A stretch of 64,000 bases of DNA from Idiomarina aquatica. GTDB taxonomy: Bacteria; Pseudomonadota; Gammaproteobacteria; Enterobacterales; Alteromonadaceae. The position numbers and the translations under genes were made by a program. The notes beneath the pieces were generated by a model. That model worked only from the letters and a program-made list of their open reading frames with translations. It had not been told where the DNA came from and did not search any database. This document shows positions 1 to 64,000 of this stretch, in pieces; position 1 is the stretch's first letter; each line of letters opens with the position of its first letter. The stretch spans positions 744,001 through 808,000 of the forward strand of contig NZ_PIPS01000001.1 of NCBI RefSeq assembly GCF_003987185.1, given 5' to 3'.

Positions 1-823
1 TGTGCACCACGCCTTTCGGCTTGCCGGTTGAACCCGAGGTATACAGAATAAACAGCGGATCTTCGGCATCCATGACTTCGGCCTGACATTCGCTGCTGAC
101 GTCAGCAACCAGTTCGTGCCACCAGACATCGCGACCTTCGGTCCAGTTCACCTGACCTTCGGTCACTTGTGCCACAATGACGTGCTCTAATGTCGGACAG
201 GCGTCATCATCCAGCGCAGCATCGACGTTTTTCTTCAACCCAATGGTGTTGCCACCGCGGCGACCTTCGTCGGCGGTAATAATGGCTTTGGCACCGCAGT
301 CATTGATGCGGTCAGCAATAGCGTTCGGCGAGAAGCCACCGAAGATCACCGAGTGCACAGCACCGATGCGCGCACAGGCAAGCATCGCATAGGCGGCTTC
401 AGGCACCATCGGCATGTAAATTGCCACGCGATCACCTTTGCTAATACCTAATTTTTTCAGGCCATTAGCAAAACGGGATACCTCTTTATGTAACTCGCGA
501 TACGTGATGTGTTTGTCTACACTCGGGTCGTCGCCTTCCCAGATAATTGCGGTTTTGTCCGCTTTATCCGCGAGGTGGCGGTCGACACAGTTGTAACAAG
601 CGTTTAAGGTACCGTCCTCAAACCATTTGATATTGACGTTACCCGGTTCAAAGGTCGTGTTTTTGACCTTCGTATAAGGAGTGAACCAAGTGATGCGTTT
701 ACCTTGTTCACGCCAAAACCCTTCCGGGTCGTCGACGGACTGTTGGTATAGTTCTAAGTACTTGTCGTTATCAAGTTTTGCAGTTTGCTTAATGTGATCC
801 GGCACTTTATAGAGTTGCGACAT
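1..823 (-). CDS. acs: Acetyl-CoA synthetase, N-terminal part (cut by window edge)
   Basis: This is the first 274 codons of an AMP-forming acetate--CoA ligase; the rest lies beyond base 1. The enzyme activates acetate with ATP to acetyl-AMP and transfers it to CoA in the cytoplasm. The start is the ATG at 821-823, preceded by a strong AAGGAGG ribosome site. Visible landmarks are the early segment [16 protein letters not shown], the [18 protein letters not shown] segment typical of acetyl-CoA synthetases, the VFGGF-type stretch ([17 protein letters not shown]) and, at the window edge, the nucleotide-binding signature [14 protein letters not shown]. It is divergent from the porin gene, with about 170 bp between them. 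Identity is secure; only the C-terminal half is unseen. Confidence 0.97.
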
Positions 824-885
824 TACCACTTCCTCCTTATTCGCATGATGCATCTTTTGTACGTAATACCTGGGCTGAACACTAT

Positions 886-899
886 TAGACCATAGTCTA
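886..899. promoter_or_regulatory. Perfect inverted repeat in the acs/porin divergent region
   Basis: TAGAC-CATA-GTCTA is a perfect 5-4-5 dyad between the divergent acs and porin starts (about 63 bp from acs, 94 bp from the porin start). Its symmetry and position suggest a binding site for a dimeric regulator, for example of the LuxR/FixJ type. No regulator is identified from sequence, and no clear -35/-10 pair was called. Confidence 0.4.
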
Positions 900-992
900 G
901 ATTGCGAAAATTTGAACAATTAACGAGAATTAATGGCGTTTATAAAGCTTATCTTAAGCACTAAAAACTTGGCTGACACGGGAGAACACACG

Positions 993-2165
993 ATGGCTTC
1001 AAGTTCGAACAAGAACAAATTCTTACTGACGGCTGCGGCAGCAGCAGTGATGGGCGTCACCAGCTTCGGCGCTCAGGCGCAGGACTCAGAGTTCACGTTT
1101 GGTGGTTTCGTTAAACTGGATATGATGGTATCGGATTATGCCGACGGTGCGGCACCGGAAAGTGGTAGCATTGCTCGCCAACAGTACATTCCCAGCCTGA
1201 CGCCGGTCGGTGGCGACGGTGATGACATGGCAACTGATTTTCACGCCCGTCAGTCACGCTTCTTCATTACCAACAAAACCGAACTGGATAACGGTGAAAC
1301 CCTGACCGGCCATATCGAAATGGACTTTATGCTGACGCCGGACGGCGACCAGCGTATTTCTAACTCCTACAACCCGCGTTTGCGTCATGCGTTCATCAAA
1401 TACGGTAACTGGACCTTTGGTCAAACCTGGTCAAACTTCCAGGATTTGAACATTCTGGCAGAATCGGTCGACTTTATCGGTATCACGGACGGTATCGTGT
1501 TTAACCGTCAAGCGCAGATCCGTTATACCTCCGGTGGCTTTAGTGCGTCTCTTGAAAACCCGGAAACCACAGTAACCAGTCAAACCGGCAGTCGTATTGT
1601 ATCAAGTGATGGTCTGATGCCAGACGTCACCTTTAAATACACCGGTAAAGCAGACAACCTGGTATGGCAAGCATCCGCGTTATTGCGCCAGTTGACCTAT
1701 GATGTGGCACAAAGCGGCGACGATGAAACGGCTTTTGGTTACGGTGTTAGTTTAGGCGCGAAATACAGTTTTGGTATGGACGACATCCGTGCGTCAATCA
1801 CCACCGGCTCTGGCCTTGGCCGCTATCTGGGGCTGAACACCTGGAACGGCGCTTACATTGACGCTGACGGTGGTCTGGAAACCATCGATTCTACCGGTAT
1901 CTCGTTTGCTTACCGCCATTTCTGGACCGAGAAACTGCGTTCAAACGTGGTCTACTCACGCGGCTGGGCCGATAACGACGACGCACTGTTGGGTATGGCT
2001 GGTGACATGACCGAATACACCCAACGCCTGGCGTTCAACCTGATGTATTCACCAGCGTCTAACCTGACCTTCGGTGCGGAAATTTCACAAGCAAACCGCG
2101 AAACCGAAGCCGGCGTCGACGGTGATTTAAACCGCCTGCAACTGATGGCGATGTATAGCTTCTAA
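993..2165 (+). CDS. DcaP-like outer-membrane porin
   Basis: This encodes a 390-residue outer-membrane beta-barrel protein. I start at the ATG at 993 rather than 933 because GGAGA lies just upstream and the reading then opens with a signal peptide (MASSSNKNKFLL... cleaved after SFGAQAQ). The mature protein begins with FTFGGFVKLDMMVSDY, followed by HARQSRFFI and an FGQTWSNFQDLNI segment, all reminiscent of the DcaP-like family of trimeric porins. The chain ends in MAMYSF, a terminal aromatic residue as in most barrel proteins. DcaP-type porins pass small, often carboxylated, solutes. Divergence from acs suggests a link to uptake of acetate or related acids, which is inference. The gene ends at the 16-bp repeat array. 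Confidence 0.8.
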   Translation: MASSSNKNKFLLTAAAAAVMGVTSFGAQAQDSEFTFGGFVKLDMMVSDYADGAAPESGSIARQQYIPSLTPVGGDGDDMATDFHARQSRFFITNKTELDNGETLTGHIEMDFMLTPDGDQRISNSYNPRLRHAFIKYGNWTFGQTWSNFQDLNILAESVDFIGITDGIVFNRQAQIRYTSGGFSASLENPETTVTSQTGSRIVSSDGLMPDVTFKYTGKADNLVWQASALLRQLTYDVAQSGDDETAFGYGVSLGAKYSFGMDDIRASITTGSGLGRYLGLNTWNGAYIDADGGLETIDSTGISFAYRHFWTEKLRSNVVYSRGWADNDDALLGMAGDMTEYTQRLAFNLMYSPASNLTFGAEISQANRETEAGVDGDLNRLQLMAMYSF

Positions 2166-2171
2166 ACCCCC

Positions 2172-2283
2172 GGGCCTTTGGCGGTTTGGGCCTTTGGCGG
2201 TTTGGGCCTTCGGCGGTTTAGGCCTTCGGCGGTTTGGGCCTTCGGCGGTTTAGGCCTTCGGCGGTTTAGGCCTTCGGCGGTTT
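2172..2283. repeat. Seven tandem copies of a 16-bp unit
   Basis: The unit GGGCCTTCGGCGGTTT, with T/C variation at base 8 and G/A variation at base 1, is repeated seven times head to tail right after the porin stop codon. Each unit contains a small GCC-TTC-GGC hairpin. It is noncoding and 16 is not a multiple of three. It could act as a 3' mRNA structure or as a slippage-prone repeat. Confidence 0.9.
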
Positions 2284-2284
2284 G

Positions 2285-2340
2285 GGCTTCGCGGGGTATG
2301 GGCTTCGCCCATTAAACCCTTGCGCCGAAGGCAGCAAGCT
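2285..2340. repeat. 56-bp repeat cassette, copy 1 (identical to 10948-11003)
   Basis: The 56 bases from GGCTTCGCGGGGTATGGG to GGCAGCAAGCT occur without a mismatch at 10948-11003, and as a diverged 56-bp copy at 12539-12594. The cassette contains GGGCTTCGCCC-type palindromes. In all three places it lies between genes and next to GCGAGC-type sequence. Confidence 0.9.
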
Positions 2341-2500
2341 AAACCACGAGCGCAGCGAGTCTAAACCGCCCGAAGGGCCCAAACCACGAGCACAGCGAGT
2401 CTAAACCGCCCGAAGGGCCTAAACCACGAGCGCAGCGAGTCTAAACCGCCCGAAGGGCCCAAACCGCGAGCGCAGCGAGTCTAAACCGCCCGAAGGGCCT
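2341..2500. repeat. Four tandem copies of a 40-bp unit
   Basis: Units start at 2341, 2381, 2421 and 2461. Each begins AAACCRCGAGCRCAGCGAGT and ends in a GCCC-GAA-GGGC hairpin, with few differences between units. The array lies just downstream of ppx (minus strand). The same unit with small variations recurs at 6331-6650 and 11004-11106. Confidence 0.9.
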
Positions 2501-2530
2501 AGATCGCGAGAAGCGCCTAGGCCGAAGGCC

Positions 2531-4033
2531 CTAGGTCAACCGATAACCCAACTTGCCCAGGGTTTTGGCTTCGTCGGCCAGTTGCGCTTGCAGCACTGAA
2601 TCCAGACGGGCGGCTTTGGTTAGTTTTAGCGTCAGTCCGTTTGCCGTTACTTTGACGTCCTGCAACAGCTCCCGATCCTGCCGATCACTGTTAATGATCA
2701 CCGCTAAACGCAGAATGATCATCAGCTTCAACAACTGACTGTGCTCAAACAACGCCAGCTCTGGCAGCTCCTCCGGCTTTATTTTTTTGCGGAAAAACCG
2801 TACCACCGTGGCTAAAAAGCGTTGCTCTTCCGCGTTAAAGCCCGGCATGTAGGCATTGGCAAGAATGTAGCCGGAGTGCTTCTGCACACCACTGGCGCTG
2901 ATGCTGAGGCCCACCTCGTGCAGCTTCGCGGCGCCCTCAAGCAACAGTTCTAAATCGTGTGAATCAATTTGCCACAACGCCGCAGCACGCTGATACACTT
3001 GATAAGCCGTGCGCCAGACCCGGTCCGCTTGCGCGCCGTCGACGGAATAACGCTGCGCCAAACTGGAGATGGTACGCTCGCGCACGTCCTGATGGCTTAA
3101 CACCTCCTGCGCCAACTCGTACAACACGCCTTCGCGCAATGCAGAATCATGGGGCAGCATACGCTCAATGCCGAGTTCTTCGAACACACCGATGAGCACC
3201 GAGACACCGCCGGCAATCGACTGCTTGCGATCCTCCGAAATAATGTCGGTCGGCAAGTCGCTCAGGTGCTTGGCGGCGATCAATTCATCGCGGCAGTGAT
3301 ACAGGTGCGCCAGCGTTAATCCCTGTGGCTGTTCGCCGGCACGTTTAACCACCCATTGATGAATGGCCTTGATGGTACCCGAGGTGCCAAACACCGACTG
3401 AATGGTGTAGCCGGCAAGTCCGTTAGCGACCGGCTCAACCTGCTGGCGAACATACACAACGGCTTTTTCAAACCGCTTGGCGGTAAGCTTGCCGTCCCCG
3501 AAAAACTGCTCCGAACACACCAGACTGCCGACACTGCGAGAACTGAGGAACTGCGCTTTTTTGTCTTTACCAAAGGCAAATTCCGAGCTACCGCCGCCGA
3601 TATCGATCACCAGCTCAGAGCCTTTTTCGGCGATGGTTTCGCAGACCCCCCGATAGATCAGGCGGGCCTCTTCACGGCCGGAAATCACCTCAATGGGATA
3701 CGGCATCACCCGCGCTGCGGCCGCCAGAAACTGTTTACGGTTTTTCGCCCGTCGCAAGGTGTGGGTGCCCACCACTTTGACATTTTCCGGATCAAAACCT
3801 TCCAACCTCGCCGCACACTGCTTAAGCGCTTCGACACCGCGCTCAATGGCGGCGTCGGACAAATAGCGACCGTTTAGCCCCTGTGCCAGTTGCACCGGCT
3901 GTTTAAATTTAAAAATCGGTTGCAACTGGCCTTCCACCAGTCGCGCGATGATCAAATGAAAGCTATTCGAGCCAAGGTCTAACGCCGCAAACTGCGGCAC
4001 TGCATTAGCCGTTGGGCTAGTCGATGTTGTCAT
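2531..4033 (-). CDS. ppx: Exopolyphosphatase (Ppx/GppA family)
   Basis: This 500-residue protein releases terminal phosphate from inorganic polyphosphate, or hydrolyses pppGpp if it is the GppA paralogue. It belongs to the ASKHA ATPase fold. Visible motifs are the phosphate-1 loop DLGSNSFHL at residues 19-27, the VGTHTLRRAKN segment near 88-98, the catalytic-glutamate segment GREEARLIYRGV at 119-130 (E121 corresponds to the Ppx catalytic glutamate) and the phosphate-2 loop DIGGGSSEF at 144-152. The length matches Ppx with its C-terminal HD-like domain. The start overlaps the 3' end of ppk by 17 bases, the classic ppk-ppx operon. The TAG stop lies in the edge of the repeat region. Confidence 0.95.
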   Translation of the reverse strand: MTTSTSPTANAVPQFAALDLGSNSFHLIIARLVEGQLQPIFKFKQPVQLAQGLNGRYLSDAAIERGVEALKQCAARLEGFDPENVKVVGTHTLRRAKNRKQFLAAAARVMPYPIEVISGREEARLIYRGVCETIAEKGSELVIDIGGGSSEFAFGKDKKAQFLSSRSVGSLVCSEQFFGDGKLTAKRFEKAVVYVRQQVEPVANGLAGYTIQSVFGTSGTIKAIHQWVVKRAGEQPQGLTLAHLYHCRDELIAAKHLSDLPTDIISEDRKQSIAGGVSVLIGVFEELGIERMLPHDSALREGVLYELAQEVLSHQDVRERTISSLAQRYSVDGAQADRVWRTAYQVYQRAAALWQIDSHDLELLLEGAAKLHEVGLSISASGVQKHSGYILANAYMPGFNAEEQRFLATVVRFFRKKIKPEELPELALFEHSQLLKLMIILRLAVIINSDRQDRELLQDVKVTANGLTLKLTKAARLDSVLQAQLADEAKTLGKLGYRLT

Positions 4034-6101
4034 AATCCTTGCCCCGCCGTTTAAAATATCGGTAAATCGCCGTTTGTGAGCGCAGTAACCGTCGCCGGCG
4101 ACTCGACTGCTGGCGATGATTCAAATCGCACACATAGGGATTGGTTTGCTCGGCATCAATCAGACGAGCTTTCGCCCGGTCACGCCACTGCAACTCGAGC
4201 ACCTGCATCACGTCCGTACGGGCATCCTTATCACGCACCGGTGCCGCGACCTCAACCCGGAAGTCGAGGTTGCGGGTCATCAAATCAGCGGAGGCAATGA
4301 ACACCTCAGCCTGTCCACCGTGCGCAAAGTAATACACCCGAGGGTGCTCAAGGTAGCGATCCACAATACTGCGCACCTCGATGTTTTCACTGAGGTCTTT
4401 TACACCAGCCCGCAACGCACACATACCACGGACAATAGCACGCACCTTAACCCCCGCCCGTGACGCACGATATAACTGCACGATCAAGCTGTCGTCGACC
4501 AGATTATTCACCTTGAGAAAAATCTCAGCGGGATTACCCAGCTGCGCTTGCTCGATTTCATAGTCAATGTAGTCGGTCAAACGCTGGCGTAAATTAACCG
4601 GCGCCACCAATAGCTCCCTGAAGCGATGCTGTCGGTAGGGCTGGTCGAGATAGTGAAACACCCGCTCAACATCAGCGGTCAGTTCGTTAGCACAGGTAAA
4701 CAGACTGAAATCGGTGTACACCTGCGCGGTACCTTCATGAAAGTTGCCGGTACCGATCACCGCATAGCGCCGCTCGCTGATGCCCTCCTGACGGTGCACC
4801 AGCACCAGCTTGGAGTGCACTTTTAGGCCGTGAATGCCAAAACTGACGTGCACGCCGGCCTCAGTCAGCTCTTTCGCCCATTCGATATTGGCCTCTTCAT
4901 CAAAGCGTGCCTGCAACTCGACCATCACGGTGACGTGTTTGCCGTTTTGCACGGCATCGGTGAGCGAGTGCAAAATCCGTGAATTCGGTGCGACCCGATA
5001 GATGCAAATGGCGATGCGGGTTACTTTAGGGTCATAAGCAGCCTGGCGCACAAACTCGGTAAAGTGGGCGAAGCGATGATAGGGGTAATACAGTAAAATG
5101 TCGCTCTTACGCACCGCATCAAACACATTGTCGTGGTGGAAAAACTTTGGATGCAGCAGCGCTGGCTGACGCGGGTGCTCGAGCGAGGTTTTGCCATAGT
5201 TGGGGAACTTCGCAAAGTCACGGGTGTTACGATAACGACCACCGGCGACCAGCGAGTCAAAACGGTTCAGGTTCAACTTTTCGCTTAAAAACACCAGCAT
5301 CTCGTCGGGCATTTTTTTATCGTACACCAGCCGCACGGGGTCGGCCTTAATCCGTTGCTTAAGACCCTCTTCCATGCGCTCCAGAATGCTCTGCTCGATA
5401 TCGTCCGACGGCCGGTATTCGGCATCACGGGTCATTTTAAACGAGAACGCCCGCAACCGTTTAAACGGCACAATGCCGCGGAACAGCTCATCCAGATTGA
5501 GCTGCAGAATATCGTCCAGAAACAGTACCTTATGATCCCGTGAACGGCCATGGGTCGGCAGTTTTATAAAGCGATCCATATCATCGGCGGGTACTTCGAT
5601 CAGCGCGTAGCATTTGCACTTATCGTTGAGGATCTCAACGCACAGGTAGTTTTCGTCTTCCCGAATGGCGTTGGCGAGGTTGATTTTATCGTTGACCAGG
5701 ATCGGTACCACATGGCGACGAACCTTTTCGATAAAGAAAAATTTCAACCGTTGTTTTTCATCGGCGGTGAGCTGCTGGGGTTCGAGCAGATGGATATGGT
5801 GCTCCCGCAACGCAACGATGACGCGGGCCAGAATGTCATCGAACTTTTGTTGCAGTTCGTTCACTTTAATCTGCAACTGCGCCATCAGTTGTTCTTGCTC
5901 GCGGCGTTCCTGCGGTGACTGGCTAAAAAAAATACGGCGGCGTACGTCTGCCACCCGCACCTGGAAAAACTCGTCCATGTTACTGGAAAAAATGCCCAAA
6001 AAGCGCATCCGCTCAATAACCGGCACCGCCTCATCAGCCGCTTCCTGCAACACACGTTCATTAAACGATAACCAACTGAGTTCTTTATTATAAAATTTCA
6101 T
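4017..6101 (-). CDS. ppk: Polyphosphate kinase 1
   Basis: Polyphosphate kinase makes long-chain polyphosphate from ATP at the inner membrane. I prefer the ATG at 6101, giving 694 residues beginning MKFYNKELSWLSFN, because PPK1 proteins characteristically start close to this motif. An upstream in-frame ATG at 6128 adds nine residues with no better ribosome site. Features visible are the N-terminal ELSWLSFNERVLQEA, FSSNMDEFFQVRV, the phospholipase-D-like core with HGLKVHSKLVLVHR (the phosphorylated histidine is about residue 429) and GTGNFHEGTAQVYTDF. The length is typical. It overlaps ppx downstream by 17 bases and is preceded by about 500 bp of repeat-rich noncoding DNA. Confidence 0.96.
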   Translation of the reverse strand: MKFYNKELSWLSFNERVLQEAADEAVPVIERMRFLGIFSSNMDEFFQVRVADVRRRIFFSQSPQERREQEQLMAQLQIKVNELQQKFDDILARVIVALREHHIHLLEPQQLTADEKQRLKFFFIEKVRRHVVPILVNDKINLANAIREDENYLCVEILNDKCKCYALIEVPADDMDRFIKLPTHGRSRDHKVLFLDDILQLNLDELFRGIVPFKRLRAFSFKMTRDAEYRPSDDIEQSILERMEEGLKQRIKADPVRLVYDKKMPDEMLVFLSEKLNLNRFDSLVAGGRYRNTRDFAKFPNYGKTSLEHPRQPALLHPKFFHHDNVFDAVRKSDILLYYPYHRFAHFTEFVRQAAYDPKVTRIAICIYRVAPNSRILHSLTDAVQNGKHVTVMVELQARFDEEANIEWAKELTEAGVHVSFGIHGLKVHSKLVLVHRQEGISERRYAVIGTGNFHEGTAQVYTDFSLFTCANELTADVERVFHYLDQPYRQHRFRELLVAPVNLRQRLTDYIDYEIEQAQLGNPAEIFLKVNNLVDDSLIVQLYRASRAGVKVRAIVRGMCALRAGVKDLSENIEVRSIVDRYLEHPRVYYFAHGGQAEVFIASADLMTRNLDFRVEVAAPVRDKDARTDVMQVLELQWRDRAKARLIDAEQTNPYVCDLNHRQQSSRRRRLLRSQTAIYRYFKRRGKDYDNID

Positions 6102-6176
6102 CAGCCTACAACATCCCGGCAAACCCATACCTATAGATTAACTTACCAGAAGGCTCAGCATATGACAGAAATGTTA

Positions 6177-6330
6177 CTACGTACTCGCTTCGCTCGCGCT
6201 GGGCGCTGCGCTTGCTTGTCGCTGCGCGGCTTGGCGCGTTGCTTGCCTGGCGCGCTGGCGCGCTTGCGGTTTGGGCTCGGCCTTCGGCCATCGCCGTTTG
6301 TTGCTTGCGCCTTCGGCGCTCGCAACACCT
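6177..6330. repeat. GC-rich low-complexity leader of the 40-bp array
   Basis: This stretch between ppk and the array is built from recombined words such as GCTTCGCTCGCGC, GGCGCGCTGGCGCGC, GGCCTTCGGCC and GCGCCTTCGGCGC. Several are perfect mini-hairpins. I see no gene in 6102-6330. The same vocabulary appears in the other repeat regions, suggesting a common origin. Confidence 0.7.
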
Positions 6331-6650
6331 AAACCGCGAGCACAGCGAGCCTACACCACCCGCAGGGCCTAAACCACGAGCATAGCGAGCCTACACCGCC
6401 CGCAGGGCCTAAACCGCGAGCATAGCGAGCCTACACCTCCCGCAGGGCCTAAACCGCGAGCATAGCGAGCCTACACCGCCCGCAGGGCCTAAACCCCGAG
6501 CACAGCGAGCCTACACCGCCTGCAAGGCCTAAACCCCGAGCACAGCGAGCCTACACCGCCCGCAGGGCCTAAACCGCGAGCGCAGCGAGCCTACACCGCC
6601 CGCAGGGCCTAAACCGCGAGCATAGCGAACCTACACCGCCCGCAGGGCCT
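6331..6650. repeat. Eight tandem copies of a 40-bp unit
   Basis: Units begin every 40 bases from 6331 with AAACCGCGAGCAYAGCGAGC and end in CCGCCCGCAGGGCCT, whose GCCC-GCA-GGGC part is a hairpin. The last copy (6611-6650) runs into the gene on the minus strand: it supplies the TAG stop at 6631-6633 and the final residues (ALRAV) of the GGDEF/EAL protein. Confidence 0.93.
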
Positions 6651-7977
6651 CCAACGGCATCGGTTTATGAAAGTAAAAGCCCTGCAGGGCGTTAACATTA
6701 AATGTGCGCAGGTATTCGGCTTGTTGTAAGTTTTCGATGCCTTCGACGATCAAGTATTTATCCAGTGAACGAAGCATGTCCAAAATCGAGCCGGTCAATT
6801 GGTTATCGGCGGCTTTATCGCCGATATCATCAATAAACGAACGATCTAATTTGACGATGTCCACCGGCAACTGCTTTAGATACTGAAGGTTTGAATAGCC
6901 GGTGCCAAAGTCATCCAACGCGATGCCAACGCCCAATGCGCGCAGCGCCTGCAACTGATTCAATACATGCGCGGAATCGGTCACCAATTCGGTTTCAGTC
7001 AGTTCCAGATACAAGCGTTGGCTCGGTAAACCCGTGGTCTCGAGCAGCTCTTTTACGTCAGCGACTAAATCGGTGGCGTGCAGCTGACTGGCGGGAATGT
7101 TCACCGATAACCGAATGTTGCCGGGTAGCGCGGCAAATTGCTTGACCGCCTGACGCAGTATGTATTGATTGAGTTCGACGATTTGTCGTGACCGCTCGGC
7201 AACCGCAACAAACTCGGACGGCGCTACGAAGCCGCTATCTTTTGGCCATCGAACCAGCGCTTCGACCGCGACAATATCGTGGCTGATGCAGTCGACTATG
7301 GGTTGGTAGAAAATCACCAATTGCTCGTTATTGAGTGCTAATTGTAACTCCGTTTTTATCGTCAGTTCCCGCTGGTACTGTCGCCACAATGCGTCGCTAA
7401 ATTCGGTAACCTTGGCGCCGCCCTGACGCTTAGACTCGCCCATGGCAATGTCAGCGGCCTGAATAGCCTGGGTCGGACTCTCAGTATCAGAGCTCAGCCG
7501 GTAGTAACCGATACTGGCGGTCAGCGACATGGGCCGGCTCATTAGCGTAAAGTCATTCGACAGAGTTGCCTGTAGCCGCTCGAGATAGCCCGCCAGCAGT
7601 TGAGCGGGGACAACCTGCGAAGGAATGAAGGCGATAAATTCGTCGCTGCAATAACGACAAACATACACATGCTCACCAAAGAAGGTTTTTAATCGAGATG
7701 ACACCGTTGCCAACACCTTATCACCACCGTTTTTACCGAACTGGTCGTTAATTGGCTTAAAGTCGTCCATGTCAATAAATACTACGGCTCCACTAGGGTC
7801 TTGCCCAAGTTGCACAGCGATGGCGGTTTCGATAAGCGAGCGTGTCGCCAATTGTGGGGTTGGGTTGGTTGCACTCAACGCCAGACGGCGACGGCGTTGC
7901 CCTACGCCCCACAAGGCAAGCACCAGGGTCGTTATTGCAAATATGCCCGCCAGCCAGGCTAGCAACGTATATGACAT
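6631..7977 (-). CDS. Membrane-anchored GGDEF (degenerate)/EAL c-di-GMP phosphodiesterase
   Basis: A 448-residue protein predicted to degrade cyclic di-GMP. Residues 5-25 form one membrane segment (LLAWLAGIFAITTLVLALWGV) followed by an arginine-rich stop. The GGDEF domain (about 45-195) has the metal-site sequence FIDMDDFKPIND, but its signature is CSDEF at 110-114 with both glycines replaced, so cyclase activity is unlikely. The EAL domain (about 205-445) keeps EAL at 239-241, VNIPASQL (N293), ELTETE (E325, E328), DDFGTGYSNL (D355, D356) and K376, so it should be catalytically competent. It lies 7 bp downstream of the AAA protease gene and is almost certainly cotranscribed with it. The C-terminus is encoded by the repeat array. 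Confidence 0.9.
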   Translation of the reverse strand: MSYTLLAWLAGIFAITTLVLALWGVGQRRRRLALSATNPTPQLATRSLIETAIAVQLGQDPSGAVVFIDMDDFKPINDQFGKNGGDKVLATVSSRLKTFFGEHVYVCRYCSDEFIAFIPSQVVPAQLLAGYLERLQATLSNDFTLMSRPMSLTASIGYYRLSSDTESPTQAIQAADIAMGESKRQGGAKVTEFSDALWRQYQRELTIKTELQLALNNEQLVIFYQPIVDCISHDIVAVEALVRWPKDSGFVAPSEFVAVAERSRQIVELNQYILRQAVKQFAALPGNIRLSVNIPASQLHATDLVADVKELLETTGLPSQRLYLELTETELVTDSAHVLNQLQALRALGVGIALDDFGTGYSNLQYLKQLPVDIVKLDRSFIDDIGDKAADNQLTGSILDMLRSLDKYLIVEGIENLQQAEYLRTFNVNALQGFYFHKPMPLEALRAV

Positions 7978-7984
7978 AATAGCG

Positions 7985-10846
7985 TTAATCCTCGATAAGT
8001 TGATAAAACTGGCGACCGGTGATGATCTCTTGATCCATTAATGCATTGGCGACCTTTTCGACCTTACTCCAATGCTCAACAAGGGTTTGTTGACAGAGCG
8101 CTTCGGCTTCCTGCAACCAGTGATGCAGTCGCGTAACCACTTTGTCAGTAAATGCCTCACGGTAATAACCGGGCAGATCGCGCAACGACAAGGAACCAAG
8201 TTCAGCGTCCAGCCCCAGTTCGGTTATCGCGTATTCGGCGATTTGGGTCGCTTTCGCTAAATCGTCACTGGCACCCGCACACGGCTCCAGGCGGGGCGCG
8301 TACTGCCGCTCGGATAACCGCCCGGCAAGGTAAACGGCAATATCTTCCAGACACTCGGTGTAGGTTACCCGACGTTGCGGATTGCTGTCGTAATCACCGT
8401 TAAAGGCCACAAAACCTTCCATGTTTTTGCGCGTCAGTGTGTTGATGGTCGTGATGGTTTTGGAAGGATTAAGCACTGACGACACCACCGCATGACCGGC
8501 TTCATGATAAGCAATTAATGCTCGGATCTGCTGAGAACGCTGCACTGTCCTCACTTCTCCAAAGCGGTGTTGATGCAAGGTTTCTATGATGTGCTTTTCA
8601 GACAACTGCCGCCCTTCATGGCAGGCAAGATGAGCGGCCAGTTTCGAGGCCGTGCGCATTAAGTCGGCACCGGTCATGCCCGAACTTAAATCCAACAGCG
8701 CATTACGATCGACAGGTTCTGCTACCGGTAACGACAAGATTTTATCGATAAAAAAGGCACGTGCGTCACGATCCAGGTTGGGTACTTCGATGTGCAAATC
8801 GATACGCCCGGACCGCAATAAAGCCGGATCAATGCTGTTTGGCAGATTGGTGGCGGCGATAATAAAAACCGGCTCGTGCAGGCTGGTATCAAAGCCATCA
8901 ATCTCAGACAGCAAGGTATTAATCAGTGCCGGATGGCCATTCTTGTCGCGGCTACCAACGGCATCAAGTTCATCGATAAACAGAATACTCGGGGCATAGC
9001 GGCGGGCTCGGGCAAAAACCTCACGGGTAGTTTCAACATCGCTAAACTCGGTGGCGACCAGACTGATGACCGGCAACTCCGCTTCCTTCGCCAGCGCTTT
9101 GGCCAGCATCGTCTTACCCGTACCCGGCACGCCCCACAGCAACATACCTTTTGCCACCGAGCCGCCGTACTGTGAAATTTTTTCCGGGTGACGTAACAAG
9201 TCGACCACGTCCTGAAGCTGCTCTTTCACCGCATGATGCCCCGCGATGTCTGCGAAGCTGACGTCTGGGATTTCCAGCCTGATTGCGCCGCTGCCACGAA
9301 TATCCTGTACCTGCAGGTGCTTATTGAGTAGCGCATCGGTTAAGGTCAGGTGCAACTGCTCACCATCGACGCTGACAGCCCAGTGGTACGACAGGTATTG
9401 GTTACGGCGCAGCAACTGTTCCAGCCAGTCTGCCCCATCCGCCCATTGTTCAATGAGCTGCGCCGTTTCTCGGCTGCGCTCAGACAGTGCGATGTGCACA
9501 CGCTTGATACCCTGCAAGGCAATCTCGTCATTGCCAAGCAGCAATTGCAACATTTCCGTTTCTAATACCATACTGACCGCCTGCGGCGATACGTGCGGCA
9601 AATCACAGCTTATCAACAGCCGACTCAGACCTTGCGTATCATTAGCTTCAAGCTCAATGTCGATACCGTAGCGGGCGGTAAAGTCGTCAACTAACTGCGC
9701 AGCCGCACGGGTAAAAATCAGTTCATAATCGGCTCCGCTGAGACGTTTAAACGGAATCACGTCACTATCCGCAAACATCGATAACATGGTTGCGGCGGCC
9801 TTGCGCGTACTGCTCTGCTCAGCCCGAATTTCCGAGGTTAACAAAGAAATGGCCTGCGCTCGGTTGTCGCTGTAGGTTTGCCAGAACATACGATCGTCAT
9901 ACAAACGCTGCCCGCAACTGGTGGTCGCAATCACCAGTGTGCGCGAAAAATCCACTTCAGGAGGCGCAATCTGCTCCGCTTCCAGGTCGTTGTTTTTGAA
10001 AAAACCAAACTGATCCACCAATACGCCATCGGTAAAAATGGACGCCAGCCGGCTAATCACATTGGGCTCGGCCATATCCATGTTCTTCAAGACCACCACC
10101 GCGCGCGGGTTCTCCCGCACAAAACTGGTCAACTTGCCGGGTCTGGCATTGCTGTAGGTTGGTTCATTGCCATCGATTTGCGCACTTTGGTTGGCACTTT
10201 GCAGGGAGCTTAAATCGAGTTCGAAAACCGGACGAGGATTGTCCTCGTCGGCCAACGCTGACGCCAACACCCGGGCTAAAAACCCTTTACCGCTCTGTGC
10301 CGGCCCAACCAACAACGCTGCGGCTCGGGGCCGCTGACCGAGGCGGCTGACCTGCTGGCTTGAGTAGGTTTTAACCAGCTGTTCAACCGCATCATCTTGA
10401 CCCACTATGCGTGTTTTGATGCGTTTAATCACGTCGCGGGTTTGCTGTTGCAGGGTCAGTAAGTCGGGGCTGCTAAACTCTTTTGCCCATTCGATGGCTT
10501 TCATCAACTGCTCGTCGAGGGTTTTCGCATACTCTGGCGCAATCGTTTCAGTTTGGCCGTCTTCTGCGAGGATATTGAAAAACGCCGTTACCGCTTCGTT
10601 TAATGGCAAGGTCATTTCGCGGTCTAGCTTTTGATACGCCTGAAACAACGATTCACGCTGATCCGAGCTACCGTAATCAATTCCGTGTTCTAACCATAAA
10701 AACATATCCGGTTCATAGACATCAAAGACCGCCAGTACATCGAGCACGTCATCGATGGTCGCCTCAGGTTTCTCGCGCAATAACGCTTTAAAGCGAGTAA
10801 ATTCTTTGATTAACTTGATAGAGCTTAAGCTCTTGGGATTATTCAT
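7985..10846 (-). CDS. Soluble two-AAA FtsH-like zinc protease with ClpA-like N-terminal half
   Basis: A 953-residue ATP-dependent protease candidate. Residues 1-130 are an unrecognised helical domain. A first AAA module (about 140-470) has a ClpA/ClpB-like preface RIVGQDDAVEQLV and Walker A GPAQSGKG (181-188), but a weak Walker B (VVVLKNMDMAE). A second, FtsH-like module has VSFADIAGHHAVKEQL (529-544), Walker A GVPGTGKT (572-579), Walker B ILFIDELDAVGS (621-632) and an arginine-finger region RSGRIDLHIEVP. The C-terminal M41 peptidase has HEAGH at 781-785 and the distal ligand segment GASDDLAKAT (858-867). I see no transmembrane segment, whereas classical FtsH has two. The FtsH pore-loop sequence is not conserved. 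It is the first gene of a pair with the EAL protein. The ATG at 10846 is the only convincing start. Confidence 0.85.
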   Translation of the reverse strand: MNNPKSLSSIKLIKEFTRFKALLREKPEATIDDVLDVLAVFDVYEPDMFLWLEHGIDYGSSDQRESLFQAYQKLDREMTLPLNEAVTAFFNILAEDGQTETIAPEYAKTLDEQLMKAIEWAKEFSSPDLLTLQQQTRDVIKRIKTRIVGQDDAVEQLVKTYSSQQVSRLGQRPRAAALLVGPAQSGKGFLARVLASALADEDNPRPVFELDLSSLQSANQSAQIDGNEPTYSNARPGKLTSFVRENPRAVVVLKNMDMAEPNVISRLASIFTDGVLVDQFGFFKNNDLEAEQIAPPEVDFSRTLVIATTSCGQRLYDDRMFWQTYSDNRAQAISLLTSEIRAEQSSTRKAAATMLSMFADSDVIPFKRLSGADYELIFTRAAAQLVDDFTARYGIDIELEANDTQGLSRLLISCDLPHVSPQAVSMVLETEMLQLLLGNDEIALQGIKRVHIALSERSRETAQLIEQWADGADWLEQLLRRNQYLSYHWAVSVDGEQLHLTLTDALLNKHLQVQDIRGSGAIRLEIPDVSFADIAGHHAVKEQLQDVVDLLRHPEKISQYGGSVAKGMLLWGVPGTGKTMLAKALAKEAELPVISLVATEFSDVETTREVFARARRYAPSILFIDELDAVGSRDKNGHPALINTLLSEIDGFDTSLHEPVFIIAATNLPNSIDPALLRSGRIDLHIEVPNLDRDARAFFIDKILSLPVAEPVDRNALLDLSSGMTGADLMRTASKLAAHLACHEGRQLSEKHIIETLHQHRFGEVRTVQRSQQIRALIAYHEAGHAVVSSVLNPSKTITTINTLTRKNMEGFVAFNGDYDSNPQRRVTYTECLEDIAVYLAGRLSERQYAPRLEPCAGASDDLAKATQIAEYAITELGLDAELGSLSLRDLPGYYREAFTDKVVTRLHHWLQEAEALCQQTLVEHWSKVEKVANALMDQEIITGRQFYQLIED

Positions 10847-10947
10847 TTGTTAAGTTAGAGTTAGTCACGTTTTTACAGATACTAACTCAACTTAACGGTA
10901 GGAAACAGGTTTTAATCACCAAACTTTGGGGCCCTTCGGGCGGTTTA

Positions 10948-11003
10948 GGCTTCGCGGGGTATGGGCTTCGCCCATTAAACCCTTGCGCCGAAGGCAGCAA
11001 GCT
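10948..11003. repeat. 56-bp repeat cassette, copy 2
   Basis: Base for base identical to 2285-2340, 8.6 kb away. It lies between the AAA protease gene start and the alkaline phosphatase 3' end. Copy 3 at 12539-12594 is diverged. Confidence 0.9.
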
Positions 11004-11106
11004 ACACCGCGAGCGCAGCGAGCCTAAACCGCCCGCGGGGCCTAAACCGCGAGCAAAGCGAGCCTAAACCGCCCGCAGGGCCTAAACCGCGAGCGCAGCG
11101 AGCCTA
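11004..11106. repeat. 40-bp units, two and a half copies
   Basis: Units start at 11004, 11044 and 11084 (truncated to 23 bp). The truncated unit ends in CCTA, and this CTA is the minus-strand TAG stop of the alkaline phosphatase gene. The rest of the 10847-11103 interval is AT-rich leader of the AAA protease gene. Confidence 0.88.
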
Positions 11107-12408
11107 TTTAACAATCTCGATCAAACGCTTACCAATGTCGGTGTTGTCCATGTAACCGCGGAACTGCTCGGCGTGCGGGCCGCGGGCGAAGATGGGTACG
11201 TCAACGGCGGTGTGGCCGCTGCTGGTCCAGCCGGTGCCGGTAATGTCGCCGGTAATGTACACCAGGGCTTTGTGCAGCGCGTCTTCACGATCTTCGCCCT
11301 GCTGTTCGGCCGCCAACGCCAGCTCATCGACGTACTCCTGCGTTAGCTCAACGTTCACTTTATCAGCAACGTAGTCAGCCCACTTGTCGGCGTCCATCTC
11401 CAACAGCTCAGAGCGCATTGTCGCAATCGAACTCTCAATCGCCATCACCCGGTCTGAGTACCACGCATATTCACCGTCACGCCCCAGCGTCAGGCCACCG
11501 GTCGAGTGATCGGCGGTCATCACAAACAAGGTATTGGGGTTATTTTTAATAAACTCATCCACCACTTCCAGCGCCTTGTTCAGGGAGTCCATTTCGTGTA
11601 CCGCACAAGCGATGTCGTTGGCGTGACCACACCAATCGATTTGACTGCCTTCAATCATCAGCGCGAATGGCTTATCGTCTGCTGACAACAGACGCAGCGC
11701 GGTTGAAGTCATGCGCGCCAGTGAGTCTTTACCTTCATCGATGGCGTGCGGCAAACCTTTAGGTGCAAACAAGCCCATCACCGGCGGCTGCTCAACCTGA
11801 TCCAGCATCTGCATGTCCTGAATCACCTGCAAGCCATGTTGCTCCAGCAACGACACCCAATCTTTGTCTTCACGCACAAAGTATTGCTGACCACCACCAA
11901 GTAGCACGTCATAGGATGCTTCATTCTTGATGTACTGTTGTGCCATCAAATCAGCGATTTCGTTGTACTCGTAACGCGACGGGTGGTGCGAGAAAAACGA
12001 GGCCGGCGTAGCGTGGTTAACTTGTGACGTCGATACCGAACCGGTCATATACCCGTTGTTTTTGGCGTATTCCATCACGGTTTTCAGTGAGGTTTTGTCG
12101 TTATCCATACCAATGGCGCCGTTGTACGATTTCTCACCCGTCGCCAGCGCCGTGGCGCTTGCTGCCGAATCCGTCACCCAGGTATCGTCTTCCGGGTAAG
12201 TGGTCGCCGCGCCGGTCAGCACATCATCAAACTGCGTCGGTGCTATGTTTTTAGTTTCCAAATCCGACATCGCGTATCGGTAGGCGCTGATGAATTCAAA
12301 CCCCATACCGTCGCCAATGACATAAATAATGTTCGGTTTTTGGTGGTCATCAGCCACTGCTGCGGTCGACAGCAAGGCAACTGACGCCGCAAGAAGAGTG
12401 CGTTTCAT
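11104..12408 (-). CDS. phoA: Secreted alkaline phosphatase (PhoA family)
   Basis: A 434-residue periplasmic or secreted phosphomonoesterase. The start is the ATG at 12408, which follows GGAG with good spacing and opens a signal peptide (MKRTLLAASVALLSTAAVADD). The open frame continues 83 codons further upstream only because it runs through the GC-rich repeat DNA. Family signatures are VIGDGMG at 30-36 with the metal-binding D33, TDSAASATALATG with nucleophile S81, SQIDWCGHANDI, the metal-binding TADHSTGG and SSGHTAVDVP near the C-terminus. It frees phosphate from organic esters. Together with ppk-ppx upstream this gives the region a phosphate theme, although I see no Pho box. Confidence 0.93.
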   Translation of the reverse strand: MKRTLLAASVALLSTAAVADDHQKPNIIYVIGDGMGFEFISAYRYAMSDLETKNIAPTQFDDVLTGAATTYPEDDTWVTDSAASATALATGEKSYNGAIGMDNDKTSLKTVMEYAKNNGYMTGSVSTSQVNHATPASFFSHHPSRYEYNEIADLMAQQYIKNEASYDVLLGGGQQYFVREDKDWVSLLEQHGLQVIQDMQMLDQVEQPPVMGLFAPKGLPHAIDEGKDSLARMTSTALRLLSADDKPFALMIEGSQIDWCGHANDIACAVHEMDSLNKALEVVDEFIKNNPNTLFVMTADHSTGGLTLGRDGEYAWYSDRVMAIESSIATMRSELLEMDADKWADYVADKVNVELTQEYVDELALAAEQQGEDREDALHKALVYITGDITGTGWTSSGHTAVDVPIFARGPHAEQFRGYMDNTDIGKRLIEIVK

Positions 12409-12477
12409 GTCAGAATTCTCCACAACAAATGTGGAGCGATCGTACCTCGGGAATGTTACAGCCGCAAGACAAACGAG

Positions 12478-12655
12478 TTTTGGGCTCGCTTTGCTCGCGG
12501 TGCAGGGCGTCGCCGGTTTAGGGCCTGCGGCCGGGGTAGGCTTCGCGATTTGACGGGCGAAGCCCCTACACCCTCGCGCCGAAGGCAGCGAGCTACACCG
12601 CGCGAAGCGCCCATACCAGCCGAAGGCTCTAAACCCGCCAAAGGTCTGGAGCGTC
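12478..12655. repeat. Diverged GC-rich repeat block upstream of phoA
   Basis: The interval 12409-12800 holds no gene. Its first part contains TTTGCTCGCGG, GGCCTGCGGCC, a diverged copy of the 56-bp cassette at 12539-12594 and CGCGAAGCGCC/GCCGAAGGC words. The rest (12656-12800) is AT-rich and should hold the promoters of phoA (leftward) and the TonB receptor (rightward). The small dyad AAGAT-ATG-ATCTT lies near 12700. Confidence 0.75.
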
Positions 12656-12800
12656 AAAGACCCAAGAACGATTAGACGTTCAACTTTAGTATGACTAACA
12701 AGATATGATCTTGATTAGGTGTTAATTAAGTGTAATAAAGAATGTGTCATTAAAATGACAAGCCGTTTGTTGTTTATAAGAATCACAGGGAACAAAAACA

Positions 12801-15371
12801 ATGAAAAGCACATTCAAATATTCGTTGTGCGCGTTGGCTATCGGGGCGGTCTTTGCGTCTCCGGTCAGCTACGCACAACAGGATCAGGCACAAGCCGAGG
12901 ACGAACGCTTAGAGCGTATTCAGGTTACCGGTTCGCGGATTAACCGTACCGATATGGAAGGCGCTTCGCCGGTTGAAGTGATTGACCGCGAAGCCATTGA
13001 AGCCTCCGGCTTTAACAACCTGCAACAATTGCTCGAGCGCCTGCCATCGGCCGGTGTGGGCACCTTCTCAACCCAGGGTAACAGTCAGGACACCACCGCC
13101 AACGGCTCTGCCGCCATCAGTTTGCGTGGCTTTGGCGCCGATTCAACGCTGGTGTTACTGAACGGCCGCCGCGTTGCCGTTTCATCATTTGCCGAAGGCG
13201 TTGCGAACTCTTTCGTCGACATCAACACCATCCCAGTCGCCGCCATTGAGCGTATCGATATCTTAAAGGATGGCGCATCGGCCATTTACGGTTCTGACGC
13301 CGTTGCCGGTGTTGTCAACATCATCCTGCGTGATGACTTCGTTGGTACCGAGCTGTCGGTCAGTCACGGCGGTACCACCGGTGACGTCAACTATGAAGAA
13401 TCGACCATGAGTCTGGTGTGGGGTACCGGGGACGACAAAGGCAACACCACCATCATCATGGACTACTGGAAAAACACCTCCATCTTCGGTGCTGAATTTG
13501 GCCGCAACGGTACTGCTAACCAAGCGCCATACGGTGGTAACGACTTCCGCTCATCACGCGGTTTCCCGGGTAGCTTTATTGTCGACGGTGCCGAGCAGCC
13601 AGATCCGGACTGCCCACCTGATTCGCTGGTTGGTACCCGCTGCGTATTTGACTATGGCCCCTACGCACAAATCTTCCCGGAAGCAGAACGTGTTGGTGCC
13701 ATCATTCAGTCACGCCGCGAGCTAAGCCGCAACGTTGAAGGTTACATCGAAATCGCAGCACAGCATAACCGTTCGATGGCCGGCGGTGCGCCAACGCCAC
13801 TGGATGCAGACGCTGGGCTATACGTACCGGCCGATCACCCGAACAACCCATGGGGCGAGCGCGTCGACATTAACTTCTTCCGTACCGTTGATGCCGGTGC
13901 GCGTATTTGGGACGTCGAGTCTGACACCTTGCGCTTTATCGCCGGTTTACGCGGTGATCTGAATGGCTGGAACTGGGACGTTTCTTACCAAAAAGGCCGC
14001 AGTGAAGGCATGCAAACCGGTTCGCGTGAGCAAGGCTGGGTTCGTACAGACTTCCTGCAGGAGCAAATTAATCTTGGTAACTACAACCCGTTCGGCGGCA
14101 CCGTTAACGATCCGGAAGTCATCAACAACATCACCACTTCGCTGGTGCGTCGCGGTGAATCACACCTGACCGCTGTAGATGCCAGCATTGCCGGCGAAGC
14201 GTTCCAGTGGGGCGATCGGTGGATCTCAATGGCTGCAGGTCTTGAGTACCGTGAAGAAGACGTTTTCGACCAGCCGGACGACCAGTTCCAGCGCGGGCTG
14301 ATCTTTGGTACCGAATCCGTTCAGGCACAAGCAGCGCGTGATCAATGGGCCGCTTATGTCGAGTTCCTGGTACCGCTGACTGACCAACTAGAGCTAACCG
14401 TTGCCGGTCGTCACGATGACTACAGTGACTTTGGTTCTACCTTTAATCCACAGGCAAAACTGCAATGGCGTCCGTCGGACAATGTCACTCTGCGTGCGTC
14501 GTACGGTGAAGGCTTCCGCGCACCGTCATTGGCACAAATTGGTTTAGGTCCGTCGCAGGTATCAACGTTCTTCACCGATACCTATCGTTGTGAAGCGGAC
14601 GGCGAAAGCTGTGTACCATTGGATTACACCATTGTCTTCTCAGGTTCTGACGGCCTTGAGCCAGAAGAATCTTCAAACTACAACATCGGTGGTATCTGGC
14701 AAGTAACCGACGCCTTTGATGTATCAGCTGACTACTGGTCAATCGAGCAGGACAACAAAATTGTTCAGAACGATTTTGAAAACGTCTATGCGGAGCACTG
14801 TGGCGATCAGAACAGCACCATCTGCGAACGCCGCCCACCGTTACCGGGTGACGAACTTGGTGAGTTAGCGGTGCTGTACAACACTTACGTTAACTTATCC
14901 AGCCAGGAAGCGGCCGGTATCGACCTATCCGCGAACTACAATTGGGAACTGCAGGACATCGGCAACATTCGCTTGGGTCTTGACTGGTCTTACATGAGTA
15001 AGTTCGAGAAAGACGGTATCGATTACGCCGGCGAATACGAGTACCCGGAGCACCGCTGGACCGGCCGTGCCGAATGGGCTCGTGATACCTTCGGTGTCAA
15101 CCTGAACCTGAACTACATCGGCGAGTTTGAGGACTATCAGGCACCTGCTGACGTTGAAGCGTCGAAAACCCGTATCGTCGACAGCCAATTATTGGTCGAT
15201 TTACAGGCTTACTACGACGTAACACCGGAACTGCGTGTAACCTTAGGTTCAACCAACCTGTTCGACGAAGAGCCACCCGAAGCGTTTAACAACGACCTGT
15301 ACGGCTATGCACCAAGTGTGCATAACCCACGCGGCCGCTTTGTTTACACGAAGGTGAGTTATTCATTCTGA
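12801..15371 (+). CDS. TonB-dependent outer-membrane receptor
   Basis: An 856-residue TonB-dependent receptor. The ATG at 12801 follows AGGGA and opens a signal peptide (MKSTFKYSLCALAIGAVFASPVSYAQQ). A plug domain follows: ERIQVTGSRINRTDMEG, then PVEVIDREAIEASGFNNLQQLLERLP, SLRGFGADSTLVLLNGRR and IERIDILKDGASAIYGSDA. A large beta-barrel ends in KVSYSF with the terminal phenylalanine. Proteins with this plug usually import large or scarce nutrients (iron complexes, peptides, oligosaccharides) with energy from TonB-ExbB-ExbD; the ligand cannot be read from sequence. It stands alone with a strong terminator behind it. The serine protease unit in convergent orientation hints at peptide uptake, which is a guess. 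Confidence 0.93.
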   Translation: MKSTFKYSLCALAIGAVFASPVSYAQQDQAQAEDERLERIQVTGSRINRTDMEGASPVEVIDREAIEASGFNNLQQLLERLPSAGVGTFSTQGNSQDTTANGSAAISLRGFGADSTLVLLNGRRVAVSSFAEGVANSFVDINTIPVAAIERIDILKDGASAIYGSDAVAGVVNIILRDDFVGTELSVSHGGTTGDVNYEESTMSLVWGTGDDKGNTTIIMDYWKNTSIFGAEFGRNGTANQAPYGGNDFRSSRGFPGSFIVDGAEQPDPDCPPDSLVGTRCVFDYGPYAQIFPEAERVGAIIQSRRELSRNVEGYIEIAAQHNRSMAGGAPTPLDADAGLYVPADHPNNPWGERVDINFFRTVDAGARIWDVESDTLRFIAGLRGDLNGWNWDVSYQKGRSEGMQTGSREQGWVRTDFLQEQINLGNYNPFGGTVNDPEVINNITTSLVRRGESHLTAVDASIAGEAFQWGDRWISMAAGLEYREEDVFDQPDDQFQRGLIFGTESVQAQAARDQWAAYVEFLVPLTDQLELTVAGRHDDYSDFGSTFNPQAKLQWRPSDNVTLRASYGEGFRAPSLAQIGLGPSQVSTFFTDTYRCEADGESCVPLDYTIVFSGSDGLEPEESSNYNIGGIWQVTDAFDVSADYWSIEQDNKIVQNDFENVYAEHCGDQNSTICERRPPLPGDELGELAVLYNTYVNLSSQEAAGIDLSANYNWELQDIGNIRLGLDWSYMSKFEKDGIDYAGEYEYPEHRWTGRAEWARDTFGVNLNLNYIGEFEDYQAPADVEASKTRIVDSQLLVDLQAYYDVTPELRVTLGSTNLFDEEPPEAFNNDLYGYAPSVHNPRGRFVYTKVSYSF

Positions 15372-15415
15372 TGGCATAGATAGTCGCGCCAAAGGCGCGG
15401 CGTACCATTAGGCAT

Positions 15416-15450
15416 AAAAAAACGCCCTCCAAGACCGGAGGGCGTTTTTA
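15416..15450. terminator. Bidirectional rho-independent terminator
   Basis: A perfect 9-bp stem ACGCCCTCC/GGAGGGCGT with a 6-base loop is flanked by an A-run on the left and a T-run on the right. It can therefore stop transcription both from the TonB receptor (plus strand) and from the convergent chaperone-like gene (minus strand). Small hairpins with a GTCGCGC...GCGCGAC theme flank it. Confidence 0.92.
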
Positions 15451-15472
15451 TTTGTCGCGCAGAATGCGCGAC

Positions 15473-15961
15473 CTACTTAATCACGTGCGGTTCACGAATG
15501 TCTTCAACGATTTCGATATCGACGTTGTTAACACCGGTAAACGCCATCATGTCGCGGCGTAGCTGCAACATTTCAGTGCCTTCTGGGGCACGCAGCAGCG
15601 CCAGGTTCAGACGACCGTACAGGCGTTCAACGGTCAAACCGAACTGCTGAGCCAGCGCATCGATATCCGTGCCATCCATCAGCACGGAGACAATGCCTGA
15701 AACGTATGCTTCTTTACCCGACAGCGTATTGACCATTTCGGTACCAGCCAATAATTGCTCACCTGAACGCTCAGAAAAGTCAACGCCTGCGCGTGGCTCA
15801 GGTAACTTAGTGAACTGGTAACCCTTGTAGTCACGATCACCGCCAATAAATTGTGGATTATCGATAGTTTCTCCAACTTTCGGAGTTGGTAATTGTTGTG
15901 CAGAGGCACTTGCCGCAATCAGACCAGAGGCTGCCAGTGCAAATAACGTTACTAATTTCAT
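15473..15961 (-). CDS. Small secreted protein, possible external chaperone of the upstream protease
   Basis: A 162-residue protein with a clear signal peptide (MKLVTLFALAASGLIAASASAQQ) and an AGGAG ribosome site. It starts 18 bp downstream of the S8 protease gene, so the two are very likely cotranscribed. The C-terminal half (LYGRLNLALLRAPEGTEM, MMAFTGVNNVDIEIVEDI) looks like a small alpha/beta domain. The arrangement, a kexin-like secreted protease followed by a ~150-residue exported protein, recalls the Aeromonas ASP protease and its ORF2 external chaperone. I infer a folding-helper or inhibitor role from context; sequence similarity to ORF2 could not be tested. It ends at a strong terminator. 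Confidence 0.6.
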   Translation of the reverse strand: MKLVTLFALAASGLIAASASAQQLPTPKVGETIDNPQFIGGDRDYKGYQFTKLPEPRAGVDFSERSGEQLLAGTEMVNTLSGKEAYVSGIVSVLMDGTDIDALAQQFGLTVERLYGRLNLALLRAPEGTEMLQLRRDMMAFTGVNNVDIEIVEDIREPHVIK

Positions 15962-15979
15962 GTCTTTCTCCTGACGCTC

Positions 15980-18205
15980 TTATTGGTGACCGAAGGCACG
16001 AACTTGAATCGCTTCAAGGCGTGACGGTGTGCTGTTGTTTGCAAAGGTTGCTTGTGCTGAACCGCCCAGTGCGCGTCCATCGGCAACCAGGTCGCTGCCG
16101 TTGGTGTCAACCAAGCGAACAGTCCATTCACCACCTGACGCTTCACCATAGAATGCGTTAGCGAGGAACACGCTGTCTTCCAGAATGTACTCACTACACC
16201 AACCATCAGCACCAACATTGATTGCCTGGCGGCCAGTCAGCAGTTGCGTGGTCGTGCCTGCAGGTGACGTCACTTCAACCGCCAGGTCATTACCTGCGGT
16301 AGAAAGACTACAGCCAGCAAAGTCATCGTTCGCTACGGTCAGACGGAACTGTAAACCTTCCAGTACCAGACCAGCCGGCGCTTCAAAGCTGTACGACGCG
16401 CCTTCAGCGTTGTTATCCGGGATCTCAATCGGCGCTTCCGGTGATACGTCCAACCAACCCGTTGAAGCTAATGGCCCCATGCTGCCGGCCGACATTTCTT
16501 TCGCCATCCGCACGGCTTCACCGGCATTAACGCGGCCAAAACCGTACTTAATGTTAAAGTTATAGCCTGCTGCGTTCGTTACCCAGCCCGCATCAGCGAC
16601 AAACTCACCGTCGCCCACCGGTAGAACAACACCGGCATCATCCGCATCAACCTGAGTGGATGTATTCGCCAGAATGTGACGGATTTCACGTGCACTCAAG
16701 TCCGGGTTGGCCGAGCCAATCAGCGCAACAACACCCGACGCGTTAGGCGCCGCAGAAGACGTACCGTTGAACGTCGAGGTGTTATTACAGTTCGGGTTCT
16801 CAGGGTGACCCGGCGCGTTAAACGGATACAAGCCGGCGAAATAGCCAGGGATACCGGTCGAAGCGTCCGTTGAGTCCTGACGCGGGAAGCTTGAATAGCC
16901 GCGTAAACAGGTCGACTGGTCTGTGGTTACCATAGCAGGAGCGGCATAACCATATTCTCCGGCAGGTGCTGAAACAAACACGTTAGAACCGGCGGTAGAA
17001 TAACTGGTGTGGTTACCGTCCGAGTTAACTGCGGCAACGGTGGTCGTAAAGAAGCTGGCATTAGACGGATCAAAGTTACCGTTGAGGCAGCTCAAGCCAA
17101 GGCTGATGGCGCCCGTCGCGTCACAGATATTAGAAAAGTAACCGGCACTACCGGTGTCGTTAAACGAGTTACCCGCTGACTTAACGTTAAGCGCACCCTT
17201 GCCGTCACGTAAGCCCAGCATAACGTATTGTTCGAAAGCTTCATCGGTCGCCGATGAGTACAGGGCAAACGGCACGGAAATTCCGTAGCTTCGGTTATAC
17301 GCGATAACCGGGTCACTCTCTGTAATGCCACTGCCTGGCAGGCCGTGTGACAAACCGGCGTTCAGCATGGTTTGTGTACCCTGGCCTCCTAAATAGTTGA
17401 TACCAAAGACTTTCGCCATTGGTGCCACACCACGGCCACCCTCGTCGTTACCCGCTACAGCCGCGATAAGACCAGCAACCGAGGTACCATGATCACCCAT
17501 TTGAGAGGCGCTGGTTGGGTCCATTTTATTCATGGCGTCCGGAATGACGTTGAGTGATTTATTCGCCGCAATATTAGCTTGTAAATCCGGGTGATTGATT
17601 TCCAGACCCGAATCGATAACACCAACCATCATACCTTGTCCAAACGCGCCTTGAGCATGCGCTTCGACGATATTCATGTCTTCACCAGCCTGGAACACAG
17701 ACTCGTCAAAGAAAAGTTCAAGTGCCAATTCTTCCGAATACCCTAAAACTTCAACCAGGAAGGTCAGGAATTCTTCACTTTGCGCATAGGCTTTTTGCCC
17801 AGTATTGCGCAGGTGCCATTGTTGATAGGTGAGCGGGTCACCGGCAATGCCAGTTACCTGCACCTGTGCCGTTGTCGTTTCCGTGCCATCACTGACAGAA
17901 ATATTAATGGTTGCAGGTTCGGTTGTCAGAGGAACGTAAGAGAAGTGACCACTACCATCGATAGAAACCGTTCCGGGGGTTTCTCCTCCTTCAGAAGCCA
18001 CGACACTTGCTGAAAAAGATAACGAATCATTATTCGCATCGGTAGCGGTCACTTGACCGGTTACGGGGACCCATTGCAGCCCACCGTTTATGTTCTGTGC
18101 GCTCACGTCCGGAGCAAAGTTGGTGTCTCCGTCACCACCACAGGCAGTCAAGCCCAGGAGTACAGCCGCCGACAAGGCCGTCAGCTTAAAGGTATTTCGA
18201 GCCAT
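15980..18205 (-). CDS. Kexin-like S8 serine protease lipoprotein with P-domain
   Basis: A 741-residue exported protease. The signal peptide ends in a lipobox (LGLTACGG, acylated C22), so the mature protein should be membrane anchored. Residues 30-120 resemble a cadherin-like or Ig-like domain. The subtilisin domain carries the full triad: Asp in VIDSGLEINHPDL (D198), His in GDHGTSVAGL (H239) and Ser in NGTSSAAPNASG (S483), with the oxyanion Asn in KSAGNSF (N346). The C-terminal ~150 residues (from SYSFEAPAGLVLEGLQF to the end) fit the proprotein-convertase P-domain. It heads the two-gene unit with the putative chaperone. A dyad at 18323-18345 lies upstream. Substrate unknown. Confidence 0.9.
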   Translation of the reverse strand: MARNTFKLTALSAAVLLGLTACGGDGDTNFAPDVSAQNINGGLQWVPVTGQVTATDANNDSLSFSASVVASEGGETPGTVSIDGSGHFSYVPLTTEPATINISVSDGTETTTAQVQVTGIAGDPLTYQQWHLRNTGQKAYAQSEEFLTFLVEVLGYSEELALELFFDESVFQAGEDMNIVEAHAQGAFGQGMMVGVIDSGLEINHPDLQANIAANKSLNVIPDAMNKMDPTSASQMGDHGTSVAGLIAAVAGNDEGGRGVAPMAKVFGINYLGGQGTQTMLNAGLSHGLPGSGITESDPVIAYNRSYGISVPFALYSSATDEAFEQYVMLGLRDGKGALNVKSAGNSFNDTGSAGYFSNICDATGAISLGLSCLNGNFDPSNASFFTTTVAAVNSDGNHTSYSTAGSNVFVSAPAGEYGYAAPAMVTTDQSTCLRGYSSFPRQDSTDASTGIPGYFAGLYPFNAPGHPENPNCNNTSTFNGTSSAAPNASGVVALIGSANPDLSAREIRHILANTSTQVDADDAGVVLPVGDGEFVADAGWVTNAAGYNFNIKYGFGRVNAGEAVRMAKEMSAGSMGPLASTGWLDVSPEAPIEIPDNNAEGASYSFEAPAGLVLEGLQFRLTVANDDFAGCSLSTAGNDLAVEVTSPAGTTTQLLTGRQAINVGADGWCSEYILEDSVFLANAFYGEASGGEWTVRLVDTNGSDLVADGRALGGSAQATFANNSTPSRLEAIQVRAFGHQ

Positions 18206-18322
18206 AATGCCCTCTTCTTGTTGTTTTTATACTTGCACCAACGGTGCAAGCGATAACGATGTCGCGCCTTTAACGCGGCATCAACATTTCTGAAGACACA
18301 TTCTATTAACTTTTATTAAAAA

Positions 18323-18345
18323 TTTGTAACACGGATTGTTACAAA
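18323..18345. promoter_or_regulatory. Inverted repeats upstream of the protease gene
   Basis: TTTGTAAC-N7-GTTACAAA is a perfect 8-bp dyad about 120 bp before the protease start. Nearby, ACAGGT-TAG-ACCTGT (18384-18398) is a second perfect dyad. Both are candidate operators in the AT-rich 18206-18480 leader, which holds no gene. The hairpin word AGCTTGCGCC-TTT-GGCGCAAG at 18444-18466 recurs at 26941. Confidence 0.4.
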
Positions 18346-18490
18346 GTGTTTCAAGCTCGATGTAAGCGATTACATATAGGCTAACAGGTTAGACCTGTAA
18401 ATTAAAACGCCATTAGTCGCTGCGAATCGACCACTGATCTCGTAGCTTGCGCCTTTGGCGCAAGTCAATCTGCTCAGCGCAACGACTCTT

Positions 18491-18597
18491 TTCACCGCTG
18501 AGGCCGCTGAGTACACGGAGAAAACATCTCTAATGGAAAACCCAATCGGTCAGGTTTTGTGTTTTCCAATAAAAACCTCCGCGCCCTCCGCGGTGAG
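18491..18597. repeat. MITE-like palindromic element, copy 1
   Basis: The ~107-bp element starts TTCACCGCTGAGGCCGCTGA and ends CCGCGCCCTCCGCGGTGAG. The two ends are imperfect inverted repeats, and the inner arms TGGAAAAC/GTTTTCCA match as well, so the whole folds into a long hairpin. Related copies lie at 20228-20325 and 28650-28800, with a left-end fragment at 26973-27000. It has no coding capacity. Confidence 0.85.
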
Positions 18598-18624
18598 CAT
18601 GTCTCAGCGGTAAGCAGGCTGGGT

Positions 18625-20001
18625 TTATGCCATCCGCTCAATCGTCCGCGCATAGTCCGTAACCACTTGCAGCTGCTGCGCAGCCAAATACTTAAAATGG
18701 CTGCTGATAACACCACTCTCTAACACGCTATGCCAGAACTTGACGGCCGCGACTTGCGCGGTTTGCCAGCATATCTTTGGAACATTCGGGTGAAAACGAA
18801 TGTTAAACGGTTCCGAGGGTAAATCTCCTGCCGAGGTTGGCGAGTAATGCATCGGTAGCATGTCATAGATCGGCGCCAGCTCATAAGGTCGCCCACCAGA
18901 ATTGAGCGCTGAAACGTTACCTAAATGCATGTCAGAATTAGCAATAAGTTGACCAAAAGCCCAAGCAACCTTGCACCGGGTCACCGCATTTTCGGTAATA
19001 ACCCCTTGCTGATACAAAACGTCGGCAACATCAGGCCAATGCCCATTAGCCCGCCCGACAAACTCTAAGTCCAAACTCGCAAACGATATAACCCCGACGC
19101 GCCCACCCTGCCCAGTACGATCAAACCGCGGAGAGGCAAGCAACGTTCGTCCATCAACATTGAACGCGCGATTGTGAGCAGCAACATCGGCGATGACGGT
19201 ATTCAGTGCAGCCGCCGCGAGTGCTTCTGCATTAAGTAAATCCGCCCACCGATTAGCGACGGAATCAAGCTCCGTTTGCATCACCCGACCAGAGAATTTA
19301 ACGATACATTCACCCTCATCGAGGGTTGCAACAAACTTAGGCTGCTCACCTTTAGCCGATGAATCAAAATGCTCACCACGCGCTATAGCATCCGCCTTGA
19401 TGGCCGCTTGCTCATCGCTAACGGCCATATCTTGTGGCCTCTCTAGCCACCGGGAATAGGCCACATCACCGACCAAGAGATTACCAACATGGTCCTGCGG
19501 AAACTTCGCCAGCACCGCCAGCGTCGTATCTTCCGACCATTTACTGGGGTCAGCATCCAATAACTCGCCTTGACTCCGCAACTGATTGGCAAAAGAGCGT
19601 CCTAGAAACCCCTGTGGTCTCATGTCGGACAACCACCACGGCAAAGACTGATAGAACTTCCACTCCGACAGTACCTTACCGCTAGCATCATTCGATCGAA
19701 AATATTCCACCAAGTAACTGTCATCAGGATGAACGATATTGAGCAAAGCCATTTTCTCCGCTTTGCCGCTAGCATCAACCCGGTAAACTGGCAATACAGA
19801 ATGCCCCGGGAGCATCGGTAAGCTGCGCCGCAGACCCCAACGCGTCGCACGCCCCTCGCCGGCTTTAAGTACTTGTGAACCCAAACGACCCAGCCGCCGC
19901 GACACCGTTGTTGCATCAACACCCAAAATACGAGCAATCTGAGCCGCCGACATTGGCCCAGACGTTAATGTTAATACTATGTTTTTATCAAGTTCAGACA
20001 T
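18625..20001 (-). CDS. yjjJ: HipA-family serine/threonine kinase, YjjJ-like
   Basis: A 458-residue HipA-type protein kinase without a separate HipB antitoxin beside it. The N-terminus (about 10-58) is a winged-helix-like DNA-binding segment, SAAQIARILGVDATTVSRRL. Kinase landmarks are GEQPKF (218-223), the ATP-binding lysine in CIVKFS (K235), the catalytic loop NSDMHLGN (355-362) and the metal-binding YD at 379-380. The architecture and length match E. coli YjjJ (HipH), in which the DNA-binding part is fused to the kinase. HipA kinases phosphorylate cytoplasmic targets such as aminoacyl-tRNA synthetases and slow growth; the target here is unknown. Direct copies of a MITE-like element flank the gene. 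Confidence 0.85.
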   Translation of the reverse strand: MSELDKNIVLTLTSGPMSAAQIARILGVDATTVSRRLGRLGSQVLKAGEGRATRWGLRRSLPMLPGHSVLPVYRVDASGKAEKMALLNIVHPDDSYLVEYFRSNDASGKVLSEWKFYQSLPWWLSDMRPQGFLGRSFANQLRSQGELLDADPSKWSEDTTLAVLAKFPQDHVGNLLVGDVAYSRWLERPQDMAVSDEQAAIKADAIARGEHFDSSAKGEQPKFVATLDEGECIVKFSGRVMQTELDSVANRWADLLNAEALAAAALNTVIADVAAHNRAFNVDGRTLLASPRFDRTGQGGRVGVISFASLDLEFVGRANGHWPDVADVLYQQGVITENAVTRCKVAWAFGQLIANSDMHLGNVSALNSGGRPYELAPIYDMLPMHYSPTSAGDLPSEPFNIRFHPNVPKICWQTAQVAAVKFWHSVLESGVISSHFKYLAAQQLQVVTDYARTIERMA

Positions 20002-20042
20002 TGGTTGAATAGCTCAGGGTAGCGCTCGTAAAACACGAAATT

Positions 20043-20093
20043 TGCATCGAAAATGCATGGATGATTTTTATATATAACTCATTGTTATATATA
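20043..20093. promoter_or_regulatory. Dyad-rich AT block upstream of the hipA-like gene (putative operator)
   Basis: TATATATAAC-TCATT-GTTATATATA (20069-20093) is a perfect 10-bp inverted repeat with a 5-bp spacer, 68 bp before the kinase start. TGCAT-N5-ATGCA (20043-20057) is a second dyad, and two further ATGCA words occur near 20120-20137. HipA-type modules commonly autorepress through their DNA-binding part, so this is a plausible operator. The interval 20002-20390 otherwise holds only the second MITE copy. Confidence 0.5.
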
Positions 20094-20227
20094 TTTTTTG
20101 CTATTAAAACTCATGTTTTATGCAGGCTTTTATGCATTGATAATTAATAAGCGTTTAGATGTTATAGCAGATGCCGGTTAATTTGTCATCAAACAGTCAA
20201 CCGCTTACTCCACGCCACAAAAACTTT

Positions 20228-20325
20228 TTCACCGCTGAGGCCACAGAGTACGCGGAGAAAACATTTCTAATGGAAAACCCAATGAGTCAGAGTTTGTGTT
20301 TTCCAATAAAAACCTCTGCGCCCTC
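20228..20325. repeat. MITE-like palindromic element, copy 2
   Basis: Same orientation as copy 1 and closely similar through TTCACCGCTGAGGCC, GCGGAGAAAACAT, TAATGGAAAACCCAAT and GTTTTCCAATAAAAACCTC. The right terminus is truncated (ends TGCGCCCTC). With copy 1 it brackets the hipA-like gene as a direct repeat pair. Confidence 0.82.
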
Positions 20326-20390
20326 AAATTGTTGCAAATGGGAATAGTTCGCATTATGATCCAGCCAAAATTGAATGACCGGAGCTTTAC

Positions 20391-23183
20391 ATGCGAACTT
20401 TCAAATATTCTTTCATAACTACAGCCCTTCTCACACTCAGCGCCTGCGGGGGCGGCAGTGACGGCGACAACATCCGCACGGAACAAATCAGCGCCAGCCT
20501 GGCCGAAGACACGCAGTGGCAAAGCGACACTCTGTTTACCAGCACCGCCATCGTCATCAGTGACGCCAGCAACGGCAGTATCAGTGTCTCCGACCAACGT
20601 GTCACCTACACCCCAGACGAGAATTATAACGGCAGCGATAGCGCCACCGTCGAAGCCGGTGACACCCGTTACCAGCTCAGCTTTACCGTCACCCCCGTTA
20701 ATGACGCTCCAGAAGTCACCAGCACCCGCATCAGCCTTATCGATGAGCAGACCTACCGCGGTGAACTGCAAGTCACTGATGTCGACGGCGACGACGTTTC
20801 GCTCAGCGTTGCAACTCAACCTGAAAAAGGCACCATCGCGCTTGGCAGTGACGGCGTGTTTGACTATACCCTCGACGAACTCAGCCTACCCGCCGAAAAC
20901 TTTGTAGTCAGCGCCAGCGACGGCACCGTCAGCGTCGACGTTACCGTCGATTTGATCCCGGCCTACAGCAGCAACAGCGAGAAAGCCGCGTACTATTATC
21001 GCTCTGCGCAATCGCACCTCAACGCCGCGGAACAGCGTTTGACGCAACTCAGCGACGACGTTATCGCCCAGCCGGCGCTCATCGCTTTGGCCAGCGGCTA
21101 CCAGCAGGGAGCACTGGCAACTCAGGCGAATGACATTATCAACAACCGTATCAACTCACAGCAGGGTAAAGCCGAAGCGTTCCGCACCCTGGCTCTGACC
21201 CACGATCGCTTTAACCAAACCGATCAGGCACGGCAACGACGCCTCAGCAGTTTTGAGCAATACCAAAGTTACATCGCTGACAACGGCATCAATAACCTGC
21301 GCCCGGCCGACAGCCAATTTCTGCTCGGCCTGATCAACGACTTCAACGACGCCAATGACAGCGGCGGCGCGGCTCCCATCATTGCGTTTCTTGACACCCT
21401 GGCAACTGAGCTTGGTGGCATCGATAACGAGTACAGCACCGAGTTCGGCTTTATCGTCACCAGCTACCGCAACAACGCCGCGGCACTGATCCAACGCTAT
21501 GTCGACGATCGCAGCCAGGCTAACTTTGATGCCGCCCTCGCGGCCGCTGAGAACGTCTCGCGATTGGTACGCCAAACTGGTTATCAGATCCAACGAAACG
21601 GCGATAACGCCGGTGAAATCAAATACCAACTCGCGCCGCTGTATGGTAGCTTCGCGCTGGATTACTTTCTTACTCTTGGCGAGTTCGAAGCCGCCAAGGA
21701 GATGCTGGCATGGACGCTCTCCTATTACACCGACGCCGATTACGACCCGGATTACAGCTACCCGGCCAAACCTAACGCAGACGTAACACTGCAGGAGTAC
21801 GACTTCCCGCTGGTGCAGGCCGCGCGCTACTTCGCGTTACTGTATCCCGAACTGGAAAACCTGCCGCTGGCACTGATCCCCGCTGACAGCCGCAGTAAGG
21901 CTCGCGCTGAGGATAACGTGAACGAAGCCCGGGCGTTGGCCACCATTCTTAACGGTGACGGCAGCAACGCCGACATCGAGCAGGCCATCGCGCTGATTGA
22001 ACAAGCCTACCCCGACGATCTGCGCGGGCGTCAGGAAGCGTTTTCCGGCCGTACCGCGAATTCACCTTATACCGGTGGTTTGTTGGCACAAATGAACTAT
22101 CAGCAGGCGGCCGCGGCCATGCTCGAAGCCGGCATTACGCTGATGCAAAGCGACGCGTATCTGACGGAACAAACCTCGCGCCTGTACACCACCAGTACCC
22201 GCGGCTGTCTTAAATACCTGCAGTACGCAGCCAACCTGAGCCTCGATGACAGCACAGCAGCGGATCTGAACGCCACCATCATCAACGCCTGCAACACCAT
22301 CGCCGACAAGCTGTTTGGTCAACCCGACGGGGTCATCATCACCGCTGCTGATCAAATTGAAGCGTACATCGATATCGCCGACCTGTATCAATTTGTCGGC
22401 GATAGCGAAGGGCAATTAGCGCAGTTAGATCGTGCACAACAGGCACTGCAGCAATTACCGACGGAAACCGATGACCAATGGCAAACGCTGGAGCCGCTGA
22501 CGCTGCGCCTAGCTCGTGCTTATGGTTCTGCGGCCGCGTTCGAGCCAATGCTGGCGTTACTGGAACCATTGCAACAGCGCTGGAGCGACAGCGAGCACCC
22601 CGCTTATCCACAACTCAGCGAGAGCGCCGTCAATACCTTAGCCGCTCACCTTAGCGTGATCGCCGCGGTAGACGGTAACGACGAAACCGTATTCGAGCGG
22701 CCGTCACTGATTGAACAGGTGCGCGCGGCCGTCGGCGTCGAGCTGGAAGCTTCAGTCTATCAGCAGCTACTAACTCGTTTTGACGCGCTGACCACCGCCC
22801 TCAGTGATGAACTGATTGACCGCTTCGAACAGTTACCGGCGGCTGCACAGGTCAGCACGGCCGAGGACGTCATCACGGCACTCAGTGCACAGCGTCGTTA
22901 CGCGGACGCTGAGCGTCTCGCGCAACTGAGCAGCTTCGGTGCCGCCGAAGTCGAGCAACTGTTGGCAACCGTCAGCCTGCAACAAGCACAACAGGATGAC
23001 TTCCCAGCAACCGCAGTTGCCAGCGTCGACACCGACCAGGATGGTTTGGCCAACTTCTTCGCCGAACAAGCTACGGACGAAGCCATCGAAGCCAGTGGCA
23101 TCAGCGCCGATAACGATGCTGATAACGACGGCATTGTCGACGAGGATGACCCGGCACCGCTAAGCGCCGACGACGGAGTCTGA
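20391..23183 (+). CDS. Large surface lipoprotein with cadherin-like, helical-repeat and calcium-type C-terminal segments
   Basis: A 930-residue protein of unknown function. The start ATG follows GGAG. The signal peptide ends in a lipobox (LLTLSACGGG, C19). Residues about 25-200 contain two cadherin/VCBS-like beta domains (YTPDENYNGSDSATV, TVTPVNDAPEVTS, VTDVDGDDVSLSV). Residues 205-880 are alanine-, glutamine- and leucine-rich helices that look like TPR-type repeats. The last ~50 residues (DTDQDGLANFF, DNDADNDGIVDEDDPAP) are thrombospondin type-3-like calcium-binding repeats. It is the first gene of a unit with a TonB receptor (1 bp gap) and a di-haem protein. It may capture the ligand for the receptor or be a substrate of the haem enzyme; both are inference. 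Confidence 0.75.
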   Translation: MRTFKYSFITTALLTLSACGGGSDGDNIRTEQISASLAEDTQWQSDTLFTSTAIVISDASNGSISVSDQRVTYTPDENYNGSDSATVEAGDTRYQLSFTVTPVNDAPEVTSTRISLIDEQTYRGELQVTDVDGDDVSLSVATQPEKGTIALGSDGVFDYTLDELSLPAENFVVSASDGTVSVDVTVDLIPAYSSNSEKAAYYYRSAQSHLNAAEQRLTQLSDDVIAQPALIALASGYQQGALATQANDIINNRINSQQGKAEAFRTLALTHDRFNQTDQARQRRLSSFEQYQSYIADNGINNLRPADSQFLLGLINDFNDANDSGGAAPIIAFLDTLATELGGIDNEYSTEFGFIVTSYRNNAAALIQRYVDDRSQANFDAALAAAENVSRLVRQTGYQIQRNGDNAGEIKYQLAPLYGSFALDYFLTLGEFEAAKEMLAWTLSYYTDADYDPDYSYPAKPNADVTLQEYDFPLVQAARYFALLYPELENLPLALIPADSRSKARAEDNVNEARALATILNGDGSNADIEQAIALIEQAYPDDLRGRQEAFSGRTANSPYTGGLLAQMNYQQAAAAMLEAGITLMQSDAYLTEQTSRLYTTSTRGCLKYLQYAANLSLDDSTAADLNATIINACNTIADKLFGQPDGVIITAADQIEAYIDIADLYQFVGDSEGQLAQLDRAQQALQQLPTETDDQWQTLEPLTLRLARAYGSAAAFEPMLALLEPLQQRWSDSEHPAYPQLSESAVNTLAAHLSVIAAVDGNDETVFERPSLIEQVRAAVGVELEASVYQQLLTRFDALTTALSDELIDRFEQLPAAAQVSTAEDVITALSAQRRYADAERLAQLSSFGAAEVEQLLATVSLQQAQQDDFPATAVASVDTDQDGLANFFAEQATDEAIEASGISADNDADNDGIVDEDDPAPLSADDGV

Positions 23184-23184
23184 T

Positions 23185-25836
23185 ATGCGTAGCTTATCGC
23201 TGTTCGCCACCTTAACGTTAACATTAGCGGCCGCACTGAGTTTCGGTGCGGCCGCCGAGACCGACACCGATGCGAACGAACAACCTGACGCTAACGTCGA
23301 CGTCGATGAGCGCATCGAAGTACTGGGCTATCGCTGGTTTCCGGAAACCCTCTCGCTCAGCGGCCGCTATGATTTAAGCCGCGAGTTTCTGACGTTTCGC
23401 AACCAGGGCAACGGTAACATCACCGATATGCTGACGTTCCTACCCGGCGTGCAAGTGTCAGAAGAGGCCTACAACATCGATCTGCAGCAGGAAATCCGCA
23501 GTCAGTTGATTTCGATTTCCGGCGCCCAACCCTGGCAGACCGGCTTTTATTTTGACGGTCTGGCCAACAATTCACGCATCGACCCGGCAGCCGCATCGCG
23601 TTCCACAGCATCCGTGAATGACGTACAGGGACACCCGCAGAACCAGTTTATTAACCAAGAACTTGTGCAACAAGTGACGGTGTTTGACAGCAATATCCCG
23701 GCCTCCTACGGCGGTTTCAGCGGCGGCGTGGTCGATGTTCAGGCGCGTCAGCTGAGCGATTTTAAGGAACCCAGCGTCAGTCTGCGCTACCGCCGCTCGC
23801 TCAGCGATTGGAATGAATACCGGTACTACGACTTGCGTGGCACGCTGTCCGACGACCAACTGCAACAACAGGCCGAACGGGAGGATGACATTGAGATCCC
23901 CGACTTCGCCAAACAGACACTAGGTCTCAGCGTCGCATTACCGCTAAACGACGAACACGCACTGTTTGCCTCGGTGAATCAGACCACCTCCACCATTGGT
24001 GAAATTTCGTTGTTCGAACCAGTGCAAACCGAGCGCCGTTCACTCTCCAGCCTTCTTAAGTACAGCTATACCCCTGGCGCTGAGGCACTGTTCGATCGGA
24101 TCAGCGTCAGCGCGTCCTATTCCCCTTATCAGGGCGACTATGTATTAACGGACGTCAAAGATTCCCGCTATACCCAGGACGGTGGTGGCCACCAACTCAG
24201 CATCAGCGCCGAAAAACAATGGCAACGCTGGCAAGGCACCGCCCGACTGGGCTATTCGTTCAGTGAAAACAGCCGGCAGGCGCCCAATTATTACCGCCCC
24301 TGGTTCCGCGCAGCGGGCAAAGACTGGGGCACTTTTGTCGGTGATAAAGCCTTAAGCATCGAAGGCGGCTACGGCGATTTGGATAAAACCCAGCAGGATC
24401 TCAGCGCCCGCATCAACCTTAACCGTGATGCCTTTGACATCGGCGCGGCCAGCCACGAACTCAGCCTTGGCGCCAGCGCTAACCTGCTGACCATCGAGCG
24501 TAATCGTAGCAGTACCGCCGTGATCTATAACGCACCGTTCCGTGACGCCAACATCGACTGTAACGGCCAAACGCTGGACTGTGTTGAGCAGCAACTGGCG
24601 ATGCCACTCGAGCAACTGGCGGCTCAGCTGGGCGGCAACATCGACTTATCCAACCCTGAGCATCTGCAGGCATACCAGGACAATCTGCTGCAACGCGGTC
24701 AGTTCTTCCGCTATCGTCGCGTCTACCCAATCGAGAACATCGAAGTGACCATGAACGAGTTCAGCGTCTACGCCGATGACCAAATCCGCTGGCACGATTG
24801 GGATCTGCGCCTCGGACTGCGAGCCGATTACAACGATTTTCTCGCCAATATCGATGTCGCACCGCGGCTGCAACTGGGTTATCAACCGGTTGCAGGAACC
24901 CGTTTAATTGCCGGCGCTAACCGCTATTACTCGGCCAACCTGGTCACTTACAAACTGCGTGAAGCGCGGCGCCCTTATCTGACTCAGTTTCGTCCCATCA
25001 GCCAGGGACAAGTTGGCAACTGGGCAACCTCAGCACAGGCAGAACGGTTTCGCTATCAGTTTGAGGACGTCAGTACCCCCTACAACGACGAACTCAGCCT
25101 GGCCTTGAAGCAACGATTGTTCGGTGGAGTGCTGTCGGTTAAAGGGGTAAAACGCTGGCAACGCGAGCAACTGGCTCGCGGCAGCACGCAACAGCAGGAC
25201 GGCATCACCTACATAACCGCAACTAATGCCGGCAGCGGCGAGTACCAACGGTTGACGCTGTCGTATCAGTATCGATGGAATGAACATGAGTTCTGGCTGC
25301 ACACCAGTCACAGCGAAAACCTCAGTTCCAGTTCGTCCTATGACCGCTCGGTGGACTCGGTGCCTGAAGATGAAATTGTGGCGTATCTCAGTGCCACGGG
25401 TAATGGCCGTTATCAGCTCATCAGTTTGGATGATCTGAACCGTTTAAACGAGGATTTCAGTCGACCGCTGGTGGCGAGTCTGTCGGTGCACAGTCAGTGG
25501 AGCGATGCGCTGAGAAGCTCGCTAACAGTGAGTTATCAGGGCGACTACACACGTGCGGTGGACACCGGCAGTTGGTATTTTGCTGAGCGTGATCAGCTCT
25601 GTACGCAGTGCGAGGACGTTGAACTGGCATACCCGGTGTATCAGGACGCGGAACGCCCGGCTCGTACCATGGTCAGTGCCAATGTGCAGTATCAGCTGGA
25701 GCTAATGGCGCGGCCGCTGACCCTGAGTGTGGAAATTGACAATGTGCTCAATCAGCGCACCTATTCCGTCGCCGAAGGTCAGCAAGGGCTGGAAAGCGGC
25801 CGTAGTTTCTGGTTGGGGGCGGAATACCGATGGTAA
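23185..25836 (+). CDS. TonB-dependent receptor-like outer-membrane protein
   Basis: An 883-residue outer-membrane receptor. The signal peptide is MRSLSLFATLTLTLAAALSFGAAAE, with the ribosome site GGAG inside the end of the preceding gene. A plug-like region includes ERIEVLGYRWFPETLSLSG, MLTFLPGVQVSEEAY, SISGAQPWQTGFYFDGLANN and SYGGFSGGVVDVQAR. The remainder is barrel-like with many alternating aromatic strands and ends in LGAEYRW. The plug lacks the usual 'LRG' core and the fit is to receptors acting with a surface lipoprotein partner. Tight coupling to both neighbours (1 bp gap upstream, 7-bp overlap downstream) argues for one uptake or maturation system. Ligand unknown. Confidence 0.82.
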   Translation: MRSLSLFATLTLTLAAALSFGAAAETDTDANEQPDANVDVDERIEVLGYRWFPETLSLSGRYDLSREFLTFRNQGNGNITDMLTFLPGVQVSEEAYNIDLQQEIRSQLISISGAQPWQTGFYFDGLANNSRIDPAAASRSTASVNDVQGHPQNQFINQELVQQVTVFDSNIPASYGGFSGGVVDVQARQLSDFKEPSVSLRYRRSLSDWNEYRYYDLRGTLSDDQLQQQAEREDDIEIPDFAKQTLGLSVALPLNDEHALFASVNQTTSTIGEISLFEPVQTERRSLSSLLKYSYTPGAEALFDRISVSASYSPYQGDYVLTDVKDSRYTQDGGGHQLSISAEKQWQRWQGTARLGYSFSENSRQAPNYYRPWFRAAGKDWGTFVGDKALSIEGGYGDLDKTQQDLSARINLNRDAFDIGAASHELSLGASANLLTIERNRSSTAVIYNAPFRDANIDCNGQTLDCVEQQLAMPLEQLAAQLGGNIDLSNPEHLQAYQDNLLQRGQFFRYRRVYPIENIEVTMNEFSVYADDQIRWHDWDLRLGLRADYNDFLANIDVAPRLQLGYQPVAGTRLIAGANRYYSANLVTYKLREARRPYLTQFRPISQGQVGNWATSAQAERFRYQFEDVSTPYNDELSLALKQRLFGGVLSVKGVKRWQREQLARGSTQQQDGITYITATNAGSGEYQRLTLSYQYRWNEHEFWLHTSHSENLSSSSSYDRSVDSVPEDEIVAYLSATGNGRYQLISLDDLNRLNEDFSRPLVASLSVHSQWSDALRSSLTVSYQGDYTRAVDTGSWYFAERDQLCTQCEDVELAYPVYQDAERPARTMVSANVQYQLELMARPLTLSVEIDNVLNQRTYSVAEGQQGLESGRSFWLGAEYRW

Positions 25837-26942
25837 TGTCGATTGCGCGGAGGGCAATGCTTTCGTTGGCGTTCGCACTGTTATCACCGTTTGCTCATGC
25901 CGGAAGCGACGAAGACCCATCGACGGAAGCATTGTGGCAGCAATATCTGCGGCCGCAAGCACAGTGGCCGGCCTTACCCAAGGAGGCGCAGCCGTTGGCA
26001 CCGCTGCCGGATCCGCACCCGCTGCGGGCCGCTCTTGATGATCCCTTGGTGGAGTTAGGCGAGAAGCTGTTTCACGATAAGCGCTTATCACAAACGGCCG
26101 AAGTCAGTTGTGCGTCCTGCCATCTCGCCAGCCACGCCTTTGCGGATCCGCGCGCCCGCTCGCTGGGGGTGCGTGATCAGGAAGGCCGCCGGAATGCACC
26201 GGCGCTGCTCAATACGCATTTGTGGGATCATTTTTTCTGGGACGGCCGGGCATCGTCATTGGAAACGCAAGCGGTGATGCCGGTGGAGGATCCGCTGGAA
26301 ATGGCACACAGTCCTAAAGCGATTGTTGAGTGGGTGCGCAAGGCGGAAGATTACCGGCCGCTGTTACAGGGGCTGAATACCTCTTTGTCTGATTTGGATT
26401 GGTCGTTACTGGCGAAGGCGTTGGCGGAGTTTCAGCGCTCACTGATGGATGATCCGAAGGAGCAGGTGCTGGATCGTTTTTTATTGGCGGTGGCGGCAGA
26501 GGATTGGTCAACGGCACGGCAGTCTCTGTCGGACGAGCAGTTACTGGGGTTGCATTTGTTTCGGACCAAAGCGGGCTGTGTGAAATGCCACAACGGCCCA
26601 CTGTTGTCCGATCAGCGCTTTCACAACATGGGCCTGCACTATTTAGGGCGTAAGTTCGAAGATCTCGGACGTTATGAGGTGACAGGTCTGAACAAGGATA
26701 TGGGGGCATTCCGTACGCCGTCGCTACGACACTTGGTGTTGACCAAGCCGTGGATGCACAATGGGTTGTTTACTCAGTTAGAGGGGATTGTAAGGATGTA
26801 CGAGCATGGCGGGGCGCGACCACGTCGGCCAAAGAACTTGCCGCCAGAGGCGTACTACCCAAAAACCACCGAGTTATTGGTGGCTTTTGAGCTCAGCGAC
26901 CAAGAACGCCAGGCCCTGCTCAGCTTCCTCAAAACCCTGTAG
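25830..26942 (+). CDS. Di-haem cytochrome c peroxidase/MauG-family protein
   Basis: A 370-residue periplasmic di-haem protein. It starts MVMSIARRAMLSLAFALLSP (signal peptide to about FAHA), overlapping the receptor gene by 7 bp; an ATG six bases later is an alternative. Two haem-binding sites are present: CASCH (94-98) and CVKCH (250-254). Other family features are GEKLFHDKRLS, FFWDGRASSLE, DMGAFRTPSLRHL and WMHNGLF. The family covers bacterial cytochrome c peroxidases and MauG-like enzymes that oxidise protein side chains, including di-haem proteins linked to copper-uptake loci. The TonB-receptor partnership favours the second type. Its TAG stop merges into the hairpin repeat that follows. 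Confidence 0.88.
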   Translation: MVMSIARRAMLSLAFALLSPFAHAGSDEDPSTEALWQQYLRPQAQWPALPKEAQPLAPLPDPHPLRAALDDPLVELGEKLFHDKRLSQTAEVSCASCHLASHAFADPRARSLGVRDQEGRRNAPALLNTHLWDHFFWDGRASSLETQAVMPVEDPLEMAHSPKAIVEWVRKAEDYRPLLQGLNTSLSDLDWSLLAKALAEFQRSLMDDPKEQVLDRFLLAVAAEDWSTARQSLSDEQLLGLHLFRTKAGCVKCHNGPLLSDQRFHNMGLHYLGRKFEDLGRYEVTGLNKDMGAFRTPSLRHLVLTKPWMHNGLFTQLEGIVRMYEHGGARPRRPKNLPPEAYYPKTTELLVAFELSDQERQALLSFLKTL

Positions 26943-27000
26943 CTTGCGCCTTTGGCGCAAGTCAGTCTGCCTTTCTCACCGCTGAGGCCGCTCAATACAC
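26941..27000. repeat. Hairpin word plus MITE left-end fragment
   Basis: AGCTTGCGCC-TTT-GGCGCAAG at 26941 onward is the same as at 18444-18466 and is again followed by GTCARTCTGC. TTCTCACCGCTGAGGCCGCT at 26973 matches the MITE left end. The composite seen at 18444-18510 is thus partly repeated here. The hairpin starts within the TAG stop of the preceding gene and could act as a terminator. Confidence 0.75.
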
Positions 27001-27076
27001 GCAAACCACAAAGTTGCCGAACCACAAAAGGGTCTGTATAGTTTTTAAAAACAAAAACTTAAGGATTTCTTAGCGC

Positions 27077-27826
27077 ATGATCGCTATGCACACCACGCTA
27101 ACCGGTCGCTTACCACCAGCGGGCGGGATGATGGCTTTGTTGGGTCTTGCTGTCACCATTGGTGCCTTCTCGTCCATCTACTTTGCTGACTGGTTCATCT
27201 ACCCGATGCAATGGGTGAGTGATTTCCTGCACAACGCTGAGCTAATGCTCATCAGCCTGCTGCACTTAGCCGGTTTATCGGACAACCTGTCGGCAACCTA
27301 TTACTCTTTTGCGCGGAAAGATAACGTGGGGGTATTCGCAGGAGGGTTATATATTGCGACCGAAGTATTCTATTTGGTTGCAGTGGTGGTGTTAGCGACA
27401 AGGGCGGCTACGCAAAGTCATGAGACAGCGACTCAACCGTCAGCACCGAAGAAAACCATTAGCGCGTATTTACTGCTCAACCTGGCGTACACCGTCGCGT
27501 TTTTCTACTGGATTATGTTTGATATACAGTTCGCTCACAGTTACCAAGACGCGTTGTTAGGTCCGTTGAGTGAGCGTACCGACAGCCTCGCCAGTGCGTT
27601 CATCGGTACATGGGGCTGGAAACTGATGTTATTCGTGCCACTGCAGTTGGCACTGATTGTTGCTGTCTGGCGCGGCAGTAGCTGGTTTAAGCGTGTGTTC
27701 GCGGGGTACTTACTGTTTGATGTTGTCTACTACGCCGTGCTGTCCTATTTAGCCACCGGTTCGCATTCAGGGCTATTTGTCAGCACGCTGGCACTACTGA
27801 TGTTTATTCCTTATCTGCGCAAATAG
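27077..27826 (+). CDS. Integral membrane protein of unknown function
   Basis: A 249-residue inner-membrane protein that I do not recognise. About five hydrophobic segments are visible: residues 17-37 (MMALLGLAVTIGAFSSIYFA), 88-108 (GLYIATEVFYLVAVVVLA), 127-147 (AYLLLNLAYTVAFFYWIMF), 180-200 (WKLMLFVPLQLALIVAVW) and 207-245 (a hairpin ending FIPYLRK). A short polar loop near 110-125 separates the second and third. There are no catalytic motifs. AAGGA sits 11 bp before the ATG at 27077; a second ATG lies three codons later. It stands alone between the di-haem gene and convergent cysQ, so context gives no function. Confidence 0.75.
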   Translation: MIAMHTTLTGRLPPAGGMMALLGLAVTIGAFSSIYFADWFIYPMQWVSDFLHNAELMLISLLHLAGLSDNLSATYYSFARKDNVGVFAGGLYIATEVFYLVAVVVLATRAATQSHETATQPSAPKKTISAYLLLNLAYTVAFFYWIMFDIQFAHSYQDALLGPLSERTDSLASAFIGTWGWKLMLFVPLQLALIVAVWRGSSWFKRVFAGYLLFDVVYYAVLSYLATGSHSGLFVSTLALLMFIPYLRK

Positions 27827-27833
27827 GATTCCA

Positions 27834-27888
27834 GTACCGTGCGCTTTGGGCGCACGGTACAACTTCCGCGTCGTGCCAGAGGCACGAC
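27834..27888. terminator. Two adjacent hairpins between convergent genes
   Basis: GTACCGTGCGC-TTTGG-GCGCACGGTAC (27834-27860) is a perfect 11-bp stem. GTCGTGCC-AGA-GGCACGAC (27870-27888) is a perfect 8-bp stem that abuts the cysQ stop codon. Neither has a T-run, so termination is not certain. The second belongs to the same GTCGNGCC-type hairpin family seen at 15384-15470. Confidence 0.55.
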
Positions 27889-28629
27889 CTACCGGGCAAT
27901 GAAGTACGGGTTCAGGAAGGAGTCTTTCTGGTTGTAACGCAGCGGCTCTCCGTCGACGGTGGTAATGGAACCCCCGGCGGCGTTTAGCACGGCGTGCGCG
28001 GCCGCGGTATCCCACTCCGAGGTTGGCCCTAAGCGCGGATAGATATCGGCTTTCCCCTCCGCTACCAGACAAATTTTTAACGAACTGCCCATCGGTACCA
28101 TTTCGTAGGGCTTGCCCAGTTGCTCCAGCCAATCGGTGGTTTCCTGCGAAGCGTGTGAACGCGAGCCAACAATACGCAACGTTTCAGGCGTATTTTGCTC
28201 GATCTGAATCGGGGTATCATTTAACGTTGCGCCGTTAGCACGGTCGCCCACATACATGGCATCCAGCACCGGCGCATACACCACGCCCATAACCGGCTCG
28301 CCGTTCTCAATCAGTGCGATATTGACGGTGAACTCGCCGTTGCGCTTGATAAACTCTTTGGTGCCGTCCAGTGGATCAACCAACCAGTAACGCTGCCACT
28401 GCTGACGCTTATCCCAGCTGATATCAGCAGACTCTTCAGACAAAATGGGGTACTGCTCATTCAGTTGACTTAACCCGTCAACAATCACCCGGTGTGCGGC
28501 CAGGTCGGCCTTAGTCAGTGGGCTGTCATCGCCCTTCAACTGCACATCAAAATCGTCGCTGTTATAAATCTCCATAATCGCCGCGCCAGCATCACGCGCG
28601 ATCTGTTCCAATTCCTTCAACATCAACAA
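27889..28629 (-). CDS. cysQ: 3'(2'),5'-bisphosphate nucleotidase CysQ
   Basis: A 246-residue Mg-dependent phosphatase that removes adenosine 3',5'-bisphosphate (PAP), the by-product of PAPS-using reactions. Visible motifs are GDDSPLTKADLAAH (about 33-46), LSEES (about 63-67), the metal-binding WLVDPLDGTKEF (about 82-93) and the C-terminal EWDTAAAHAVLNAAGG. Length and motif order match CysQ of the inositol-monophosphatase superfamily. The start may be either ATG of the MLMLKEL opening. It is transcribed in the same direction as cysC, separated by 171 bp filled by a MITE-like repeat. With cysC and two sulfotransferase genes further along, it probably recycles PAP formed during glycan sulfation. 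Confidence 0.94.
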   Translation of the reverse strand: MLMLKELEQIARDAGAAIMEIYNSDDFDVQLKGDDSPLTKADLAAHRVIVDGLSQLNEQYPILSEESADISWDKRQQWQRYWLVDPLDGTKEFIKRNGEFTVNIALIENGEPVMGVVYAPVLDAMYVGDRANGATLNDTPIQIEQNTPETLRIVGSRSHASQETTDWLEQLGKPYEMVPMGSSLKICLVAEGKADIYPRLGPTSEWDTAAAHAVLNAAGGSITTVDGEPLRYNQKDSFLNPYFIAR

Positions 28630-28649
28630 GCTCCTTAATAATTATGTTT

Positions 28650-28800
28650 TTCACCGCAGAGAAAAAACTTTGAATGGGAAACCCAATTGTTAGGGTTTTT
28701 TGGTGGGATTAGGCGTGGTGCTTGTCGTCCGCACCGCTGCCATTGTCACCAAAGAATCACGGCGTTATGTTTTCCAATAAAAAAACTCCGCGCTCTCTGC
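28650..28800. repeat. MITE-like element, copy 3 (expanded)
   Basis: Left end TTCACCGCAGAG, inner arm TGGGAAACCCAATTG, right arm GTTTTCCAATAAAAAAACTCCG and end CGCGCTCTCTGC correspond to copies 1 and 2. The centre carries about 50 extra bases (GGTGGGATTAGGCGTGG and following). It fills the whole cysQ-cysC gap and ends exactly at the cysC stop codon. Confidence 0.75.
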
Positions 28801-29406
28801 CTACTCAGCACCCTCAAAGATAAAGCCCTTACGGCGCAGGTAGTCGGTGACTTGCTCAGCCGCAGCCTCAACACTCATTTCCGCGGTACGCAGATGGATC
28901 TCCGGTGACTCCGGCGCTTCGTAGGGCGACGAAATGCCCGTGAAGTTGGCAATCTCGCCCGCCCGGGCTTTTTCGTACAGTCCCTTTGGATCCCGCTGTT
29001 CACAAATCGCCAACGGCGTATCGACAAACACTTCAATAAAGCGCTCACCGGCTATCTTACGCGCCTGCGCCCTGTCCGCTCTGAACGGTGAGATAAACGC
29101 TGTCCCCACGATAAGCCCGGCATCCACAAATAACTTGGCCACTTCGGTGATGCGGCGGATGTTTTCCACCCGATCGTCATCACCAAAACCCAGATCGTTA
29201 TTTAACCCATGACGAACATTATCACCGTCCAGCAAATAGGTGTGACAGCCCAATTCAAATAGCTTGCGGTCCACCGCATTGGCAATGGTCGACTTACCCG
29301 AGCCGCTTAAGCCCGTGTACCAAAGCAGTGCCGGTTGGTGGCCCTTGTGAGCGATGCGATCCTCATGGCTGACCGAGGTGTTATGCCAAACAATATTCGT
29401 ACTCAT
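28801..29406 (-). CDS. cysC: Adenylylsulfate (APS) kinase
   Basis: A 201-residue cytoplasmic kinase that phosphorylates adenosine 5'-phosphosulfate to PAPS, the universal sulfuryl donor. The P-loop is GLSGSGKST (32-40). The [10 protein letters not shown] segment, FISPFRADR, the [18 protein letters not shown] region and [16 protein letters not shown] are all typical of CysC. The gene overlaps pgi by 4 bp (ATGA). There is no cysD/cysN (ATP sulfurylase) in the window, so this copy is placed with glycan genes rather than assimilation genes. That placement, beside cysQ and with two sulfotransferase genes downstream, supports a role in polysaccharide sulfation. Confidence 0.96.
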
Positions 29407-30872
29407 GAACGGGCCTTCTCAATAATCGCGTTGGTGGATTCATCAAATGCCGGTGGTTCGTCATTGTTAACCGCGGCCAGGATATCAATCGCACATTTCT
29501 TACCCAACTCAACACCCGGTTGGTCGAAGGAGTTAATCTGCCAATACACACCCTGAGTAAACACTTTATGCTCATACGCGGCGATCAACGCACCAAAAGT
29601 TTCCGGTGTTAACTCATCCATCAAAATAAGATTCGACGGATGCCCGCCGGGGTAATGGTCGCGTGGCGACTCGGTATTTTTCGAGCCAAATTTCATCAAT
29701 TGCCGATGAGCCAGGCAGTTGGCAACCGACAACCGCTGTTGTTCCGCCAGTTTCGCGGCAACCTCAGGGGCAAAACCCGGTGCCTGGCGCTTAAGCACCA
29801 ACACGAAATCTGCCGCGAACTGATCATAGCCTTGATGCAGATGCTGGAAAAACGCGTGCTGACCATTCGGACCGAACCCGCCCCAGATGATAGGGCCGGT
29901 TGGGTAATCAATGGCTTGATTGTCGGCCGAGGCTTGCTTGCCGTTGCTCTCCATATCCAACTGCTGCAGGTAATTGGGTAACATCCGCAAGCGGCCGTCA
30001 TAAGGCAGTACTGCTAAGTTGTTGATGCCCAGTTGCTGACGGTTATAAATGCCATAAAGCGCCATCAACACCGGTATATTTTCAGCGTCAGGCGCACTGG
30101 CAAAATGTTCGTCCATGGCTTTGCCACCGGCCAACACCCGCTCGAACGTCTGCAAGCCGCAACTGAGTGCGATCGGTAAGCCAATCGCAGACCACAGCGA
30201 ATAACGCCCCCCGACACCCTCGCCAAACGTCAACTGGTGAGCTGCAGGAATGCCATAGTCGGTCATCTTCTTGGCGTTGGACGAAACGCCAATAACGTGC
30301 GCTTCCAGCCACTGTTGTTCCGTCAATTGCGGCTTAATCCACTGCCGCACAGTGTCAATATTGGCCAGCGTGTCAATGGTGCCGAACGACTTCGAAGCAA
30401 TGATAAACAACGTGGTTTCGGGATCAATGATAGGCAATACCGCATAAAGCTGACCGCCGTCCATTGATGACACAAAGTGCACGTCCAGTTCGTTCAGGGC
30501 AGAGTCGTTGGCAAATTCCTTTAACGCAAACGAGCCCATATTAGGCCCCAAGTCCGAGCCACCCACACCAACATTAACCACCGCGGTGATGGGCTTACCG
30601 GTCGCACCCAGCCAGCGCCCGGAGCGTAGCTTCTTAACCATCTGGGCAAAGCGCGACTCCTGATTACTCAAGCCGCTGACGGCGTGCACCGAACGGCATA
30701 ACGTATGGGTGACGTTGCGGTTTTCGCTGACATTTTTATAGTCACCACGCATCAACTGTTGCCGTTTTTGGGCAAAGTCTTCCGGTAGTCTGACCTGACT
30801 GAGTAAGTCGTCAATACTCAGTTCCTGATAACTCGCATCCAAAGCGATGCCGGCGCCATTAATCAGCGTCAT
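29403..30872 (-). CDS. pgi: Glucose-6-phosphate isomerase
   Basis: A 489-residue phosphoglucose isomerase interconverting glucose-6-P and fructose-6-P. Signatures are [72 protein letters not shown] and [13 protein letters not shown] near the C-terminus. It is about 60 residues shorter than the E. coli enzyme, the difference being at the N-terminus, and the catalytic regions are all present. A pgi copy with ugd and galE is a familiar precursor set in capsule loci of Acinetobacter and marine Gammaproteobacteria. It lies 23 bp downstream of ugd and overlaps cysC by 4 bp. Confidence 0.95.
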
Positions 30873-30895
30873 AATATAGTCCCTCTTAATTACAA

Positions 30896-32062
30896 TCAGT
30901 CCGAGCCGAATAAGTCACGAGTATAAACTTTATCCGCAACATCACTGAGCACCGCTTCCATACGGTTTGACACGATAACATCGGCCTGTTGCTTAAATGT
31001 TTCAAGATCATCAATCACGCGTGAATTGTAAAAGTGCGACGCCTTCAGCACCGGTTCGTAGACAATAACCTCGATTCCCTTCGCCTTGAGGCGTTTCATC
31101 ACGCCCTGCACGGCAGAGGCCCGGAAATTATCAGAACCGGTTTTCATCACCAGTCGGTAGATGCCGACCACCTCAGGCTTGCGGGCCAAAATCGAATTCG
31201 CGATGAAGTCCTTACGCGTGCGGTTTGCTTCGACAATCGCTTTGATCAACGTCTGTGGCACATCTTCATAGTTGGCCAACAGCTGCTTCGTATCTTTCGG
31301 CAAACAGTAGCCGCCATAACCAAAAGATGGATTGTTATAATGTGAGCCGATGCGCGGATCCAAGCACACCCCCTCAATAATTTGTTGAGTGCTCAAGCCA
31401 TGTGTTTCGGCGTAGCTGTCCAGCTCGTTGAAATACGCAACACGCATCGCCAGAAAGGTATTGGCAAACAGTTTGATCGCCTCGGCTTCCGTGGAGTCTG
31501 TGAATAACACCGGAATATCACTTTTTTGAGCGCCAGCTAACAGCAAGTCGGCAAAAACCTTTGCCCGCTCAGAGCGTTCTCCGACGATAATGCGGGACGG
31601 GTACAGATTGTCGTGTAATGCTTTGCCTTCGCGCAGAAACTCCGGTGAAAATAGGATGTTATCGGTACCAAATTGCTCACGTAACGACGCGGTATAACCC
31701 ACAGGAATGGTCGACTTAATGACAATCACCGCACTCTTATTCACCGCCAATACTTGTTTTATCACCGCTTCAACGGAACGAGTATTAAAGTAGTTGGTTT
31801 CTGGGTCATAATCAGTCGGGGTTGCAACCACGACATAATCAGCATCCTTATAGGCGCTGTCACCATCGGTCGTGGCGGTCAAATTCAGCGCTTTATTCGC
31901 CAGAAAATCAGAAATTTCAGCGTCCACAATCGGCGATTTACGTTGATTAATTAAATCGACTTTCTCGGCCATCAAGTCAACAGCTTTAACGTCGTTATGC
32001 TGAGCCAACAACACCGCATTTGATAAACCTACATAGCCGGTTCCTGCTACTGCTATTTTCAT
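30896..32062 (-). CDS. ugd: UDP-glucose 6-dehydrogenase
   Basis: A 388-residue NAD-dependent enzyme oxidising UDP-glucose to UDP-glucuronate. The Rossmann motif [10 protein letters not shown] is at residues 7-16. [30 protein letters not shown], the active-site region [14 protein letters not shown] with the catalytic cysteine, and SGSD-like [10 protein letters not shown] are visible. The length equals the short bacterial Ugd type. It gives the cluster an acidic sugar donor and, through the uronate carboxylate, a possible attachment point for amino acids. It lies between galE (10 bp) and pgi (23 bp). Confidence 0.96.
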
Positions 32063-32072
32063 TTGTGTTCCT

Positions 32073-33086
32073 TTACTTTTGATATCCTGTAGGGTTATTT
32101 TGCTGCCAGCGCCACGTATCTCGCATCATATCATCCAATGTTTTTTCCGCTTGCCAGCCAAGCTCTTGTCGTGCTTTATCGGCATTAGCCCAGAAAGCGG
32201 GTAAATCACCGGCTCTGCGCGGCGCGATCGAATAAGGAATGCGAACACCATTTACGCGCTCAAAAGCCTCTACCATTTGTTTCACTGAAAGTGCGGTTCC
32301 TGTTCCCAGGTTATATATCCTAACACCCTCTTTTTGCGCTGCCTGCAACGCTTTTACGTGCCCTTTTGCCAAGTCCACCACATGCAAGTAGTCGCGTTCA
32401 CAGGTGCCATCTGCGGTATCATAATCACCGCCAAAAATCGACAATTGCTCTCGTCTACCGACCGCAACTTGCGCAATAAACGGCATCAGGTTATTCGGTA
32501 TACCTTGCGGATCTTCGCCAATCTCACCCGACTCATGTGCGCCAATTGGATTAAAGTAACGCAATAACACCACCGACCAACTGGGGTCTGATACCGTTAA
32601 GTCGGTCAACACCTGCTCAACCATCGCTTTTGAGGTGCCATAAGGATTACTGGTTTTACCACGAGGCATACTCTCGAGATAAGGCACAGGCGCATCTTCA
32701 CCGTAAACCGTTGCTGACGATGAAAAAATAAGCTGCTTAACGTCCGCGGCAGCCATTGCCTGGGCCAGTACGATAGTCCCGTAAACATTAGCAGAGTAAT
32801 AAGATAATGGCTGATTAACGCTTTCGCCAACCGCTTTAAGCCCCGCAAAATGAATAACGGCCGTTATCGAATGTTGGCTAAAAATCGAATCCATCATCGA
32901 CCGATCGCGAATATCTGCCTGAACAAATTCAACGCGCTTCCCGGTTAACCGTTCGACTCTTTTAAGACTTTCCTCACTCGCATTCGTTAGGTTATCGACA
33001 ACAACAACCTCAAAACCTTCGTTAAGTAATTCTAAAACAGTATGCGAGCCAATATACCCGGCACCGCCGGTAACTAAAATGGTCAT
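32073..33086 (-). CDS. galE: UDP-glucose/UDP-N-acetylglucosamine 4-epimerase
   Basis: A 337-residue short-chain dehydrogenase-type epimerase. The nucleotide-binding [10 protein letters not shown] is at 7-16, [11 protein letters not shown] follows, the catalytic serine/threonine region SSSATVYG precedes the YxxxK pair in [11 protein letters not shown], and the GTG(TA)LSVKQMV and AERRAGDxPAFWAN-type C-terminal segment ([14 protein letters not shown]) are present. It supplies UDP-galactose or UDP-GalNAc for the polysaccharide; the sequence does not settle which. It begins one base after the stop of the WecA-like gene, so the precursor genes form one unit with the initiating transferase and kpsC. 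Confidence 0.95.
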
Positions 33087-33087
33087 A

Positions 33088-34164
33088 TCATCCCTGTCCT
33101 TCGATGGTTTTTTTCATCCGTCTAGCCATAATGTTTTTCAGCCGTTTGGTTAACGCCATATACCCTAACGTTAACAGCGCAAAGACCATCAACCGAAACG
33201 ACTCCGATAGTTGCAGACATTGTAAGGTGACACCAACCCCGGCAAACGCCCACATTATAAGCGTCAACCGCACTAACGCCTGCTGAGTCGAATAACCCGC
33301 CTTGCCAAATAAATGATGAATATGCTGCCGATCTGCCATAAACGGATTGCGTCGTTGTTTTATCCTGCGTAATAACACCGTCACCAAATCGACCAATGGC
33401 AGAGCAAGCAGAAACAACCCGGTGACAGGGTCCATTACCGGCGCGGAAGTGAGGTGGTCCTGACTACCCACAATCATTAACCAAGCAAAAATAAAACCCA
33501 TCAGTAACGAACCCGCATCCCCCATGAAGACTTTATAATGGTTATTCTCAGGCAGTAAGTTCAAGATCAAATACGGGATTAAGATACACAGCAACGTGGC
33601 CGCAATAAACATCAGTAACGGGTTACCGGCCACCGCAGAAACGATCAAAAATGCGCCCGCAGCGGTCAGTGATGACATACCCAATAGCCCGTCAATACCA
33701 TCAAGCATATTAAACGCATTGGTTACACCAACCAGGGCTAACAAGGTTACTGGCCAGGCCAGAATGCCTAATGTGACTTCGCCAATACCGAACAAATTGC
33801 CCAGGCTCAGCAAATAAATATCACCGGATATGACGACCACACTGGCCGCAATCGTTTGACCTAATAACCTGACCCTGACACTCACATCGTAAATGTCGTC
33901 AATCAACCCGACAAACACCAGCACCCCGCAGGCCACTAAAAAAGAGTTAATCAACGGGATCAGTGGTAGCCACCACATCAAACTGGCAACGAGTCCAGCA
34001 AATATGGCAACGCCACCTATCAACGGTGTCTCTTTACGGTGTTGTTTTCTTTCTGTTGGGTAGTCGATAAGTCCCCAGTGAGGGGCTAAACGACGCAAGC
34101 CCAGCAGGCAAGCAACCGTTACTGCAAAGCCGAGCACTAACGCAACTTCAAATGACGGTGTCAT
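33088..34164 (-). CDS. WecA-like undecaprenyl-phosphate sugar-1-phosphate transferase
   Basis: A 358-residue polytopic membrane enzyme that transfers a sugar-1-phosphate (commonly GlcNAc or GalNAc) from a UDP-sugar to undecaprenyl phosphate, starting glycan assembly. Diagnostic motifs are HRKETPLIGG near 42-51, the catalytic aspartates in LIDDIYDVSVRVRLLGQ, NAFNMLDGIDGLLG, FMGDAGSLLMGF and the histidine-rich RQHIHHLFGKAG. About ten or eleven hydrophobic segments are visible. It follows kpsC by 14 bp. Coexistence of a lipid-carrier initiator and KpsC in one operon suggests two glycan lineages or a hybrid assembly route. Confidence 0.93.
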   Translation of the reverse strand: MTPSFEVALVLGFAVTVACLLGLRRLAPHWGLIDYPTERKQHRKETPLIGGVAIFAGLVASLMWWLPLIPLINSFLVACGVLVFVGLIDDIYDVSVRVRLLGQTIAASVVVISGDIYLLSLGNLFGIGEVTLGILAWPVTLLALVGVTNAFNMLDGIDGLLGMSSLTAAGAFLIVSAVAGNPLLMFIAATLLCILIPYLILNLLPENNHYKVFMGDAGSLLMGFIFAWLMIVGSQDHLTSAPVMDPVTGLFLLALPLVDLVTVLLRRIKQRRNPFMADRQHIHHLFGKAGYSTQQALVRLTLIMWAFAGVGVTLQCLQLSESFRLMVFALLTLGYMALTKRLKNIMARRMKKTIEGQG

Positions 34165-34178
34165 TCAGATTTCCATTT

Positions 34179-36182
34179 TTAGAATCGTTTTAATCGTAAT
34201 AGCACACGTTTTATTTTCACCATCCACGTCGCTTGCGCGTCATGTGACTGGCGCTCTCTCAAATCAGCAATTTCATTCAGAGCCTGTTCAATGGTCGTTA
34301 ATGTGTTGCTGTTTTCGCTCAAATAGCGAGGGTAACGGATCAGTGTTGCCGCAACTAACTCATCCAACTGACGCGCCACCTGACGTCGTTCATTAGGATA
34401 AATATCCGTGGTCAAACCCCACCCAGAATAAAACGGCTGTCCATAACATGTCACGGGTACACCGCGCAGCAATGCTTCAAAGCCAGTTAGAGAGGTCAGC
34501 GTGTGCACTTCATCTACTTTTGTTAATAATGATGCCATATTTTCATGCAGAACAACATCGTCGCAAAATGTCAGTTGTTCGGCATGCTGGCTGTCTTTCG
34601 TTCTCAGTCCCGCCACCACATCGGGGTGTGGCTTATAAACGATGTAATCATCAGGGCAGCGCTCCCTGACAGCCTTTAATAACGCGTAATTCGTTCGCAA
34701 GTAAGGTGAACCGTAGGTAATCGAGGCATCACTCTCAACCTGGCCGGGCACCAATATCACTTTTTGACGTCCTGTTGGTCGCCGCCACTGGCTAATCCCG
34801 ACATTGTATTTGCTCACCTGTTCTTTAACCAGGCGAGCACGAATTTTTGCCGCTCTTTGCAATTCTTTTTCGCTAAATTCAGCCTCACGCAATAAGCGCT
34901 CAAGCTTCGATGGACGAGTGGCATCATAATACATACCAATCTCGTCAATCACCCAGGATTTCGGCGCGACAAGATCGGCTCCCAGCCCGACTGAACGCAC
35001 AAAGCCGTCCTCTACTGCAATGTGGTTGGCGCTCCCGGGCCTCCCCCAGACCACCACCGGCTGGTCCTCGGGAAGCTCGGCGTGACGTTTTAAGAACCTT
35101 AATTCAGAACCTGCAAAATAACGTCTGAGATACGCTCTCTTCCAGCGCGGGAATCGTTCGGCAAGAAGTGTCACCGGAAACTGCTGACGCCATTCGCGTT
35201 GTTGAGAGAGCCAGTCCATTAATTCCTCAACCGAACAGCGTCGCTGCTGTTCCGGATGCCAATAACGTGCATAGTCAATGAATGCAGCATGAGCCAATTG
35301 TTCCAGCGTCGCCGGCCCGCGCCGGTTTGTCAGTGTCGGCGACAGCTCCTGCATATCATGAGTTAACCCCCAGCCGGCATAAAATGGCGCGCCAAAAACG
35401 TAAACCGGCTTTTGCCACAACAGCGCTTCAAAGCCCATTTGTGAGGTAACACAGAACACCGCATCGGCCGCTGCTATTACATCGGGGGGATGAAACGCAC
35501 GGCCTTCAAGATGGACGCTGGGATCAGCACTCAGCTGTTGCGCATCAAAATGACCCTGTTTATGTCCAGCGATCACATCAGGGTGTGTTTTAATCACAAT
35601 GAGATGGCGAGGGTACCGCTCGCGAGCTGCCGTCAGCATCCTGTCAAACGCATCACTGTCTGCTTGTCCATAACGAATAGACGCGTCACCAAAGGTTTGA
35701 TCAACCAACAGAATAAAGGGTCGGCCATAGTCAACGTTGTGATCACGACAATGATTATATTTCGACAGCCTCAGTTCGCGCCATTTCACGATCAATTGCT
35801 CTGCCCGCGCCCTCTGAGCCCCGGACAATGGCTTTCGAATCAGTTCTTCCAGCCGCGACGGTCGAGTGGCGTCGTAATAAATGCCTTTATCATCGACCAC
35901 AACACCCAGTGGCATATCATTCATACCCAACGCTAACGACCGTAAAAATGCATCTTCAATACGCAGCAAGGGCACTGACAGCCGCTCAGCCACATGCTCA
36001 GCTGCTAGTGCTGATGGCTTTTTGCCCCATGCCACGACAGCATCAACGTCAGATAACTGACGTTGCTTTACCCAAAGCAATCGGCGATGTCGATAACTCA
36101 GCTGCGCCTGCAAAAGTTCAGGTAGATGAGGAATCGCAAACAGTCCTTTAGAGGTTGTTACGAGGCGTTGAGGGTTTTCCAC
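34179..36182 (-). CDS. kpsC: KpsC-type capsule beta-Kdo transferase
   Basis: A 667-residue protein with two homologous halves, the hallmark of KpsC, which alternates linkages while building the poly-Kdo linker on phosphatidylglycerol for ABC-exported capsules. In half 1: LLRIEDAFLRSLALG, GIYYDATRPSRLEELI, LLVDQTFGDASIRYGQ, VIKTHPDVIAGHKQGH, PVYVFGAPFYAGWGLTHD. In half 2: VAVEDGFVRSVGLG-type segment, GMYYDATRPSKLERLL, LVPGQVESDASITYGSPY, VYKPHPDVVAGLR and CYGQPFYSGWGLTTD. The start is a GTG at 36182 behind AAGGA; the ATG a few bases upstream is out of frame. No kpsS, kpsF or export genes appear in this window. It is divergent from the following plus-strand unit, 87 bp away. Confidence 0.93.
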   Translation of the reverse strand: MENPQRLVTTSKGLFAIPHLPELLQAQLSYRHRRLLWVKQRQLSDVDAVVAWGKKPSALAAEHVAERLSVPLLRIEDAFLRSLALGMNDMPLGVVVDDKGIYYDATRPSRLEELIRKPLSGAQRARAEQLIVKWRELRLSKYNHCRDHNVDYGRPFILLVDQTFGDASIRYGQADSDAFDRMLTAARERYPRHLIVIKTHPDVIAGHKQGHFDAQQLSADPSVHLEGRAFHPPDVIAAADAVFCVTSQMGFEALLWQKPVYVFGAPFYAGWGLTHDMQELSPTLTNRRGPATLEQLAHAAFIDYARYWHPEQQRRCSVEELMDWLSQQREWRQQFPVTLLAERFPRWKRAYLRRYFAGSELRFLKRHAELPEDQPVVVWGRPGSANHIAVEDGFVRSVGLGADLVAPKSWVIDEIGMYYDATRPSKLERLLREAEFSEKELQRAAKIRARLVKEQVSKYNVGISQWRRPTGRQKVILVPGQVESDASITYGSPYLRTNYALLKAVRERCPDDYIVYKPHPDVVAGLRTKDSQHAEQLTFCDDVVLHENMASLLTKVDEVHTLTSLTGFEALLRGVPVTCYGQPFYSGWGLTTDIYPNERRQVARQLDELVAATLIRYPRYLSENSNTLTTIEQALNEIADLRERQSHDAQATWMVKIKRVLLRLKRF

Positions 36183-36269
36183 TCGGGCATTTCCTTTTAC
36201 TGACAGACTTTATTACAATAACACGACAAAATAGTCGGCACGAAACTCTCAACATATAAGGATCGGTTT

Positions 36270-37337
36270 GTGACTCAGCCTCAACGGAGTATCGCGTTTA
36301 TTGCTGGAAACAAAAACCCACAAAAATTCGCGTCCGATCCTGCTTTCATTTATCGTTGTGAAAACCCTGCTGCTGCCGCTAAAGAACAGGGGCATAACGC
36401 GCACTGCCTGCATATTAACGACTGTTACACCAAGCTGCCAGAGGTAGATATCGCGGTGTTTCACCGCCCCTGCACCCGCACCTGGCTGCAACGATGGCAG
36501 TTTCGGCAGTTGATCCGGCGTTTGCGGGCTCAGGGAACGTTGCTGATTGCTGATTTTGACGATCGTGTTTTTGCCAGTGATTTTGCAAAAGACAGCCCGG
36601 GCGTCCGTAATAACTACGTCAGCCTAAAGCAAACCCAAAAAAACTTTGCCCAGCATCAACGTGTTCTTAATCTGTTCGATACTTACACGGTTTCCACCAC
36701 ACCACTGCAACAAACGCTGCAGCCACTGGTTGATGGTCCCGTGCATTGGCTACCAAATGCCCCGCATAAAAGCTGGTATCGTCATCAGCCCACAGCGACA
36801 GCCGACAACACCTTTATTATTAAATATCTGCCCGGCACCCGTAGCCACGACAAAGACTTTGCCTTGGTCGCTGACGCCGTAGGGCAATTTTTAAGCAAAC
36901 ATAAAGACGCTCAACTGCACATCACCGGTGTATTAGACCCAAGCCAGCTACCACATTCCCTTGCCGCGCAAAAAGATCAGATTATCTGGCAGCAAAAACA
37001 GCCTTATGACCTTTACTGGCAATGCGTTAACGCGGGGCACGTCCATCTAGCGCCCCTTGAAGATACGCCATTTAACCGCTGTAAATCGGCACTCAAAGCC
37101 ATCGAAGCAGGATTTTTTAATCGCCCGACCATAGCCAGTCCCATTCCTGATATGCAAAGACTTGCGAGCGCCGGCGTCAGTTATGCACAGACACCGACAG
37201 AATGGTTTGAGCAACTAGAGCGGCATAAACAACAACCGACCTGCCAGTATCAAGCACTTCGCGAGGCTGTGTTGGCCTGTTACAGTGCAGAACAACATGC
37301 ACAGGCTATTGTGCAACTTTACGAGCAACAACCATGA
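36270..37337 (+). CDS. Glycosyltransferase, GT-B type
   Basis: A 355-residue putative glycosyltransferase. It starts at GTG 36270, with AAGGA 8 bp upstream. The N-terminal half has FIAGNKNPQKFASDP, DIAVFHRPCTRTWL and LLIADFDDRVF. The C-terminal half resembles family 1/4 enzymes with FIIKYLPGTRSHDKDF, then VHLAPLEDTPFNRCKSALKA and EAGFFNRPTIASP, where a donor nucleotide would bind. Donor and acceptor are not predictable. It is the first of three plus-strand genes; its stop overlaps the next start by 4 bp (ATGA), so they are translationally coupled. Confidence 0.83.
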   Translation: MTQPQRSIAFIAGNKNPQKFASDPAFIYRCENPAAAAKEQGHNAHCLHINDCYTKLPEVDIAVFHRPCTRTWLQRWQFRQLIRRLRAQGTLLIADFDDRVFASDFAKDSPGVRNNYVSLKQTQKNFAQHQRVLNLFDTYTVSTTPLQQTLQPLVDGPVHWLPNAPHKSWYRHQPTATADNTFIIKYLPGTRSHDKDFALVADAVGQFLSKHKDAQLHITGVLDPSQLPHSLAAQKDQIIWQQKQPYDLYWQCVNAGHVHLAPLEDTPFNRCKSALKAIEAGFFNRPTIASPIPDMQRLASAGVSYAQTPTEWFEQLERHKQQPTCQYQALREAVLACYSAEQHAQAIVQLYEQQP

Positions 37338-38236
37338 AACTCGACAGCGCCCGCCAAGCCCTGCAACAAGGTCATTACAGCGTCGACGTACTGCACGCAT
37401 TTGCACACCAATGGCAACAGCGTCAATCGTTTCGCAGTTGGCTCGATTACATGATCGCAAAACGCCAGTTTGGGTATCCCCTGAGCGCTTGTCACCTGCA
37501 ACGGGCACTAACGTGGCATCGACAGTCGAGGTTACAGCGCTGGTCTAAGGGTATATACCGACATAAAGCGCGCCAACTGCTCAATCTCATCGCCGAAGCG
37601 CAGCATAACGTAGAGATGACGCCAGCGGTGATGCCTCCCTACCAGTCGTTAGTACAAGCTTGGCGAAAACAGCAAAACCAGCATTACCAAGCACTTGTAG
37701 AGGAGTTAAGCAACTCCCGTGTGATCGTTGTCGGTAACAGCCCAACGCTTGCCGGACAAAAACTAGGCGCCCAAATTGATCAGCACGATGTGGTAATACG
37801 CTTTAACCAGTTCTCGAGTGAACACACCGCCACCGTCGACATCGGCCAAAAACTGGCGATCTGGGTCATGGCACCAGGTTATGACGGACCTGTCCCTGAC
37901 GCCGTCGACTGGATCATTATTGCGGGCCCTCAAATGCTCTGGTGGCAACAGCAATGGCCACAGTTAATTAACCACCGGGGGGCGGTGCTGGGAGTGCCCC
38001 TGCAAAGCTGGCGTGCGAGTGTACAACAGCTGCACGCGCCACCCAGTGCCGGCTTTTTGATCATCCAGTGGCTGCGTTCATTCATGCCCTTCAAGCAGTT
38101 GAGCATAACCGGCTTTGGTATTAAGCCCAAGTTGCCGTATCATCATGCCATTAAAGGCCATCAAGCGGTTACCCGGCACAATTGGCCAGCCGAGCATCAG
38201 CAATTAAATAAGTGGATACAACAACACCCATTATGA
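37334..38236 (+). CDS. GT29 sialyltransferase-like protein
   Basis: A 300-residue protein whose C-terminal two thirds resemble eukaryote-type sialyltransferases (family GT29). The large-motif equivalent is VIVVGNSPTLAGQKLGAQID followed by QHDVVIRFN (130-158). The small-motif equivalent is PPSAGFLIIQWL...ITGFG (236-262). H282 and E287 in RHNWPAEH match the HxxxxE motif. In animals these enzymes use CMP-sialic acid; here the donor could be another CMP-activated acid such as Kdo or a nonulosonate, which is inference. Residues 1-125 are an unrecognised helical region. The gene is coupled by 4-bp overlaps to both neighbours. No CMP-sugar synthetase is in the window. Confidence 0.75.
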   Translation: MKLDSARQALQQGHYSVDVLHAFAHQWQQRQSFRSWLDYMIAKRQFGYPLSACHLQRALTWHRQSRLQRWSKGIYRHKARQLLNLIAEAQHNVEMTPAVMPPYQSLVQAWRKQQNQHYQALVEELSNSRVIVVGNSPTLAGQKLGAQIDQHDVVIRFNQFSSEHTATVDIGQKLAIWVMAPGYDGPVPDAVDWIIIAGPQMLWWQQQWPQLINHRGAVLGVPLQSWRASVQQLHAPPSAGFLIIQWLRSFMPFKQLSITGFGIKPKLPYHHAIKGHQAVTRHNWPAEHQQLNKWIQQHPL

Positions 38237-40272
38237 GCAACATCGAGCTAACGGTTAAGACACCGGACTGGGACCTTGAAGCACATCATCTGCAACACGT
38301 ACTGCACAATCAAAGTTTGTCCAAACTGGGTTGGCAACGCTTTGTGTTAATTGCCAAAAACGATGCTGCCGAACGATTCCTGAAAGACCAGGGCATGATT
38401 ATGTTGCGTCAGAACGATCATCTCCAGGGTGTGCCGCTTTGTCATGACGATCCGAAAAAGGCGTCGTTAGTTTTTTACCGACATAACCCACTGAATAAAA
38501 TTACCCTCGACTACGTATTTGCCGCGAATGCCAATACCCAGGGTGAGGAAACATTACATTTCAGTGTCCGGGTAAAACCAATTTCAGCCGCAAAAGCCTG
38601 GTTTTTCATGCTGCAAGCGGTTTCTAAAAAAGATAAACAAAATGGCCTTGGCGCCGCGCATATTTATCGAATAACCAGAGCACGGCAGAAGCGCAAAGGC
38701 GGCGAACATGCACTGCGAAAGTTGGTGCAAGCCTATCAACCATTATTGCAGTACCAACTCATTAGTTGCGAGCCATACAATTACTGGCGCCTGCACAATG
38801 AACCGCTAATGCGCGAAGCCCTACTGAAAAGCTACAAGCCAGGTATGAGCCTTACGGTTCACTCCCTCAACGAAGACACTCAACCCAGCGACATCATCCG
38901 TGACCACTGGTATTACTGGCGTACCGATGATTTCGTCTACACGCGACAGTTTGAACAACTGCTACAGGCGTCCGTGAGTAAAGCAGAAAAGCATCGGGCT
39001 CGATTGGTGTACTGGGATCACGACCAGTTATCCGCAGCCGGTGACCGGGTACGCCCACAATTCAAACCAGGCTGGAACCCTGAGCTACTAATGTCTAAGG
39101 ACTATATTGACGCCTGTTATGCTGTCAAAGGGGAGCTACTATTAAACGCGGATCCACAGCTTTTAATGGTTGCCGATAGCTATACCCGCCTGCTCAAATT
39201 GCTCAGTTTGGGGGATGAGCCCTATCATGTTCCGGTCATCCTTCAGCATCACAAAGGACCGTCCGAAAGCACGACCAGTGGCAACGCCAATGAGCTAGAG
39301 CAACAGCGTCAACAGGCGTTAAAAGAATGGCTGCTCAGTCAAGGTGAACAACCTCGGACCATTGAATCGGTGGTGGAGCCCGGAATTAGAAAAGTCAGTT
39401 TTCATGTACCGCAGGCAATCCCTGAGAAGCCACTGATAAGTATTATTGTACCAACACGCGATGGCTTAGATATCACGCAAAACTGTATTGACAGTGTGCT
39501 GTCGAAAACACAGTTCCGGGGCTTTGAGATTATTATCGTGAATAACCAAAGCGAGCAGGCCGAGACGCTGAATTGGTTTCAACAAATCACACAACACCCG
39601 CAAGTCAGGGTGGTCGACTATGACGCGCCATTCAATTATTCGGCAATTAATAACTATGCAGCCCAGCAAGCCCGGGGCAACTACCTCTGTTTTCTCAACA
39701 ATGACACCGAAGTGATTACGGACAACTGGCTGGACGAGTTGTTGCAACATGCACAGCGCCCGGCAATCGGGTGTGTTGGCGCAAAGCTCTATTATTCTGA
39801 CAATACCATTCAGCATGCCGGCGTGATTCTTGGCGTATGGGGCCTCGCCGGGCACGCCCATAAAAACTTCACTCGTCATTCACCCGGCTACTCGCAACGT
39901 TTGTTATGCGTGCAAAACTTCAGCGCTGTTACTGCCGCGTGTTTAATGATAAAACGCGACCGTTTCGAGGCCGTAAACGGGTTTAATGAAAATGAGCTTA
40001 CCGTCGCGTTCAACGATGTCGACCTCTGCTTAAAAGTGCAAGCGGCCGGATACCGAAATGTCTGGACCCCATTTGCAGAACTCTACCATTACGAATCCAA
40101 ATCGCGCGGTAAAGAGGACAGTCCAGAGAAAAAGGCCCGGGAACAACGAGAGATCCAGTACATGAAATCGACGTGGTCAAAACAACTGGCACATGATCCG
40201 GCCTATAACCCCAACTTAACTCGTGTGCAGGAAGACTTTGGTATTAATCTGGATCGCTGGAGTCGCCAATAA
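38233..40272 (+). CDS. GT2 glycosyltransferase with long N-terminal extension
   Basis: A 679-residue enzyme. I start at ATG 38233, which overlaps the previous stop as ATGA, rather than at an upstream GTG at 38212. Residues 1-400 form an extension of unknown fold with a KAWFFML...LVQAYQPLLQY region. The GT-A domain (about 405-680) has ISIIVPTRDGLDITQNCIDS, FEIIIVNNQSE, YLCFLNNDTEVITDNWLDE (DXD-like NDTE), CVGAKLYYSDNTIQHAGVIL, NFSAVTAACLMIKRDRFE and FNDVDLCLKVQAAGYRNVW. Such proteins are common in O-antigen and capsule loci. Its 3' end overlaps the convergent sulfotransferase gene by 29 bp. Confidence 0.9.
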   Translation: MSNIELTVKTPDWDLEAHHLQHVLHNQSLSKLGWQRFVLIAKNDAAERFLKDQGMIMLRQNDHLQGVPLCHDDPKKASLVFYRHNPLNKITLDYVFAANANTQGEETLHFSVRVKPISAAKAWFFMLQAVSKKDKQNGLGAAHIYRITRARQKRKGGEHALRKLVQAYQPLLQYQLISCEPYNYWRLHNEPLMREALLKSYKPGMSLTVHSLNEDTQPSDIIRDHWYYWRTDDFVYTRQFEQLLQASVSKAEKHRARLVYWDHDQLSAAGDRVRPQFKPGWNPELLMSKDYIDACYAVKGELLLNADPQLLMVADSYTRLLKLLSLGDEPYHVPVILQHHKGPSESTTSGNANELEQQRQQALKEWLLSQGEQPRTIESVVEPGIRKVSFHVPQAIPEKPLISIIVPTRDGLDITQNCIDSVLSKTQFRGFEIIIVNNQSEQAETLNWFQQITQHPQVRVVDYDAPFNYSAINNYAAQQARGNYLCFLNNDTEVITDNWLDELLQHAQRPAIGCVGAKLYYSDNTIQHAGVILGVWGLAGHAHKNFTRHSPGYSQRLLCVQNFSAVTAACLMIKRDRFEAVNGFNENELTVAFNDVDLCLKVQAAGYRNVWTPFAELYHYESKSRGKEDSPEKKAREQREIQYMKSTWSKQLAHDPAYNPNLTRVQEDFGINLDRWSRQ

Positions 40273-41641
40273 TCGCTTCGTCGTCCGCCTTGCGCTGTGC
40301 AGCGAGGGTGGCTAAACGTTCCTGATAACTGGCCAGTTGCCGCTGCAGTGCTTTCATCCGCTCACCACGTATGCCCTCTTGTTCTGCCAGGGCGTACCCA
40401 TGAGCGAGCACTTTAACCGCGGACTCTGTTTGGTCATGACGCTCCAGCCATCGTGCTATTTCACGCAGATAATCAACGCGACTCGCTTTTTCTGAAAGAA
40501 ACGTATCCATTGCCGTTGCTGGTAGCGGTTGCTCAATTTTCGGTTCTGGAACCGGCAACCCCATAACTTCAGCCAACTTGAGCAACGCATAAGGCAACGA
40601 TTCTGCATCGTCCTGGCTACGTTGACTGGTCAGTTTTTGCAGTAAACGCGCTTGCAACTCCTCCATCAGCTCTGGTAATTGCCGACAAAGCGTTTTATAG
40701 GCATCCACAACGCCGATAAGATCGAACCGCGTTTGCGAGTAGGTGATCGGTTGCACTGTGCGAGGCGACAAAAAGCCCGCCGGACAATTCTCAAGTAACT
40801 CCCGTTGCGCCTTTTCCATGGCCGGCTGATAACGCGCAGTGATGGCTTCATAAACGCCATCACTGACCACTTGAGGTTGCCAGTTACGCGAATTGTTGTG
40901 TTGGTCAGAATAAGCTTGTAACGCGCGATCAATTAGCCGACTTTCCTTGGGTTGTTGCTGGTCCAACAAGCCATTAAGCAGCCGTTTAATTTCTAGCGCA
41001 CCCTGCGTATAGCTGGTATTAATCCGCGCTTTGCTGCGCTTAAAACGGCGTGCTGACCAGCCCTCAATACCTAAGCGCTGTAAAAAATCAAGTTCAATGG
41101 CCGCCTTAAAAAAGCCCGGTTGATAATAAGGCCGCACCGAAACCTGCTCAGCAGAGAAGTGCTTGCGCCATTCGTAAAATACCTGCCCGCTCACACCTCG
41201 ATTGCTGATACCGACTTGCTTAAACAGAAAATCATCCAGCGTCAGGCTGGAGTAATGCCGCTTTATGGATTGGTTGTGATTAGAAACGAGCGACTCTAGC
41301 GGATGCCTAAAGTAACCAAGTATACGAGCATCAAAACCCTCTAATAGTTTTTTGACTCGTTTCGGGCAGCGATAAAGCGCCTCTGAGGAAAGCAGCAACG
41401 TACAGTCTTTTTGCTCAGCCTGCTGCCGCCATTCCTGCAACAATTGCTGCGCCTTATCCATTTCATTATTGGCAACGGCAGCGCCAAAGTTAGCATGCCC
41501 CCCCGAGACAAAATTTTCATCAAAGTTGTGCGCGGGGTAATAAAAGCCGTGTTTTTGCAAACGCTCGCGATTTGCGTGCAAAAAGTACTGAATGGCCGAA
41601 GAACCCGTTTTCGGTGCTCCAATGTGCAAAACTACGTTCAT
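40244..41641 (-). CDS. Sulfotransferase-like protein
   Basis: A 465-residue protein with the PAPS-binding signature at its extreme N-terminus: VVLHIGAPKTGSSAIQYFL (residues 3-21) is the 5'-phosphosulfate loop, and ILGYFRHPLESLVSNHNQSI is the 3'-phosphate segment. The start is ATG 41641, behind AAGGAC; a longer frame to 41692 has no support. Residues about 240-465 are helical and may bind the glycan acceptor or partner proteins. It would move sulfate from PAPS onto a sugar hydroxyl. It is last in the seven-gene minus-strand operon, 31 bp after the GT2-GT4 gene. cysC and cysQ 12 kb away would make PAPS and remove PAP. Confidence 0.82.
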   Translation of the reverse strand: MNVVLHIGAPKTGSSAIQYFLHANRERLQKHGFYYPAHNFDENFVSGGHANFGAAVANNEMDKAQQLLQEWRQQAEQKDCTLLLSSEALYRCPKRVKKLLEGFDARILGYFRHPLESLVSNHNQSIKRHYSSLTLDDFLFKQVGISNRGVSGQVFYEWRKHFSAEQVSVRPYYQPGFFKAAIELDFLQRLGIEGWSARRFKRSKARINTSYTQGALEIKRLLNGLLDQQQPKESRLIDRALQAYSDQHNNSRNWQPQVVSDGVYEAITARYQPAMEKAQRELLENCPAGFLSPRTVQPITYSQTRFDLIGVVDAYKTLCRQLPELMEELQARLLQKLTSQRSQDDAESLPYALLKLAEVMGLPVPEPKIEQPLPATAMDTFLSEKASRVDYLREIARWLERHDQTESAVKVLAHGYALAEQEGIRGERMKALQRQLASYQERLATLAAQRKADDEAIIGDSSDPD

Positions 41642-41672
41642 AATGTCCTTAATACCGGCTCGGTTGCTCGTA

Positions 41673-44534
41673 TCACGAGTGCAGCACCTCAAGTAATCTT
41701 GGTTTTACGGCATCCACCGAGAACTGTCGCGCACGATGAAGTGCTTGTTCACGCAACTGCACCAACCGTTGAGGGTGTGTGATTAATGACGTTAATTGTA
41801 AGGCCAATGCATTGATATCACCAAAAGGCACCAACACGCCTGCGTCGTCGCGAAGCAACTCACTCAGTGCTCCCCAGTCGTACGCAATCACGACTTTACC
41901 GGCCGCAAGCCCCTCCAATACAGAGCGACCGAAGGATTCCTGAAAATGTGACAAGTTGACAACCACGTCCAATTGTTTCAGCGCTTGCACCGGATCATCG
42001 ACATAGCCGTTAACGACCACGTTGGCCTCAGGGTATTGCTGCTGCACCTGGCTTAAGTCTTCGGTTAATGGACCAAATAGATGCCACTCGAAATTTGCGT
42101 CATTATAAAGTGTGCTGGCAAGTTGGTAAAAATCTTTTATGCCTTTTTTCGCCAGGTTACTGCTTAACATACCGACGCGTAACGGGCGCTCAGAGGCGTA
42201 TTGCGGAAAATCAGTTTGTGCACTGACAAACTGCTCAGGCTCAATCACATTCGGCACAATAGTCGTGCGTTCCGGAGCCTTAAGTTCAGCCGCCACACAG
42301 GCTGAGTTCGCAATTAGAACGTCTGCGTTGTCAAGTAAGTGCTCACGTATCGCATCAGCCGACGCACCCAGTGTTTGACAAAGCGTAGCATCGTGCTCCG
42401 GCAGTTCGCGCACATGCACAATGCAACGCCGTTGCTCCAACTCCGCCGCCAGTAATGGCTCATGCAGCGTTAGCGTGTTGACATAAACCTGCTGTACCGA
42501 CCTCATCCATAGCCTAAGCTGTTGAAGCACCTCATCGTCCGTAGCCCGGCTCGCGTGCCACCAGCGCAGCGGCAAAAAGCTAATGCACTGACTTAATCGC
42601 TGAACTTTTGACACATAATCGGCATTCAGCGCTCCAGGCAGCACAACCCATAACTGGTAATGCGGTTGCAACATCGCCAGGACATCCAATAGGCTTTTTT
42701 CTGCCCCAAAGGCCTCTCCGGCAGTGCTATGAGCAATCACCATTAAGGTTGGTCGCTGCGAGGCGGTTGCTAATGCGCCAAGCGTTAATGACGCGGTCAC
42801 ATCATCCGCATCAGTTGTCGGAACCGAATGCAGTTCCTGTTTCGTTAAACAGTGAACTAAGGGGTTTTCATTAAGGGAGAGTCGATGCACATAACGATAA
42901 CCCGAACTACTAAAACGCGCACAAGGATCACGCCCCTCAGCCGCGCCAAACTTCAAATAATGCAACGCCGGTTCGATACCGGCCTGCGCAACGTCGGGAT
43001 AGCGCTCTAAGTAGTAAGTTGCATCAAAAAGTGTCGAACGATAAAGGTGCTCGACGGCATTCGCCTGCCACGCTTCATCCGTCCCCCGAGACAAAGACAA
43101 TGGCGCAACAAATGGCCGACGTTTTGGATAACGTGCCAGTTGGCGGGATGACGCTTGCCGGTGCCATTCTGCTGCGGCCTGCTGATAGCGTCTGCGTACC
43201 CCACCAAGCATACTACTAACATGTGTTGCGTCAGATTGTGTCAGTGAACGTTGGTCCACTCGACCAAACGCTAGAGGCACCGCGGGCATGACTTCGCGCA
43301 CTGAGTCAGTACCGAATTCCGCAAGCACTCGATAATAGAATTCGGTATCGCCATCAGCTCTGACAGCATCCCAATAACCTAACCGTTTAAAAACACGGCG
43401 TCGATACATTAATGACGACACATTGGGATATATCCAGCTCGCTTCAGGACGCCAGCGACTGAAGCTTAGCCGGTCATCGGCTCGCACCCAGGCACTTCGG
43501 TTAGCGACAGCCTTAGGGTGTTTTAATAAGTCATAGACCTGACACGCAATCTTATCCGGGTGGGACCAATCATCGGCATCATGAGTCGTTATGAACTGCC
43601 CTTTGGCCACATCCAGGCCAGCATTACGAGCGCCATAAGCGCCTTCATTTGAATGCAGATGGACAACTGAAATTCGCTTATCGAGTTTGGCCAACTCCGT
43701 CATGACCTCTGCGGTATTGTCCTTACTGGCATCATTAACCAGAATAATCTGTAATCGCTGCCAGCTTTGCTGTTGCAAACTTTTAACTGCTGTCGTCAGC
43801 GTCGTTGCACAATTATAGCAGGGTACAATGACGCTAACTTTTGGCTGGCGCTGCCAGAACCCGGGCCTCTTCAAACGCCCTGTGGCGGTCAACGCATCAA
43901 ATAACGACTCGCCTTCGCAAGGGCCACTTAATGGGGCAAGATTTACAGCCTCATAGATTTGGTTAATTGCCGCAAATCGTTGCTCTTTTGCGACCACCAT
44001 CGACTCAGCCAAGTAATGGTCGTGACGACCCAAATCATCGACGATGGGCCAATGCTCAATCTGCACCAGGCGTTCGGCTTCGGATTGCCGCCCTGTGCGC
44101 AACAAAGCCTGCAACAAGCATAGAAAAGGCCCTTGGTGTGGCACCAATGCCCGTAAAAGTTCTAAGCCATCGGCATATTGAAGCGGGGACAACAGATCAA
44201 CCACCGATCGCCACTGGTTCTTAGCACCATAATACTGAGCCAAAAACCAGCGCCCCAACTGCGCATCGGCTTGTTCGTGCAAGCCCTTGCTTTTATCATT
44301 ACGCGCGACGTCGCGCGCTAATTGTTCATGCGCTGAATCATTTTGCCACAACTCAGCAGCCAAGCTCACCGAGGTAAACCGCGCGGGCCACCGGCCTTCA
44401 AGTCGCCCAAACGCCAAATAGTGTTGAAAAGGCTCAACACTCGCCCGAGCGACATCAGGGTTGCTCCGACAATAGTAGTCATCATCAAAAACCGCTTTCA
44501 GGCTTTTCAATGCCACTGATGATTTACTTGCCAT
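41673..44534 (-). CDS. Bifunctional GT2-GT4 glycosyltransferase with YPDV-type repeats
   Basis: A 953-residue two-enzyme fusion. An N-terminal repeat (FDDDYYCRSNPDVARASVEP, HYLAFGRLEGRWP) is followed by a GT2 domain with KVSVIVPCYNCATTLTTAVK, ILVNDASKDNTAEVM, GAYGARNAGLDVA and the metal site THDADDWSHPDK. A second repeat (FDATYYLERYPDVAQAGIEP, HYLKFGAAEGRDP) precedes a GT4 domain with RVGMLSSNLAKKGIKDF, NVVVNGYVDDP, NLSHFQESFGRSVLEGLAAG and LVPFGDINALA. Both active sites look intact. The GT2 half closely resembles that of the 48025-49977 protein. The gene lies 18 bp after the ATP-grasp/acylphosphatase gene. Confidence 0.9.
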   Translation of the reverse strand: MASKSSVALKSLKAVFDDDYYCRSNPDVARASVEPFQHYLAFGRLEGRWPARFTSVSLAAELWQNDSAHEQLARDVARNDKSKGLHEQADAQLGRWFLAQYYGAKNQWRSVVDLLSPLQYADGLELLRALVPHQGPFLCLLQALLRTGRQSEAERLVQIEHWPIVDDLGRHDHYLAESMVVAKEQRFAAINQIYEAVNLAPLSGPCEGESLFDALTATGRLKRPGFWQRQPKVSVIVPCYNCATTLTTAVKSLQQQSWQRLQIILVNDASKDNTAEVMTELAKLDKRISVVHLHSNEGAYGARNAGLDVAKGQFITTHDADDWSHPDKIACQVYDLLKHPKAVANRSAWVRADDRLSFSRWRPEASWIYPNVSSLMYRRRVFKRLGYWDAVRADGDTEFYYRVLAEFGTDSVREVMPAVPLAFGRVDQRSLTQSDATHVSSMLGGVRRRYQQAAAEWHRQASSRQLARYPKRRPFVAPLSLSRGTDEAWQANAVEHLYRSTLFDATYYLERYPDVAQAGIEPALHYLKFGAAEGRDPCARFSSSGYRYVHRLSLNENPLVHCLTKQELHSVPTTDADDVTASLTLGALATASQRPTLMVIAHSTAGEAFGAEKSLLDVLAMLQPHYQLWVVLPGALNADYVSKVQRLSQCISFLPLRWWHASRATDDEVLQQLRLWMRSVQQVYVNTLTLHEPLLAAELEQRRCIVHVRELPEHDATLCQTLGASADAIREHLLDNADVLIANSACVAAELKAPERTTIVPNVIEPEQFVSAQTDFPQYASERPLRVGMLSSNLAKKGIKDFYQLASTLYNDANFEWHLFGPLTEDLSQVQQQYPEANVVVNGYVDDPVQALKQLDVVVNLSHFQESFGRSVLEGLAAGKVVIAYDWGALSELLRDDAGVLVPFGDINALALQLTSLITHPQRLVQLREQALHRARQFSVDAVKPRLLEVLHS

Positions 44535-44552
44535 TTCAACGTGGTCCTCACT

Positions 44553-46967
44553 CTATTTATCCAGAATGTTAACGCCACCTCTGGCATTGAAAATGTTGAG
44601 TGGTCGGCAGCTCACTTCAGTAGGGACAGACTTATTAGAACCCTGAATGAGTAATCGCTGTAACTCATCGAGCGCAACCTGTGTACCACGAGCAGAAATT
44701 TCCACTTCTGAACCGACATTGCGAATGCCTGCTTCTAGCCCCAGCGCAGCACACATTTTTGCAGCCCAACGCCGGTAGCCCACACCAGTAACCTTACCAC
44801 GCACTCGGTAATATCGTGCCTGCCGTTCTGTATTGCCAGCTGGCAGTAGGTCAGCCATGATCTCTCCCGCGACATTGCGCGGTTTTCCTACCGAGGGAAA
44901 ATGATGCAACGCAACATCGCAATTAGCATTGACCTCAATAACTGCGGTCTTTTTGGGGTCGATGGGCGAACTGATATCGGTTGCTAAAATATCAACGCCG
45001 CAATACGCCAAATCCGTAAACGCTAACTGTGCCCGTTCCGCTAACGCGCGATAATCATCATGCACCTTATCGGTAACATCAACGCTATCGCCGCCAGCAC
45101 TGACATTAGCAATGTCATTTAAAAAGCAGTGCTCATTATCCGCCAGCACTGTCGCCAAGGTATAACCAGACTTCTGTAAACGATAGGCCATCGCTTCATC
45201 ATAACGTATCACGCATTTTTTCAGGTATGGATTGGCTTTACGCGCTTTATTCTTAATGGCAATGAGCTGCTCTATCGTATGCTTTCCATCACCAGTAACA
45301 CTCGCAGGCAGTCGATGAATCGCCGCTAAAAAACGCCCTCCAGAGCATATCAAACGAAAGTCATCGCCTTCGATATGTTCCTCGATAACGACCTGACTTG
45401 CCCGCGCATAATCGAGCGCCATAAGCAGCTCATCATAGCTTTGAATATTTGATGTAACGCCTTTACCACCGGCACCATCAATCGGCTTTACCACCACCTT
45501 GGTACCAGTTGGCAGCGCCCGGTACCACGTCGTAATCGCATCGATATCGTTACTCGCAAACGCCTCACCGCGGGGCGTATAAATGCCCGCCTGCTCCAAC
45601 TTGCGCTTAGTTGCGAACTTATCGTTGGTTATTTCACGAGTCTTCAACGACGTCACGGCCGGCATGTTTTGCCTAAACCGCAAGGTACGGTTAGCACTCG
45701 TCACCGACCAGCGCTTGTACCCCGACTTATTGGTAAAACAATTAACCAGACACCCCTGCCGCCAAGCGGCGCGTTGCAAGATGAGCTGATGAATATTGCC
45801 CTGATTGTGCAACAGCTCGGTATCAGGCTCAGCAATGACCGGCGCATAGTCAGCAAGTGCGCGACCACTGAAACTAGCTCTCACTGCACCGCTTTTTAAA
45901 TCATCTTTTATCGCGCGTACACTGATAGGCGCTGTGTTGTGCAGGCGTTTCGGCTGTGAGAAAAAGTAACACACGAAGGCATCGGCAAAATCAAAGGGGT
46001 CACCCAGATCTGGTTTTAACAACGAACTGCTCTGTGGACGACTGTTGATTTCGATAACAACCAGTTCTTTTCCGGTATCAATGACATCCGCAGCGAAAAC
46101 CTCAAGATCCGGGAAAGCACTATAAACGGCCTCACAGAATTGCCCGCAACCAGGCAGTGAGTTTAGTGGTACGCGTTCGATCATCCCACCGCTAGAACGT
46201 CCCAACTTATCCGAAAGGATGATTTGCTCGCCCGCTTCGGGGACCGACTGATAGGTCAACCGGCTTTTTTTCAACCGCAGGAGGGTCGCATCCTCAAACT
46301 TTATTTTGGGCAGTTTTCGTTTGCCACGAGCCGTATTTTCTTGCTCAATCAACTGCTCAACAGTCCTCTGACCGTCACCCGTAATCATCGGAGGATGACG
46401 CCGAACAGCAGCAACCGGTTGCCCGCCTAGCGCATAAATACGGTACTCTTTTCCGCTGATATGACGTTCACAGACCACCTTACCCGATAATTTTTGCAAC
46501 ACCGACGTAAGCTCAGCGGGCGTTTCAATATTCGCAAACACGCCTTTCCCCATACTGCCCTTCACTGGCTTCAGAACCAACGGGTATGAGGCTTTGCTGT
46601 GAAGCGCCTGATAACTTTTAGGATCATCTAAGTCGTATAACTGTGGTTTCGTCGTGGCAATGTTATAGCTAGCCAGCGCCGCTGCCGCAGAGAACTTATC
46701 AGCCAACGTTTTGCGGGTTTGCTCAGAAACACTGAGCGCGAGCGTACGATTAAAAATCAACCGCCGCCGTCCATCCGATAACCGGTAAAGATTACCAAGT
46801 TGGTTAGCTTGATTAAGAGGTACCTGTAAATGCTTAAAAAAAGGAATGCCTAGCCACTCAACCCGCAGCCCCCGTCGCTCAGCAGCTAAAGAAATGGCAT
46901 AGCTACAGGTATTGTTACTGCTGAAGCCAGTGACAAAATAATCACTCAGCGTCGCAGTGCCGCTCAT
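44553..46967 (-). CDS. Tandem ATP-grasp ligase fused to a C-terminal acylphosphatase
   Basis: An 804-residue protein with an unusual architecture. Two ATP-grasp domains of the cyanophycin-synthetase/glutathione-synthetase type lie in tandem: the first (about 80-350) has YPLVLKPVKGSMGKGVFANI, HISGKEYRIYALGG, HPPMITGDGQRTVEQLIEQE and VVIEINSRPQ; the second (about 445-705) has KVVVKPIDGAGGKGVTSNI, HIEGDDFRLICSGGRFLAAI, LPASVTGDGKHTIEQLIAIK and AVIEVNANCDVALHHFPSVG. Residues 718-777 are an acylphosphatase: RGKVTGVGYRRW with catalytic R732, and GIRNVGSEVEISARG with N750. ATP-grasp enzymes join a carboxylate to an amine through an acyl-phosphate intermediate. I infer ligation of amino acids to a peptide or uronic acid. 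It overlaps the next upstream gene by 4 bp. Confidence 0.85.
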   Translation of the reverse strand: MSGTATLSDYFVTGFSSNNTCSYAISLAAERRGLRVEWLGIPFFKHLQVPLNQANQLGNLYRLSDGRRRLIFNRTLALSVSEQTRKTLADKFSAAAALASYNIATTKPQLYDLDDPKSYQALHSKASYPLVLKPVKGSMGKGVFANIETPAELTSVLQKLSGKVVCERHISGKEYRIYALGGQPVAAVRRHPPMITGDGQRTVEQLIEQENTARGKRKLPKIKFEDATLLRLKKSRLTYQSVPEAGEQIILSDKLGRSSGGMIERVPLNSLPGCGQFCEAVYSAFPDLEVFAADVIDTGKELVVIEINSRPQSSSLLKPDLGDPFDFADAFVCYFFSQPKRLHNTAPISVRAIKDDLKSGAVRASFSGRALADYAPVIAEPDTELLHNQGNIHQLILQRAAWRQGCLVNCFTNKSGYKRWSVTSANRTLRFRQNMPAVTSLKTREITNDKFATKRKLEQAGIYTPRGEAFASNDIDAITTWYRALPTGTKVVVKPIDGAGGKGVTSNIQSYDELLMALDYARASQVVIEEHIEGDDFRLICSGGRFLAAIHRLPASVTGDGKHTIEQLIAIKNKARKANPYLKKCVIRYDEAMAYRLQKSGYTLATVLADNEHCFLNDIANVSAGGDSVDVTDKVHDDYRALAERAQLAFTDLAYCGVDILATDISSPIDPKKTAVIEVNANCDVALHHFPSVGKPRNVAGEIMADLLPAGNTERQARYYRVRGKVTGVGYRRWAAKMCAALGLEAGIRNVGSEVEISARGTQVALDELQRLLIQGSNKSVPTEVSCRPLNIFNARGGVNILDK

Positions 46968-48028
46968 TTCTTTGCTACCGTTTTATTAAACACATCAAAG
47001 GATTTGCCGGCGATCAAGTCTTGCTGTAAGCGCGCCTCGGCTCTTAAATAGTGTTCACCAAGATAGCGATCAAATTGTGCGTTAAACGCGTTGTACTGAC
47101 CCGGTCGAGGTGTAAATTCACCAAACACAAACTGATTTTCGCTGCGTAAAAAATCAATGCGCATAAACGGCGCCGGGATTGCAGAGCTTACGGCTAACGC
47201 CTGTTGCGCTTGCTGTTGCGTGAAGCCCTTTCCTTCAAAGGTTTTATTCTGATAGCGCCCGGTTTTTGCTAGGGTCATATCCGGCATCCACTCACAATAA
47301 TGCCCACCATGCTCACGGTCGACTTCCAGCACAAAACCCAATTCACCGTAAAAACAGTAAAACTTCAGGTCCCGAGCAGGAACAGGCCGGCCATCCACGT
47401 CATCGCCAATATACTCTTCGAGAACCCAGCGGTTGTTGCGGATCACATTCGTATCGAGCAACTCATCAATTCTCTCGCGCAACGCCTGTTCACTCGGTAG
47501 GTTTTCCCCAGTCTTTACCTCAGTAATCCGGTCACCCGACAAAATGTAAATGCCGTTGCTGGATGAACCATTGGTCGGTTTTAAGACCGCCGGTTGGTTT
47601 AATTCAAGTCGTTCTATCGGCTTGGGTTTGGTTAACGGTTTCGGATGCTTCATTCCCAATGCGTTAACGAAGCGGTAGCCTCTCGCCTTACCATTTAACT
47701 CCAACTCGTTACGAAAACCTGACAGTTGACGTCTTCGGGTAGCCCTCGTTAAACATTCGCTAAACGACGCCGCCGCATGCAATGCAGCTCCAACGGTTGC
47801 CGCTTGCCTAACGTAAGCCTCAGACAGTTCATTAGCAGGAAAATGCTCACTCACGTATTCTAAAATATCAATGCGCTGTTGCTTATTGAGTTTATTCAAC
47901 TGCGAAAGCACCAGCGAAAGCAGTTGGCTTCTTTGCTTTTGTTGTTCACATCGCTGCTCGTAAGCCTCGGCAATTTTTTGCATTAATTCTGTTACTACTG
48001 AATCACTCAGCTGTTCGGTATTACTCAT
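46964..48028 (-). CDS. ATP-grasp protein, TupA-like
   Basis: A 354-residue protein. Residues 1-100 are helical. An ATP-grasp-like core follows: QPAVLKPTNGSSSNGIYIL (ATP-binding lysine and glycine-rich loop), VLEEYIGDDVDGRPVPARDL, LKFYCFYGELGFVLEVDR, and the metal-binding end MRIDFLRSENQFVFGEFTPRPG. This order resembles the TupA-like ATP-grasp family, which is found in teichuronic-acid and capsule loci and is presumed to add amino acids to uronates. Product and substrate are inferred. It overlaps both neighbours by 4 bp, placing it firmly inside the operon. Confidence 0.75.
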   Translation of the reverse strand: MSNTEQLSDSVVTELMQKIAEAYEQRCEQQKQRSQLLSLVLSQLNKLNKQQRIDILEYVSEHFPANELSEAYVRQAATVGAALHAAASFSECLTRATRRRQLSGFRNELELNGKARGYRFVNALGMKHPKPLTKPKPIERLELNQPAVLKPTNGSSSNGIYILSGDRITEVKTGENLPSEQALRERIDELLDTNVIRNNRWVLEEYIGDDVDGRPVPARDLKFYCFYGELGFVLEVDREHGGHYCEWMPDMTLAKTGRYQNKTFEGKGFTQQQAQQALAVSSAIPAPFMRIDFLRSENQFVFGEFTPRPGQYNAFNAQFDRYLGEHYLRAEARLQQDLIAGKSFDVFNKTVAKK

Positions 48029-49977
48029 GCAATACTCTCAATAAAAATCTTATCGGTGTTAAATACATCACGGACCTGCGCCTCAGCTTGCTCTATCACC
48101 GTATCTTTGTACGCGCCATCAGACAGTCGTCCACGATCGACCAGCACAGCCGATTCAATGCCCTCAAATTCCGGCGTTGCAACAACGGGATAAACCAGCA
48201 ACTCAAGGTCACCCACAAGCAATGATTTAGCATTGACCTTGTCGCCAAAAACAATGGGTTCGGCTAAGCCTTCATGCAATAACTCACAATACTCATTCAC
48301 AAATCGGTATTGCTTATTGTTGAAGCTTGGCCAATGCAACAACGCAATTTTTTCACCCTGTTCGGCCAGTTCACGGGCTTTCGTTAGCACTTCACGACTG
48401 TTTCGTTTACTTAAAAAGTCAGCGACGATAACCGTATCAAAGCTCTGGTGGTCGCCTCGTTTATGTAACATGGCCTGAGGAATCGAGGTTTTTGCCGTCG
48501 GATCAAGCCCGCGCTTATGGTACCAACGGCATATTTCCCGATACACCTGGCGCAGACCAAAGTAAACCGTACTAACATGGGTTGCTTTAGTACGCGTTAA
48601 CGAACTTTCATCATCCAACGCAAACGCCATGGGCACCTCGGCCAGGCCATGCAAAATTGCCTGTTTGCCAAAATGATGTTGAGCGCGCCAAATGTATTCT
48701 GTATCCGCACTGATACGAACTTCATCCCAGTGACCGATCTTGCTTACCGCCTCACGGGTGAGCATAAACGATGAATGACTGTAGTGGATGATGCTGTCGG
48801 ATGGCCGCCAATTGATCGTAAAATGTAAATCATCCGTCGCCCGAACCCAGCTTAATATCACACCTTGCGCATCAGGCTGCGCGCGCAATAACGTCATCTG
48901 TTGTTCTAGCTTTTGAGGATGGGACCAGTCATCCGCGTCGTGGGTTGTAATGTAATCGCCACTGGCTTCCTTTAAGCCGCGATTACGTGCCGGGTAAGCG
49001 CCCTGGTTGTGGGGTTGCTGCACCACTTTCACACGACGATCTCGCGCAGCGATAGCATTCAATACCGCCACCGTATTATCGGGTGAGCAATCATCCACGG
49101 CAATAATCTCAATATTGCGCCACGTCTGATTCAGCAGCGAATTTATCGCAATCTCGATACGGTCTTCCGCTTTGTATATCGGCATAATAATCGAGATTTT
49201 TTCATGTTGCTCAGCAGGCGGTATCGCGCAATCACGCTCGCTATGATTTGAGGTCAAATTGGCAAACGCAAGTGGCTGTTGCTCATCGGCTCTTGCAACC
49301 GGCAAATAGCCATGCCGCTGATACATATCATTAATGCAGGCCAAGCGCTGTTCATCGTCCGCAAAGGTGTTCGCCAACATTAAACGTGCATCAGGATCAT
49401 CAGGATTTTCCGACAAATAGTCCGTTAGTATCTCTGCGGCAGCATCGGCTTGCTGCAGTTTTAACCGACTATTTGCTTCGAGCAACACTCGTGCCTTATC
49501 CAGGCGCTGGAGCGGCAACAACTCAGCCATTTTAAGGCTGAGCTCTAATGCCTCGCGATGTTCGCCATTGAAAGCCCGCCAACGAGCCAACGACCACGCG
49601 GCCAAATGGCGCTCCTGGATGGGGGCGCGTTCATCCTCAAGGATCTTAGCCAGAGCCCGGCAAGCGCTAATAGCATGGCCGGACCAGACTTTATCTTCCA
49701 GCACGTCCAGCTTGTTTTGCCGCGAGTGACGCCCTTCTTTTGCACCATGTAAAATGTAGTGCAACAGCGGGTTCATACCACTCTCAGCAACATCAGGATA
49801 GCGCTCAAGATAAAATTCCGTGTCGAACTTAACACCGGGATTTCGTCCTAATTTAGCACCAATTTTGTAATAGTGTTCCGCTGGGTGCATACCCAACAAA
49901 CCAACGTCAGGGTACTTTTTTATGTACCAATCACGCTGTACAAAACCCGACTCTTTTAATATTTCTATCGCATTCAT
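48025..49977 (-). CDS. GT2 glycosyltransferase with two N-terminal YPDV-type repeats
   Basis: A 650-residue protein. Two repeats open it: QRDWYIKKYPDVGLLGMHP and FDTEFYLERYPDVAESGMNP, each followed by HY, a glycine-rich turn and G-R. A helical region resembling TPRs (about 90-230) follows. The GT-A domain (about 255-480) has EKISIIMPIYKAEDRIEIA, IIAVDDCSPDNTVAVL, GAYPARNRGLKEASGDYI and the metal site THDADDWSHPQK. The C-terminal 130 residues (from SFDTVIVADFLSKRN) look like a partial Rossmann-type domain. Its GT2 core is paralogous to the one at 41673-44534. It overlaps the ATP-grasp gene and the small repeat protein gene by 4 bp each. Confidence 0.88.
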   Translation of the reverse strand: MNAIEILKESGFVQRDWYIKKYPDVGLLGMHPAEHYYKIGAKLGRNPGVKFDTEFYLERYPDVAESGMNPLLHYILHGAKEGRHSRQNKLDVLEDKVWSGHAISACRALAKILEDERAPIQERHLAAWSLARWRAFNGEHREALELSLKMAELLPLQRLDKARVLLEANSRLKLQQADAAAEILTDYLSENPDDPDARLMLANTFADDEQRLACINDMYQRHGYLPVARADEQQPLAFANLTSNHSERDCAIPPAEQHEKISIIMPIYKAEDRIEIAINSLLNQTWRNIEIIAVDDCSPDNTVAVLNAIAARDRRVKVVQQPHNQGAYPARNRGLKEASGDYITTHDADDWSHPQKLEQQMTLLRAQPDAQGVILSWVRATDDLHFTINWRPSDSIIHYSHSSFMLTREAVSKIGHWDEVRISADTEYIWRAQHHFGKQAILHGLAEVPMAFALDDESSLTRTKATHVSTVYFGLRQVYREICRWYHKRGLDPTAKTSIPQAMLHKRGDHQSFDTVIVADFLSKRNSREVLTKARELAEQGEKIALLHWPSFNNKQYRFVNEYCELLHEGLAEPIVFGDKVNAKSLLVGDLELLVYPVVATPEFEGIESAVLVDRGRLSDGAYKDTVIEQAEAQVRDVFNTDKIFIESIA

Positions 49978-50510
49978 AAGTCGGCTTTATCACTCGGCTG
50001 AATTTCCCGACCTTCCTTCATACCCTGGCGTAGATAATGAACCAATGGATTCAAACCCTGCTCCGCAACATCTGTATGAAAACCTAAATACCAACGGGAA
50101 TTAAACTGAGGGGACGGATCACGACCTTCTTTACCACCGTGAATCGCGTAATGCAAAACAGGATTCATGCCCGACTGCTTTACATCAGGATAAGTGTGCA
50201 AATACCACTCAGCATCAAACCAGTCAGACTGACGCAGCAGTTCGACATCTGACGATGGCAGTTCAGTCTTCGCATCCGCCTTTTTCAAAACTTTTTTGAC
50301 TTTGCCAAATAGCCCGCCTGCAGCTGGCTTCACATTGCGCTTGGGCTGGCTACCGTCCGGGCGGATAGCCGGAGGCTTTTCCGGCAACTCAAGTAACCAC
50401 TCGGTCAATCTGGCATTATCTTGCGCTTGCTGTTTAAGTTGTTCCTTAAGTGCTGCGACTTCTTCACGCAGTGCCGCATTTTCCTGCTGTAGTTCTTCAT
50501 TTGTCGGCAT
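49974..50510 (-). CDS. Small coiled-coil protein with two YPDV-type repeats
   Basis: A 178-residue protein without catalytic motifs. Residues 3-45 form a heptad-like coiled coil (EELQQENAALREEVAALKEQ and following). A basic, proline-rich linker follows, then two copies of the repeat also present in the neighbouring glycosyltransferases: FDAEWYLHTYPDVKQSGMNP, HYAIHGGKEGRDP (about 98-133) and FNSRWYLGFHTDVAEQGLNP, HYLRQGMKEGREI (about 138-172). There is no signal peptide, so it should be cytoplasmic. A scaffold that gathers the repeat-bearing enzymes is my inference. It overlaps the GT2 gene by 4 bp and lies 3 bp after the ATP-grasp-like gene. Confidence 0.75.
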   Translation of the reverse strand: MPTNEELQQENAALREEVAALKEQLKQQAQDNARLTEWLLELPEKPPAIRPDGSQPKRNVKPAAGGLFGKVKKVLKKADAKTELPSSDVELLRQSDWFDAEWYLHTYPDVKQSGMNPVLHYAIHGGKEGRDPSPQFNSRWYLGFHTDVAEQGLNPLVHYLRQGMKEGREIQPSDKADL

Positions 50511-50513
50511 AAC

Positions 50514-51608
50514 TTAAGCGCCTGCATTCAGTCGTTTGATGGCATCCCATGCAGTCCGCATTTGCTCATTGACAAGCTCAGCTAACTTATTCGGCGCAGC
50601 TTCTTTCAGTTGCTTATATTTATCGGATAAACGCCATGCACCTCGCGACTCGCCCTTCTCGGCAACCGCAGCCAGTCGTTGATACTTCCAGTCCGGAATT
50701 TCCTCCACCGTGGCCAACGCGGCATCATCAACCGCCGACAGTGCCACCGAAAAACGCACCGCGCTATCAGCTTGCTGACCCTCAATCAGGTTTGCGCTGC
50801 CGTTATCGAGGCGGCTTTTGGCGCCGCTAAATTTATCATCAAGTTGTTTAACGACATCAGAAGACAGCTTAACCGCTTGTTTCGTTAGAATGCGAGGCGC
50901 AAAATCCAGTCCCGCGAACACAGGCCCCGTTGCGGTGGCAAAAAGCTGCACCGCAACAAACGGCGCTTTTGTTGCTAGTGATAGCGTTTGCGCGAGTTTC
51001 ACATAGCGCGCGGCATGTTGAGGAATCAAATGATGCCCCTCTACCAATTCGCTACTGCTCAACGTCACATCTTGACCAAAGGCAAGCGGCAAAAATGCAC
51101 CATCAAAATAGCTGACACGTCGCGTCGCAAAGTTATAGTCAGTTTGGCTGATAAAACCAACAATACCGTTGAACACATAAAAACTGTAACTTACCGGTGA
51201 TACGGTACTGCTCAGTGCGCCAGGCTCACGAGCCTCTACAACCCACTGCTGCGGAACACCGGTAAATGTTGATTGATACAGTTGCGTCAGCTTTTCTTTT
51301 AACTTTTTAAGTCCATAAGAACGCAACGTGACATGATCAAAAAACCGGTTGTTCGGTTCACGGTCGATAATCATCAACGCCTTAGCTGACCAACCATCCG
51401 CTAATTTGATGACACAATGTTCGGCGAGCATATCCTCAGAAAGTTCGTCAATCGAATCTAACCGATGCGCCTGTTGAGTCGTCTTGACGCCTTGTTTTTG
51501 GGCCCAACTGACCGAGTTCAGATAGGACGCGAGCTCGTGCGACGGCTCAAGGTCTGCAAGTTGGTTAACATGAGCTAAAAACGGTGAATTAGTATCGACA
51601 ATTGTCAT
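50514..51608 (-). CDS. ATP-grasp-like protein heading the glycan operon
   Basis: A 364-residue protein, starting by preference at ATG 51608 (MTIVDTNSPF); a longer frame to 51677 runs through the terminator of the upstream gene and is unlikely. The middle region HCVIKLADGWSAKALMIIDR, WVVEAREPGALSS, YSFYVFNGIVGFISQTDYN and RRVSYFDGAFLPLAFG follows the order of TupA-like ATP-grasp proteins (nucleotide loop, linker, F-x-F-x-G, R-x-x-F-D). The glycine-rich loop is weak, so activity is uncertain. C-terminal residues are helical. As first gene of seven it probably acts on the same pathway. Confidence 0.6.
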   Translation of the reverse strand: MTIVDTNSPFLAHVNQLADLEPSHELASYLNSVSWAQKQGVKTTQQAHRLDSIDELSEDMLAEHCVIKLADGWSAKALMIIDREPNNRFFDHVTLRSYGLKKLKEKLTQLYQSTFTGVPQQWVVEAREPGALSSTVSPVSYSFYVFNGIVGFISQTDYNFATRRVSYFDGAFLPLAFGQDVTLSSSELVEGHHLIPQHAARYVKLAQTLSLATKAPFVAVQLFATATGPVFAGLDFAPRILTKQAVKLSSDVVKQLDDKFSGAKSRLDNGSANLIEGQQADSAVRFSVALSAVDDAALATVEEIPDWKYQRLAAVAEKGESRGAWRLSDKYKQLKEAAPNKLAELVNEQMRTAWDAIKRLNAGA

Positions 51609-51677
51609 AGTCACAGCCACAGATTTATCCAGAATAAAAGTTGTTAATAGGCTACTGATTATGGGGGAATATATCAA

Positions 51678-51703
51678 TAAAAAAGGGCCATAAGGCCCCT
51701 TTA
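51678..51703 (-). terminator. Rho-independent terminator
   Basis: On the minus strand AAAGGGGCC-TTAT-GGCCCTTTTTT forms a GC stem with a 4-base loop and a T-run. It ends transcription of the small repeat protein gene (51731-52264) and separates it from the seven-gene glycan operon that starts at 51608. Confidence 0.9.
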
Positions 51704-51730
51704 GACGTCAAGTTTTGTAAAGCCTGGAAG

Positions 51731-52264
51731 CTATTGAACCTGATTCGACGGAATCCGTTCACCGACCATACGAAGCTCTTTCGAACCTTCACCGAGATAG
51801 TTCTCGACATCGGTAATCTTTTCGCCAACCGTCTGCAATTCTTTAGCGCCCGAATCCGGATAAACCTTTTCAGGATCCATCGGCTCACCAATGGCAATCA
51901 ACTCAGGAGCCCCCTCACCCACATAGGTTTCAGGATCCAGCCGTTCACCTATATGACGAACGACTTTAGAGCCTTCGGTCGCTTGCTCGGCATTTGCATC
52001 AGTACCGTCCATGTCCCGATAACTCACATTGCCGTTATCATCGATGTAGGCAACCCCGCGTTCACCCATGGCTGGTTCCGAACGTTCACTTTGCTGCCAT
52101 TTTGGTTTTAATTCACGTGGCGCGGAACTCGCTGCGACACCAGCGTTTTGCTTCTCCAGAACCCGATCCCCCGACGTTTCGGCCGGATCACCTGCACTAA
52201 CATAAGCATAAACACCTGCTGCAACCGCAACCGCAACAGCGCCCAAAATAATTTTGTTCGCCAT
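51731..52264 (-). CDS. Membrane-anchored protein with four ~20-residue repeats
   Basis: A 177-residue protein. ATG 52264 follows GAGG, and the N-terminus (MANKIILGAVAVAVAAGVYA) is a single hydrophobic segment, either an anchor or an uncleaved signal. After a polar linker with GVAYIDDNGNVSYRDMDG, residues 97-177 are four tandem repeats: EGSKVVRHIGERLDPETYVG, EGAPELIAIGEPMDPEKVYP, SGAKELQTVGEKITDVENYL and EGSKELRMVGERIPSNQVQ. Consensus: acidic/GxxEL...(V/I)GE.(D/I). I do not recognise the family. It has its own terminator and lies between the glycan operon and a small secreted protein, so a cell-surface role is possible but not shown. Confidence 0.72.
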   Translation of the reverse strand: MANKIILGAVAVAVAAGVYAYVSAGDPAETSGDRVLEKQNAGVAASSAPRELKPKWQQSERSEPAMGERGVAYIDDNGNVSYRDMDGTDANAEQATEGSKVVRHIGERLDPETYVGEGAPELIAIGEPMDPEKVYPDSGAKELQTVGEKITDVENYLGEGSKELRMVGERIPSNQVQ

Positions 52265-52346
52265 AAACACCTCGTATAAAAACAGTAAGGCGGCCACCAC
52301 CGTATTTGGTCGTAGCCACTACCCTTACTTTAAAAGCAACCGCCGA

Positions 52347-52706
52347 TTATTTTAAGTCAGCACGGGTTGCGACACAGAATCCATTGTGTTGCAGGTTCGT
52401 ATCAACTGAAAAGCGCATACCTTTACCCGTTACATAGGCCACTTGCGCCATCTCGAGAAAGCGACTACCAATGGTTGGATCTTGGAAGTCTCCGTCACAG
52501 TCGAACGTGATATAGCTTCCGCCACACGCGGGCGCAGTTTCACTCACATCAATATCGACCTGAGCCATACAACCGCCAAAGTTTTCTTTATCAATCAAGA
52601 CCGCCGTGATATTGCTCGGAGGTAAGCGAACAATTTCAGCACTCGCGACAAGCGACGTGCCCATTGTGATACCAACTAAAGCAGCGAGAGTAATCAACTT
52701 TTTCAT
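52347..52706 (-). CDS. Small secreted cysteine-containing protein
   Basis: A 119-residue protein with a clear signal peptide (MKKLITLAALVGITMGTSLVASA). The mature part of about 96 residues has four cysteines: NFGGCMAQVDID, TAPACGGSYITFDCDG and HNGFCVATRADLK, which could form two disulfides. The pattern ITFDCDGDF...MAQVAYVTGKGMRFSVD...HNGFC resembles small conserved periplasmic proteins of unknown function. Seven-base inverted repeats AGTAAGG/CCTTACT lie downstream (52285-52330). Function not known. Confidence 0.72.
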   Translation of the reverse strand: MKKLITLAALVGITMGTSLVASAEIVRLPPSNITAVLIDKENFGGCMAQVDIDVSETAPACGGSYITFDCDGDFQDPTIGSRFLEMAQVAYVTGKGMRFSVDTNLQHNGFCVATRADLK

Positions 52707-52839
52707 ATCAAAACCTCAGTTTATTGTTTAAATGACATCCCTGATAGAGCTATTAAACATCCTCAAGCCAAACAAGGTTGATCTATTTACAATATTACAA
52801 CATAAAAACGGTATGTCCAGAATATCATCGGGATTTTTA

Positions 52840-53559
52840 TTACAAGTCATTTGCGTTAAGAAAAGACCTCAGCATTACCTTCCCAAATTCCTTGTTCATA
52901 TGTGAAACATCACTTTCTGGGTGCTTAATTTCCCCGTCACCGGACACGTCAAGTTTCGCGCTGCCCACACCATAGTGTGAAACGGTACTAAATTCACGTG
53001 TTAAAGACGCTTCGGGCTGAACTAAAAGCGTAGTTTTAAAAGTCTCCAAACATAGGCTATAGCCCTGCAAATAACTTTGATACGCATTATCTGGAGTTAC
53101 GATTGTAGGCTGTTGCTCGATAATTCTCATAGGAGGGGGGCTAACAACAATTGGACCACTAAAGCCTTCGTTACGGATCACTTCAGCTACATAACATGCA
53201 CTCTTCTTAGTTGCTATTTGTTCAAAACACTTTTGCTTAAAGGCTGCAGACACTCCTTCTACAAAATCAAGGGTGACTCGAGGAGTAAAACCGTATAACC
53301 AGATTGCATCATAATCAGCAAGCACGACATCGCCAGTAGGCTGTCCTGAAGTGTATGCAAATGCAGCATCTAGCTGCTCAGTTTTTGGGCTCAATATACC
53401 GTTTGAGTGTGTTAGAAAGCGCACACCGGCAGCTCGATACATCGATGAGCGAGCAGCGAAAAAAGTAAACTTATACCGGTTTAATTCATTTCCAAGCTCC
53501 TTCCAAGCCTGTTTAAGAGCGCCAACATGACTCGTTCCTATTACAGCAATATGTTTCAT
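52840..53559 (-). CDS. SGNH-hydrolase-like protein
   Basis: A 239-residue protein starting MKHIAVIGTSHVGALKQAW behind GGGGA. GTSH at 8-11 occupies the place of the GDS/GNSH nucleophile motif of SGNH esterases and acyltransferases, and SDVSHMN near the C-terminus gives the D-x-x-H pair; a central segment PIVVSPPPMRI fits the block III position. There is no signal peptide. Such proteins in glycan loci often add or remove O-acyl groups. It is divergent from the GSCFA gene (94 bp gap), and base composition is AT-richer than the neighbouring operon. The assignment rests on motifs only. Confidence 0.65.
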   Translation of the reverse strand: MKHIAVIGTSHVGALKQAWKELGNELNRYKFTFFAARSSMYRAAGVRFLTHSNGILSPKTEQLDAAFAYTSGQPTGDVVLADYDAIWLYGFTPRVTLDFVEGVSAAFKQKCFEQIATKKSACYVAEVIRNEGFSGPIVVSPPPMRIIEQQPTIVTPDNAYQSYLQGYSLCLETFKTTLLVQPEASLTREFSTVSHYGVGSAKLDVSGDGEIKHPESDVSHMNKEFGKVMLRSFLNANDL

Positions 53560-53653
53560 TTGTCCCCCTACTGCAGCCGGTTTTTCTTTATCTCGCTCAG
53601 ATATTTCGTTAATCTTGTTAGCCTAACATCAAAGGGAGTTTAGACATACAAAA

Positions 53654-54727
53654 ATGGAACCCAATACCCCATACTCATCACTACCTGACAAGGCTTTCTG
53701 GCGCACAGCAGTCGCTCAGAAATCGCTGTTTGATATCACAGGACTGTGGGACCCTAAGTTCAAGATTCTACCCAAGCACAACGTTGCCACTTACGGCTCG
53801 TGTTTTGCGCAACACATCGGCAATGCTCTTTCAGAACGCGGCTTCAGTTGGCTCCGTACAGAGGTACCACCAACAACTGTACCTATAGAGACGGCCAAGC
53901 AATACGGTTATCATATCTTTAGTAGCAGAACCGCGAACATATATACAACATCTTTACTGCACCAATGGGTTAGATGGGCTGACGGTGAGAAGTCTCCAAA
54001 CTTAGTCTGGAAACAGAGCAACAAATATTTCGATCCGTTTCGTCCTAAAATTGAGCCTCATGGCTTTTCAAGTGAGGAAGAAGTGCTTAGGTTGCGGCAG
54101 TACACAATAGAAAAATTTAAGCAATCTATAACCGAAGCAAACTTTTTTGTCTTTACGCTGGGCTTAACAGAAAGTTGGTTCGACAGGGATGGATTTGAAT
54201 ACCCGATGTGCCCTGGTACTGTAGCGGGTGAGTTTGACGCTGAGAGGCATCAATTTGAAAATCAATCATTTAAATTTATTAAAGACAATTTGTTATCAGC
54301 CATTGCAGTGATGCGAAAAATGAATCCTAAATTGAGGTTTATTCTTACGGTGTCTCCCGTCCCATTAACTGCTACAGCCTCGGGGAAACACGTATTAACG
54401 GCAACGATGCACTCAAAGTCTTTACTAAGAGCCGTGGCAGCAACAGTTTCCGAAACAAAGCACTATATTGACTATTTTCCTTCATACGAGATTATTAATA
54501 GCCCTGCTTTTAAAGGTGTCTTTTTTGAGCCTAATATGCGCTCCGTTAACCCAGCTGGGGTTAATTTTGTAATGAACTCATTTTTTCAGGGGCTGCACGA
54601 CAAATTTGGCATCAACGAAACAAAAGAGAGGACTGTCAGTAAATCAAATATGAGTCCAAGCAGTGTCGATGAAGAAATTGACCAACATTGCGAAGAAGCA
54701 CTACTAGAGGCATTCGGTAATGCGTAA
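53654..54727 (+). CDS. GSCFA-domain protein
   Basis: A 357-residue protein carrying the name-giving motif of the GSCFA family: NVATYGSCFAQHIGNALSERG (about 40-60, given here in part). Other family features are FSSRTANIYTTSLLHQW, ANFFVFTLGLTESWFD, RFILTVSPVPLTAT and YFPSYEIIN. GSCFA proteins belong to the SGNH-like superfamily and are found beside polysaccharide genes; acyl-transfer or esterase activity is presumed, with the cysteine or serine of GSCFA near the active site. It has no signal peptide. It overlaps the following gene by 8 bp, so the two are cotranscribed and coupled. Confidence 0.85.
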   Translation: MEPNTPYSSLPDKAFWRTAVAQKSLFDITGLWDPKFKILPKHNVATYGSCFAQHIGNALSERGFSWLRTEVPPTTVPIETAKQYGYHIFSSRTANIYTTSLLHQWVRWADGEKSPNLVWKQSNKYFDPFRPKIEPHGFSSEEEVLRLRQYTIEKFKQSITEANFFVFTLGLTESWFDRDGFEYPMCPGTVAGEFDAERHQFENQSFKFIKDNLLSAIAVMRKMNPKLRFILTVSPVPLTATASGKHVLTATMHSKSLLRAVAATVSETKHYIDYFPSYEIINSPAFKGVFFEPNMRSVNPAGVNFVMNSFFQGLHDKFGINETKERTVSKSNMSPSSVDEEIDQHCEEALLEAFGNA

Positions 54728-55436
54728 TCTCATCGTCCTCGGAGATAGCCACTTAACTACAGCCAAAGATCTCATTCAGCAGGCATTCGGTCATAAATTT
54801 GACAACCTTTATTTTATAGCAAATCGATTTTTAAAACATAAATGGTGGGACCTGAAACAGAATGACTACCTACATTGTTTCGAAATCACAGACACTAGGG
54901 TTCCAAATAAAACAATCGAAATATCCCGTACCGATGAAAATCATTTGCTATTAGTTGGTCTAAGAGTATCTGGCGATGGGCTGCTTAGAGCCTTTGGTAG
55001 TTTGACCCATGAAAAAACTCCCAAGCTACCTTTTTTTGACTATGAATTGTCAACAGCATTCATTCATAAAATTTATACTGACTACCTGTACATTCAACTA
55101 ACTCCTATCGCTCAGGTAGTTAAAAATGATGACTTCGAAAGCATTCATTGGATACTTAGTCCAGACATGAGCGAGCGAGCGGCATACGCCAGGTTTGGTC
55201 AAGAAAGAGTAGAAGCAGGTTCTTATAAAAAGATAAAGAGTATTTTTGATACTGCCTTAAAAGAAATAAAAAACAAGCTGTTATTAACGGACATTAACTT
55301 TATAAGAGTTGATAAATTCGAGGAGGCATCAGGATTTAATAAAAGCGAAGTCGCGATCAAACTCCGCCCCCCTTTAGACATCCACCTCAGTAATAATTAT
55401 TATGAAAAAGCCCTAGAAACCCTGGCTATAGAATAA
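54720..55436 (+). CDS. SGNH-like hydrolase/acyltransferase candidate
   Basis: A 238-residue protein beginning MRNLIVLGDSHLTTAKDLIQ, with GDSH at residues 8-11 in the nucleophile position, and DIHLSNNYYEKAL near the C-terminus, giving the D-x-H pair. These two ends of the catalytic set fit an SGNH fold; the central blocks are not obvious. No signal peptide is seen. It overlaps the GSCFA gene by 8 bp and is convergent with the sulfotransferase gene, 50 bp away. AT-rich composition matches its neighbours. O-acetylation or deacetylation of the glycan is a guess. Confidence 0.65.
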   Translation: MRNLIVLGDSHLTTAKDLIQQAFGHKFDNLYFIANRFLKHKWWDLKQNDYLHCFEITDTRVPNKTIEISRTDENHLLLVGLRVSGDGLLRAFGSLTHEKTPKLPFFDYELSTAFIHKIYTDYLYIQLTPIAQVVKNDDFESIHWILSPDMSERAAYARFGQERVEAGSYKKIKSIFDTALKEIKNKLLLTDINFIRVDKFEEASGFNKSEVAIKLRPPLDIHLSNNYYEKALETLAIE

Positions 55437-55486
55437 TATCAGCATGAATCGCTTTTTTAGCCTCTAAAACCGTCGTCAAGGTAATG

Positions 55487-56536
55487 CTACCTCTTATTTT
55501 GGTTTAAAAAATAATTTGCGACTTCCAATAATAATTGATTTTGAATCTCAGAGTCCTGATCACTTAATTTTAGGACATCTTCAACTCTGTTCTCAAATTT
55601 TATATTCTCAACCGGCTTATTCAAGTCACTGCCGAAAGAAAAATCAATTCCAAATTTTTCGTTAAGCCATTCAATATCGCTTTTATTATTAAATCTTATG
55701 AGCGATTTTACGGAATCTTTTAACTTGGGTTTACAAACCAGTCCTTTATCCGAACTTATTTGACTAAGTAGCGACGTTAATTTGTTGCTATCAGGAAAAA
55801 GAATATTATCATCTTCAGGGTAAAATCGTTCTCTGTACTTTTTTATCACTAGCATCGCAGCGGTAGATAATGATTCATTTGACTTATTAAGCTCGATAGG
55901 CCTAACAATATCTGTACCAAAAAATTTATTAGTTACATCTAAGAAGTCAGAAACGATGTCACCGTCGACTAGGGCATCAGGAGAGAACTCTCTTACTTCG
56001 ACGTCAGAAAATTCCGAGTACCACCTTTCATAGATGCTCCTATAATTAAATTTATAACTGTTCGGACTAGCAAAAGTGGATGAGCCTTTTATTCTTTGTT
56101 GAATTTGTGACAAATACAGCGAGCATACTTCCCTAAAGTAAACAACAACTTTTACTTTATTAAAGCCCATCTGATTTATGATTTTCTTAAATTCTTTGAC
56201 TTCCTCATAGCTGAATCCACAAAAGTATTCACCACTCAACAAGACGTTTTTATGGCCATTAACTTCTGAAATGAAATTAGATTTAAGATGATTTACAAAA
56301 GCTCTATATACTTCATCGTCTGCTCTGAATTTTGTACGAATATCGCGTCGAATTCTTTCATGAGGCATAACCAAAGTACAAAGTTGATTATGATGCTTTT
56401 TATTATTCAGAACAGGGTAATGGATGCTATCCATGTCACCCTTTTTAAACAGCGTATAAAGAACTGTCTGTAAGGTGGTACTCCCTGTTTTCCCTGTACC
56501 TATATGAAGCAATAAATTACTCAACTTTAAAACCAT
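55487..56536 (-). CDS. Second sulfotransferase-like protein
   Basis: A 349-residue protein with the PAPS 5'-phosphosulfate loop near the N-terminus (NLLLHIGTGKTGSTTLQTVL, about 7-26) and a 3'-phosphate segment around VKVVVYFREVCSLYLSQIQQ. The order matches the 40244-41641 protein, but the rest is diverged and the gene is strikingly AT-rich, so it is probably a separately acquired sulfotransferase with a different acceptor. The ATG at 56536 has AAGGG too close to be a good ribosome site; a TTG at 56524 with better spacing is an alternative. It is followed on the same strand by nothing and is convergent with the SGNH gene. Confidence 0.78.
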   Translation of the reverse strand: MVLKLSNLLLHIGTGKTGSTTLQTVLYTLFKKGDMDSIHYPVLNNKKHHNQLCTLVMPHERIRRDIRTKFRADDEVYRAFVNHLKSNFISEVNGHKNVLLSGEYFCGFSYEEVKEFKKIINQMGFNKVKVVVYFREVCSLYLSQIQQRIKGSSTFASPNSYKFNYRSIYERWYSEFSDVEVREFSPDALVDGDIVSDFLDVTNKFFGTDIVRPIELNKSNESLSTAAMLVIKKYRERFYPEDDNILFPDSNKLTSLLSQISSDKGLVCKPKLKDSVKSLIRFNNKSDIEWLNEKFGIDFSFGSDLNKPVENIKFENRVEDVLKLSDQDSEIQNQLLLEVANYFLNQNKR

Positions 56537-56581
56537 CCCTTTTTTAATATAAAAATCAGCAAAAACTGGATAATATACACC

Positions 56582-59500
56582 CTATAAAGAAAACGGTTGT
56601 GTTTTCTTTCTTATAGCTGACTGGTTTAAATACTCATCATAAAGTAGCTTATACTTGTTGTATTCAACTTTTCCACCAAAGCCATTCTCAAACCGCTCTC
56701 TAAATAACTTTTTATCTGCTAAAGAGAAGTTAGCGGCGTCCGATTCTTTCTTCTTAAAATCTTTACGCTTATCATCTTCAAATAAAACTGAGTCAGGAGC
56801 GTAAATAAACTGCTCGGTAGCTCTCGCAATAACCGTTATTTCGTTATCTGCCCGGTGCGATTTGTAACCTTCAAACAAAATACTGTCGCCATAATATTGA
56901 TAAATCCAGTCCTTACGCACCATACCAAAAGCAGCCACTCGCCCGTGCCACTTACCACAATTGAATGCCAGTACCGATTTGTTTTCCTTCTCCAGCTTTT
57001 CGTATGCAATTTTCAGCCAGTCATCTCCAGGTATTGCATCTTCTGCTAAATAAACAATATATTTCGCGGCAGAAACCCTTGCCGTTTGATTCAATGTGGT
57101 AATAAACCCTTGGTAACGAGTATCGCGAGCCACGACAAAGTCTGCAGCAATACCTGCTTTTTGCTGGAGCAAGTTAGCTGTTCTTAATCCTAACTCCTGA
57201 TTAATGCATGGCATTACCACACAGATATCACGTTTAAAAAGATGCTGTTCTGTATCTAGGTCCTTTACGTCGACTAATGAAATTTGAGTAGAGGGCTGCA
57301 ACTTGTTTTTGTCGCAAGCTTGGCTTAGATCGGCAACTAAGAAACGCTCATTTCGCATTTCCTTGACAACTCGTCCAGACAAGATTGAGCTCAACACGTT
57401 CTTTTGGGAGAAGACATAGCAGTACTTGTCCTCAAAAGTACCGCCCGTTGCAGCTCTAACTACTGCCTCGCTGTCCTTAAGCAAAGTCTCATGACCAATT
57501 TGCAACCAGTCTCGACAAGGAAAAGCATTTTGATCTGCCACCATAATATAACGATGAGGGGCTGTAGCAACAAAGCGTTCCAGTGCTTGATGACGCTTCT
57601 CTTCGTTGCTAACCAGAATATAAACATCGATTCCATGGTTTGCCCGACGAACAAACAAGCGCGCAGTATCAATACCCTTTGCTGCTGAATCAGCAAAGAC
57701 TACAGTAGCTACCTTTTTTTCCGTAGCTCCCAGTCCACCCCGTAAAGAGGGGTCCTTGATAATAAAAATCGACTCGTCGTCTTCCAATGCACCAAACCCA
57801 ACAACACTTTGCCCAGACTGGTTATTCAACAACTGCAAATTGCGTTGTTGCTGTGGCTGAATAAACGTGTCGCTGTTGCCACTGGCGGCGTGGTAAAACA
57901 AGTTAAACCACTTAACAAAGTCTTTTGAGCAGGCAAACGGCTTGTCGCTGACAGCTTTGGCGCGCTGTGCAGCCAATTCAAAGCTTCCTAATGCGGCATT
58001 AAATGAGAACTGACGCAAATAAAGGCGGCGTGCAGCTTCAGTCATACGCTGAGTCGCCTTAGCATCAGCAAACAATTGCTGGATCTGCGCCACCATACCG
58101 TTCCACTCACCAAAAGGTACTAGCTTTAAATAACCCTGGCGACCTAAGTCACCTAAATCTGAAATGTCATTAGCGATTACCGGTGTCTGCATGGCAAACG
58201 CGTCTGTCGCTTTATAAGGGAACTGATAGTGGCTGGCCGGAACATCCGGGTTAAGCCACAGAATCACCAGGTCGGCTGCATAATTAATTCGTGCCATACC
58301 CACGCGATCTTGCGGCGGCAACACGGTAATAGTGTCTTTATATTTTTCGACCAATTTGGCCTGATCGGGGGTCGGACGCGAACCGACAAACAACAACTTA
58401 TAGCGCTTGTCGCCAAGGCGCTCAACCAGCTCCACCAGTTCGTAAATGCCCTTGTGTTTGCGCAGTAAACCACCGAATAAAATAATGCGATCGTCTTTTT
58501 TGTAACCCAGCTCATCACGAATACGGTCGCGGTCGTAATTACCCGGACTGTAAACTCGCTCATCTTTGAGATTACGCATATACAGCGTGTTACTGTTGTA
58601 ATGCGAGTCCAGCCCCTTATTGTGGGTGATCACCACCGGCGAGCGCTTCGCATAGGGGTCCAACAAATGTGACCACAAGTCAGAATAGGGGTTACTCAGC
58701 GCTTTATCTTTTAACTTCACGTCTTCAAAGCGGACTTCTTTGTGGACATCGCCAGCTTTAGGCGAACTAACCACAGTTTCTAAATCATTAATCTCCAACA
58801 CATACGGAATAGCGCGCTGATAATTTACCGCCATCGCCAGACCTAAACTTGGTACCCGCGGCTTAACCACGTACATGATGTCACCGGTGACAGCATCCAT
58901 CGCGGCTTTAAACGCCTCAAAAAAGTTAGGAAAATCTGAGCCTTTAAAATATTTGGTCTCAAAATCGGGGTTATCGTCTTTAAGCGGTCCAAAAATTCCC
59001 TCGTCAAAAAAGTCGAACGAGATTAACTCCACTTTATAACGTCGCGACAACGCCTCCGCCACGGAATACGGCTTGGAAAAATGATTGCGACAATGATCCC
59101 ATACGATCACTGAGACTTTCTCAACCGGTTTCTGCACCGGCGCCGGTAACCCCTGACTAAAGTACTGCTCAATTTTACGGTTGATGATCGGAATACAGCT
59201 GTCATCCCCTTTGCGAAGCTGCGTTATTTGCTCAAGATTTTCATTACGCTGGTATAACGCAACAAACAATGGCACATGCAGAGGATCACGCAACCACGTG
59301 TACTTAAGCATCACATCATAATCTTGACGTCGGGTTAAGCTCGGATCAAAACCGCCAAAGGCATCATATAGCTCCCGTTTATGGGCAAAGGTGTTCAAAT
59401 CAATAAAGGGTTTGGTGATGAGCTTCTCGTGATTAAACGCAGGTCGATGGGTTGAGCGAATATCGATAGCGCCGTTTGCCTTTACCTGGTAATCAATAAA

Positions 59501-60391
59501 GTCAAAGTAAAGCGCCGAACGACCACCATTCTGCTGAAACGTGGTCACCACCAGCTTTAAATAATCGGGATGCCAGTAGTTATCGGTATCCAGATAACAA
59601 ATAACCTCACCACGGGCTTTTGATAAGCCCAAATTACGCGCCGCTGCGGCACCCGCATTGGCCTGCTTAACATAACGTACGCGCTCATCACCAATACCCC
59701 GAATTTTTTGTTCGGTGTCATCGGTGCTACCGTCATCACACACCAACAGCTCAAAATGCTGATAGCTTTGCTGCAGTGCCGAAGCCACCGCGTCTAATAG
59801 GATCGCGCTACGGTTATAGGTCGGCATAATCACTGACACCAACGGTTGGTAGTTGCCGGTAAAAGCCGCTAGCCGCTGTTGGATTTGGCGTTCGTTGTCA
59901 GGTAATTTCGTCGCTACCAGCGCATCAAATTTGGAGCTACTTTTTAGCGATGACAACACCCGCTCGTATATGCCGTCGGTCAAGGTAACGGGGGGCACTT
60001 CAGGTTGCATCGTGCCGCTTATCAGGCTGCCGCGAAGGAGGGTCAGCGCCTCATCGCGGGCAATCGGCGCCGCTTTCCAGATTAAGGCATAAAGCGCCGC
60101 CGCAACATCGCTTCGGTTAACGCTTAAACGTTGGCAGGGATTATCGATGACTTTATTCAACAGGGTGTCGTTAAAAGTCTCGCAGTCGCAGTCCCGAAGA
60201 TGTGAAAGGTCACTTTGCGGGGCAACGCCCAATTTGTCCTTAAGCCGCTCGGCGGCCAGTTCCAAATTAAACTCAGCCATCGCAATCAGCCGATCATCAT
60301 GAACCATCGCATGTACAAATAAGCGAATAGCGCGCGAATAATTTTCTTCGAGAAGGGCTGCATTGCCCTTGCTGATAAACCCGTTGGCCAT
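56582..60391 (-). CDS. Giant multi-domain glycosyltransferase (GT2-GT4-GT2-like)
   Basis: A 1269-residue protein with the start I prefer, ATG 60391 (MANGFISKGNAALLEENYSR), because GCGGAA lies just upstream and the hairpin at 60432-60467 separates it from the gene before. A GTG at 60508 would add 39 residues and overlap that gene. A helical TPR-like N-terminus is followed by a GT2 domain (PLVSVIMPTYNRSAILLDAV, VCDDGSTDDTEQKI, CYLDTDNYWHPDYLKLV), a GT4 domain (ILFGGLLRKHKGIYELVEL, LLFVGSRPTPDQAK, HYQFPYKATDAFAMQTPVIA), and a C-terminal GT2-like domain (VVMPCINQELGLRTANLL, YIVYLAEDAIPGDDWLKIAY). Three active sites on one chain suggest assembly of a repeat unit. Donors unknown. Confidence 0.87.
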   Translation of the reverse strand: MANGFISKGNAALLEENYSRAIRLFVHAMVHDDRLIAMAEFNLELAAERLKDKLGVAPQSDLSHLRDCDCETFNDTLLNKVIDNPCQRLSVNRSDVAAALYALIWKAAPIARDEALTLLRGSLISGTMQPEVPPVTLTDGIYERVLSSLKSSSKFDALVATKLPDNERQIQQRLAAFTGNYQPLVSVIMPTYNRSAILLDAVASALQQSYQHFELLVCDDGSTDDTEQKIRGIGDERVRYVKQANAGAAAARNLGLSKARGEVICYLDTDNYWHPDYLKLVVTTFQQNGGRSALYFDFIDYQVKANGAIDIRSTHRPAFNHEKLITKPFIDLNTFAHKRELYDAFGGFDPSLTRRQDYDVMLKYTWLRDPLHVPLFVALYQRNENLEQITQLRKGDDSCIPIINRKIEQYFSQGLPAPVQKPVEKVSVIVWDHCRNHFSKPYSVAEALSRRYKVELISFDFFDEGIFGPLKDDNPDFETKYFKGSDFPNFFEAFKAAMDAVTGDIMYVVKPRVPSLGLAMAVNYQRAIPYVLEINDLETVVSSPKAGDVHKEVRFEDVKLKDKALSNPYSDLWSHLLDPYAKRSPVVITHNKGLDSHYNSNTLYMRNLKDERVYSPGNYDRDRIRDELGYKKDDRIILFGGLLRKHKGIYELVELVERLGDKRYKLLFVGSRPTPDQAKLVEKYKDTITVLPPQDRVGMARINYAADLVILWLNPDVPASHYQFPYKATDAFAMQTPVIANDISDLGDLGRQGYLKLVPFGEWNGMVAQIQQLFADAKATQRMTEAARRLYLRQFSFNAALGSFELAAQRAKAVSDKPFACSKDFVKWFNLFYHAASGNSDTFIQPQQQRNLQLLNNQSGQSVVGFGALEDDESIFIIKDPSLRGGLGATEKKVATVVFADSAAKGIDTARLFVRRANHGIDVYILVSNEEKRHQALERFVATAPHRYIMVADQNAFPCRDWLQIGHETLLKDSEAVVRAATGGTFEDKYCYVFSQKNVLSSILSGRVVKEMRNERFLVADLSQACDKNKLQPSTQISLVDVKDLDTEQHLFKRDICVVMPCINQELGLRTANLLQQKAGIAADFVVARDTRYQGFITTLNQTARVSAAKYIVYLAEDAIPGDDWLKIAYEKLEKENKSVLAFNCGKWHGRVAAFGMVRKDWIYQYYGDSILFEGYKSHRADNEITVIARATEQFIYAPDSVLFEDDKRKDFKKKESDAANFSLADKKLFRERFENGFGGKVEYNKYKLLYDEYLNQSAIRKKTQPFSL

Positions 60392-60431
60392 AAATTCCGC
60401 AATTCCCTTTAAAGACGACGAGCACATATTA

Positions 60432-60467
60432 TAAGGCGGAGAGCAGTGATTACTACCCTCCGCCTTA
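60432..60467. terminator. Hairpin after the LRR gene
   Basis: AAGGCGGAG (60433-60441) pairs perfectly with CTCCGCCTT (60458-60466) around a 16-base loop. It lies just downstream of the LRR gene stop on the minus strand, with an AT-rich but not pure T tail. It is a probable terminator or processing structure, and it argues against starting the glycosyltransferase at the GTG upstream of it. Confidence 0.7.
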
Positions 60468-60485
60468 ATTTCTATCAGTGTCAGA

Positions 60486-63191
60486 TTATTGCTCGGTATC
60501 GTCTCCACTCACCAGAATAACAATCGGTATACCTGTGTCACGGGCAGGGTTGCTTCCTGGCTCAACGTAAACACGAACGGTGGTCGTGTAGGTGTTGCCG
60601 TTGGCATCGGTAATCACTATCTCAAATTCTATCCAACCTTCTTGTCCAGGGTGTGGGATAAAATTAAAACCGTTTTCAGTCTGCACCAAACGGCCGAAGC
60701 GTTTAGAGCCATCGGCTAGGGCCAAGTCGCTATACCCGTTTTGATAGCGAATCGTACCATCGCCAAGCAAGCACACATCATAGTAAACCGTCGTCGAGGA
60801 TGACTCCAGCTGTTCAAATTCTGAACAACTTACGTGTGCATTGCCATAACTGGCCAGCGTCAGCCACGGCAAGTCCTTGCCCGGCTGGTAATCCCGAAGT
60901 GGCGTTCTACTCAATGATAACATCAACGGAGCATCGGCTTGTCGGTCCAGATCGGCGATCCCCTCGATAGAATCGATATCGTTATCATCTAACGCAACAT
61001 ACTCCAACGCTGGAAACATCGCCAACCAATCGATATGGGTAAGGTCTGTATTGATCGCGTTAATTCGACCCAGTGCCTCCTGCCCATAAAGGCTATCCAA
61101 CCTCGAAATGGGGTTATTAGCTACACCAATCGAGTACAGGTTTTCAGGTAGTTGGATATTAACCAACGAGGTTAACCCATTGTCAGGCAAGTCAACATTG
61201 GTGAGCGACGACGGTAGCCTCAAACTATCCCTTGCGGCTAAATTCATACTGCCAAGCGCCAATGAACGCACATTACTATTCGCCTCAAGACGGTCTAATT
61301 CAGCCTGTAAATCGTTAATGGGGTTACCGGACAAGTACAAAAAGCCGCTAAAGTCTTCTGCAACGAAAGCATCAGGAATGCGAGTATATTGATTAAAATC
61401 GATATACGCATTATTCGGTTTATTCGTCACAAACCAGTTATCAAATAACGAAGGGTCCGAAAGCTCGTTCCCGTTGAGGTTGAGATTTTGCCAATAAAAC
61501 GCAAACCCGCGATAATCACGTAACGGGTTGGCTGCAGCATCCGTGATTCCCTTTTCCATCAAGGTAAGCCACTCAAGCTTTTTAAGCGGCAGTATTGGGC
61601 TCAGATCATTTATCACCTCACCATTACCAAACATCTGGATATAGCGCAGTTCGGTAAAATGCTCCAGCCCCGTCAAGTCTGTCACCACATAGTTTGGCTC
61701 ATCGCATAACATATAAATGAACTCATGTGCGTAAACAGCAGGTTCATCGCCATTCATGCGCACATTAAACGAACTTTCCGCCATGTCCTCGACGCATCGA
61801 GCAAGTTCAGGATCTGCAAAATCAATATCTTGATAGGCAACTGGCGTGGTTTTTTCTTGATCGTAACGAAAGACATACGACAGATCCGAGCCATCATCAA
61901 ACTCAAGGTTAACCGAAGCCGAACGAATTCGGTCGCCTTCATATATCGGAGCCGTCAGCAACTCAACTTCCAACGGTTGCTCGGTCAACTCGGGTCTTAC
62001 CAGTGACGGATAGTACGGTGCGCTGGCATTAACAATTTCAACGTTTTCTCGTCCGGGTGGCGGAACAATACGAAAACGGCGCTCATCAGTACGACAGCTG
62101 TGATAAAACAGTTGAACGTCTGCTTGCTGCTGAGCTTCTAGTGCTTCAATCGCATCGCAATACAACGCCGAAACATTGCCGAGCGAGAGCAAATATAAGC
62201 CGGGATTGGTTTCTATCATTCGCACCAGCGCATCGCCATCGGTCGCTTGAGTCGAGTTGGCATAGACGTAATCTAATTTCGTAAAGCCCTCAAGCACCGA
62301 AAAACGGTCCAGATTGCTACCACTGACTGTGATGGCGTAAATGTTTGGCGCTATTTCGGATAACTCGCTTAACGGCGCCCAGTCACTTGAATCGACTTGT
62401 AAGACGAGGTATTCAACAGGAGCACCAGAGCGTGCCACCATATCATTAAACGTACTCATCGAGCCGCTAGAGGCCCGCCTAACTACCAGATCCTCAATCG
62501 TTGCGGGCAAGTTCCACTGGTCAAAATGAAATTCCGTTTGCTGTGGCGAAACACCACCCAACTCAAGCGATCGCAATTGCGTATCGCCCAACCCCGCGGC
62601 AAACGCATTCAAATCAACATTCTCCAATTCAACCAAGCCGACGGAATAGGTATTGGGGAAACGAGTAAGATCCGGCGCACGGTTAACAGAAACATTCTGT
62701 AACCCAAAACGATAAAGAGCCTCCCAGCGTTGCAAAAACGCATAAACGTCATTTCCAACATTGGGCATATTCCATAGTTCAAGGCTGGCAAGAGGGACTT
62801 TTTCCGGATCCAACAGCTCCAGCGACGCTACGTCGTTCAAGTAATTACGAAGATGAACCTGTCGCAACGACGGCATTTCATGAAATTCTTCTAATCCCTG
62901 TAAAATATGCTCATCACCCCCGGATAGATAAACAACCGACGTGTCGGTAAGCTGGCTGATTCCCTCAAGGTTACCTATCGAATAGTTGACACAAAAAAGT
63001 GCGTCAATATTTTCCGCAAACTCAACGTTTTGCTGTTCGACACAAGCCTGTAATTCCGGATCACTAAAGCTCAAATCGGATACCGGCGTTTGCTGTGCAT
63101 AAGCGGAGGAGATCGACACTAGCCCTAGTGCAGCTAGTGTCGATAATTTGTGAGTCAGTATTTTTTTTAGATGGTTAGTCGATGTTTTCAT
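60486..63191 (-). CDS. Secreted leucine-rich-repeat protein
   Basis: A 901-residue exported protein. ATG 63191 follows GGGAG with ideal spacing and leads into a signal peptide (ILTHKLSTLAALGLVSISSAYAQ); the longer frame to 63218 is not supported. The N-terminal half and the region from about 500 to 770 hold irregular leucine-rich repeats (LEGISQLTDTSVVYLSG, LTNVDLPDNGLTSLVNI, LEYVALDDNDIDSIEGIADL). Four cysteines near 60-80 (ELQACVEQQ, DALFCVNYS) may cap the repeats. The C-terminal ~110 residues, RFGRLVQTENGFNFIPHPGQ then EGWIEFEIVITDANG, and EPGSNPARDTGIPIVILV, are shared with the next gene. A role in binding proteins or glycans at the surface is inferred. Confidence 0.85.
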   Translation of the reverse strand: MKTSTNHLKKILTHKLSTLAALGLVSISSAYAQQTPVSDLSFSDPELQACVEQQNVEFAENIDALFCVNYSIGNLEGISQLTDTSVVYLSGGDEHILQGLEEFHEMPSLRQVHLRNYLNDVASLELLDPEKVPLASLELWNMPNVGNDVYAFLQRWEALYRFGLQNVSVNRAPDLTRFPNTYSVGLVELENVDLNAFAAGLGDTQLRSLELGGVSPQQTEFHFDQWNLPATIEDLVVRRASSGSMSTFNDMVARSGAPVEYLVLQVDSSDWAPLSELSEIAPNIYAITVSGSNLDRFSVLEGFTKLDYVYANSTQATDGDALVRMIETNPGLYLLSLGNVSALYCDAIEALEAQQQADVQLFYHSCRTDERRFRIVPPPGRENVEIVNASAPYYPSLVRPELTEQPLEVELLTAPIYEGDRIRSASVNLEFDDGSDLSYVFRYDQEKTTPVAYQDIDFADPELARCVEDMAESSFNVRMNGDEPAVYAHEFIYMLCDEPNYVVTDLTGLEHFTELRYIQMFGNGEVINDLSPILPLKKLEWLTLMEKGITDAAANPLRDYRGFAFYWQNLNLNGNELSDPSLFDNWFVTNKPNNAYIDFNQYTRIPDAFVAEDFSGFLYLSGNPINDLQAELDRLEANSNVRSLALGSMNLAARDSLRLPSSLTNVDLPDNGLTSLVNIQLPENLYSIGVANNPISRLDSLYGQEALGRINAINTDLTHIDWLAMFPALEYVALDDNDIDSIEGIADLDRQADAPLMLSLSRTPLRDYQPGKDLPWLTLASYGNAHVSCSEFEQLESSSTTVYYDVCLLGDGTIRYQNGYSDLALADGSKRFGRLVQTENGFNFIPHPGQEGWIEFEIVITDANGNTYTTTVRVYVEPGSNPARDTGIPIVILVSGDDTEQ

Positions 63192-63273
63192 TAACAATGC
63201 TCCCTTCCCTGTTTTCATTTAAACTAGAGCAATGTTAATAAAAAGTAAAATTTTCCTTGCGCTTTAATTTAAA

Positions 63274-64000
63274 TTAATCGCTATTCTGACCATCTACTAA
63301 AATCACAATCGGAACACCAGGACTCATTGCGGGGTTGGAGCCCGGTTCGATGTATAACTGCAGGGTAATGGTTTGGCTCAAACCATTCGCGTACGTGATC
63401 AACACGTCAACTTCTATCCAACCCTCTACACCCGGGTACGGCGAAAAGTTAAGCACCCCATTGACCATTTCGATACGCCCATAGCGCTGTGAGCCTTGTG
63501 CCAGAGCCGCATCGGGTTCATCGCCATAAATATACTCAGGGTTGATTCGAATTTGGCCGTCTTCCTGCTGGCAAACATTCCAGCTTACGTTAGTCGCAGA
63601 ACCTTCTAATGCTTCAAACTGACTACAAGCGACATGCGCATTACCCATCGACTGTACCGTCAACCAAGATTTGTCCCGCGCCGGGGTATAATCCGTTAAC
63701 GGGTTAAGCGATAAGTTCAGCCATAAATCATTATCACGACTGGTGTTGCTTAAAGCGGATAAATCGCTGATGTCATTTTCGCTCAAATCCAATTGTTGTA
63801 GATAAGGAAACCGATGAATCATAGCGACTGAAGATAACTCCGTATTGGCCAAAGCCAAAAACTCTAAACTCGTGAGATTTACTAATGCATCCACCGCTAT
63901 TCCTGGATTATTATTAAGCAGTAATCCGGTTAAGTTCTCAGGTGCATTAAAACCTTCCATAGTCACCAGATCATTATTCGACAGACTCAGTGTGGTTAAC
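63274..64000 (-). CDS. Second leucine-rich-repeat protein, C-terminal part (cut by window edge)
   Basis: The C-terminal 241 codons of a paralogue of the preceding protein; the reading stays open to base 64000, where LTTLSLSNNDLVTMEGF is a normal LRR unit, so its start lies outside the window. LRR units include LTGLLLNNNPGIAVDALVNL and LQQLDLSENDISDLSAL. The end repeats the module of its neighbour: RYGRIEMVNGVLNFSPYPG, EGWIEVDVLITYANG and EPGSNPAMSPGVPIVILVDG. Only 82 bp separate the two genes, in tandem, pointing to duplication. The 63192-63273 gap is AT-rich and probably carries the promoter or readthrough leader of the downstream copy. Confidence 0.83.
   Translation of the reverse strand, partial: LTTLSLSNNDLVTMEGFNAPENLTGLLLNNNPGIAVDALVNLTSLEFLALANTELSSVAMIHRFPYLQQLDLSENDISDLSALSNTSRDNDLWLNLSLNPLTDYTPARDKSWLTVQSMGNAHVACSQFEALEGSATNVSWNVCQQEDGQIRINPEYIYGDEPDAALAQGSQRYGRIEMVNGVLNFSPYPGVEGWIEVDVLITYANGLSQTITLQLYIEPGSNPAMSPGVPIVILVDGQNSD

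Follow-up and report, generated by a model that had tools for sequence, protein, structure and literature searches.

What kind of glycan would be built with ATP-grasp proteins, glycosyltransferases and a sulfotransferase-like protein encoded side by side? The question is raised by seven open reading frames, all on the minus strand of the window (the whole stretch of 64,000 nucleotides of Idiomarina aquatica DNA that was analysed), which occupy positions 40244-51608 in the order AG1, rep, GT2rep, AG4, AG5, GT2GT4 and ST1 (Table 1). A reading made from the letters alone, the sequence-only reading, had described a tightly spaced operon running from 51608 down to 40244, and the ORF coordinates confirm this: AG1 and rep are separated by 3 bp, there is a 4-bp overlap at each of rep/GT2rep, GT2rep/AG4 and AG4/AG5, and the gaps at AG5/GT2GT4 and GT2GT4/ST1 are 18 bp and 31 bp, respectively (the latter with the ATG at 41641 as start of ST1). 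Between AG1 and the upstream gene (51731-52300), the minus strand has a terminator-like hairpin (51702-51681); we regard it as suggestive at most, because 27 such sites were listed in a scan of the region, with 15.4 expected. The presumed repeat scaffold does have repeats, but by eye these are the same YPDV-type repeats that are present in both glycosyltransferases, here following a coiled-coil-like stretch. There are indeed three ATP-grasp proteins, with four ATP-grasp-type domains between them, but only three of these domains have intact sites.

Table 1. Genes of the operon and of the surrounding island, with positions in the window
Feature	Position	Strand	Assignment and evidence
CysQ, PAP phosphatase	27889..28629	-	TIGR01331 over cut-off
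CysC, APS kinase	28801..29406	-	TIGR00455 over cut-off
Ugd, UDP-glucose 6-dehydrogenase	30896..32062	-	TIGR03026 over cut-off; PRK15057 E=7e-207, sub-cut-off
GalE, UDP-glucose 4-epimerase	32073..33086	-	TIGR01179 over cut-off
WecA-like initiating transferase	33088..34164	-	TIGR02380 298.9 bits, under cut-off of 326
KpsC-like capsule protein	34179..36182	-	PF05159 E=3e-90
GT4a glycosyltransferase-like	36270..37337	+	PF13692 E=2.9e-4, under cut-off
GT29-like protein	37334..38236	+	PF00777 E=1.5e-11
GT2a glycosyltransferase	38212..40272	+	PF00535; convergent with ST1; 43% homologue in G762 locus
ST1	40244..41641	-	sulfotransferase-like; PAPS-site motifs
GT2GT4	41673..44534	-	repeats, GT2, GT4 glycosyltransferase; PF00535 E=8e-33, PF00534 E=4e-17
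AG5	44553..46967	-	ATP-grasp I, ATP-grasp II (CphA-like), acylphosphatase
AG4	46964..48028	-	predicted TupA-like ATP-grasp amidoligase, intact site; PF14305 E=2e-36
GT2rep	48025..49977	-	repeats and GT2 glycosyltransferase; PF00535 E=7e-37
rep	49974..50510	-	178 aa, coiled-coil-like stretch and two YPDV-type repeats; by sequence
AG1	50514..51608	-	364-aa divergent TupA-like ATP-grasp, probably inactive; PF14305 sub-cut-off
ST2	55487..56536	-	second sulfotransferase-like protein; motifs as in ST1; 42% homologue in I. ramblicola

AG4 is a clear member of the TupA-like family (PF14305), with 126.2 bits at a Pfam cut-off of 25, and AG1 falls under this cut-off (22.8 bits, E=7.3e-5). K150, E204, D292 and E304 of AG4, which we take to be the catalytic residues of the ATP/metal site, are kept in all four AG4-type sequences that were aligned. 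In the alignment, AG1 has Gln221 and Asp235 opposite D292 and E304 and thus differs at two metal-site positions, whereas the catalytic residues are retained in AG4 and AG5. On these residues we rejected AG1 as a third active ligase; AG1, linked to the AG4 family by hhalign with E=1.1e-4 (probability 56), is probably a non-catalytic paralogue with a degenerate site. The AlphaFold model of AG1 is too weak to argue from (mean pLDDT 49.5), and a search of solved structures with the AG4 profile returned nothing convincing (best E=0.17).

AG5 has two ATP-grasp regions and an acylphosphatase domain (Pfam). Conservation extends over all three parts: K133, E167, D294, E306 and N308 of ATP-grasp I are invariant in four of four aligned sequences, and K494, E529, D659, E678 and N680 of ATP-grasp II, as well as R732 and N750 of the acylphosphatase, in five of five. 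ATP-grasp II is nearest to cyanophycin synthetases, both by profile and by the sequence of solved structures; a fold search concurs with this, although the underlying AlphaFold model is itself too weak to argue from (mean pLDDT 59.8). About 280 residues of ATP-grasp II align with the cyanophycin synthetases CphA1/CphA2 and the metal-site residues are kept, but Pfam finds no Mur-ligase domain in AG5, which instead carries an acylphosphatase and a further RimK-like ATP-grasp. AG5 reaches 345.9 bits with the cyanophycin synthetase profile TIGR02068 (NCBIfam cut-off 850; best stretch at profile positions 196-478 of 862), and together with the absent Mur-ligase domain this excludes a cyanophycin synthetase proper.

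The sulfotransferase-like proteins ST1 and ST2 share the motifs KTG(S/T) and R112...S120, a PAPS-site pattern conserved in six of six aligned proteins. ST1 matches no Pfam sulfotransferase family over the cut-off (one of the six aligned proteins matches Sulfotransfer_1 with E=0.087) and ST2 has no Pfam match at E 0.01; neither has a credible match among solved structures. The name sulfotransferase is therefore backed by PAPS-site motifs and gene context, but not by a Pfam match over cut-off. Two further genes for PAPS supply, CysD and CysN, are encoded in the same island as CysC and CysQ, outside the window (L061), and a search for a PAPS reductase of the CysH type found no match. Because PAPS is predicted to be made (CysD, CysN, CysC, CysQ) and yet no PAPS reductase was found, the earlier suggestion of a sulfated glycan holds, and its production by this locus is well supported.

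A supply of uronic acid by Ugd had been expected from a gene upstream of the operon. The supply stands, but the gene, on the same strand, lies 8.2 kb past the operon 3' end, with GalE, the WecA-like transferase, KpsC and three opposite-strand genes in between, and it thus belongs to the island rather than to the operon. PF05159 is matched at three places, two in KpsC and one in a separate frame of 489 amino acids outside the window (C1:875985-876734), which we infer to be KpsS. An ABC ATPase, an ABC-2 permease and a Poly_export/SLBB protein are encoded about 80 kb from the operon, outside the window (L097), and this exporter may serve the glycan. The island thus has the KpsC and KpsS pair as well as the KpsM/KpsT-type exporter and outer-membrane export protein expected of a Kdo-linked capsule of the ABC-transporter-dependent kind.

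How much of the gene set is kept together elsewhere? The locus of I. ramblicola has AG4, AG5, GT2rep (58% identical) and a Ugd-family gene; in the 60 kb examined, no homologue of AG1 was found except AG4, and rep was not found. In G762, a genome from another family of the order, AG4, AG5 and GT2rep (43%) are present with Ugd near AG5 (a 73% homologue), and rep has a 41% match within a protein of 642 amino acids. Genes for a polysaccharide lyase 14 and for heparinase II/III-like proteins are also present at the G762 locus, as would be expected if the polymer contains uronate. In G1108, from another class, AG5 is split, with one gene for ATP-grasp I and another for ATP-grasp II-acylphosphatase on opposite strands beside AG4; a relative of GT2rep (30%) and a Ugd-family gene are next to them. 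At all four examined loci with both AG5 halves, AG4 is at most 2 kb from AG5 and a Ugd-family gene at most 13 kb away; AG5 is absent from the stretch examined at three of the seven AG4-type loci (G1100, G1111 and a Gemmobacter plasmid). Blast searches with ST1 and ST2 identified no homologue in the stretches from the G762 and G1108 loci, and sulfation and amidation therefore look separable.

Within the genus, AG5 was searched in whole genomes, and AG1, AG4, rep and GT2rep in the examined loci only. AG5 is rare, with two of 19 genomes. The Idiomarina genome G009 has two other genes at the position of AG4-AG5, next to versions of rep (68% identical) and GT2rep (83%), and lacks AG1, AG4 and AG5 at this locus; the AG4-AG5 pair thus looks swappable. 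In G002 (20 kb examined of a 33-kb contig), GT2GT4 and ST1 are present and the other five genes are absent. These two loci and the one of I. ramblicola rule out the seven genes as a genus-wide core. Co-occurrence is conserved for AG4, AG5, GT2rep and Ugd, which are found together in two further families, including one from another class, but does not include AG1 and rep, both missing from the I. ramblicola locus. The ligase core is AG4 and AG5 with GT2rep and Ugd, narrower than proposed.

The claim that no described pathway has this combination can be kept only in part. TupA-like amidation of capsular glucuronic acid has been shown in Campylobacter and this chemistry is therefore not new, but neither the CphA-like partner with an acylphosphatase nor its combination with sulfation was found described in the openly licensed literature searched (weak evidence of absence). 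As far as the available text goes, the TupA-like domain of Campylobacter jejuni Cj1438C amidates glucuronic acid before elongation, with serinol phosphate or ethanolamine phosphate as amine donors, and the next GT2 takes the amidated form only (PMC11800379). As proposed for the operon, a GT2 and a TupA-like ATP-grasp act together, there on a glucuronic-acid capsule with a poly-Kdo linker (PMC11800379, PMC11800397). Cj1438 combines both in one protein, whereas GT2rep and AG4 are adjacent genes, and the accessible part of the report describes neither sulfation nor an acylphosphatase nor a tandem ligase of the CphA-like kind (PMC11800379). TupA itself, after which the Pfam family of AG4 is named, is tied to the teichuronopeptide of Bacillus halodurans, a polymer of polyglucuronate and polyglutamate; this is a Gram-positive cell wall component, however, and the available sections mention neither sulfation nor an AG5-like enzyme (PMC8153356).

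On the side of sulfation, the loci for sulfated capsules in Vibrio sp. KMM 8419 (PMC11641403) and Cobetia marina KMM 1449 (PMC11766843) are similar: in the text available, both have cysN, cysD, cysC and sulfotransferase genes next to genes for glycosyltransferases and rhamnose. The Vibrio locus also has wecA and kpsS (PMC11641403) and the Cobetia locus kpsSC, cysQ and a sulfate permease (PMC11766843, in part); the term ATP-grasp appears in neither text (PMC11641403, PMC11766843). The marine capsule of Microbulbifer sp. KMM 6242 contains a uronic acid with amide-linked alanine, and uronate-alanine amides are also found in marine Pseudoalteromonas glycans; the accessible part of this source gives no genes or enzymes for the Microbulbifer capsule and does not state sulfate (PMC3210612). 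An exopolysaccharide of I. ramblicola R-22, not tied to this locus, is described in a partly available source as containing 0.5% sulfate and 0.8% protein, with 26% galacturonic acid in one fraction.

From the genes, their families, the intact sites, the linkage and the PAPS supply, we lean towards a sulfated uronic-acid capsule with KpsC/KpsS and ABC export, in which AG4-AG5 would be an inserted, amide-forming decoration cassette. Ugd would provide UDP-glucuronic acid and the repeat unit would be assembled by GT2rep and GT2GT4. By the precedent of Campylobacter Cj1438, AG4 would convert the uronate carboxylate to an acyl phosphate and then join an amine; the two ATP-grasp sites of AG5 may make or lengthen this amine partner, for which a short amino-acid chain is the most likely candidate, and the acylphosphatase domain of AG5 may clear stalled acyl phosphates. 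ST1 (and ST2) would transfer sulfate from PAPS, and the polymer would leave by KpsC/KpsS and the ABC-transporter route. We infer uronate as the acceptor and an amino acid or peptide as the donor, and likewise the order of the steps and the editing role of the acylphosphatase. A more far-reaching version, which we consider doubtful, is that teichuronopeptide has a Gram-negative counterpart. The carboxylates of a sulfated uronic-acid capsule would then bear non-ribosomal peptides made by a relay of a TupA-like ligase and a cyanophycin-synthetase-like tandem ligase, with the acylphosphatase of the tandem ligase as proof-reader, and the relay would be a mobile cassette, common to two Pseudomonadota classes, that is inserted into and lost from a capsule locus fixed in other respects.

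The amine could also be a simple one (ethanolamine, serinol or ammonia), with AG5 making or handling the small donor and a glycan free of amino acids and peptides. The donors of the Campylobacter domain (PMC11800379) would fit this, as would the primary uronic acid amides reported, in the text available, in several marine or aquatic bacteria (PMC3210612). The closest relatives of AG5, however, are amino-acid or peptide ligases, no Cj1435-type phosphatase was seen among the seven operon genes, and we regard a simple amine as unlikely. Less probable again is that AG4 and AG5 work in reverse and activate the carboxylate of an amino acid for joining to an amino sugar; ATP-grasp ligases can work from either side of such a bond. 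The expected products, N-aminoacyl amino sugars, are known in marine Gammaproteobacteria (PMC3210612, available part), but a Ugd-family gene is present at all four AG4-AG5 loci and no amino-sugar aminotransferase is among those island genes, a part of the total, that were scanned. We give least weight to a free peptide (compatible solute or cyanophycin-like store) made by an AG5 that is in the capsule island by chance, which is very improbable: AG5 reaches 208 bits with the N-acetylglutaminylglutamine synthetase profile TIGR03103 and 346 bits with that of cyanophycin synthetase, and Idiomarina ramblicola is listed among halophiles in a partly available source, but both matches are far under their cut-offs (569 and 850 bits), the Mur-ligase domain is absent and AG5 is still linked with AG4, GT2rep and Ugd outside its own family.

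If the sulfated and amidated uronic-acid capsule is true, one culturable marine genus would unite the chemistry of capsule sulfation with that of amide decoration on uronic acids, and the fusion of ATP-grasp and acylphosphatase would gain a functional setting. A natural comparison is available within Idiomarina, where genomes that have the ligase cassette and genomes that lack it encode closely related glycosyltransferases. Should the attached groups be peptides, their synthesis on a capsular glycan without ribosomes would take this process past the Gram-positive cell wall.

Relatives of the ligases are also found in other settings. A lone ATP-grasp II-acylphosphatase gene is present on a short MAG contig (L025) and a row of separate ATP-grasp-like frames (by eye) in a Gracilibacteria locus (L026), with no glycan genes recognised at either. 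A plasmid search found one distant relative of AG4 and 113 records that match ATP-grasp I of AG5, 4 of the 10 listed being annotated as N-acetylglutaminylglutamine synthetase. With regard to a phage origin, 10 phage records match AG5 in its ATP-grasp parts only (query residues 126-709).

The sequence-only reading had proposed an amide-ligated, sulfated glycan, possibly carrying amino acids: sulfation is well supported, amide ligation on a glycan by this locus is probable, amino acids as the amide partner are a possibility, and the wider scope with AG1 and the YPDV-type repeat protein rep does not hold. All seven ORFs of the operon were found where they had been placed, and the claimed close spacing was borne out: three neighbouring pairs overlap by 4 bp, and the other pairs are separated by short gaps. 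Pfam assigned a TupA-like ATP-grasp domain to AG4 (E=2e-36), two ATP-grasp regions and an acylphosphatase domain to AG5, a GT2 domain to GT2rep and GT2 and GT4 domains to GT2GT4. AG1 stayed below the TupA-like cut-off of Pfam (22.8 bits versus 25), and hhalign relates it to the AG4 family at E=1.1e-4 and a low probability, 56.

In alignments of AG5, K133, E167, D294, E306 and N308 of ATP-grasp I are conserved in 4/4 sequences, K494, E529, D659, E678 and N680 of ATP-grasp II in 5/5, and R732 and N750 of the acylphosphatase domain in 5/5; aligned solved cyanophycin synthetases have site residues identical to those of ATP-grasp II. AG4 shares K150, E204, D292 and E304 with the AG4-type sequences (four in total), and we presume that all these AG4 and AG5 residues have the catalytic roles of their families. 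AG1 has Gln221 and Asp235 at the positions of AG4 D292 and E304: of the three supposed ATP-grasp proteins, AG4 and AG5 keep their site residues and AG1 is altered at two.

In its gene content, the island around the operon broadly resembles an ABC-exported, Kdo-type capsule locus; the genome is 2.97 Mb in size.

Features of the island and of related loci (window positions unless a locus is named)
Feature	Position	Strand	Remark
Seven-gene operon	40244-51608	-	
KpsC, WecA-like protein, GalE, Ugd, phosphoglucose isomerase, CysC, CysQ	in window	-	
CysN, CysD, DASS-like anion permease, rhamnose-type genes	right of window		permease below model cut-off
Further Capsule_synth protein	~80 kb from operon		probably KpsS
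ABC ATPase, ABC-2 permease, Poly_export protein	~80 kb from operon		
Subtilase gene	15980-18205	-	homologues near CysQ/CysC in several Idiomarina loci; ~10 kb away in window
GSCFA-family protein	53654-54727	+	kept in I. ramblicola (64%) and another Idiomarina genome, G008 (40%)
Leucine-rich-repeat protein	60486-63218	-	adjoins and is related to the next
Leucine-rich-repeat protein	63274 to 2027 of L061 (stretch to the right)	-	crosses the window's right end
GT2rep of Idiomarina G009	L075 7038-9005	-	83% identical to window's; neighbours 61-68%
AG5 halves of G1108	L083 11099-13675		two convergent opposite-strand genes; 3' ends overlap by 54 bases
Free-standing ATP-grasp-acylphosphatase, gammaproteobacterial MAG	L025 1545-2972	+	transporter-like and amidotransferase-like frames adjoin (by eye)

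AG5 is rare. A search of 98 relatives found it in two of the 19 genomes of the genus; 20 of the 98, own genome included, have some match, which is only partial in 18. In the class sample, 50/369 genomes match, with full length in the own genome only, and in the class of G1108, a genome from outside the Gammaproteobacteria, the ATP-grasp I profile matches 5/240 genomes and is nearly full in G1108 alone. AG4-type matches are scarce too (order 2/394, class 1/369, family of G762, a genome of another family, 1/75, phylum 4/398, plasmids one record; these samples overlap, those of order, class and phylum include the own genome, and the genus sample is left out). Of seven AG4-type loci inspected, four have AG5 no more than 2 kb from AG4 (own genome, I. 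ramblicola, G762 and G1108); AG5 was not seen at the other three (G1100, G1111 and, by annotation, a Gemmobacter plasmid). G762 has the order GT2rep, AG4, two other genes, AG5, polysaccharide lyase 14, Ugd, a rep-like gene, GT2GT4, another gene and the island gene GT2a. In G1108, one strand carries in succession a gene of the Ugd family (31% identity to Ugd of the window), a relative of GT2rep, AG4 and ATP-grasp I, and the ATP-grasp II-acylphosphatase gene is convergent on that row. In our informal judgement, chance is a poor explanation for the conservation of so rare a pair across classes, even where AG5 is divided. A counter-case is the MAG contig L025, 4.7 kb long, on which ATP-grasp II-acylphosphatase stands by itself and glycan genes were not recognised. 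BLAST found no ST1 or ST2 homologue in the G762 and G1108 loci, and Pfam, which misses ST1 too, found no sulfotransferase among the eight G762 and six G1108 proteins scanned.

Within Idiomarina, GT2rep, AG4, AG5 (63% identical), GT2GT4 and ST1 recur at the locus of I. ramblicola, where AG1 and rep are missing; for these two, the ligase system as claimed was too broad. In G009, rep (68%) and GT2rep (83%) are followed by two genes in the place of AG4-AG5 and then by GT2GT4 (61%) and ST1 (61%). The first of the two resembles a sulfotransferase (a weak match under the cut-off, E=0.0084), the second is a putative rhamnosyltransferase gene (E=9.5e-20), and AG5 was not found anywhere in that genome. 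The higher identity of G009 GT2rep may reflect recent exchange. G002 has GT2GT4 and ST1, with GT2rep, the ligases and Ugd missing from the 20 kb seen of a 33-kb contig. From these three gene contents, AG4-AG5 looks like a swappable cassette, separable within the genus from ST1 and GT2GT4.

Precedents are known for each chemistry separately; a description of the combination of sulfation with amide ligation was not found in the openly licensed papers searched. For Campylobacter jejuni HS:2, excerpts of PMC11800379 and PMC12409886 describe Cj1438 as an enzyme whose TupA-like C-terminal domain links serinol phosphate or ethanolamine phosphate by an amide bond to glucuronic acid of the capsule under construction; its GT2 domain takes the amidated sugar only. 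Cj1438 unites both domains in one protein. The genes for GT2rep and AG4, neighbours that overlap by 4 bp, may correspond to its two domains in divided form. Marine glycans with amino acids on uronates are also on record: an excerpt of PMC3210612 lists galactosaminuronic acid amidated with D-alanine in a Microbulbifer capsule and mannuronoyl-alanine in a Pseudoalteromonas glycan. AG5 would supply or extend an amino-acid partner, proposed because it most resembles enzymes adding amino acids to peptides, and its acylphosphatase domain may clear stalled acyl phosphates. A uronate would be the acceptor, supported by uronate-lyase-type genes in G762 and Ugd-family genes near all four AG4-AG5 loci. 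The exopolysaccharide of I. ramblicola R-22, a polymer not tied to the locus, fits loosely: a flattened table in PMC6268429 gives 0.5% sulfate, 0.8% protein and a mannose-rich composition; one fraction contains rhamnose, and a different one has 26% galacturonic acid.

For sulfation, PF01507 matches both CysD and CysH (E. coli, the control, and 13 further genomes are positive), and its sole match in the own genome is CysD; therefore PAPS can be made and a PAPS reductase of that family is absent, which supports the claimed sulfation. ST1 has no above-cut-off Pfam match and no credible match was found among solved structures; Sulfotransfer_1 appeared at E=0.087 in one of six ST1-type proteins. 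ST1, ST2 and four relatives (6/6 aligned) share KTG(S/T) and the pair R112...S120, which we take to be PAPS-binding motifs. Strong CysC matches (E below 1e-60) occur in 11/19 genus genomes, and any match in 18/19, the others being weak (about E=1e-4) in longer frames. Strong CysD-size matches occur in 10/19 and a second, CysH-size strong match in one (G008), with weak 1e-10 matches in G014 and G018 counted as neither. CysC and CysD share a contig, within about 46 kb, in nine of the ten genomes with both (different contigs in G013). BLAST against window genes and inspection by eye recognised glycan-type genes near them in most fetched stretches and none in 18 kb around them in G006. Where CysD and CysC both match strongly, in ten Idiomarina genomes, a CysH-type match is lacking in nine, which suggests that PAPS serves sulfation in much of the genus.
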